Translations under genes and position numbers: made by a program
Virus record (IMG/VR): IMGVR_UViG_3300032213_003669
Location: 1-23,184 of that record
DNA length: 23,184 nucleotides
Source: a virus
Strand: one strand, 5' to 3'
Part shown: positions 1 through 23,184 of the stretch, one piece after another
Position numbering within the stretch: position 1 is the first letter of the stretch
Layout: each line of letters opens with the position of its first letter
The notes under the pieces: model-generated
Seen by the model: the letters and a program-made list of their open reading frames with translations, nothing else
Told to the model about the DNA's origin: nothing
Databases searched by the model: none

Positions 1-225
1 CCATTTGTGTCTCCGTTTGTCGTGCCATATGTCATTGTACAATAAGACACGAACAAGTGTTTGTCTAGCACTAGCAAACCCATATAAACAATGACAAAAG
101 CAAATACAAATGTTCCTTGTTGATACTTGTAGAGAAAAGACATGATTTTTGTGCTGCTATCTTCAGCAGGAAATATCAATTTGTGCTTACATCCCCTTGT
201 GGCAATGGGGTAGTCTCTGATAGCA
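1..225 (+). promoter_or_regulatory. Leader / promoter region before the regulator genes
   Basis: AT-rich stretch with no convincing gene. A -10-like TACAAT lies at 38-43. An imperfect inverted repeat follows (AGACAC at 45-50; GTGT at 57-60 and GTCT at 63-66). A small hairpin with stem CTGCT/AGCAG lies near 154-169. A tighter hairpin at 193-210 pairs CCCC with GGGG and TTG with CAA around a TGG loop, with one bulged T. The GGGG of that stem is the only purine-rich stretch near the ATG at 226 and is about 15 bases away, so ribosome access may depend on this fold. The promoter and operator roles are inferred; the pairing was read by eye. Confidence 0.4.
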
Positions 226-690
226 ATGGGTGAAGTAACACGTTCCGACCGTAATAGACGGGATCACCACCTTCGCGGTGCGTTGGAAAAGGTCGTAAAA
301 GACACTATTCAAGCCGGCGGTGATCTTGAGGCTCTGATAAACAGCATTCTGGTGGAGCTGGATGACCAGAACATCATTGACTACGCACCGAAGTCAGCAA
401 TAAACCTGCTAACCCCATCGGGAAGGCTGTTGGCGCTTTTGATGAACAAGCCTGGGTTGTCTGTCCGTGAAATGGCTACATCGCTTGGTGTTACACAGCA
501 GGCTATAACTAAAGGACTTGTGTCATTGGCGGCAAATCGCCTTGTAGCAAGAACAAAAGTTTCTGGTCGGTATGTTTATCAAATAGACACAAAAAATGCC
601 GCTTATCATCCTGACCTGAAAAGGCTAATTCTCATGGTGGCAAAGATATCATCAACCCAAGCAGGCGAAACGGAGAGCAGAGGGATTTGA
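226..690 (+). CDS. Winged-helix DNA-binding regulator
   Basis: 154 aa. Residues about 60-120 read as a winged helix-turn-helix: a helix at 64-74 (PSGRLLALLMN), then LSVREMATSLGVTQQAITKG at about 78-97 as the HTH proper, then a short wing at 108-120 (RTKVSGRYVYQI). The layout resembles MarR/ArsR/IclR-type domains, but the exact family cannot be fixed. The first 55 residues are charged and predicted helical, perhaps for dimerisation. The product is probably a cytosolic transcription factor. It overlaps the WhiB-like gene by 4 bases (TTGA), so the two are probably co-transcribed and coupled. The start lacks a good Shine-Dalgarno and sits 15 bases after a hairpin. Being on the strand opposite to the lysis and virion genes fits a regulatory role, which is inferred. 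Confidence 0.75.
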   Translation: MGEVTRSDRNRRDHHLRGALEKVVKDTIQAGGDLEALINSILVELDDQNIIDYAPKSAINLLTPSGRLLALLMNKPGLSVREMATSLGVTQQAITKGLVSLAANRLVARTKVSGRYVYQIDTKNAAYHPDLKRLILMVAKISSTQAGETESRGI

Positions 691-1028
691 TAGGAGACAT
701 TGATTTGCTAGAAGCAGCTGTGGAGGTTCCACGGTTTGACGGAAATTGTCGCGGGTTCCCTACTGATTGGTGGTTCCCTGATCGCGGTCAAAGCGGGCAA
801 CACAGGGCTAATACAGTTCGCGCCGTAGAAATATGTAATGGCTGTCCTGCCAAAGAAGAATGTTTATCGTTCTCTCTGTACTTCCCGTTACTGCATGGCA
901 TATGGGGTGGGATGTCACAAAGGCAACGACAGAAGGAACGGGCGCGCCGAAGGATTGTGGTTGATGCGCGAAAGAACACTGGATCAGCAAGAAATGTTCG
1001 TTCTCACTTCACAGCAAACAATAAATAA
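687..1028 (+). CDS. WhiB-family iron-sulfur regulator
   Basis: 113 aa. It has the four WhiB cysteines C21, C50, C53 and C59 (C-x28-C-x2-C-x5-C), the W-W-F-P segment after C21, and the GIWGG turn at 71-75. A basic tail (RQRQKERARRR, about 78-90) would contact DNA. Known family members bind a [4Fe-4S] cluster, associate with the primary sigma factor, and are confined to Actinobacteria and their phages, which makes this the best host marker here. The start is TTG at 687, inside the stop of the preceding gene (TTGA), with AGAGGG just upstream. The protein is full length for the family. In a phage it may redirect host RNA polymerase or, like some mycobacteriophage WhiB proteins, act against the host paralogue; the sequence does not say which. 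Confidence 0.93.
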   Translation: MIGDIDLLEAAVEVPRFDGNCRGFPTDWWFPDRGQSGQHRANTVRAVEICNGCPAKEECLSFSLYFPLLHGIWGGMSQRQRQKERARRRIVVDARKNTGSARNVRSHFTANNK

Positions 1029-1033
1029 CAACA

Positions 1034-1106
<73 letters not shown>

Positions 1107-1113
1107 CTGTGAT

Positions 1114-1443
1114 CTACTGCTGTGTCACCATCCATGCAGAGAACGCTTCATCATCGGTTGGTATAACCCAAACCTGTGATTCTTCTATCGGACGGTAAGC
1201 CTCACCCACTCGAGTCCAAGCTATTCCCATAGTTTCTTTGGGTGCTACTACACCTACGTTGCAGTCCAAACCAAAGCGCTCAAGGAACCATCGGACAATG
1301 CATTCTGTTTCATCGGTATGGCACGGACCCGATCCAGCATGTGGACACAAAATCTCAACGATGCGGAGCTCGGATTTGTTGAGCGAAAGCACTATTTGAT
1401 GGCCGTCATTATGCCAGACCATATCATCGGTTGCGTTAGTCAT
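1114..1443 (-). CDS. Hypothetical protein, 109 aa
   Basis: Acidic soluble protein of 109 aa, not recognised. It has no signal peptide or membrane segment. Three cysteines lie in the middle (CPHAGSGPCHTDETEC, with two histidines), followed by a single Cys later in the chain; this could be a small metal site, but the spacing matches no motif I know. The ATG at 1443 lacks a clear Shine-Dalgarno. It is the last gene of the minus-strand run, and its stop is 8 bases from the 3' end of the tRNA on the other strand, so the two transcription units converge here. The 77 bases upstream (1444-1520) show no other gene. Confidence 0.6.
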   Translation of the reverse strand: MTNATDDMVWHNDGHQIVLSLNKSELRIVEILCPHAGSGPCHTDETECIVRWFLERFGLDCNVGVVAPKETMGIAWTRVGEAYRPIEESQVWVIPTDDEAFSAWMVTQQ

Positions 1444-1520
1444 ATGTTTACAGTATCAGGCAACTTTAAGTTTAGAAGTATTGGGGGTTCTTGGAAACAG
1501 CCGCTACGACAAGTTTACCA

Positions 1521-2156
1521 CTAGCTCGGCTGTGTGTATTTATCTACCCAAATACCCAACCGATCCAATTCGGATCCCTGATCGCTTACGAATGTGTATC
1601 CAGCCGGCAACGGATCGGGCTCATCAATCCATACCGGTATAGATATATTATTCCCATACGCAAAGTCTGGGTTCCCACGTAAATGTATTTCTATTAGTTT
1701 TCCACCAATGAACTCACAGTTTATTGCCCTGTATCTAAGAGGGATCAGCCCGATGAATTGGGGCAGTGGATGTGAAGTTGTCGTCTTATCCCACCTAGTA
1801 AATCTGCTGTACTTGTGTACATCATGTTTCTGTCCAATGACCGATAGAACAGGAATGTACTTGTTGTAATCAACACTTATGTGATCGCCCGTGAATATCT
1901 CGCACCAAAACTCCCCAGGATGCAGGTGACGAGTATCGTCCTCTATATATTCCACGCGAGCCTTTTCACCCATGCCCTCAATGTTCGTTATCGGCTTGAC
2001 GAAGTATTCACCTGCTTTGGGCACAGGGATGCCTCGTGGACCGCAGATATGTCCTGCCCGTTTTGCGACAATCAGTTTGTCAAATATCCAAAGGTCTTGT
2101 AAATCGCAGTTATTCCAAGCCTTCGCTTCGCACGATTCAGGAATTTTGTAGTTCAC
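1521..2156 (-). CDS. Conserved phage-type protein, 211 aa, possible ATP-grasp-like
   Basis: 211 aa, starting at GTG 2156 with no strong ribosome site and no upstream ATG. The N-terminal half has FDKLIVAKRAGHICGPRGIP, then a Gly-rich stretch (ITNIEGMG), then LHPGEFWCEIFTGDHISVDY. Order and spacing resemble the nucleotide-binding half of ATP-grasp proteins (Lys, Gly-rich loop, E-x-F-x-G-D-H-I-S-V-D strand). I have an impression of similar proteins in T4-like marine phages but cannot confirm it. The C-terminal half (PLRYRAINCEFIGGKLIEIHLRG) continues a mixed alpha/beta fold. There is no export signal. It lies 21 bases after the ferredoxin gene, so is probably co-transcribed with it. Function is unknown and the ATP-grasp idea is tentative. 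Confidence 0.6.
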   Translation of the reverse strand: MNYKIPESCEAKAWNNCDLQDLWIFDKLIVAKRAGHICGPRGIPVPKAGEYFVKPITNIEGMGEKARVEYIEDDTRHLHPGEFWCEIFTGDHISVDYNKYIPVLSVIGQKHDVHKYSRFTRWDKTTTSHPLPQFIGLIPLRYRAINCEFIGGKLIEIHLRGNPDFAYGNNISIPVWIDEPDPLPAGYTFVSDQGSELDRLGIWVDKYTQPS

Positions 2157-2177
2157 GGTTGCAGATTCTATTTCTAT

Positions 2178-2423
2178 TTATTGCTCAATAAAAATGCATT
2201 CCCCTGGACATTCCTCGGCTGCTTCAATTACATCATCTAGACGATTGTCTCCAAAGGATGCTAAACCAGCGGCGCCTTCTGGATTCCCCACAGCGGCCGC
2301 ATAGATTTTGTCCCCTTCGCGCACATACGCAAGACCGTCTGGCATCATGTGAAAAACATCTGGGGCTATTTCTGCGCATAACCCATCTCCGGTGCACAAG
2401 TCCTGATCAATCCAAACTCGCAT
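2178..2423 (-). CDS. Small [3Fe-4S]/[4Fe-4S] ferredoxin, actinobacterial P450-type
   Basis: 81 aa, the usual length for this class. The cluster motif is C10-T-G-D-G-L-C16 with C72-P near the end, plus C76 in ECPGECIFIE. In this family (Cys-x2-X-x2-Cys...Cys-Pro) the middle position is not Cys, here D13, and many members carry a [3Fe-4S] cluster. In Actinobacteria they pass electrons to cytochromes P450 and other oxygenases. It is not the plant-type [2Fe-2S] ferredoxin (PetF) known from cyanophages. The ATG at 2423 overlaps the stop of the upstream membrane-protein gene by one base (TAATG), so translation is coupled. No P450 or ferredoxin reductase is in the window, so the partner is unknown. 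Presence in a lysis-region operon is unusual. Confidence 0.9.
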   Translation of the reverse strand: MRVWIDQDLCTGDGLCAEIAPDVFHMMPDGLAYVREGDKIYAAAVGNPEGAAGLASFGDNRLDDVIEAAEECPGECIFIEQ

Positions 2424-2710
2424 TACTTGCCTTCTAAATGATCTGGGATACCATTCCCATCTTTGTCCTCAGCGTTCCTTCCTGTGGAAATCATCAAGCC
2501 GGCAAGAGTTCCAGTTATGAATGTTGCCACCGATGACAATACTCCGAAGAACATTTTGTCGTTTTCAGCTTGCGCACCAATCGGCTGTGTAACGAATACG
2601 AGCGCCCACAAGACTCCGACAGTGGTAATCACTAGAACGAAACCAAGCATGCAACCAATAACGAACTTCAGGCGAGCATCCAGTTCTGCTGGTGTAAGAC
2701 GCTTTTTCAT
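2423..2710 (-). CDS. Two-TM small membrane protein (holin-like candidate)
   Basis: 95 aa. Two membrane segments lie at about 15-40 and 54-76, separated by a loop that should face the cell exterior. The N-terminus is charged (KKRLTPAELDARLKF) and the tail carries DKDGNGIPDHLE, a calcium-loop-like acidic motif. The ATG at 2710 is chosen because it overlaps the lipoprotein stop by 4 bases (ATGA) and has GAGGAG about 10 bases upstream. A longer reading from 2836 would run inside the lipoprotein gene and is unlikely. Small two-TM proteins next to endolysins are often holins or holin regulators. Three candidates occur here, so the assignment to this one is uncertain. Confidence 0.75.
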   Translation of the reverse strand: MKKRLTPAELDARLKFVIGCMLGFVLVITTVGVLWALVFVTQPIGAQAENDKMFFGVLSSVATFITGTLAGLMISTGRNAEDKDGNGIPDHLEGK

Positions 2711-2931
2711 GGTGCGATTGTCTCCTCTACGGGTATTGTCTCTACGCTTGTTTCGCTCGGATCCCATCCAAGCAGCGTTTCTGTGCACGCGCCATCTACC
2801 TTGCATTCTGGTGGCACACATTCTGATTTGCCCCAATTATCAGGGTCTTGGCATGAATATCGGTAATAGCCGTCATAACCGCAAGAAGCAAGAGCAAATA
2901 CAGATACGAGAACAAGACTAAGCCGTTTCAT
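2707..2931 (-). CDS. Small Cys-rich lipoprotein
   Basis: 74 aa. It has a lipoprotein signal: Met-Lys-Arg, a hydrophobic stretch and the lipobox L14-A-S-C17. The mature part has four more cysteines (C27, C38, C43, C49) in YSCQDPDNWGKSECVPPEC..GAC, enough for two disulfides outside the membrane, then an acidic Thr/Glu/Pro tail. The start at 2931 is chosen because it begins the signal peptide and has AAAGGCG upstream; an in-frame start 15 codons earlier would spoil the signal. It overlaps the genes on both sides. In Gram-negative phages a lipoprotein here would suggest an outer-membrane spanin. With an actinobacterial host, a role on the outer face of the cytoplasmic membrane (lysis accessory or superinfection exclusion) is more plausible, but not shown. 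Confidence 0.8.
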   Translation of the reverse strand: MKRLSLVLVSVFALASCGYDGYYRYSCQDPDNWGKSECVPPECKVDGACTETLLGWDPSETSVETIPVEETIAP

Positions 2932-3187
2932 TCTGCTTCGCCTTTGCTGGCTTGCGATCAACCTTGTTGAACACATCGTTTATTTCTGCAGTGGAAAGTT
3001 TTCCGTCTTCCAGAAATGCTCGAGACAGTCCTTCAATCACAACGGCCACACCACCGATACCTGCCATAAAAACAGCTTTAAGAATTGGCACCCCAGCGAT
3101 CGTGCCAGCACCAATAACCCCAAGACCCGAAGCAGCGAAAGTCGCAAGGATCCGCATTATTATGTTCACAACTAAATCCTTTTTCAT
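2918..3187 (-). CDS. Holin-like membrane protein
   Basis: 89 aa. Two hydrophobic segments lie at about 7-30 (NIIMRILATFAASGLGVIGA) and 33-53 (PILKAVFMAGIGGVAVVI), the first glycine- and alanine-rich. A charged C-terminal tail contains EDGKLSTAEINDVFNKVD and ends in Lys-rich residues. Small size, two TM segments, an N-terminal lysine pair and a cytoplasmic charged tail match phage holins of the r1t type in general form. The ATG at 3187 overlaps the upstream gene by 4 bases (ATGA), with GGGGA just before it. It overlaps the lipoprotein gene by 14 bases. This is the best holin candidate of the three membrane proteins, by layout and by proximity to the endolysin. Confidence 0.75.
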   Translation of the reverse strand: MKKDLVVNIIMRILATFAASGLGVIGAGTIAGVPILKAVFMAGIGGVAVVIEGLSRAFLEDGKLSTAEINDVFNKVDRKPAKAKQNETA

Positions 3188-3495
3188 AAGTCCCCTATTG
3201 CGTGATCTCGGATATGTGTGTCCAGTTTTTTTTCTGTTCTGAGTGCGGTTTCCTCTACACGGTCTATAGATATACCTAAAGACTTGGCTGTGCTAGATAA
3301 CTCCGTTTTGCTTCCCTCAACCGCCTCGCTTAGTTTCCCAAGCTCGCGCATAACTTTGCCGTGATCCTCGCCGTTCGTTTCCCACCGGGCTTTGTTCAGC
3401 TTCGCATCTTTGCGGTGCATGATGATTGGTATTGTGGTTGTGATAATCAAAAACCCTCCCGTAATGAGGGCTACGATTATCGGATCCCAGTTCAC
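3184..3495 (-). CDS. Single-TM protein with coiled-coil tail (lysis-region)
   Basis: 103 aa, starting at GTG 3495, 11 bases after the endolysin stop. One membrane segment at about 5-27 (PIIVALITGGFLIITTTIPI) is followed by a basic stretch (MHRKDAKLNKARWE) and then a long helical region with coiled-coil character (about 48-98: regular hydrophobic positions in VMRELGKLSEAVEGSK and TEKKLDTHIRDH). The topology is probably N-out, C-in. Similar single-TM proteins with helical tails occur in actinophage lysis cassettes as second holin-like proteins, but this copy has no diagnostic motif. It is translationally coupled to the holin-like gene by an ATGA overlap. Confidence 0.7.
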   Translation of the reverse strand: MNWDPIIVALITGGFLIITTTIPIIMHRKDAKLNKARWETNGEDHGKVMRELGKLSEAVEGSKTELSSTAKSLGISIDRVEETALRTEKKLDTHIRDHAIGDL

Positions 3496-3506
3496 AGCAA
3501 TATCTG

Positions 3507-4313
3507 CTAGTTGGCTGGCACACCCAAAAGTTCAAGAACTTTAGGGCCTGCAACACCGTCGGCTGGAAGTTTGTTGGCAACCTTGAATGCTTTTACCGCT
3601 TCTTCGGTTACCTTGTTGAACTGACCGTCACAAAGACCCTTATAGAAACCCTTTGCTAGCAGTGCTTCCTGTAGTTTCTTTATTCGTGGACCTAGATCGC
3701 CCAGAACCATTGCGCCACCATCGTCCTTGACGACGCTTGGGGCTGCTGCGGCATTGTTGGATGGGTTTGGTGGTGCTGGGGCATCGCTGCGAACAACAGC
3801 AGGTGGTGGGGTGTCGCCACACACGTAACGCAAATGCCACGGTTCGGATGGAACAACTTCCCATGAGAAACCGAAATCTTTCACATTGGCAATCAACCAG
3901 TTGAGCCTTTTCGGTTCCGATGCTGAATGAACATCAACGGCCAGGCCAAGATTATGCTGCGACTTGCCTGGTGTGGCAAGCATCGCCATACCCTTCTTGA
4001 GATACCAAGTCTTACCTTCAAAGCTTTTCGTTGATCCAGTGCCCGTGTCCTCGAGGCTGTACCTTTGCAAAAATCCAGCCTTCTGGCTTTCGTATGTGCG
4101 ATATGTGTCGCCGGCGGACGTGGGTTTTAGTTCCACGCCGTCTGCTTTGGCTTTCGCCACCATAGAGTTCCATGCGTCGGCAGCGATCCAGAACAACTTG
4201 CCACCACCTGTAGCAGGGCGGAGAAGGTGCTCAGGTAGTTTCCCAGGCTCTACGCCTTTAAGGTCATTTGGTAACTTTACGGGGACGATGTAGTCCCAGG
4301 CGACTTTGCTCAT
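3507..4313 (-). CDS. Endolysin: M15 (VanY-like) peptidase with peptidoglycan-binding domain
   Basis: 268 aa. The N-terminal catalytic domain (about 35-165) is an M15 D,D-/L,D-peptidase. S118-Q-H120-N-L-G-L-A-V-D127 is the SxHxxGxAxD zinc motif. H160 in EPWHLRY is the third zinc ligand and E157 is the likely catalytic base. A Pro/Ala-rich linker (about 168-196) leads to a peptidoglycan_binding_1 domain (about 203-266: LGPRIKKLQEALLAKGFYKG...FNKVTEEAVKAFKVANKLPADGVAGPKVLELL). It cuts peptide cross-links in the cell wall. It has no signal peptide, so release should need a holin, and holin-like genes follow directly. AAGGAG lies 8 bases before the ATG, and a promoter-like motif lies about 35 bases further up. 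This is the first gene of its transcription unit. Confidence 0.95.
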   Translation of the reverse strand: MSKVAWDYIVPVKLPNDLKGVEPGKLPEHLLRPATGGGKLFWIAADAWNSMVAKAKADGVELKPTSAGDTYRTYESQKAGFLQRYSLEDTGTGSTKSFEGKTWYLKKGMAMLATPGKSQHNLGLAVDVHSASEPKRLNWLIANVKDFGFSWEVVPSEPWHLRYVCGDTPPPAVVRSDAPAPPNPSNNAAAAPSVVKDDGGAMVLGDLGPRIKKLQEALLAKGFYKGLCDGQFNKVTEEAVKAFKVANKLPADGVAGPKVLELLGVPAN

Positions 4314-4345
4314 TGTGGTTCTCCTTGTTGGAAGGCGAAAGGCTA

Positions 4346-4359
4346 CTAATTATACACTA
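4346..4359 (-). promoter_or_regulatory. Candidate late promoter of the endolysin operon
   Basis: On the minus strand the motif reads TAGTGTATAATTAG, about 33 bases before the endolysin ATG. Its first 12 bases match the motif before the surface-protein gene except for one T/A change. It contains TATAAT preceded by TG, as in extended -10 promoters. No TTGACA-like -35 is visible at the right distance. This fits a promoter read by a phage-modified polymerase, which is an inference from the shared motif. Confidence 0.5.
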
Positions 4360-4371
4360 ACCAAATATGTG

Positions 4372-7300
4372 CTATTCGCCGTCGGGCTCTTTCATGTGAA
4401 GGTACATTGCGCCTGAGAACGCGATGAGAGTGCTCCAGAACGCGATCTGTTGCGTCAAACCCGACAACGTGAAGTACAACACCGTTGAGCCCGCAAGCGT
4501 GAAGCCTAAGCCCAGAACGCCATAAGAGAACTTTGTCAAGAATTTCTTCCAATCCATAATTTTTTCCCCGTTTTCGTAACGATAGATACTCAGGTTCTTG
4601 ATCCAATCTGGACCATCGCCTGCTATTTCCCCACCTTCCTGCTCATCCTCTTTCCGGACGGCAGTATCCTGTCGCGGTGCTGTAGGTCCTGTTGGGCCTG
4701 TTGGTCCACTAGAACCAGCACCCCCACCAATAATTGCTGCACTTGCAACAGCTGCGGCAACCAAGTTTACAGCAATCACGCTACGCCGAACCCCTACGTT
4801 CACAGATGAACCAATAGCGACATAGGTATCAAATACGCCCGCAAACACGTTTATTTCCTCTTCAAATGATTCTTTTACATCTGTTGTCGCGCCCGCAAGT
4901 GCCTCGGCAATTTGAGCACCTGCTTCTTCCGAGACCTCGGCAACAACGATCGCATCAAACACTTCTGTTGCTTGGTCACCGTCAATGCTTTCAAGCACCT
5001 TGGCGCTCGTTGCCAATTCTGTCGCTTGTTCACCAGAGACACCCCCATCCTGGTTGACGATCAAATCAACCACTTGTGATACCTGATCATTTGTAATTGA
5101 ATCCGACTCGAGGACATCCACTATGACCCCAACCGAATCAGCATCTAATTCGTTACCCAAGACTGCGGTAAAGGTTTCAATCAAAACCTCGGTGCTTACT
5201 TCTTCGTCAAAGACTGCGCCAAGAGCAGCGCCCAAATTCTCTGCGGTCAGACCGTCTTTCAATACATCAACGATAAGGTCAATGGTTTCTGCATCGGAAA
5301 GGTCATCGTCAAACACGCTGTCAAATATTGCTTCTGTTTCTGCTTGACTGAGATTTGTTTCAAGCAAGTCGCCAAGTACGGTCATAGTGTCTGCAACGGA
5401 AATGTCCTCGTCAAATACTGCGTCCATAACTTTGTCTAGGTCGCCAGAACTAAGCGGACCATCAAAGATTGATTCCAAAGCCGACACCATATTCTCAGCA
5501 GAAGTATCTTCCGAGAACGCTGAATCCAAAACTGCTGTCAACTGTGCGCTGGTGAGGTCTGCGTCTAGCATTGTTGTTAGTGCTTCGGTGAATACATCTG
5601 CCGAAACATCTTCGGTGAACACGGCTTCTAGGACATTGTCAAACTGTGTGTCGGTAAGTTCTGCTCCGAGGAGTGTGTCAAGAACAGCGCCAACCTCGTC
5701 AGCCTCAATATCGGTAGTGAACGTATTTTCAAGAATATTGTCCAATATGGCTGTTGTGATTGGCTCGTTGTCTTCTATGTCTGTGACGGTATAATCATCC
5801 GGTGGAATTATTACTACTACCGTTTCAGTTTCTGTTGGGTCTACTTCAATTGGTAGTAAAGTTGTTTCTGTTGATTCCCACTCTTCTGGGATGGTTACTG
5901 TTGGCAGTTCGGTTTCAGGTAATGTTTCTGTTGGAAGCGTCACCGTTGTGGATTCTGTTTCAGGCTCTGGGTATTGCGGCAGTGGCACTGTTGTATCGTC
6001 AGGGGGAGTCACGACGACAGGAACGACGGTCGTACTGGTCGTAGTAGTCGTAGAAGTAGTCGTAGTTACTGGAGTTGGGTCAAGAACAGTTGCATCAATA
6101 GTTACTTCAGGACCATAGGTGCAACTACCAGTTCCAACCCCAGCACACCCAGCCGTCATCGCTTTGATGCCAAAACGAACTGGTCCGTATCCAGTCGTGA
6201 CAGGATTACTGCCAGAGAACATTCCTGTGCTTAATGAGTAGTTGGTTCCTTGATTAGTCCAAACTCCCCAACCACCTGATTGTGCTCCACCGATTACGGT
6301 TAGGTCGTAGAAACTAACTGAATATCCGTAGATGACGCAATTACTTGCCGCTGATGCATCCCAGTCAAGGTCAACACTTCCGTCTGCGTTTGCAACAGCC
6401 GTCAAGTTTGTGACTGGATTCAGGTAAGCCGCAGTGATTGTGTTATTGGACTCCACATATCCAGAGCCCGAGAAATTGTTTGTGTTTTGCGCAGTAGTGC
6501 CAAAAGTGTTTCCACTGGCTGTGGAGAACGAGTTGGAACTTACTCCGTTGTACACGGAGGAGCCGTTATTCCAATTGTTTGCAAACTGAATAGCAGTGGT
6601 GTTGCCATTGAATGTGTTACCCGAAACCGTTTGGTTGCCAGCGCCTGGTGTCCAAGTGGTCGGAATCCATGAAGAGAAATACACGCCCGTACCGTTTGAA
6701 GTAAATACAGAGTTGGTTACTTGCTGACGGTTTAGACCATTCAAAGAAGCACCAGTTGAGTTGTTGGAAAATTCTGTGTTGTTTATCTTGAAAAATCTTT
6801 GCCCAGAGATGCCGTAAGTGTTATTAGAAAAAACCGAATCATAAACATATGTGCGGTTCGTGTAATCGGAATCCGTTTGACTTAAAGCCGATGGCGTTGA
6901 ACCATAGTCTCCAGCGATACCAACATATAGATAGTCAAATGTTGTGTTCGTTAGGGTTGAGACAGAGCCATTGTTATTGTTGAATACGGCAGAGCCCCCA
7001 CTCATTCCGGTGAAGCGAATGTTGGTGGCAGACAAAGTGCCTGAACCATTGAATATCAGACCGCCGTTGGTTGCCTGTCCTTGCTTAAGGGTCATATTTG
7101 AAATCGTCAGCGACTTGGTACTTGCAATATTGAACGGGCGATAGAGGTTGTTTCCGTCAATTATTGTCTGTGTTCTTCCGTTTCCTGTGACTGTCAGGTT
7201 TTGTGTTATTTGAGGAAGCGCACTAGTCAGAGTAATTGTGCCATTGACATTAAATGTAATTGAGTCGTAGATACCGCCAGCAGTAGCGTTTGCCTGCGTG

Positions 7301-8397
7301 ATTGCCCAGCGCAAAGTTCCGCTTGAAGTCGTGTCATCAAGGCTCGTAACAACTAGCGATGTTGAGGCAGGAATCGTAGTAGTTGTGGTGGTAGTAGATG
7401 TAGTGGTAGTAGAAGTAGTGGTAGTAGTGGTTTGAGCAACAGTGGTTGTGGTTGTAGTAGTAGGGGGAACCGTTGGGGCAGTTTCACTATTTGACGCAAC
7501 TCCGCCAAATGATGCGCAATTGTTTGAAATGCAACGGGTTGTTGAACCTGCCTCGCTGTCAATCATCAGCGCTGGAGGTAAACCTGAATCATCAAGGTTA
7601 AACGAAGCAAAACCAAGTTTATAAGTACCGCTTATAGAGACTTGATATGTTGAAGTTTGCCAACCCGTAGAGCCATAAGAATTCGTTGAGTAGTCGCCAG
7701 TGCCAGGATTGGTGAATCCAAGAAGTGCGTATTGCTTGACATAGTTGTTTACCGTTACTACTGGAGTGCCAGTAACAGTTACAGGAATGAGTGATGTGAT
7801 AGAGCCATCGTTAAAAGGAACATAGTCAGTTCCGACATAGTTCCACGCCATTGTGTAGGTCATGCCTGCCGTCAGTTCTACCTCACGAGTAATCCATGCT
7901 GCGTCTGTCGGTGTACCTTGACCGTTGCCTGACGCTTGCGCCTGCGATGTAAGCATGTTTTTAATTTCTGTTACCGAGCCAGCCGAAAGGCTCAAAGCAC
8001 TTGCCGCTTGGTCAAAAGTCTGTTCACCTTTGGGTTGAAGCAGAACAGCATTTGTTCCGTTATTAGGGGAGAATGTCCAACTGCCAGAAGCAACTGCTGA
8101 GGCGTAATACGGGCTAGACGGACTTCCAACAGCACCCCTAGAACCGTGAGTGAAAGTCCGAGAACCAGTAAATATGGTTACGCCACTACCGTTACCAGTG
8201 ATGGTGTTGCCCAATGTCCCAGACTGGCTTCCCTTGCTCCAGCCCGTAAATGTTCCATCCTCAAACCCAGTGTTGGGGATGGTGGCTGCTTGAGCTGGTG
8301 TGACAGGGCCAACCAAAACCCAAACCCAAGCCGAGACAACAGCCAGAGCAACAAGTTTTCTGCCAAAAGATCCAAGTTTTGCAATAGAGAAAGCCAT
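4372..8397 (-). CDS. Giant multidomain surface protein, exported and membrane-anchored
   Basis: 1,341 aa. Signal peptide 1-37 (basic start, hydrophobic core, cleavage after PVTPAQA). Residues about 38-305 look like a beta-rich binding domain (GFEDGTFTGW start, paired with CISNNC late). A poly-Thr linker spans about 309-341. Residues about 342-655 are rich in N, G, S and T with N-N-x-[IF] turns, typical of a parallel beta-helix. About 659-770 is FnIII-like (PVTNLTAVANADGSVDLDWD). A second poly-Thr linker (about 774-790) and a P/E/T-rich stretch (to about 866) lead to 17-residue helical repeats (881-1101, degenerate to about 1165). The C-terminus has three membrane segments (about 1204-1226, 1290-1311, 1318-1335) and three Gly-Pro-Thr triplets near 1230. 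The ATG at 8397 fits the signal peptide; the in-frame GTG at 8439 would overlap the promoter motif. This is bacterial cell-surface architecture, not a virion protein. Role inferred: altering the infected cell's surface. Confidence 0.85.
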   Translation of the reverse strand: MAFSIAKLGSFGRKLVALAVVSAWVWVLVGPVTPAQAATIPNTGFEDGTFTGWSKGSQSGTLGNTITGNGSGVTIFTGSRTFTHGSRGAVGSPSSPYYASAVASGSWTFSPNNGTNAVLLQPKGEQTFDQAASALSLSAGSVTEIKNMLTSQAQASGNGQGTPTDAAWITREVELTAGMTYTMAWNYVGTDYVPFNDGSITSLIPVTVTGTPVVTVNNYVKQYALLGFTNPGTGDYSTNSYGSTGWQTSTYQVSISGTYKLGFASFNLDDSGLPPALMIDSEAGSTTRCISNNCASFGGVASNSETAPTVPPTTTTTTTVAQTTTTTTSTTTTSTTTTTTTIPASTSLVVTSLDDTTSSGTLRWAITQANATAGGIYDSITFNVNGTITLTSALPQITQNLTVTGNGRTQTIIDGNNLYRPFNIASTKSLTISNMTLKQGQATNGGLIFNGSGTLSATNIRFTGMSGGSAVFNNNNGSVSTLTNTTFDYLYVGIAGDYGSTPSALSQTDSDYTNRTYVYDSVFSNNTYGISGQRFFKINNTEFSNNSTGASLNGLNRQQVTNSVFTSNGTGVYFSSWIPTTWTPGAGNQTVSGNTFNGNTTAIQFANNWNNGSSVYNGVSSNSFSTASGNTFGTTAQNTNNFSGSGYVESNNTITAAYLNPVTNLTAVANADGSVDLDWDASAASNCVIYGYSVSFYDLTVIGGAQSGGWGVWTNQGTNYSLSTGMFSGSNPVTTGYGPVRFGIKAMTAGCAGVGTGSCTYGPEVTIDATVLDPTPVTTTTSTTTTTSTTVVPVVVTPPDDTTVPLPQYPEPETESTTVTLPTETLPETELPTVTIPEEWESTETTLLPIEVDPTETETVVVIIPPDDYTVTDIEDNEPITTAILDNILENTFTTDIEADEVGAVLDTLLGAELTDTQFDNVLEAVFTEDVSADVFTEALTTMLDADLTSAQLTAVLDSAFSEDTSAENMVSALESIFDGPLSSGDLDKVMDAVFDEDISVADTMTVLGDLLETNLSQAETEAIFDSVFDDDLSDAETIDLIVDVLKDGLTAENLGAALGAVFDEEVSTEVLIETFTAVLGNELDADSVGVIVDVLESDSITNDQVSQVVDLIVNQDGGVSGEQATELATSAKVLESIDGDQATEVFDAIVVAEVSEEAGAQIAEALAGATTDVKESFEEEINVFAGVFDTYVAIGSSVNVGVRRSVIAVNLVAAAVASAAIIGGGAGSSGPTGPTGPTAPRQDTAVRKEDEQEGGEIAGDGPDWIKNLSIYRYENGEKIMDWKKFLTKFSYGVLGLGFTLAGSTVLYFTLSGLTQQIAFWSTLIAFSGAMYLHMKEPDGE
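5095..5757 (-). repeat. Thirteen tandem 51-base units encoding 17-residue helical repeats
   Basis: Within the surface-protein gene, codons for residues 881-1101 fall into thirteen consecutive units of exactly 17 residues with no indels. Examples are TDTQFDNVLEAVFTEDV (5605-5655) and SAENMVSALESIFDGPL (5452-5502). The common pattern is helix-forming S/T-x-x-x-hydrophobic..., V/L-hydrophobic pairs and an acidic end. Even-numbered units tend to carry Phe plus an acidic triplet (FTED, FSED, FDED, FDDD, FDEE) and odd ones Leu, giving a 34-residue superperiod. More degenerate units continue to about 4900. DNA identity between units is low, so the repeats are old or under strong protein-level selection. 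Confidence 0.85.
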
Positions 8398-8437
8398 TAT
8401 TCGGAACCTGATCCCCATCATGCCGAGATGTACTGGC

Positions 8438-8451
8438 ACAATTTTACACTA
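8438..8451 (-). promoter_or_regulatory. Candidate late promoter of the surface-protein gene
   Basis: The minus strand reads TAGTGTAAAATTGT about 41 bases before the ATG at 8397. It shares TAGTGTAWAATT with the motif before the endolysin and GTAAAATTG with the motif before the 203-aa fibre gene. No clear -35 is visible. Its position argues for translation starting at 8397 rather than at the GTG at 8439, which lies inside the motif. Confidence 0.5.
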
Positions 8452-8466
8452 GAACAGGTTCCCGAA

Positions 8467-8482
8467 GTGAGGGCTACCTCAC
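8467..8482. terminator. Intergenic hairpin, possible terminator
   Basis: A perfect 6-bp stem (GTGAGG / CCTCAC) around a GCTA loop, with AAAATTTTT on its right side. It sits 8 bases beyond the stop of the zinc-ribbon gene and before the promoter motif of the surface-protein gene, where a terminator would be expected. On the minus strand the bases after the stem are TTCGGG rather than a T run, so as a minus-strand terminator it is weak. The T run follows it only on the plus strand. Confidence 0.35.
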
Positions 8483-8489
8483 AAAATTT

Positions 8490-8651
8490 TTACCACTTCC
8501 CTATTGGGCAAACAGCTTCCTTTAGGTGTGTCTTTACGCGCATGAAACAACCACACTCTTTGCACTGTCCAGTTGGCTTAAAGAAACGTGGACAGCTAAC
8601 ACACATTTCCCAACGCTTCTTTTGCATTTCCGCTTTTTCTGTATCAGCCAT
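8490..8651 (-). CDS. Small zinc-ribbon-like protein (CGCFM family)
   Basis: 53 aa from ATG 8651. The cysteine pattern is C-V-S-C-P...GQ-C-K-E-C-G-C-F-M...KT-x-L-x-x-A-x-C-P-x-G-K-W. Two CxxC pairs and a closing C-P would bind one zinc. I recall the CGCFM...KT.L..A.CP.GKW signature from short proteins of T4-like cyanophages and other marine myophages, of unknown function. A longer reading from 8729 would lie entirely inside the upstream gene. The start at 8651 overlaps that gene by 8 bases, the usual spacing here. It is the last gene of its unit, just before a hairpin. Confidence 0.8.
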   Translation of the reverse strand: MADTEKAEMQKKRWEMCVSCPRFFKPTGQCKECGCFMRVKTHLKEAVCPIGKW

Positions 8652-8985
8652 GTTGGTGTGCGGTTCCTTCGTTTGTTGCTTCGGCTTCCTGTACGGCACG
8701 AAGGTAACCCATCCATTGATGTTGCACAAACTGGTTGAATGTCATAAACATGTTTGTCACAGAATAGATTTTTTGTGGCGTTGGCATAAAGTTCATTTTT
8801 ATGCCTTCAAGGTATTCGGCGAAAGATTTCTCTATTTCGGCGACAATATGCTCTTTGATCTTGTCAGGCAGCGTTGGATCTTTTATGAACTCGTCTATAA
8901 GATCTTGTGAGTCGTTGACTGTGATGTATTTGTCGCCAGATACGATAATCGGGCCGATAGTTGTGGAGATTATTGTTGCTGACAT
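8644..8985 (-). CDS. Hypothetical protein, 113 aa, virion-region
   Basis: 113 aa, soluble, no motif recognised. The N-terminus is a short beta-rich stretch with isoleucines (MSATIISTTIGPIIVSGDKY) that reads like a virion or fibre-end segment. The remainder is mostly helical and acidic (EFIKDPTLPDKIKEHIVAEI, EKSFAEYLEGIK) with an aromatic and methionine-rich patch (NMFMTFNQFVQHQWMGYL). It ends in a His-containing tail. It starts 12 bases after the stop of the Cys-rich fibre gene and overlaps the zinc-ribbon gene. By position it may be a fibre chaperone or assembly protein, but nothing in the sequence proves this. Confidence 0.65.
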   Translation of the reverse strand: MSATIISTTIGPIIVSGDKYITVNDSQDLIDEFIKDPTLPDKIKEHIVAEIEKSFAEYLEGIKMNFMPTPQKIYSVTNMFMTFNQFVQHQWMGYLRAVQEAEATNEGTAHQHG

Positions 8986-8997
8986 GAATCCTCGTCT

Positions 8998-10491
8998 TTA
9001 CGGGTATGGGGCGTAGGAGAAGTTGTCAAAACCTTCACCTGGGCTTCCAGAGCTGAAACCTTCAACATATCCTATACCAAAGTATTTGCCCTCTTCGGCA
9101 CCTGAAACCACACCTACATAAGACATGAGGGTTCCGCCACTTGAAAGCTGACCCGTCACCTGTATTGATCCGTTATTTGTTAATACTTGGATGTAGTTCA
9201 TAAACACCGAAGCCGAGCCAGTTGTGACAACGTTTGTTTGCGCAACATGTGAAACCGTATTGTAGTCTTCCACTTTTTTTATGATGATTTTGTGATTGTA
9301 GTTTGTTCCAGATGTTGCAGCATAGCTTGCTGGGTATACGCATGTTGTGCCCGAAAGGCTAACCACCGATGTGTTGGTTGGACACGAATACGATGTTGAT
9401 GCAGATGCGGCGTAGTTGCCAGGGAAAACACAGGTTGTCCCTGAAAGACTTCCACCTGATGGGCAGGAGTATGTGGTTCCGGTTGCGGTGCAGGCGTATT
9501 GACATTTTGTTCCAACCAAGGTTCCGCCTGATGGACAGGTTCTTTCAGTGTATACCGCCGTACCAAGACCGTACCAGTGGATTGGTACGGTCTGGCATGG
9601 GTCCAAACCTGTTACGCAGGCGTTCCCAACTTTTGTCCCCCCTGGTGCGCCAGATGTTGGTGAGCATGATCCGTTGACTGGAGTCCCAAGGTACACGGTG
9701 TACTTTTGGCAGCCACCGCAGCCGCAGCATTGCCACGGTTGGCAACTCGCCCCACAGTTGCAACCACCATAATCGGCAACATCGCAGCCAGTATAATCTG
9801 GGACAGCCGCACCGTTGCATGCATACCCTAGAAGATCACCACCAGAAGAATCATATTCGCAGGTTGTGGGAATACTGTACGGTGTTCCAGTTGCCGCATA
9901 GCTTCCTGGGAAAACACAGGTAGTTCCAGAAAGCGAACCACCCGAAGGACACGAATACGATGTGCTTCCGGTGGCGCTGTAGTTTGCTGGATAAACACAT
10001 GTCGTTCCAGAAAGTGTTGCTATGCCAGAGTTTGTGTTACACGAATATCCAACCGATGTTGCCATCTGATTGGCGGCAATATAGTAGTTGTTGACATCTT
10101 GACCCCAAAAAACTAGTCCCCAACCAAAGTTTGTTGAAGCTGTTGCCGCTGCTGGGCCAGCCTGAACGACAGCATTAGGTGTATTTGTTTTTATTACCGC
10201 AACAGGGTTGTAAACATAGTTCGTCACCGTCTGATAACACAAACCACTTATGAGGGTTGTGCCACCAGAACATATCTGCACACCACCAGGACCTGTTGTT
10301 GGAGCCGAAACGGGAACTAGATACGAGTAGGACGGATCCATCCATGCCGTATTGGATCGGATTTCCCAATCACCACGCCATTCAATCCACTTCTGATCAG
10401 CACCAAGCGTTGTTGAGTTCGCACGGTTGAAACTATCTGAAAATGCTGGCAGTATTTCGCCAGAATCCGCATCATTGATACCGAGGATCAT
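8998..10491 (-). CDS. Cys-rich tail fibre / receptor-binding protein
   Basis: 497 aa. The two ends together look like one ConA/laminin-G-like beta-sandwich: an N-terminal half (FSDSFNRANSTTLG, GDWEIRSNTAW, NFGWGLVFWGQDVNNYYIA) and a C-terminal half (IQVLTNNGSIQVTG, KYFGIGYV, GFDNFSYAP). Between them (about 148-405) lies a large insert with some two dozen cysteines, built from a module like YSCPSGGSLSGTTCVFPG, present clearly four times, plus a degenerate copy and a dense Cys/Gly core (CCGCGGC). A further copy (CSGGTTLISGLC) sits in an earlier loop. There is no signal peptide, so disulfides would form only after release, or the cysteines bind metal. It is adjacent to another fibre gene with a 1-base gap. 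Probable role is host-surface recognition. Confidence 0.75.
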   Translation of the reverse strand: MILGINDADSGEILPAFSDSFNRANSTTLGADQKWIEWRGDWEIRSNTAWMDPSYSYLVPVSAPTTGPGGVQICSGGTTLISGLCYQTVTNYVYNPVAVIKTNTPNAVVQAGPAAATASTNFGWGLVFWGQDVNNYYIAANQMATSVGYSCNTNSGIATLSGTTCVYPANYSATGSTSYSCPSGGSLSGTTCVFPGSYAATGTPYSIPTTCEYDSSGGDLLGYACNGAAVPDYTGCDVADYGGCNCGASCQPWQCCGCGGCQKYTVYLGTPVNGSCSPTSGAPGGTKVGNACVTGLDPCQTVPIHWYGLGTAVYTERTCPSGGTLVGTKCQYACTATGTTYSCPSGGSLSGTTCVFPGNYAASASTSYSCPTNTSVVSLSGTTCVYPASYAATSGTNYNHKIIIKKVEDYNTVSHVAQTNVVTTGSASVFMNYIQVLTNNGSIQVTGQLSSGGTLMSYVGVVSGAEEGKYFGIGYVEGFSSGSPGEGFDNFSYAPYP

Positions 10492-10492
10492 G

Positions 10493-11104
10493 TTAGGCGG
10501 TGATGTTTCCGACCAAAACCCACGTGTCCACAGCGCGCTTTATTAGCGATGCGATAGCCCACTGACCGTTAAGTTTGTACTGACCCTCGTTGGCATTCAA
10601 AGTGACACCAACAGCCCCAACGACCGTTACTGTTCCTGTGCTTGTTTGCATAATGTCTATACGGTCACCAATAGAAAATGCTGCTGTCGCATTGGTTGGG
10701 ATTGTTAGTGTGATCGGCGATGATTCGTGGAGTTCTAGAAGTTTTGCTAGATCGGAAAGTATCAGCGTGTAACTTGCCGATGGGACAACTTTTCTAACCG
10801 AGTTGTATCCAGCTCGAGCAGGACCAGGGGCAAGTTTCACAGGTGTAACTTCTTCGTCACTGATTTGGGCGCCTACTTCTTCCCAGGCGGTAGTTGTGCC
10901 GTTGTAGAAGTACAGCTTCTTTTCATCGGCGAGATAGGAGAACATTCCATCAGCAAGTGCTGGCTGACCAACCCCGCCGTATGCGGATGACCGTGCGCCA
11001 GCATTGGCGAAATAGGCGATTGTCTGCTCCATCAAAAAAGTGTTGACCTGCTGGGCGGTGAGCACGCTCCCTGCGGTAAATAGTCTGATTCCTGCGCCGG
11101 ACAT
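10493..11104 (-). CDS. Tail fibre / tail-associated protein, 203 aa
   Basis: 203 aa. The N-terminal segment (GIRLFTAGSVLTAQQVNTFL, then MEQTIAYFANAGARSSAYGG and MFSYLADEKKLYFYNGT) is a module I know from tail-fibre and minor-tail proteins of several phages, with the W-rich Y-F-Y-N-G-T turn typical of it. The C-terminal segment (YTLILSDLAKLLEL, ITLTIPTNATAAFSIGDRID, VTLNANEGQYKLNGQWA) is a common beta-structured fibre module. No export signal. It is the first gene of the unit running to 8490, with a promoter-like motif about 33 bases before its ATG. The ribosome site is weak (GGGGTG). It is probably a structural adaptor or fibre carrying the Cys-rich protein encoded just downstream. Confidence 0.8.
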   Translation of the reverse strand: MSGAGIRLFTAGSVLTAQQVNTFLMEQTIAYFANAGARSSAYGGVGQPALADGMFSYLADEKKLYFYNGTTTAWEEVGAQISDEEVTPVKLAPGPARAGYNSVRKVVPSASYTLILSDLAKLLELHESSPITLTIPTNATAAFSIGDRIDIMQTSTGTVTVVGAVGVTLNANEGQYKLNGQWAIASLIKRAVDTWVLVGNITA

Positions 11105-11134
11105 TGGGCACCCCGTTCTTGTGACGTGTTTGTG

Positions 11135-11150
11135 CCAATTTTACCATCTA
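11135..11150 (-). promoter_or_regulatory. Candidate late promoter of the fibre operon
   Basis: The minus strand reads TAGATGGTAAAATTGG, an extended -10 form (TG-G-TAAAAT) about 33 bases before the ATG at 11104. It shares GTAAAATTG with the motif before the surface-protein gene. As there, no -35 box is apparent. Function is inferred from position and from the recurrence of the motif. Confidence 0.45.
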
Positions 11151-11172
11151 ATGCCTAAACGGAATAAGAGGG

Positions 11173-11973
11173 CTACTCTGCCAAGATGGTTCGCATATAC
11201 TGTGCCATTAGTCCTGGAAATTTGATTCTTCCCAAATGTGTCAGAGGGATTGTTGGATCAGTCCATATTTCTCCACCAATATCTTGCCAATATCGGCAGA
11301 ATCCGTAATCCTCTGACAGGAACCTTCCATCCGAAACGAACGAGTTGAACAGAGCATAAGTGTTGGCCATCTCGGCTGTGTTCAGGACACCAGTGTCGTC
11401 GGTATATTTGAGGTGCGGATACGCGGTAAACAGTTTCTCTATTGCTTCCCGTTTGATAAGCATGAATCCGGTTCCTGCGTCCACGACCGAAAGTGCACCT
11501 TTGTCCACCTTGATTTCTTTTTGGCCGCTGGTAACAGGGTTCACAACAAATCGCACAGATTGCTGGAGTAGTTCATTGGGTTGAACATCCTGTTTGGCGA
11601 GATCAGCGACCTTTGTCCAATCAATCTCTTTTATCGGGTATGAACCAGTAATGATGTCTTTGTCATGCCATAGCAATTTCACGATCGCATCACGTTTAAA
11701 TCCAATATCCGCATCTATGAACATGAGGTGTGTGTAATCACCCAAAGCCATAAACTTGGAGACAAGCGTATTTCGGGCGCGACTTATCAGCGAATCAGTC
11801 AGGGTGCTTACAGAGAACTTGATTCCCGCCTGCGCATAGAACACGGCGGTATCTAATAGCGACATCATCGTCGTTTCGCTGACCTGCTGGTCGTAGCACG
11901 GTATGGCAATGAGGATTTTCCACGACCCGATTTGTTCTTTGGAAATTTTTACTTTTTCGGTTGTTTCAAACAT
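11173..11973 (-). CDS. GT-A fold glycosyltransferase
   Basis: 266 aa. Starts with ILIAIPCYDQQVSETTMMSL (about 20-39), the first strand and nucleotide-binding turn of GT-A enzymes. LISRARNTLVSKF (about 62-74) follows, then MFIDADIGF with the D87-A-D89 metal-binding DxD motif. Later conserved features are DAGTGFMLIKREAIEKLF (acceptor/strand region) and FLSEDYGFCRYWQDIGGEIW, where E-D is a likely base. These fit the family-2-like glycosyltransferases found in T4-like marine phages. It is cytosolic with no membrane anchor. It lies between fibre genes and the halogenase cassette, so a virion adhesin or a host surface glycan are both plausible targets. The start ATG at 11973 is 4 bases from the stop of the upstream membrane-protein gene. 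Confidence 0.88.
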   Translation of the reverse strand: MFETTEKVKISKEQIGSWKILIAIPCYDQQVSETTMMSLLDTAVFYAQAGIKFSVSTLTDSLISRARNTLVSKFMALGDYTHLMFIDADIGFKRDAIVKLLWHDKDIITGSYPIKEIDWTKVADLAKQDVQPNELLQQSVRFVVNPVTSGQKEIKVDKGALSVVDAGTGFMLIKREAIEKLFTAYPHLKYTDDTGVLNTAEMANTYALFNSFVSDGRFLSEDYGFCRYWQDIGGEIWTDPTIPLTHLGRIKFPGLMAQYMRTILAE

Positions 11974-11977
11974 GCGC

Positions 11978-12265
11978 TTAGTTTAGGAAATGTTTCGCTA
12001 ATGCGAGTGTCGCGAGTATGCTCCAGCCGATATTGAACCAAATTATTGTTGGTAGTGTCTTTATTGTTGAGGTAATAATTAGAGACATACTAGAAATAAG
12101 GGCGAATATGTATAGCCACCAAATCTGCTTGCCCCAAATAAGGCCAGGGAAAATAATCATTAGCTTCACGCTGAACGACGCAAACTCAATCGTATTCACC
12201 TTCGTCCAATAGACACGATTAGTCATCGGTTTGGTAACCCTTACAATATCTCCAAGATTCACCAT
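11978..12265 (-). CDS. Small three-TM membrane protein
   Basis: 95 aa. After a short charged start (MVNLGDIVRVTKPMTNRVYW) there are three hydrophobic segments at about 30-42, 48-66 and 70-91, rich in Ile, Leu and Trp (IWWLYIFALISSMSLIITST; IIWFNIGWSILATLALA). No family is recognised. AAAGGA lies 6 bases before the ATG. It is divergent from the halogenase gene, with only 53 bases between start codons, and coupled to the glycosyltransferase gene. It could be a membrane partner for the glycosyltransferase, as in prophage glucosylation modules with flippase-like proteins, but it is shorter than those and the link is only positional. Confidence 0.65.
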   Translation of the reverse strand: MVNLGDIVRVTKPMTNRVYWTKVNTIEFASFSVKLMIIFPGLIWGKQIWWLYIFALISSMSLIITSTIKTLPTIIWFNIGWSILATLALAKHFLN

Positions 12266-12318
12266 GAGTCCTTTCCGTTATAAATGTAATGCTAATCTAC
12301 AGCACGGAGGGAACAAGA
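12266..12318. promoter_or_regulatory. Divergent promoter region between membrane-protein and halogenase genes
   Basis: 53 bases holding the 5' ends of both units. On the plus strand TATAAATG at 12279-12286, close to the T4-type late consensus TATAAATA, lies 33 bases before the halogenase ATG, and GGAGG lies about 8 bases before it. On the minus strand TTATAA overlaps the same bases, with AAAGGA before the ATG at 12265. The two promoters therefore probably overlap; no start site is proven. Confidence 0.45.
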
Positions 12319-13914
12319 ATGTCCGAAGAGATAAACAAGATTGTTGTTGTCGGCGGTGGATCGGCGGGCTGGATGACTGCAGCATACCTGATCAAGGCGT
12401 TTCCAGAAAAAGAAATTGTAACCATTGAAAGCCCTGATGTATCTATCATCGGAGTTGGCGAAAGCACGCTAGGCGGAATCAACGACTTCACGCGGTTTCT
12501 CGGGATAGACGAAAAAGACTTCCTTGCTTACACCGACGGCTCGTACAAAATGAGCATCAAATTTACCGATTTCTATATGAAGGATGCCGGCGCTTTCCAC
12601 TATCCGTTCGGACACCCACACATCAAAGACATCCCAGGTGGGCTTGCGGCATGGTTCCACAAGAAAGCTTTATATCCTGAAACACCAATAACGGACTTCG
12701 TAAACTGCTACTTCCCGTCCGCGGCACTTTATGAACAAAACAAATTCTCACTAAACCGATACGGAATATTTGACTCGTACGACCCTGACTACGATGTTGC
12801 GTACCACTTTGACGCAACAAAATTTGGTGCTTGGTTACGTGACAGATACAGCATTCCCCGCGGAGTGAAACTAATACGCGGAACAGTGCGCGATGTAATA
12901 CCTGGGGAGAACGGTGTAGGGGCATTAGTCCTAAATGACGGTGAACGGATCACGGCTGATCTGTTTATAGACTGCACAGGCTTCCGATCAATCCTTTTGT
13001 CCGAATTCCTCAAAGAGCCGTTCGTTTCATACAAGCACATACTGCCAAATAACCGTGCGTGGGCAACTCGCATCCCATACATAAACAAGACCCGTGAACT
13101 CGAGCCTTACACAAACTCAATAGCGATCGGACACGGGTGGGTTTGGAACATTCCGTCATGGAACCGACTTGGCACAGGGTATGTCTACAGCGATGAATAC
13201 ATTGAGCCAGAAGACGCCAAAGAAGAATTCAAGCAATACCTGATGTCCGACAAGATCCTCTACCCACGCACCCGTGAACAAGTAGAAAACTTGGAATACA
13301 AAGACATCCCAATTCGTGTAGGGATTCATGAACGAACATGGGTGAAGAACGTTGTTGCAATCGGTCTGTCCGCAGGTTTCATAGAACCGCTTGAGAGCAA
13401 CGGCCTGTATACAGTCCATGAGTTCTTGCGCATATTGGGAAAAACATTACTGCGACCAAAAGTAAACAAACTTGACAAAGATCTTTACTGCTCACAGACA
13501 AGACACATGTACGACGGTTTTGCCCACTTCGTGTCACAACATTATTCGTTGAGCCTTCGCGACGACACCAACTACTGGAAAGCGAACTCCGAGCGAACGT
13601 ACGACGAGAACATGATCAACCTCATACCAACGCAATCTGGCGAGTATTACGACATGAGGATCCGTAAATACAGGACGAACGAATCCGACAACATCGCTGG
13701 GATCACCTACATCTCGGTAGGAATGAACTACTTCTATATGGATCGGATCACATCCGAGCTAAGACAGCTCAGTGACCGGTACGACCACAAAATCGCATTC
13801 CAAGATGTATTCAACGAATTAGAAAACAGAAAGAAACGATGGTGGAAAGCGGCCGAAGACAAGCCAACCCTCCACAAGTACCTCTCAAATAACATATATG
13901 AAGGAGAAATGTAA
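12319..13914 (+). CDS. Flavin-dependent (tryptophan-type) halogenase
   Basis: 531 aa, normal length for the family. The FAD-binding motif GGGSAGW is at 12-18. K77 in GSYKMSIKF sits where PrnA has its catalytic Lys79. W274-V-W-N-I-P279 is the WxWxIP signature that separates halogenases from monooxygenases. FIEPLES at 354-360 carries the conserved Glu/Ser pair of the active site. These enzymes use FADH2, O2 and halide to make hypohalous acid, which a Lys channels onto an aromatic substrate. A viral member, VirX1 of a cyanophage, is known to iodinate many substrates. No flavin reductase is in view, so host FADH2 is likely used. The ATG at 12319 has GGAGG upstream; an in-frame start 30 bases earlier lacks one. 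It is the first gene of an inverted three-gene cassette. The substrate is unknown. Confidence 0.93.
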   Translation: MSEEINKIVVVGGGSAGWMTAAYLIKAFPEKEIVTIESPDVSIIGVGESTLGGINDFTRFLGIDEKDFLAYTDGSYKMSIKFTDFYMKDAGAFHYPFGHPHIKDIPGGLAAWFHKKALYPETPITDFVNCYFPSAALYEQNKFSLNRYGIFDSYDPDYDVAYHFDATKFGAWLRDRYSIPRGVKLIRGTVRDVIPGENGVGALVLNDGERITADLFIDCTGFRSILLSEFLKEPFVSYKHILPNNRAWATRIPYINKTRELEPYTNSIAIGHGWVWNIPSWNRLGTGYVYSDEYIEPEDAKEEFKQYLMSDKILYPRTREQVENLEYKDIPIRVGIHERTWVKNVVAIGLSAGFIEPLESNGLYTVHEFLRILGKTLLRPKVNKLDKDLYCSQTRHMYDGFAHFVSQHYSLSLRDDTNYWKANSERTYDENMINLIPTQSGEYYDMRIRKYRTNESDNIAGITYISVGMNYFYMDRITSELRQLSDRYDHKIAFQDVFNELENRKKRWWKAAEDKPTLHKYLSNNIYEGEM

Positions 13915-14519
13915 TGCTTTACGCCGGCAAGCTAGATCCAGCAGAAATTGTTGCAGGTTGTGTCGCCATATATGAAGACGCTTTCCCTAGCTGGCAACAG
14001 GCAATAGCAGTAGCCGAGGAACAGGCGCAGGATCCAGAGTCATCTTGTTCATGGTCGCGTGCCGAAACGATTGGCTCAGGCATTTATCAGGATCGCCGAA
14101 CGAACATGATTATGGGAATAACCGATGCTGCTGAGCAGGGCAATGCGGTTATGCGACAAATACATAACCAAACCTACCTATCTATCGTTGCGGCCACGAA
14201 CGACTACGGGAAACGATTCAAAATATCTGAAACTTTCCACCACGAACCGTACGGAATGCTCAAATATCGTGGCGGACAAATGTATGGATCACATCACGAT
14301 GCTGGGATCAATGTCCCAAGATCAGTCTCTGCGGTTGTCTACCTGAACGAGGATTACGAAGGTGGCGAAATAGAGTTCGTAAACTTCGGCATCAAAATCA
14401 AGCCCCTACCAGGAATGCTTATTCTGTTCCCATCAAACTTTGCCTACGAACATGTCGCACACCCCGTGACGAAGGGAACCAAATATGCGATTGTGACTTG
14501 GTTGCGCGAGGCAAACTAA
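13914..14519 (+). CDS. 2OG/Fe(II) oxygenase, prolyl 4-hydroxylase-like
   Basis: 201 aa. The iron triad is H127-x-D129 (GSHHDAG) and H180 (FAYEHVAHPV). K190, ten residues after H180, would bind 2-oxoglutarate. Collagen prolyl 4-hydroxylase has the same layout (His, Asp, His, then Lys ten residues later), whereas many relatives use Arg. Flanking features are family-typical: YRGGQMYGSHHD, SAVVYLNEDYEGGEIEF and the PLPGMLILFPS turn. It should hydroxylate a peptide or small molecule using O2 and 2-oxoglutarate. Its ATG overlaps the halogenase stop by one base (TAATG), and its own stop overlaps the next start the same way, so the three are coupled. The substrate is unknown; Pro/Gly-rich phage adhesins nearby are candidates. 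Confidence 0.9.
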   Translation: MLYAGKLDPAEIVAGCVAIYEDAFPSWQQAIAVAEEQAQDPESSCSWSRAETIGSGIYQDRRTNMIMGITDAAEQGNAVMRQIHNQTYLSIVAATNDYGKRFKISETFHHEPYGMLKYRGGQMYGSHHDAGINVPRSVSAVVYLNEDYEGGEIEFVNFGIKIKPLPGMLILFPSNFAYEHVAHPVTKGTKYAIVTWLREAN

Positions 14520-15139
14520 TGAACAGCTTCCAAGAGTACGGTTATCTAACAGTTCCAGAATTGCTCAACGATGAAACAGTTGCGCTTTTCACCCAATACG
14601 CCCTGTTCATGGAGAGCAAAGAATTCACTCCCGAAACAGGTCAGTCCGCGCAAGTGCCTGGGGCGCATAGTAGTTATGGTGACCCGTTCGCAGAAGCGTT
14701 GTTGCTTTACGCCCATGAAAGCATGGAACAGCTCACAGGATTACGACTACACCCCACATACTCTTATTACCGTGTTTACCGAAACGGAAGCACACTAAAA
14801 CCACATCGGGATCGCGAATCCTGCGAAATATCAGCGACCCTATGTTTTGCGTACGAATACAACAAATCGGGATATGAATGGCCGATAATTGTTGATGGCG
14901 TTGAAGTCGTTATGGAACCCGGTGATGCTGTGATCTACAAAGGTTGCGACATAGAGCACTCACGGAACACGCTTGAGGCTGGCGAAAATGCTTTCCATGT
15001 ACAAGCGTTTCTGCACTATGTTGATGCAGACGGACCATACGCAGAGAACAAGTATGATCGGCGCAAACACTTAGCCACACCACCTGCTATTGCTGAAATG
15101 CCACCTAAAAGGAAATACATTTTCAGAACGAACGACTAA
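14519..15139 (+). CDS. 2OG/Fe(II) oxygenase, second of cassette
   Basis: 206 aa from ATG 14519, inside the stop of the previous gene (TAATG). The HxD motif is H96-R-D98 in LKPHRDRESCEISATLCF. The distal histidine is H147 in YKGCDIEHSRN, and the closing strand is FHVQAFLHYVDADGPYAENK. Similar proteins with PHRDR..CEIS..L and EHWR-like ends occur in marine phages, usually without known substrates. The N-terminal FQEYGYLTVPELLNDETVAL is the usual opening helix. A residue for the 2-oxoglutarate carboxylate is not obvious after H147, so co-substrate binding may differ from the P4H-like neighbour. It is convergent with the minus-strand gene at 15136; the two stops overlap. Confidence 0.85.
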   Translation: MNSFQEYGYLTVPELLNDETVALFTQYALFMESKEFTPETGQSAQVPGAHSSYGDPFAEALLLYAHESMEQLTGLRLHPTYSYYRVYRNGSTLKPHRDRESCEISATLCFAYEYNKSGYEWPIIVDGVEVVMEPGDAVIYKGCDIEHSRNTLEAGENAFHVQAFLHYVDADGPYAENKYDRRKHLATPPAIAEMPPKRKYIFRTND

Positions 15140-15507
15140 GGCGTCCAAATAATTGGATCAACCTTAAGCTCTTTGCCTGGATACCACATTCCTAATTCGT
15201 CAAGTCTTTTCTGTACAACAGGCAATATGGGCTTTCCATCACGTCTTTCCTGATAGAACGTTTCTATGTTGTGGTTGTAGCGAATCATATAAAATTCTGC
15301 GTACGGACACCAAGCAGCATACACGCCATGTCCACCGCCTTGTTCTACGATTACTTCCCAAATATCAACATCTTCTATGACCATTTCGCGGTCATATGTC
15401 CAAGGCGGGCTCGGTGGAAGAGTTAGAAACGGTTTATCGTAAACATTGGCATCATAAACCATGCCAAAGTCTTGGAAAATGTTTTGGTTAGTTTTGAATA
15501 AAGGCAT
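15136..15507 (-). CDS. Conserved virion-region protein, 123 aa
   Basis: 123 aa, soluble. The core reads W-T-Y-D-R-E-M-V-I-E-D-V-D-I-W-E-V-I-x-E-Q-G-G-G, then GVYAAWCPYAEFYMI, then a C-terminal Pro/Trp-rich part (ELGMWYPGKELK). I recall proteins with VD(I/L)WEVI and GVYAAW.PYAEF from T4-like cyanophages, function unknown. It follows the glycine-rich paralogues with a 1-base stop-start overlap (TAATG at 15505-15509), so it belongs to the tail operon and is that operon's last gene. Its stop overlaps that of the 2OG oxygenase on the other strand, with no room for a conventional terminator. Confidence 0.7.
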   Translation of the reverse strand: MPLFKTNQNIFQDFGMVYDANVYDKPFLTLPPSPPWTYDREMVIEDVDIWEVIVEQGGGHGVYAAWCPYAEFYMIRYNHNIETFYQERRDGKPILPVVQKRLDELGMWYPGKELKVDPIIWTP

Positions 15508-16589
15508 TACCTAGCACGATAGCGCACGATAACTATTCCAGGCCCACCCTTGCCAGAGACTTGCTGTGGTGTGTTGTGATGGGTTGAACCACCACCACCA
15601 CCACCCGTGTTTAGTTGTCCGGATTGTCCTGACTGATGCAGTGTGTCGCTTGCGAGCGGCGCGTTGTTATGGTTGTGATAAGAAGTTCCTTCACCACCTC
15701 CACCCAGTCCACCCGCTGAACGGTTGATCGCATGACCAGGATGTCCACCACCACCGCCTCCTCCAGCGTAATGGGTTGGATACCCCGAAATATCGTTCGC
15801 TAAACCATTACCACCTTTTTGGGTTGTTGGAAACGCTGCATACGGTGATGCTGGTGGGTAAAGATCTGTTCTGTTGCCAGTGCCGTTTGGAACATAGTTG
15901 TTTCTAGTCGCATGGTTTGCATTGTCATAGTCAAACCCTGCTTGCCCTGCTCCGCCCCCACCACCACCAGCGTGTCCATGTGGTGCGTGATGACCTTTTC
16001 CGCCAGGGTGACCCTGACCAGGTGTTCCAGATCCTGCAGGAATCTGAAATCCGTTTCCGTTATTGTACCCACCATGAGCTGGTCCGCCACCGCCAGAACC
16101 GCCTGTGGAAGTTGGTGTACTTGGGGCGGTAGAAGAATAAGAAATTCCTTTTCCCCCACCAATCGCTGTTAGCGAACCAAAAAAAGAATCACTGCCCTTG
16201 CTTTGAGTGTTGTCATTGTGTGCAAACTCGTTATTCCCGCCGCCACCTACTTGTACAGATGTTGTTCCAGCGGCAACCGTCAAGTTCGGATAGTAAAGAT
16301 AGCCACCGGCTCCTCCTCCACCACCCATACCTGCACCTCCGCCACCACCGGCAACTATCAAAACATCCATTGCCCCACCTTGTGTGACAACAAAGTTTGT
16401 TACATAGTTGTAGCCCTGCCCACCATTTTCGCGGCTCTTGTAAATACTGTAAGTATTAGCTTGGTCAACTTTGAACATATGTATGCGATACGGTCCAACA
16501 TGTGATGTTTCACCACCCTCAGCAAAAGGGGTGGCGCCACCCATAGCATCTACGGGATCACTTGCGTATATACGTTGTTGATATCTCAT
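15507..16589 (-). CDS. Glycine-rich tail adhesin paralogue A
   Basis: 360 aa. The N-terminal third (about 1-75) is a beta domain (YRIHMFKVDQANTYSIYKSR, FVVTQGGAMDVLIVAGG). The rest is glycine-rich, with runs of 4-7 Gly, GYLYYPNLTV, a GQGHPGGKGHH segment, DISGYPTHYAGGGGGGG, and an ending GGPGIVIVRY. This is the Gly-rich phage adhesin type; T-even gp38 adhesins fold such runs into a polyglycine-II sandwich with variable surface loops for host binding. No signal peptide, as expected for a virion part. It is coupled by ATGA to paralogue B, its closest relative, and shares weaker similarity with C and D. Confidence 0.83.
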   Translation of the reverse strand: MRYQQRIYASDPVDAMGGATPFAEGGETSHVGPYRIHMFKVDQANTYSIYKSRENGGQGYNYVTNFVVTQGGAMDVLIVAGGGGGAGMGGGGGAGGYLYYPNLTVAAGTTSVQVGGGGNNEFAHNDNTQSKGSDSFFGSLTAIGGGKGISYSSTAPSTPTSTGGSGGGGPAHGGYNNGNGFQIPAGSGTPGQGHPGGKGHHAPHGHAGGGGGGAGQAGFDYDNANHATRNNYVPNGTGNRTDLYPPASPYAAFPTTQKGGNGLANDISGYPTHYAGGGGGGGHPGHAINRSAGGLGGGGEGTSYHNHNNAPLASDTLHQSGQSGQLNTGGGGGGSTHHNTPQQVSGKGGPGIVIVRYRAR

Positions 16590-17659
16590 CGTGACCTGTA
16601 CCTTACTATGACGACCCCTGGACCGCCACGACCTGAGTCGGTGTTCTGATGTGAGGAGTGTGTTCCACCACCACCGCCACCGCCAGTGTTTCTTTGCCCA
16701 GGTTGTCCTGCAAAATATAATGTATCTTCTGTGTCGCCACGACCGTTAGCTGTGGCGTGACCTGTTCCTTCACCACCACCACCTAAACCACCAGCAGTAC
16801 GATTATTGCTGTGACCAGGGTGCGATCCACCGCCACCGCCACCCGCATAATGTGTCAAATATCCTGAAATGTCGTTCGTTAAACCGTTTCCACCTTTTTG
16901 GTTCAAAGGAAAACTTGGATACAACGATGCTGGTGGATACAGATTTATTCCATGACCAGGACCATTAGGTGTGTACGCGTTCAAAGGTATGGCAGGGTTG
17001 TCAGGCCAGCCTGCTTGTGCTGCACCGCCACCTCCACCACCACCATGCCGGCTTGAGCCAGGATGGAAACCTGTTCCACCAGGGTGGCCTTGACCAGGTG
17101 TTCCAGCTGCTGCTGGTGTAGCACCCACGATCCCTGGTGTGTGACCGTTTCCGCCACCACCAGAGCCACCAATATTCTTTGCTGCTGTAGAAGGGTTTCC
17201 CCCGTATGAAACTCCTGCACCACCACCGTTTGCTACTAAATCTGCAAAGAAAGAGTTCCCGCCGCGTGACTGCTGGTTTTCGTTGTGCCCAAATTCGGAT
17301 CCACCACCACCACCAACTTGAACAACTTTTGTTCCTGGCGTGACTGTGTAATTCGGGTAATACAAATACCCTCCTGCACCGCCGCCACCGCCCATGCAGG
17401 CTCCACCGCCGCCACCACCAACAATCAGAATGTCCATCAAACCGCCCTCATGGACAACAAAAGAAGACAAAAAGTTGTATACGGTGGCATCGCCATTTCT
17501 TGACTGCCACATGCTTGCCGTGTTCGCATCATCTTGTGTGAATGTGTGAATGCGATATTGTCCGTTAGTTGTGACTTGTCCGCCTTCGGCTATCGGTTTC
17601 GTGTTTGGTGATGCAGAGTCAACTGTTGCACCTGGTGTCATTCGTTGCATGTATCTCAT
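16586..17659 (-). CDS. Glycine-rich tail adhesin paralogue B
   Basis: 357 aa. Same plan as paralogue A. The opening MRYMQRM parallels MRYQQRI, followed by YRIHTFTQDDAN and MDILIVGGGGGG. GYLYYPNYTV, GTPGQGHPGGTGFHPG, NLYPPASLYPSFPLNQKGGNG and DISGYLTHYAGGGGGG align with A almost block for block. The end GGPGVVIVRYRSR differs by two residues from that of A. Differences cluster in the loops between Gly runs (for example after the HPGG segment and before NTGGGGGGG), as expected if the loops face the receptor. CAGG lies about 6 bases before the next start in the string. Overlaps of 4 bases exist on both sides. Confidence 0.83.
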   Translation of the reverse strand: MRYMQRMTPGATVDSASPNTKPIAEGGQVTTNGQYRIHTFTQDDANTASMWQSRNGDATVYNFLSSFVVHEGGLMDILIVGGGGGGACMGGGGGAGGYLYYPNYTVTPGTKVVQVGGGGGSEFGHNENQQSRGGNSFFADLVANGGGAGVSYGGNPSTAAKNIGGSGGGGNGHTPGIVGATPAAAGTPGQGHPGGTGFHPGSSRHGGGGGGGAAQAGWPDNPAIPLNAYTPNGPGHGINLYPPASLYPSFPLNQKGGNGLTNDISGYLTHYAGGGGGGSHPGHSNNRTAGGLGGGGEGTGHATANGRGDTEDTLYFAGQPGQRNTGGGGGGGTHSSHQNTDSGRGGPGVVIVRYRSR

Positions 17660-18783
17660 ACGGATGTTCCGTTCGTAAACTTGCGTACTGCTGCTGGAAC
17701 GGGCCGTTGGTCGTTTTTGATTCTGATCACAACAATTCCTGGACCGCCACGACCTTGTGCTTCAGGGTTGTTTCCACCGCCACCCCCGGCGCCCGTGTTT
17801 GCTCGAGCACCAGTCGGTAAAGCCCTGTTCGTATGATCTGGAGAATGGTTTCCGCCTGTTGGTCCGCCACCGCGCGAACCGCCACCAGCATGCACCCAAC
17901 CTGCCCAGTGCATACCTGCACCACCACCACCGGCGTAATGCAAGTTGGTTCCAGTGATGTCGCTTGCTAAACCATCTCCGCCTGGTCCACCAGAATGCTG
18001 ACGGTTACCTGGCCAGCCAGGGTTGGTGTTTCCACCAGCAGATCCTGCACCTCCACCTCCACCACCTTTGTGATGGTTTGGGTGATGTCCGTGTCCACCT
18101 GGGTGACCTTGCCCCATAACACCTGATCCACCTGGTGGGTTGCCATTTGCTGCTCCACCACCACCAGACCCGCCACGTCCACCGTTGTGTCCTGGTCCGT
18201 ACTGACCTGGGAGAGGGTTTGCAGGGTTCAAACTTAACGGCGTGTGATTACCTAAATAAAGATTGTTTCCAACTGTGGCACCGTCAACTAGATACGAGCC
18301 AAGAACCGAACCATTCTGCTGGAAGTCAGCAGGTACACCACTATATGATCCACCAGTACCGCCACCTATTGCTTCTATAACTGTAGTGCCGTCAATAACA
18401 AGCTTTGATGGTGACCCTGCACCACCGATTGGGCCGTGGCTGTTGTTCAGCGGACCATGCCCGCCAGCACCAACCTGAATAAAGTTATCTGGAGCAACAG
18501 GATTGCTCTCTGTTCCACCTTGTATCAAAACATTTTGACGATAAATATAACCACCGGCGCCACCACCGCCGCCTAAACCAACTCCACCACCACCACCCGC
18601 AACGAACAGAATATCCGCATTGCCACGACCACGAATTGTTACAGGAGACTTGCCAGTTGTTGTAAAAGTATAAACCGTGTATCCGTTAGCGTTAACAGCA
18701 GATTGCGCACCAGTGATAGTAAGGGGTGTTGTGGTGCTGTTTGTCCAACTAGAAACATACGTGGAAGGATCAATAAATCTCAT
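17656..18783 (-). CDS. Glycine-rich tail adhesin paralogue C
   Basis: 375 aa, the longest of the four. The N-terminus differs from A/B: MRFIDPSTYVSSWTNSTTTP, then YTVYTFTTTGKSPVTIRGRG and ADILFVAGGGGGVGLGG. The Gly-rich part has GYIYRQNVLIQGGTESNP, VGAGGHGPLNNSHGPIGG, MGQGHPGGHGHHPNHHKGG, NTNPGWPGNRQ, DITGTNLHYAGGGGAG and GGPGIVVIRI. A 25-residue extension (QRPVPAAVRKFTNGTSV at its end) is shared only with D. Some positions hold His clusters that could bind metal. It belongs to the same operon, coupled by ATGA on both sides. Confidence 0.83.
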   Translation of the reverse strand: MRFIDPSTYVSSWTNSTTTPLTITGAQSAVNANGYTVYTFTTTGKSPVTIRGRGNADILFVAGGGGGVGLGGGGGAGGYIYRQNVLIQGGTESNPVAPDNFIQVGAGGHGPLNNSHGPIGGAGSPSKLVIDGTTVIEAIGGGTGGSYSGVPADFQQNGSVLGSYLVDGATVGNNLYLGNHTPLSLNPANPLPGQYGPGHNGGRGGSGGGGAANGNPPGGSGVMGQGHPGGHGHHPNHHKGGGGGGAGSAGGNTNPGWPGNRQHSGGPGGDGLASDITGTNLHYAGGGGAGMHWAGWVHAGGGSRGGGPTGGNHSPDHTNRALPTGARANTGAGGGGGNNPEAQGRGGPGIVVIRIKNDQRPVPAAVRKFTNGTSV

Positions 18784-19865
18784 ACACTGCTTCCAGTCGG
18801 CGAGAACTTCCTCAAACCTGCTGGAAGAGGAAGCTGATTGTTGTTTACGCGAATAACTACAATACCTGGACCGCCTGCACCCTGTGCTTGTGGATTGTTT
18901 CCTGCGCCTGCACCTGCACCTGTGTTTGGTAGACAGCCAGTTGCTGGAGCCAAGTTGCCATGATCCGGCGAGTGCGCCCCACCAGTCGTTCCACCACCGC
19001 GACTACCAGCACCATTGTGAACTGCTGGGTGATGGTTTGCGCCACCACCGCCACCAGCGTAATGTATTTGTGTTCCAGTTATGTCGGACATTAAACCATC
19101 TCCACCAGATCCAGCAGTGTGTTGCATATGTGATGGCCAGCCTGGGTTGGTGTTTCCGCCAGCCTCACCCGCACCTCCACCGCCACCACCCTTGTAGTGG
19201 TTTGGGTGATGACCATATCCTCCTGGGTGTCCTTGACCCAAAACCGCCGAACCACCAGGAGTATTCGTAGGGTTTCCAGAACCGCCACCGCCAGAACCTC
19301 CACGACCACCAGCATGTCCTGGTCCGTACTGTGACGGGAAAGGGCTAGCAGGGCTAAGACTTAACGGTGTGTGCAAACCTGTGTATAGACCGTTTGCTTG
19401 TATGCGATCCGCAGGATATCCATTCCAGTTGCCACCGCCGCCACCACCAATAGCTTCAACAACGGTTACACCGTCAATGACAAGTTTAGAAGGTGTACCA
19501 GACTCGCCGAACGGACCGTGGGAGTTATTTGTTGGGCCGATACCACCAGCGCCAACAGTTACATAGTTTTGTGGCGCGGCAGGGTTGGTGTCTGTTCCGC
19601 CTTGCAGCAAAACATTCTGTCGGAAAATATATCCGCCGGCGCCACCACCACCGCCTAAACCAGCAGCACCTCCACCACCCGCAACAAAAAGAATATCTGC
19701 AGCGCCACGACCACGAATAGTTACAGGAGTATTACCTGTAGCTGTAAATGTGTAGATTGTGTAACCACCAGAAACGGTAGTTGTTGCTGCGCCAGAAACA
19801 GTAAGAGCTGTGCTAGTTGGCTGTGTCCATGACTGCGCGTATGTAGACGGGTCAATAAACCTCAT
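18780..19865 (-). CDS. Glycine-rich tail adhesin paralogue D
   Basis: 361 aa. The close partner of C: identical opening MRFIDPSTY, the same RGRGAADILFVAGGGG strand, GYIFRQNVLLQGGTDTNP, LGQGHPGGYGHHPNHYKGG, NTNPGWPSHMQ, DITGTQIHYAGGGGGA, SRGGGTTGGAHSPDHGN, and a terminal extension like that of C (QLPLPAGLRKFSPTGSSV). The main changes from C are a shorter stretch after the VEAIGGG strand and altered loops near the C-terminus. It is the first of the adhesin string, 10 bases after the stop of the 124-aa gene, with TAGGT about 9 bases before its ATG. With A-C it forms a four-member tandem array made of two pairs. Confidence 0.83.
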   Translation of the reverse strand: MRFIDPSTYAQSWTQPTSTALTVSGAATTTVSGGYTIYTFTATGNTPVTIRGRGAADILFVAGGGGAAGLGGGGGAGGYIFRQNVLLQGGTDTNPAAPQNYVTVGAGGIGPTNNSHGPFGESGTPSKLVIDGVTVVEAIGGGGGGNWNGYPADRIQANGLYTGLHTPLSLSPASPFPSQYGPGHAGGRGGSGGGGSGNPTNTPGGSAVLGQGHPGGYGHHPNHYKGGGGGGAGEAGGNTNPGWPSHMQHTAGSGGDGLMSDITGTQIHYAGGGGGANHHPAVHNGAGSRGGGTTGGAHSPDHGNLAPATGCLPNTGAGAGAGNNPQAQGAGGPGIVVIRVNNNQLPLPAGLRKFSPTGSSV

Positions 19866-19875
19866 GGGTTACGAC

Positions 19876-20250
19876 CTACGGTTCTATGCGGTTTACATAC
19901 CCGTGAATGTTGATAACCGAAGCGACGTTTGCAAAAGCCTTCACAGAAGGCGTGTTTGGCGAAGTGTTGCTTTGCAACATCAGACCTGGGATCAACAACA
20001 CCAAACCAGATTCACCTGCAACAGAAATTTCAATAGTGTCGTCAGGATCCGAAACTCCACCCCAAAGGAGTGTGAGTTTCGCTGTAGAGGCCGACGAGTT
20101 CACAGCATAAAGCCAAACCTCATCCGTGACACTTGTATTGGACGATGGTGCGGTATGTATAGTCGTTGCTGCACCAAGCGATGCCGCAGATACTTTGACA
20201 GACTTGCCGTCTACCGAACCACCCAATTTGAGTTTGCTGAATGTTGCCAT
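19876..20250 (-). CDS. Small virion/tail protein, 124 aa
   Basis: 124 aa, Ser/Thr-rich beta protein with no export signal. Segments such as SVKVSAASLGAATTIHTA, VWLYAVNSSASTAKLTLLWG, DTIEISVAGESGLVLLIPGL and KAFANVASVINIHGYVNRIE alternate strands and turns, as in small decoration or tail proteins of T4-like marine phages. It lies between the 627-aa virion protein (13 bases) and adhesin D (10 bases) in the same operon, so a structural role is likely. The family name is not recognised. Confidence 0.7.
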   Translation of the reverse strand: MATFSKLKLGGSVDGKSVKVSAASLGAATTIHTAPSSNTSVTDEVWLYAVNSSASTAKLTLLWGGVSDPDDTIEISVAGESGLVLLIPGLMLQSNTSPNTPSVKAFANVASVINIHGYVNRIEP

Positions 20251-20263
20251 GTTGTCTCCTATT

Positions 20264-22147
20264 TTAGCCGAAGATTCGCGAACCTAATACAACCTGATCG
20301 CTGTCACCAGAAATAGCTTTAGTCCATCCCGAAGCTTTTTTCTCATAGTAGCGACCTTCATCATAAACGTAAGCCGATGAGCCAGTTGGATATGAAGAAT
20401 ATGGGGCACCAGCAAGGGCTGACGCATATTGTACACGGTTGATTGATGGTGTTGTGATCGCACCCATACGAACCGCTAGATCGGATGCTTCGCCAAAGTT
20501 CACTGTTGAAGTTGGCTTGGATACAACATTCTCAAAGAATCTGATGTGATCGGTGTCGGCGTCACGTACCATACCGAAATACTTGCGGCGACGCGTAACA
20601 GTAGCGGTTCCAGAACCTGCGCCCTCTGCAACAGTTGCACCGCTATTAGCGTAGGTGAACTGTGTTACCGAGTTGATGCCAGTTATTTTTGCGCCAACAA
20701 CATTGAATCCTGCTGTTGCAACACTGGCAATGGTGACCGTATCGCCTTCCAAGAACCCGTGCGCAGTAAGCGTTGTTATTACAGCAACATTCGCTGTTCG
20801 TGCACGCTGTGAAATCGTGATCGGACCAACATCAGCAATGTCGTCCGAATATTCGCCAACATAACCAAGGTCAAACGCGTCTGCAGGGTTATCTGAGCCC
20901 GAGAAAATCATTGGATCAGAAACTGTAAGGTTGTCTGACTGGAACGCACCGCCACCAATCGTGATGGTTCCTTGAATGTTCGTATTACCAAGAACATTCA
21001 AGTTTCCTGAAATGCCGACACCACCAACAACACGGAAAGCTCCAGTTGTAGGGCTTGTAGAAGGTGTATCAATTTCTACGTGGACGAAATCGTTAGGAAC
21101 GATAATCATCTGCTCGCTACCAGAGTCCAAGCCACCTGCAGCGAAAACAATTCTGTTTTCTGTACCAGTAGCACCGGTTGCTAGAACAAGGTTACCTGCA
21201 CCAGTTGTTCCTTCTGGGGCGACCATGAAAATGTAACCGTCATGCGGACCAGTGATACCGTAAATGCTGTCATCAAAGTTGCCGTTGGTGATGCCCATGT
21301 CAATCCAACCATTGGTATCAGTGCCATCGTCAGTCATCGCAATGAAGTCTGTTGATGCTGCGGTACCGATAGCTGCTTCGTTCTTTATAGAGAACTGTGC
21401 GAACGAGCCTTGCCCACCAGTGGTGTAATCAACATCGGTATTGATCATTGACAGATAAATCGGGTTGGTTAGATCCCCACTGAATGTTGCGGCATTCGCA
21501 CCAGCAATAACTGGAACTTCGTTTACGACGAGTGTATCTGTTTCCACAGATTCAACAACCAAAGTGTTATCCCAAGACGCATCAAGACCATCACTGGTTA
21601 ATACCTTGTTTGCCTGTCCGGCTTGTGCTGGGAGATAGTCGGCACCAGCAACAAACGCACCCCAGCGTCCTGCGGTTTCCCCAGCAAAATTTGTTGCGTT
21701 AGAAGTGAAATCTTGGGTAGCGATCCAAGCGTTAACACCATCGGTTATAACGTCATCTTTGAGATAAGCGGTTGTTGCTGCCCACAGTCCGCGATAACGC
21801 AAACCGCCATTGAACACAGTCCATTTACTCGTACCAAGATCTGTTGCAAAAGCAGCGGCAGCAGTGTGTGCTGTTTCTGTTACATAGGTGGTTCCACCAC
21901 GAACAATAATGTCGCCAGGGAAATAGTTTGTTCCCGTAACCCATGCGCCACGATAGTCCTGACCATCAGCCATCAAAGCCCAATAGGCTCCAACACCAGG
22001 TGTGTTGCCTGCAGCCTTTACAACATTGATGTACACATACGACTTGCCACCATAAGTGACAACATCATTGAGCTCGTATTGCGTGGACGAATTATACAAT
22101 CCGCGATGGAAAAACCGCAATCTTCCTAGGTCGTATGTAAACGACAT
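20264..22147 (-). CDS. Virion structural protein / tail-fibre-like, T4-type
   Basis: 627 aa. The first 165 residues hold three repeats of a carbohydrate-binding-like unit: FHRGLYNSSTQYELNDVVTY, YRGAWVTGTNYFPGDIIVRG and YRGLWAATTAYLKDDVITDG, each followed by an aromatic strand. A linker (PAQAGQANKVLTSDG, about 175-190) leads to a long beta region with STDFIAMTDDGTDTNGWIDM, DSIYGITGPHDGYIFM and NLNVLGNTNIQGTITIGGG, which I associate with virion proteins of T4-like cyanophages. A module at about 465-530 (FLEGDTVTIASVATAGFNVV, ITGINSVTQFTY) resembles beta-sandwich insertions in fibres. The C-terminal SSYPTGSSAYVYDEGRYYEK may be the tip. GGAGGT lies 7 bases before the ATG. It is probably a fibre or baseplate-attached structural protein; the exact site is unknown. 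Confidence 0.82.
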   Translation of the reverse strand: MSFTYDLGRLRFFHRGLYNSSTQYELNDVVTYGGKSYVYINVVKAAGNTPGVGAYWALMADGQDYRGAWVTGTNYFPGDIIVRGGTTYVTETAHTAAAAFATDLGTSKWTVFNGGLRYRGLWAATTAYLKDDVITDGVNAWIATQDFTSNATNFAGETAGRWGAFVAGADYLPAQAGQANKVLTSDGLDASWDNTLVVESVETDTLVVNEVPVIAGANAATFSGDLTNPIYLSMINTDVDYTTGGQGSFAQFSIKNEAAIGTAASTDFIAMTDDGTDTNGWIDMGITNGNFDDSIYGITGPHDGYIFMVAPEGTTGAGNLVLATGATGTENRIVFAAGGLDSGSEQMIIVPNDFVHVEIDTPSTSPTTGAFRVVGGVGISGNLNVLGNTNIQGTITIGGGAFQSDNLTVSDPMIFSGSDNPADAFDLGYVGEYSDDIADVGPITISQRARTANVAVITTLTAHGFLEGDTVTIASVATAGFNVVGAKITGINSVTQFTYANSGATVAEGAGSGTATVTRRRKYFGMVRDADTDHIRFFENVVSKPTSTVNFGEASDLAVRMGAITTPSINRVQYASALAGAPYSSYPTGSSAYVYDEGRYYEKKASGWTKAISGDSDQVVLGSRIFG

Positions 22148-22150
22148 TTG

Positions 22151-22600
22151 TTATACCTCCATCGTGATATGGGAAACGGTACTTGCGTCCCAATCAAAAG
22201 TTATTTGCTGCAATGATGTGAACCAGTTGTAATAGCCTTCGCCATACATGTCTATTATCGCATGTTTTGGTACAGACCCAAGTTCTGCTGATGTCAACAT
22301 CCCATTGTACACGCCATCCACATTCCCAGGACGGAAGGATGGAATCGCAACTTTGTCAGAATCATCAATCTCGTCTAGCTCAAGGCGGCCTGTTGTTGGG
22401 TCGTAGCGCCAACCATAGAACCATTGGAATCCGCCGTCAATCAATTCAACGCTAGTTGGCTCCCAGTTGAATGTTGCGGTCGCAGAACTCGCAGGGGAAG
22501 TCAGACGCCACGAAGTGCCGTCATAGATCCATGTGCGTCCAGACGCATCAAAAAGATCGCCTGTGCTTGGAGAACCGGGAAAAGAAATAGCCATAGCCAT
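22151..22600 (-). CDS. Small tail/virion protein, 149 aa
   Basis: 149 aa from the ATG at 22600; an ATG two codons later (22594) and a TTG one codon earlier are alternatives. The opening AISFPGSPSTGDLFDASGRT with WIYDGTSWR is a short module common in phage fibre and tail proteins. The middle (VELIDGGFQWFYGWRYDPTT, LELDEIDDSDKVAIP) and the end (IIDMYGEGYYNWFTSLQQIT, TFDWDASTVSHITMEV) are beta-rich and aromatic. No Shine-Dalgarno lies at the usual distance. TATAAT ends only 4 bases before the ATG, so the transcript may start at or near the start codon (leaderless), as is common in Actinobacteria. Its stop is 3 bases before the next ATG. Confidence 0.75.
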   Translation of the reverse strand: MAMAISFPGSPSTGDLFDASGRTWIYDGTSWRLTSPASSATATFNWEPTSVELIDGGFQWFYGWRYDPTTGRLELDEIDDSDKVAIPSFRPGNVDGVYNGMLTSAELGSVPKHAIIDMYGEGYYNWFTSLQQITFDWDASTVSHITMEV

Positions 22601-22603
22601 CAA

Positions 22604-22611
22604 AATTATAC
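22604..22611 (-). promoter_or_regulatory. -10-like element immediately before the 149-aa gene
   Basis: The minus strand reads GTATAATT in the sequence ATGTATAATTTTG, ending 3 bases before the ATG at 22600. It matches the GTAWAATT core of the motifs before the endolysin and surface-protein genes. If used, transcription would begin about at the start codon, giving a leaderless message. The gap to the upstream oxygenase gene is only 26 bases, so chance AT-richness is a real alternative. Confidence 0.35.
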
Positions 22612-22626
22612 ATTGTTACCTATTTG

Positions 22627-23184
22627 CTAAAAGGACGTACCTCTAGAAACTGCCTCAAAGCAGAAATTGACTACACGCCTAGTTGGGTGAACTAGCGGCA
22701 AGGAAGCGCTGTGGGCTATATGACCGTTGAATATGACACCACGATTGCGTTTAGGTTCCACGCGTTTGATGATTTTTCCGTCAGGATTATTTACTACTCC
22801 TTCTACACATTTGTAGTCATAAAAGCAGGTGTCCCCGTCAGAGTCTTCCAGATAGAACAACCCACTGAAATAATCAATCCCCTTCGGATGGTCAACATGT
22901 GGATATCCGGCAACCTGTTTGGGTGCCAGCACGGAAAGGTTCACTCGAGCGCGTAGAAGGTTTTTGAATTGCAGGTCTGTGCGATCCAACATAATGTAAA
23001 GAATTGGTGACATAACATTCAGATAGTTGGAAGGCTCAGCAGACTGTGTTGCCGGCTCGTAAAGCGAATGAATAAACCCGAACGAATCGGCCCGCTCATC
23101 ATCCAAATAGGTGTGCGTATTCGGCAAAAAATACCAAGGGAAACTTGTTGATTTCACAGCCTCTAAAATCATTGCCAAATGCCC
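22627..23184 (-). CDS. Third 2OG/Fe(II) oxygenase, 5' end beyond window
   Basis: About 185 residues visible. The frame stays open to the window edge, so the N-terminus is probably missing: relatives usually begin with 15-30 more residues before the AILE..SFPWYF segment. Internal starts (ATG 23172, TTG 23178) are possible but look too late. The iron ligands are H-V-D in GYPHVDHPKG and a histidine in NGHIAHSAS. An Arg in HPTRRVVNF would hold 2-oxoglutarate. FYLEDSDGDTCFYDY and PKRNRGVIFNG complete the double-stranded beta-helix. It differs from the two cassette enzymes: its 2-oxoglutarate residue is Arg, not Lys as in the P4H-like one. It is on the strand of the tail genes, 26 bases before the 149-aa gene. 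Substrate unknown; phage oxygenases of this type are common in marine phages. Confidence 0.83.
   Translation of the reverse strand, partial: GHLAMILEAVKSTSFPWYFLPNTHTYLDDERADSFGFIHSLYEPATQSAEPSNYLNVMSPILYIMLDRTDLQFKNLLRARVNLSVLAPKQVAGYPHVDHPKGIDYFSGLFYLEDSDGDTCFYDYKCVEGVVNNPDGKIIKRVEPKRNRGVIFNGHIAHSASLPLVHPTRRVVNFCFEAVSRGTSF

Follow-up and report, generated by a model that had tools for sequence, protein, structure and literature searches.

In a 23,184-nucleotide stretch of viral DNA (positions 1 to 23,184 of IMG/VR record IMGVR_UViG_3300032213_003669; hereafter the window), an uninterrupted ORF on the minus strand (4372-8397; 1,341 aa and a stop codon) encodes a surface protein that, judged from its sequence, is very probably exported by the Sec pathway and displayed by the phage outside the infected cell. 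We read it as a putative surface-displayed glycan-binding protein whose most likely task is to mask receptors on the dying host, with a rough probability of 0.4. If this reading is true, phages of a group that matches at least 512 IMG/VR stretches reshape the surface of the host as it dies, by means of heads that are exchangeable and in part of the lectin type. Receptor specificity would then have a second, cell-borne arena beyond the tail fibre, with consequences for superinfection and for the escape of progeny from the debris of lysed cells.

Architecture and predicted export of the surface protein

From the N-terminus, the window protein consists of an export signal, a head, a Thr linker, a beta-helix, an FnIII-like region, a second Thr linker, an alpha-solenoid stalk, and C-terminal membrane segments (Table 1). 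An initial annotation had described this architecture from the sequence, and it holds for the uninterrupted ORF, the export signal, the Thr linkers, the beta-helix (AF2 and profile), and the helical repeats (AF2). Searches of the whole protein against Pfam, PHROGs, and NCBIfam gave nothing over any cut-off. The pLDDT of the AF2 model was mostly 70-95 as far as residue ~605, and the beta-helix matched 8wm1 in structure (VIA-align Z of 25.2) as well as by profile (E = 3.5e-9). Pfam Beta_helix matched 12 of the 29 rows of alignment A2 and fn3 matched four, the window row matching neither. The beta-helix fold is common to polysaccharide lyases, tailspikes, and the adhesin PfbA, and a common fold is no proof of function. 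The FnIII-like region, which had also been proposed, stands insofar as relatives carry fn3 (the four rows of A2, and relative L030, where the match was over the cut-off), but on the window protein itself no Pfam family scored over its cut-off. Weak matches of porphobilinogen deaminase, Ac75, and GatB to the helical repeats were dismissed as chance, and the structural matches of the alpha-solenoid to many helical-repeat proteins (best Z of 13.7) possibly reflect just a common arrangement. Alternative in-frame starts upstream (GTG at 8439; ATGs between 8439 and 8397) merely extend the N-terminus. A promoter scan of the region found 6 candidates against 7.7 expected, that is, not above chance.

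Table 1. Features of the surface protein gene and the adjoining lysis genes in the window. Residue numbers refer to the 1,341-aa protein.
Feature	Position	Strand	Basis and remarks
Gene of the surface protein (display predicted)	4372..8397	-	1,341 aa; ORF and family comparison
Signal peptide	8287..8397	-	residues 1-37 (MAFSIAKLGSFGRKLVALAVVSAWVWVLVGPVTPAQA, then A), predicted cleavage after TPAQA; by eye
Exchangeable head, type N1	7483..8286	-	residues ~38-305; AF2 beta-rich, low to middling confidence
Thr-rich linker 1	7375..7467	-	residues ~311-341; tandem repeat at 7376-7428
Right-handed beta-helix	6493..7365	-	residues ~345-635; AF2 confident to ~605
FnIII-like domain	6088..6435	-	residues ~655-770; fn3 in 4/29 A2 rows, best E 6.5e-4
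Thr-rich linker 2	6028..6078	-	residues ~774-790
Alpha-solenoid stalk, two-helix repeats	4855..5754	-	residues ~882-1181; AF2 pLDDT 76-96 in blocks of ten
Conserved membrane-proximal motif, FEEEINVF ... Y ... GS ... VGxRR	4783..4869	-	residues ~1177-1205; alignment A1, 26 rows
TM1	4726..4797	-	residues ~1201-1224; clear hydrophobic segment 1203-1225, mean hydropathy 1.57
Fused two-TM hairpin	4375..4557	-	residues ~1281-1341; separate next gene in 9/45 relatives
Endolysin, VanY and PG_binding_1	3507..4313	-	next gene downstream of the surface gene
Small TM and coiled-coil-like protein (cluster 4)	3184..3495	-	by eye
Holin-like protein	2918..3187	-	phrog_443 holin, E 2.8e-6; best match phrog_26427, 1.1e-17, labelled nuclease

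The initial annotation had considered the protein most likely to be on the infected cell and not in the virion, and had named a lack of homologues with an export signal as evidence against this. A signal-peptide-like N-terminus was present in all 45 non-redundant complete relatives and in 5 of 90 control clusters, according to a single rule of our own that was written after the family had been seen and did not have a trained predictor as its basis. Because the 45 representatives came mainly from the best 80 loci of each of two scans, they are skewed to close relatives of the query. Among 41 complete genes upstream of hairpins (see below), six failed the rule, five of which look signal-peptide-like by eye; for the sixth (L260), the chosen frame is probably wrong.

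Four contigs (L053, L054, L055, and L061), representing two closely related phages (99.9-100% within pairs and 95.7-96.9% across them), have a second gene, whose product combines an N1-related head (60% identity) with an LPXTG C-terminus. The LPXTG signal matched PF00746 in 4/4, at 27.1-27.2 bits against a cut-off of 20. The window protein itself has no C-terminal LPXTG with hydrophobic stretch and basic tail, and an LPVTG end that was recognized in L230 only by eye gave no match to PF00746 (E up to 5) or to TIGR01167 (E up to 0.01). The family-wide export signal, the C-terminal TM, and the LPXTG second protein of the relatives agree with display on the cell. Surface display, as predicted from these features, is well supported, and the membrane topology less so.

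Family spread and exchange of heads

The C-terminal domain is encoded by at least 512 IMG/VR stretches. The phage group is common and apparently undescribed, and its hosts are probably aquatic actinobacteria. A WhiB gene is present in the window and in 14 of 20 large related records, the remaining six, possibly fragments, giving no match. No tyrosine integrase was found in these 20 records, which speaks against a purely lysogenic role. Phrog_2 is presumably the terminase large subunit. DSL-LC01, the one relative with a name, has a recombinase gene and was predicted to be temperate by its authors (PMC10611076; the table row was assigned to it by length).

The C-terminal tail had been suggested to derive from a captured actinobacterial surface protein. 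When species genomes were scanned, 128 stretches matched and two of them were kept, both of which we judged to be contigs of phages that had been binned into MAGs. This result is a weak negative for capture, because the scan used one peptide pattern and chromosomal homologues with other motifs are missed. In the plasmid collection, the C-terminal 251 residues were unmatched; bacterial relatives were weak, were confined to the head and beta-helix parts, and came from three plasmid records. The statement that no phage gene with this architecture had been described agrees with the open-access full-text literature, where no description of such a protein was found among the matches listed, but needs qualification, since databases do contain relatives, listed as hypothetical proteins or under automatic names.

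Thirteen head types were found across the family, and 42 relatives of the N1 head. Both members with an N6 head matched the L-type lectin family PF18483 over the cut-off (E = 1e-40 and 1.1e-39), and the N9 head matched PA14, also over the cut-off (E = 7.5e-12). No lectin family in Pfam matched the N1 head of the window. We consider it likely that the head binds a glycan.

Sequence comparisons indicate that heads are exchanged between phages and that DNA homology ends within the signal peptide. L005 and L062 share 99.4% identity across a 338-residue span ending just past the RR motif, and their heads are unrelated (this comparison of C-terminal regions and heads covered 46 of 66 proteins, the other 20 being missed by the motif search). 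DNA homology between the two ends at nucleotide 8080, 1 base before the predicted end of the signal peptide, and resumes at 93.5%. Over 99 non-independent pairs, the closest AxA-like site was a median 3.3 aa away from where homology ended, under a rule that permits several sites per protein. On a C-terminal tree, rapidly built and including some long branches, we counted 29 head changes, the minimum being 12. Shuffled labels gave 40.0 changes, and 0 of 200 shuffles were as low; heads are therefore partly inherited too. A search of the 20 large records for silent N1 head cassettes gave a single match in 5 and none in 15.

The membrane hairpin and its lysis neighbourhood

Of the three C-terminal membrane segments proposed for the window protein, one (TM1) is clear, but TM2 and TM3, the counterparts of a separate small gene in 9/45 relatives, are weakly hydrophobic (mean hydropathy of 1.0 and 0.89) and of low confidence in AF2. 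A two-helix hairpin of ~57 aa was found in 45/45 non-redundant relatives, fused to the surface protein in 36 and encoded by the next gene in 9; the search profile was made from tails of the family itself, and TM segments were assigned by hydropathy and by eye. The separate hairpin genes encode 55-65 aa (120 aa in one type), and a hairpin alignment of 16 rows contains invariant L, T, and G residues and TLSG. PHROG 29041 was matched by 6/6 scanned separate hairpins (E = 1.5e-13 to 4.8e-8) and by the fused DSL-LC01 protein (E = 1.8e-5). The fused hairpin of the window had no match to PHROG 29041, yet it is 27% identical to the first row of the hairpin alignment. The hairpin profile had no match among solved structures at E up to 1. 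In several lineages, an SD-like sequence and an internal ATG are retained at the fusion joint.

In 49 of the 51 distinct loci with a hairpin, the surface gene lies directly upstream of it; as the upstream gene we took the longest ORF on the same strand that had 150 aa or more and ended within 400 nt of the hairpin. The 51 loci were obtained from 79 by removing seven without an upstream ORF called (L215, L220, L221, L244, L267, L282, and L284) and 21 near-copies. The topology is not clean. Arg-Arg is conserved on the side of TM1 that is supposed to face outward. The stretch from TM1 to the hairpin was net acidic in 34/34 fused members measured; in the nine separate-gene members, the tail past TM1 was net basic in six, acidic in two, and absent in one.

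The position beside lysis genes that had been noticed in the window proved to be a conserved slot: among 56 distinct surface genes, an endolysin is the next gene downstream in 29 and is among the first six downstream genes in 40, the remaining 16 having none within that distance. In 38 of the 56, a holin-type gene, or the ORF antisense to it, is found within six genes. Counted from the hairpin, an endolysin profile occurs within 3 kb downstream in 9 of 48 loci with room, and in others farther away or upstream. The idea that the hairpin is a relative of the neighbouring holin-type gene was rejected (hhalign Prob of 0.2 on a percent scale, with five rows on the holin side). By eye, tail-type genes are found near the surface gene in several loci. 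The gene clusters were built by single linkage, and different families may be mixed in them; large tail proteins, for instance, are also in cluster 1.

Possible roles on the infected cell

Receptor masking is the main role that we tentatively favour, at somewhat less than even odds. The surface gene would be expressed late and the signal peptide cleaved. TM1 and the hairpin would keep the C-terminus in the membrane, and the stalk would take the head through the wall. There, the head would bind host surface glycans, which would stop phage from adsorbing to the cell or to pieces of wall and membrane that remain after lysis. In the absence of adsorption to the cell or its fragments, progeny would be protected and superinfecting phage excluded.

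The anatomy is the same as that expected of an adhesin, whose head would attach the infected cell, or what is left of it, to particles or to other cells nearby, leading to more meetings of progeny with hosts or to altered grazing or sinking. The lectin and PA14 heads, the fold shared with the adhesin PfbA, and the diversity of heads are consistent with such a function, but planktonic hosts are dilute, and expression that is late, as we suppose, would leave little time for cell-cell contact; we regard it as possible but rather improbable. Outside signals are known to control lysis in the T4 RI/T pair, and a signal such as a glycan or contact with phage could likewise act through the ectodomain and a holin-type hairpin to time lysis or hold it back. 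The hairpin of all 45 relatives, the surface gene directly upstream of it in 49/51 loci, the frequent proximity of a holin-type gene and endolysin, and the SD-like sequence with internal ATG at the fusion joint argue for this. Moreover, lysis cassettes are known from actinophages in which a two-TMD N-in/C-in holin-like protein takes part in lysis (PMC13056207). However, a separate holin-type gene or antisense ORF is nearby in 38/56, to which the hairpin is not similar, and a timer needs no giant exchangeable head, so that lysis control appears unlikely as the main role. More doubtful still is an "ectodomain-gated" two-component device, in which virulent actinophages would fuse an exchangeable outward lectin to a holin-like hairpin, and the cell would read neighbour glycans or competing phage, block re-adsorption, and adjust lysis. 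Were it true, the phage would furnish the surface of its host with an organ for sensing or display, whose sensor head is exchanged like a tail fibre tip.

Two further explanations bear on whether the protein acts on the cell at all. It might be a fibre that is exported or parked in the membrane and becomes part of the particle when the cell lyses or later, as the tailspike-similar beta-helix and the nearby tail-type genes in several loci would allow. Phage tails are assembled in the cytoplasm, however, and the signal-peptide-like N-terminus and hairpin in 45/45 relatives, together with the LPXTG versions, make a virion component very improbable. A moron, here a surface gene recently taken from a host and of no use to the phage, would account for modules that weakly resemble bacterial surface proteins. 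We give this hardly any credence in view of the at least 512 viral stretches, the conserved slot and partner, and the C-terminal domain lacking a chromosomal homologue in the genome scan (as a weak negative from one peptide pattern).

Receptor masking is proposed here as it is for the superinfection-exclusion surface proteins Llp (T5), Cor (phi80), and Ltp (TP-J34), which are small (lipo)proteins. The window protein resembles them in being phage-encoded and, as predicted, exported, a likeness of kind rather than of established homology; in contrast to them, it is large and modular, with lectin-type heads in some members of the family and a hairpin partner. It shares a signal peptide, a modular beta-helix/FnIII ectodomain, a linker, and a C-terminal anchor with Gram-positive LPXTG surface proteins and adhesins such as PfbA of Streptococcus pneumoniae, but is phage-encoded and ends in TM1 and a two-TM hairpin instead of LPXTG, and the genes of its family are often near lysis genes. 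We know of no earlier report that pairs PHROG 29041, to which no function is assigned, with a surface protein; if our reading is true, the small proteins of this family, which matches separate hairpins and not that of the window, gain a defined, testable partner. LysF1a, a two-TMD holin-like protein of actinophage lysis cassettes (PMC13056207), has the two-TM layout and lysis neighbourhood in common with the hairpin, which differs in partnering or fusing with a surface protein and in its dissimilarity to the neighbouring holin-type gene. Gut phages encode modular Ig-like adhesins, likewise adhesive domains of phage origin; those were displayed on an engineered phage capsid, and the main text of that paper uses neither "signal peptide" nor "transmembrane" (PMC13370021). 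The conserved stalk and anchor with exchangeable heads may also lend itself to use as a scaffold for display in actinobacteria. Tail fibres and tailspikes of phages likewise carry recombination-exchanged heads on a conserved scaffold and share the beta-helix fold, whereas the order is mirrored here, with a variable N-terminus and a conserved C-terminal anchor, and an export signal and membrane segments are added.

Predicted export and membrane anchoring

The claimed open reading frame was intact and encodes 1,341 aa. An initial search of viral contigs found 114 relatives, of which 78 loci were kept, and a profile scan with the C-terminal domain gave at least 512; 166 loci yielded 103 closed ORFs, of which 66 were unique and 45 non-redundant. 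The C-terminal profile had exactly one match in 15 of 16 large records, and in the remaining record, without a match, the gene is cut at the contig end. Among named phages, the sole match was WJZ48438.1, encoded by DSL-LC01, an Actinomycetia phage assembled from a metagenome, whose host prediction comes from PMC10611076.

The signal peptide proposed in the initial annotation turned out to be a family trait. All 45 relatives passed a rule requiring a basic n-region, a hydrophobic core and an AxA-like site, compared with 5 of 90 control clusters (at least 200 aa, drawn from 79 loci), the rule having been set after the family had been seen. The controls included another export-looking phage protein, of 434 aa (L021, a related viral contig).

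Past the stalk, the order is a conserved motif, TM1 and the two-TM hairpin, which is fused in 36/45 relatives and encoded by the next gene in 9/45. A scan seeded with a separate hairpin gave 441 relatives, 80 of them kept; the 79 new hairpin loci comprised 51 distinct ones with an upstream ORF, and this ORF bears the C-terminal domain in 49. The exceptions are L230, where the contig edge cuts the upstream ORF, and L260, where the ORF choice was probably wrong. The L230 ORF directly precedes the hairpin gene, has fn3 above cut-off and ends by eye in LPVTG-hydrophobic-KKG, an end for which profile searches gave no support. In L002, an in-frame stop splits the surface protein from the hairpin, with an ATG two codons further, and several fused lineages retain an SD-like sequence and in-frame ATG at the joint (such fission or fusion joints were seen in L002, L007, L019, L023 and L039). 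The hairpin may thus also be translated alone.

Once the signal peptide is cleaved, TM1 should run from outside to inside. The tail past TM1 in separate-gene members is net basic in 6/9, as expected for an inside location, acidic in 2/9 and absent in 1/9. The stretch from TM1 to the hairpin is net acidic in 34/34 fused members measured, and the Arg pair lies at the supposed outer side of TM1. Because of this unclean topology, we lowered the probability that the protein is displayed on the infected cell surface from about 0.9 to about 0.85.

Heads, sorting signals and predicted structure

Four loci (L053, L054, L055, L061) all carry a second phage gene, whose product has a head related to N1 and an LPXTG signal that exceeds the cut-off. 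Sorting signals make sense at the cell surface only, so this second protein argues for display; it is the strongest single argument, but it concerns relatives. Since the four loci are near-copies of two related phages, the case counts as one or two events.

The 260-residue stretches past the signal peptide of 66 proteins fell into 13 head groups without mutual BLAST similarity. Both N6 members match the L-type lectin PF18483 (E 1e-40 and 1.1e-39), and the N9 head matches PA14 (E 7.5e-12). The window's N1 head had no match to a named lectin family; a weak relative is a Novosphingobium autotransporter-associated protein (32%, E 1e-8).

L005 and L062 have unrelated heads and 99.4% identity over a 338-residue stretch ending past the RR motif; their DNA is 77% identical through the signal peptide end and, after the unrelated head, 93.5% identical. 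Among 99 non-independent pairs with unlike heads, the median distance between the end of homology and the closest AxA-like site was 3.3 aa, and in 48 pairs it was at most 3 aa. The C-terminal tree needed 29 head changes (minimum 12), compared with 40.0 for shuffled labels, which needed as few in 0/200. Heads have thus often moved, yet have also been inherited. Of 20 large records, 5 had a single N1 copy and 15 had none; thus there was no sign of stored N1 copies.

In the AF2 model, the helical repeats described earlier appeared as an alpha-solenoid at residues ~882-1181 (pLDDT 76-96 over ten-residue blocks) and the beta-helix was recovered from ~345, whereas the head and the supposed FnIII region were poorly resolved (mean pLDDT 64) and the membrane part had low confidence. 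At Z 21-25, the predicted beta-helix is similar to structures of polysaccharide lyases, epimerases, tailspikes and the adhesin PfbA, a likeness of fold that does not reveal function.

Roles considered for the probably displayed protein

Phage proteins at host surfaces are known, among them Llp, Cor, Ltp, Lom and PblA/B; for this modular, partner-bound family, we found no description in the open-access literature searched, and it is apparently undescribed. The head probably binds glycan. Glycan-binding heads displayed on the surface of the dying host would fill phage receptors there and on debris, and we tentatively favour such receptor masking. Adhesion is a less likely alternative role of the displayed protein. 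Lysis control through the hairpin is somewhat less likely still. The hairpin is alike in size and layout to the two-TM holin-like proteins described for actinophage lysis cassettes in PMC13056207, but has no similarity to the neighbouring holin-type gene.

Genomic setting and origin

The lysis genes said to adjoin the surface gene were found: an endolysin and a holin-like gene lie downstream. For 56 distinct family genes with complete 3' ends (hairpin skipped), the endolysin is the next gene in 29, its cluster lies within six genes in 40 and not in 16, and a holin-type gene, or an antisense ORF of one, lies within six genes in 38. In the hairpin-based set, loci with room had an endolysin profile match within 3 kb downstream in 9/48 and a holin-type match in 19/48; elsewhere in that set the endolysin lies further downstream or upstream.

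The window, a virus record in IMG/VR of 23,184 bases, has a WhiB gene above the Pfam cut-off. Among 20 large related records, which may be fragments, 11 carry phrog_2, which we take to be the terminase large subunit, 14 carry WhiB and none a tyrosine integrase. DSL-LC01, which has a recombinase gene and is predicted to be temperate by its authors (PMC10611076), speaks against a strictly lytic life.

The initial suggestion that the C-terminus was captured from a host was not supported. A genome scan with one peptide pattern, a weak negative, matched 128 stretches, and the 2 loci kept sit in MAGs labelled Gammaproteobacteria and Flavobacteriales, on contigs that look phage-like by eye (VanY-type endolysin, holin-type neighbours; a WhiB-like ORF in one, L081).

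Features of the window and of related loci
Feature	Position (strand)	Remarks
Surface protein	4372-8397 (-)	
Endolysin	downstream of surface gene, same strand	VanY + PG_binding_1
Small TM/coiled-coil-like protein	downstream, same strand	by eye
Holin-like protein	downstream, same strand	phrog_443 E 2.8e-6; best match phrog_26427, label nuclease
tRNA-Met gene	1034-1107 (+)	adjoins whiB
Lipoprotein-like ORF, small	2707-2931 (-)	lysis neighbourhood; lipobox LVSVFALASC by eye
Tryptophan halogenase-like ORF	12289-13914 (+)	by eye
2-Oxoglutarate-oxygenase-like ORFs	13914-15139	after halogenase-like ORF
Four Gly-rich ORFs	15507-19865 (-)	tandem, 357-375 aa, paralogue-like
LPXTG sortase-substrate protein	e.g. 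L061:12194-13507	head related to window protein's
Export-looking control protein	L021:8472-9776	
ORF preceding hairpin gene	L230:2-946	
Joint of surface protein and hairpin	L002:11907-11915	

The lipoprotein-like ORF, which had no match in an NCBIfam search and has relatives (cluster 34) in 9 loci, could be a further surface or exclusion protein. A tryptophan 7-halogenase is reported for DSL-LC01 in PMC10611076. The Gly-rich ORFs are probably tail or fibre proteins.

Follow-up and report, generated by a model that had tools for sequence, protein, structure and literature searches.

A flavin halogenase and two 2OG oxygenases encoded beside glycine-rich tail genes form a putative adhesin-tailoring cassette in a viral genome

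The halogenases and multiple 2OG oxygenases of cyanophages have been puzzling auxiliary genes for about 15 years, and published accounts have linked them to antibiotic protection, DNA repair, and 2OG balance (PMC2984593, PMC3037559, PMC9964418, PMC9146016). The viral halogenase VirX1 accepts many small aromatic substrates in vitro (PMC8407142). Among viral hydroxylases, vCPH of chlorella virus PBCV-1 is described as hydroxylating prolines of viral proteins (Eriksson 1999, as cited in PMC9301287). On the side of possible substrates, the receptor-binding fibre tip of the myocyanophage Pam3 is a Gly-rich domain (PMC9608196). Here, we describe a locus in which a flavin halogenase, prolyl-hydroxylase-fold enzymes, and Gly-rich proteins are encoded together. 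The window, the whole stretch of DNA that was analysed, spans positions 1 to 23,184 of IMG/VR record IMGVR_UViG_3300032213_003669.

Three consecutive + strand genes encode a 531-aa flavin-dependent halogenase (HAL, 12319..13914; PF04820, phrog_2928), a 201-aa prolyl-4-hydroxylase-like 2OG-Fe(II) oxygenase (P4H, 13914..14519; assigned by PF13640 and predicted fold), and a 206-aa second 2OG-Fe(II) oxygenase (OG2, 14519..15139; assigned by phrog_2954 and predicted fold). The sequence at both junctions reads TAATG on the + strand (13912..13916 and 14517..14521), and all confident neighbours from 1114 to 23184 are on the - strand. The coordinates, enzyme identities, couplings, and opposite orientation reported in the first-pass annotation were thus all confirmed. 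A ribosome-binding sequence, GGAGGG (12306..12311, +), precedes the HAL start codon at 12319. The only TATAAAT in the window (12279..12285, +), found by motif scan, resembles a T4 late promoter; we rejected such a promoter for the cassette because one upstream copy compares with 2.35 expected by chance, and a scan for sigma-70 promoters and terminators returned nothing exceeding chance. At its 3' end the trio overlaps a convergent - strand gene by four bases, at 15136.

The trio had also been placed between a glycosyltransferase and four adhesins. Both are nearby, but the direct neighbours are genes for a 123-aa and a 95-aa protein. The former, a putative protein (D123; 15136..15507, -), is encoded after the Gly-rich genes in relatives. 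The latter is membrane-like (m95; 11978..12265, -) and adjoins halogenases in other phages; family searches assigned it to no family, and it had no match among phage isolates. We left m95 out of the module because it is present at many halogenase loci without Gly-rich or P4H/OG2 genes. Beyond it lies a possible GT-A-like glycosyltransferase (11173..11973, -), which matches Anp1 below threshold (E 3.5e-4; 20.6 bits, cut-off 28.8) and belongs to phrog_1574, a family with no annotated function. A further 2OG-type oxygenase gene is cut by the window edge (22627..23184, -; phrog_274, E 1.4e-29; PF13640, E 0.0012, below cut-off), and its relatives occur inside other halogenase/2OG clusters. No precursor peptide for a RiPP-type pathway is obvious in the window. 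In loci L002-L006 and L091, HAL is preceded by a gene for 110-145 aa with a Pro/His-rich N-terminus, which is absent from the window.

The proposed substrates are the products of four overlapping - strand genes at 15507..16589, 16586..17659, 17656..18783, and 18780..19865. Each passes the Gly_rich_2 family PF21722 (E 1.7e-16, 2.4e-14, 1.3e-10, and 1.5e-11, respectively; 42-61 bits against a curated cut-off of 24.3); the first contains GQGHPGGKGHH, and the other three also carry the motif. By analogy with Pam3 gp24, and given their position in a tail locus, they are probably virion proteins that bind the host. A published virion proteome table, that of S-SZBM1, names no Gly-rich tail protein adjoining a halogenase.

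HAL matches the whole PF04820 domain (E 1.3e-100; 337.8 bits against a curated cut-off of 21) and phrog_2928 (E 1.4e-137). Its flavin motif GGGSAG, WVWNIP, K87, and E366 (numbered from 12289) are invariant or nearly so among 39 sequences. The domain score, the GxGxxG and WxWxIP motifs, and the catalytic Lys and Glu together identify HAL, by sequence, as a predicted member of the family, whose usual substrates are free tryptophan or small aromatics. The nearest solved structure is that of VirX1 (6QGM, E 2.3e-92), for which we know of no native substrate.

P4H matches PF13640 (E 8.5e-16), and an alignment of relatives shows conserved iron ligands H127xD129...H180 and a basic 2OG-binding position that is K190 in the window and mostly R in relatives. 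The top folds for its AlphaFold model (pLDDT 92.9) are PBCV-1 vCPH, algal P4H, Pseudomonas putida P4H, and PHD2 (VIA Z about 20), all of them protein prolyl hydroxylases and several with bound peptide; the best Foldseek match is vCPH (5C5T, E 5.6e-11). With its modelled double-stranded beta-helix fold and HxD...H ligands, P4H is predicted to hydroxylate proline. OG2 matches phrog_2954 (E 4.5e-46) and no Pfam or NCBIfam family, and its ligands H96xD98...H147 are invariant among aligned relatives. Its model (pLDDT 91.8) has a prolyl-hydroxylase fold with P. putida P4H and PHD2 as top matches and is also similar to the small-molecule enzymes SnoN/SnoK. OG2 additionally has a weak match to Tet-like enzymes (E 0.04). 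The family name given by PHROG and GenBank, ferrochelatase, was rejected for OG2, since the model has the P4H fold and, among the matches listed, those ranked highest are of the 2OG type; this label and "DNA endonuclease V", also attached to these 2OG-type families, would need correcting.

The coupled trio had been considered undescribed, yet four further phage lineages have the exact HAL-P4H-OG2 arrangement (loci L002, L005, and L091-093; isolate Sf-CH11). Nor is the trio the core unit. For 28 of 44 distinct OG2 genes, the immediate same-strand neighbour is P4H, with gaps of -34 to +17 nt, and from gene order the most conserved unit appears to be the P4H-OG2 pair, with the halogenase an add-on. 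Inversion, noted in the first-pass annotation, is a minority, non-essential arrangement found in 5 of 48 enzyme-bearing loci from enzyme-blind scans, with a precedent in HTVC008M.

The proposed gene-order comparison, which asked whether the enzymes and Gly-rich adhesins co-occur, gave a positive answer in several independent ways. Of the complete isolate records matching PF21722 (n = 14), nine encode a halogenase within 3 kb of the match; circular shifting gives an expectation of 0.97 and never reached nine in 20,000 trials. Because a protein-pattern search for relatives of the first Gly-rich protein found none, we turned to DNA patterns that mark Gly-rich stretches. These scans, blind to the enzymes, recovered halogenase or 2OG genes in 48 of the 124 loci that have a Gly-rich ORF and in 0 of the 116 that lack one, the nearest being one to three genes away in 45 of the 48. 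GQGHPGG was rejected as a specific enzyme tag: enzymes are present at 8 of 12 motif-bearing loci but also at 40 of 112 motif-less Gly-rich loci, so the motif is not a requirement. Four isolates chosen from OG2 matches, HTVC023P, HTVC033P, Mosig, and S-CAM8, each encode a protein with a Gly content of 23-34% and a Pro content of 4.7-7.2% one to three genes from the 2OG/OG2 block. The association is not universal. Halogenases are distant from Gly-rich genes in S-B64, Syn1, P-SSM2, S-PM2, S-H38, and many m95-type loci, 17 of 38 OG2 loci have a Gly-rich gene within 6 kb, and 2OG genes are also found at other genome sites in cyanophages.

The composition of the Gly-rich proteins covaries with the enzymes. 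Proline makes up 5.7% of Gly-rich proteins encoded near P4H/OG2 compared to 2.9% of those with neither nearby (p 7e-13), a difference retained after clustering at 45% identity (p 2e-10). A second sample gave 5.63 and 3.01% (p 8e-11), with background proline of 4.22 and 4.17%. In a regression over 127 contig clusters, Pro tracks P4H/OG2 (t 8.1) and not HAL, whereas His tracks HAL (t 5.6) and not P4H/OG2; the latter link is confounded with lineage and falls short of significance when restricted to the blind subset (p 0.13, 6 clusters). The proline covariation suggests that the substrates are Gly-rich adhesins of the phage itself.

On balance, we favour the interpretation that the trio is a cassette that tailors the phage's own Gly-rich tail adhesins. 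The genes, overlaps, catalytic residues, folds, Gly-rich proximity, and proline covariation are observed, and from them we infer the substrates, the modified residues, and the benefit. P4H and OG2, translated from one message, would act as a hydroxylase pair on the adhesins, and the likeliest sites would be prolines of Pro-Gly turns, for example in the GQGHPGG stretch. The halogenase, as an optional member, might halogenate electron-rich His, Trp, or Tyr residues of these adhesins or of tail proteins nearby. Residues modified in this way could stiffen the Gly-rich lattice or alter the chemistry of receptor-binding tips. Adhesin tailoring had been suggested in the first-pass annotation; its hydroxylation step agrees with the proline enrichment, but halogenation of adhesins is weakly supported and the glycosylation step depends on the weak Anp1 match. 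More tentatively, phages of aquatic bacteria might use hydroxylases and flavin halogenases, combined in modular sets, to diversify their receptor-binding proteins chemically, so that virion adhesins carry hydroxyproline and halogenated aromatics. VirX1-type halogenases, and many cyanophage 2OG oxygenases that lack an explanation, would then have this as their native role. If so, the chemistry of phage host range reaches beyond the 20 amino acids.

One reason for caution is that co-location and proline content could be lineage markers of aquatic phages that imply no enzyme-substrate link. The backgrounds of the compared groups are unequal in Lys (8.1 vs 4.2% in the second sample), and pairing nearest relatives that differ in having P4H/OG2 gave suggestive contrasts only (12 of 18 positive, p 0.07; three pairs only for the halogenase), several of the partners that lack them being truncated loci from the same lineage. 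We consider this explanation unlikely, given that the proline effect holds when Lys-rich and Lys-poor backgrounds are analysed separately (p 2e-5 in either), survives clustering, and was replicated. We judge it similarly unlikely that the enzymes act on the surface of the infected cell, modifying a polysaccharide or outer-membrane protein and perhaps thereby excluding other phages, with the tail-gene vicinity serving as a cargo hot spot. Related clusters do carry carbamoyltransferases, glycosyltransferase-like genes, and sugar genes (S-SSM7; L012-L015, L024), and those of T4-like cyanophages fill a single variable region flanked by tail fibre and neck genes. However, this role predicts neither a doubling of proline specific to Gly-rich proteins near P4H/OG2, against an equal background, nor the recurrence of this neighbourhood in pelagiphages of 53-61 kb genome size.

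Less probable still is that the cassette produces or alters a halogenated, diffusible compound (small molecule or peptide), akin to the pyrrolnitrin-like antibiotic protection suggested in print for prnA. The usual substrates of PF04820 enzymes and the likeness of OG2 to SnoN/SnoK would fit such a pathway. VirX1, too, halogenates many small substrates (PMC8407142). Against it, scaffold-building genes are absent from the window and its relatives, a scan of bacterial genomes sensitive to close relatives only found none of OG2, and the Gly-rich tail-gene proximity and proline covariation would go unexplained. We give very little credence to a role in repairing DNA or modifying nucleotides, the proposal made for 2OG oxygenases encoded next to uvsY/uvsW in cyanophages (PMC9146016, PMC3037559). 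The S-B64 2OG gene does lie between UvsY and UvsW, and OG2 is weakly Tet-like, but the folds are of the prolyl-hydroxylase type, and the trio and pair sit in tail rather than repair loci.

Several described systems share parts of the adhesin-tailoring arrangement favoured here. In cyanophage Syn10, the VirX1 gene (CPUG_00131) adjoins a second halogenase gene, precedes a run of short overlapping genes, and lies 1-2 kb from Gly_rich_2 genes; this resemblance to the window locus suggests what the native substrate of VirX1 may be. Syn10 differs from the window in having two halogenases and all genes in one direction. The Kyanoviridae Sf-CH11, S-CREM1, S-RIM44, S-WAM1, P-TIM40, S-SZBM1, P-RSM6, and Sf-FP1 have Gly-rich tail genes followed by one or more halogenases and a 2OG run, but these are co-directional with the tail genes and annotated without a tailoring function, and only Sf-CH11 is named with the exact trio. 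Pelagibacter phage HTVC008M resembles the window in that five 2OG/"ferrochelatase" genes beside a PF21722 protein oppose the flanking tail and neck genes; its halogenase is elsewhere, adjoining terminase genes. For vCPH, we know of no coupled halogenase or OG2, and PBCV-1 has a eukaryotic algal host and an enzyme about 19% identical to P4H. The P4Hs of P. putida (EF-Tu substrate) and Bacillus anthracis share the fold, Fe ligands, and protein substrates, but are chromosomal, have other targets, and are about 20% identical. Finally, Pam3 gp24 and phage S16 gp38 bind the host receptor through a Gly-rich distal domain (PMC9608196) for which no modification is reported; the homology comparison with the window proteins covered PF21722.

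The best-supported reading of the cassette is that its two 2OG oxygenases hydroxylate the Gly-rich adhesins (PF21722, Gly_rich_2) encoded nearby. The + strand of the window, a viral fragment of 23,184 bases from IMG/VR, carries genes for a flavin-dependent halogenase (HAL, 12319-13914), a prolyl-4-hydroxylase-like 2OG oxygenase (P4H, 13914-14519) and a second 2OG-Fe(II) oxygenase (OG2, 14519-15139), and the TAATG couplings claimed in the first-pass annotation were read at both junctions. On the - strand, a gene for a 95-aa membrane-like protein (m95, 11978-12265) and a possible glycosyltransferase gene lie to the left, and genes for a 123-aa protein (D123) and four PF21722 Gly-rich proteins lie to the right. 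Farther along are a tail fibre gene with a CBM5/12 carbohydrate-binding module (20264-22147, -; E 1.2e-6) and, at the right edge, a further 2OG-type gene of the phrog_274 family (22627-23184). A related viral contig, L152, is 91.9% identical at 2670-8188 to window positions 17666-23184 and runs past that edge, with another Gly-rich gene close to the counterpart of the edge 2OG gene. The single TATAAAT of the window (12279-12285, +), immediately 5' of the cassette, resembles a T4-like late promoter; the motif is not in excess over chance in the window. Among isolates, the gene at 1521-2156 matches Synechococcus phages only, and the source virus is therefore likely a cyanophage.

All three enzymes look functional, judging from conserved residues and predicted folds. 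VirX1 is the nearest solved structure to HAL, and the flavin motif, WxWxIP motif, Lys and Glu are conserved across HAL relatives. HxD...H is retained in both P4H and OG2, for which AlphaFold gave confident models (pLDDT 92.9 and 91.8). The P4H model best matches the folds of the collagen prolyl hydroxylase from a chlorella virus, an algal P4H in complex with a Ser-Pro peptide, the EF-Tu-bound P. putida P4H and PHD2; P. putida P4H and PHD2 also lead for OG2. Phage databases name the 2OG-type families phrog_2954 (OG2) and phrog_274 'ferrochelatase' and 'DNA endonuclease V'; the modelled OG2 fold contradicts the former. One relative contig, L004, has a single 641-aa open frame matching OG2 (53%) and halogenase (23%), possibly an OG2-HAL fusion.

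We compared gene order in viral contigs carrying a halogenase relative (41) and in those carrying an OG2 relative (51). The exact trio is also present in L002, L005, L091-093 and isolate Sf-CH11, and L091 and L093 (138 and 186 kb) share the window's layout: the tail fibre and the cassette lie on opposite strands, and D123 and Gly-rich genes come next. Of 44 distinct OG2 genes, 28 have P4H as an adjacent same-strand gene, usually overlapping, and this pair is the most conserved unit of the cassette; halogenases, PF13759 oxygenases and carbamoyltransferases vary in presence. Seven contigs (L012, L013, L015, L024, L027, L038 and L040) have multi-halogenase clusters with PF13759 oxygenases, a carbamoyltransferase and a possible glycosyltransferase, adjoining Gly-rich tail fibre genes. 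A family of ~110-145 aa with a Pro/His-rich N-terminus (f17), absent from the window, lies directly or nearly 5' of HAL in L002-L006 and L091 and could be an adaptor or substrate. m95 recurs at 58-72% identity in 12 other halogenase contigs, usually adjoining the halogenase and often without Gly-rich or P4H/OG2 genes close by; searches of Pfam, NCBIfam and PHROGs assigned it to no family, and it had no match among phage isolates.

The predicted co-occurrence of these enzymes with Gly-rich adhesins was borne out. Of 14 complete PF21722-bearing isolate records, 9 have a halogenase at most 3 kb from the PF21722 match (0.97 expected; 0 of 20,000 circular shifts reach 9); these genomes share kinship and are not 14 independent events. 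Among viral contigs picked by Gly-rich DNA without regard to enzyme genes, HAL/2OG genes occurred at 48 of the 124 loci that had a Gly-rich ORF and at 0 of 116 control loci that lacked one, whose hosts were not matched; in 45 of the 48 the closest enzyme was 1-3 genes from the Gly-rich ORF, and in 43 it shared the strand. A second such blind sample gave 23 of 76 and 1 of 30. Each of four isolates chosen from OG2 hits, two of them pelagiphages (53 and 61 kb), has a Pro-containing Gly-rich protein at most three genes away.

Residue content varies with the enzymes. At equal Gly, Gly-rich proteins in the first blind sample contained 5.7% Pro near P4H/OG2 and 2.9% without enzymes (p 7e-13; p 2e-10 after 45% clustering), and the second replicated this (5.63 versus 3.01%, p 8e-11; background Pro 4.22 versus 4.17%). 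The difference held in Lys-rich (6.09 versus 3.24%) and Lys-poor (5.13 versus 2.67%) backgrounds (p 2e-5 each). When regressed across 127 contig clusters, Pro tracked P4H/OG2 (t 8.1) and not halogenase (t -0.4), whereas His showed the opposite pattern (halogenase, t 5.6; P4H/OG2, t 1.0); Trp and Tyr weakly tracked halogenase. The His effect was not significant in the blind subset. Lys and Cys were also about twofold higher near P4H/OG2 in both blind samples, so the Pro effect is strong, yet not the sole difference. Co-location and Pro content could be a pure lineage effect, which we consider unlikely; nearest-relative contrasts for Pro were positive in 12 of 18 cases (p 0.07), which is suggestive only, and those for halogenase comprised 3 uninformative pairs.

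Published papers class these genes as auxiliary metabolic genes that would protect against antibiotics, take part in DNA repair or balance 2OG (PMC2984593, PMC3037559, PMC9964418, PMC9146016). A role of the 2OG enzymes in DNA repair is highly improbable. Small-molecule enzymes follow near behind the leading fold matches of OG2, and a small-molecule product of the cassette is a rather slim prospect. Modification of the host surface instead of the adhesins is also improbable. If P4H and OG2 act as hydroxylases on the Gly-rich adhesins, the modification would alter host recognition or Gly-lattice stability, since the Gly-rich domain of the Pam3 fibre is its receptor-binding tip (PMC9608196). Halogenation of the adhesins, suggested by gene position and the His/aromatic trend, is less certain than hydroxylation.

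Prolyl hydroxylation of viral collagen-like proteins by viruses is already known, and one study, which points to collagen in tail fibres, termed phage use of prolyl hydroxylase cryptic (PMC9301287). The earlier claim that the trio with its proposed adhesin or host-peptide target is undescribed agrees with the open-access papers searched, none of which proposes a coupled hydroxylase-halogenase system for tail adhesins. Isolated cyanomyoviruses commonly have Gly-rich tail genes followed by one or more halogenases, a run of 2OG genes and neck genes, and the start of VirX1's own locus, with Gly-rich tail genes and then halogenases, matches this order.
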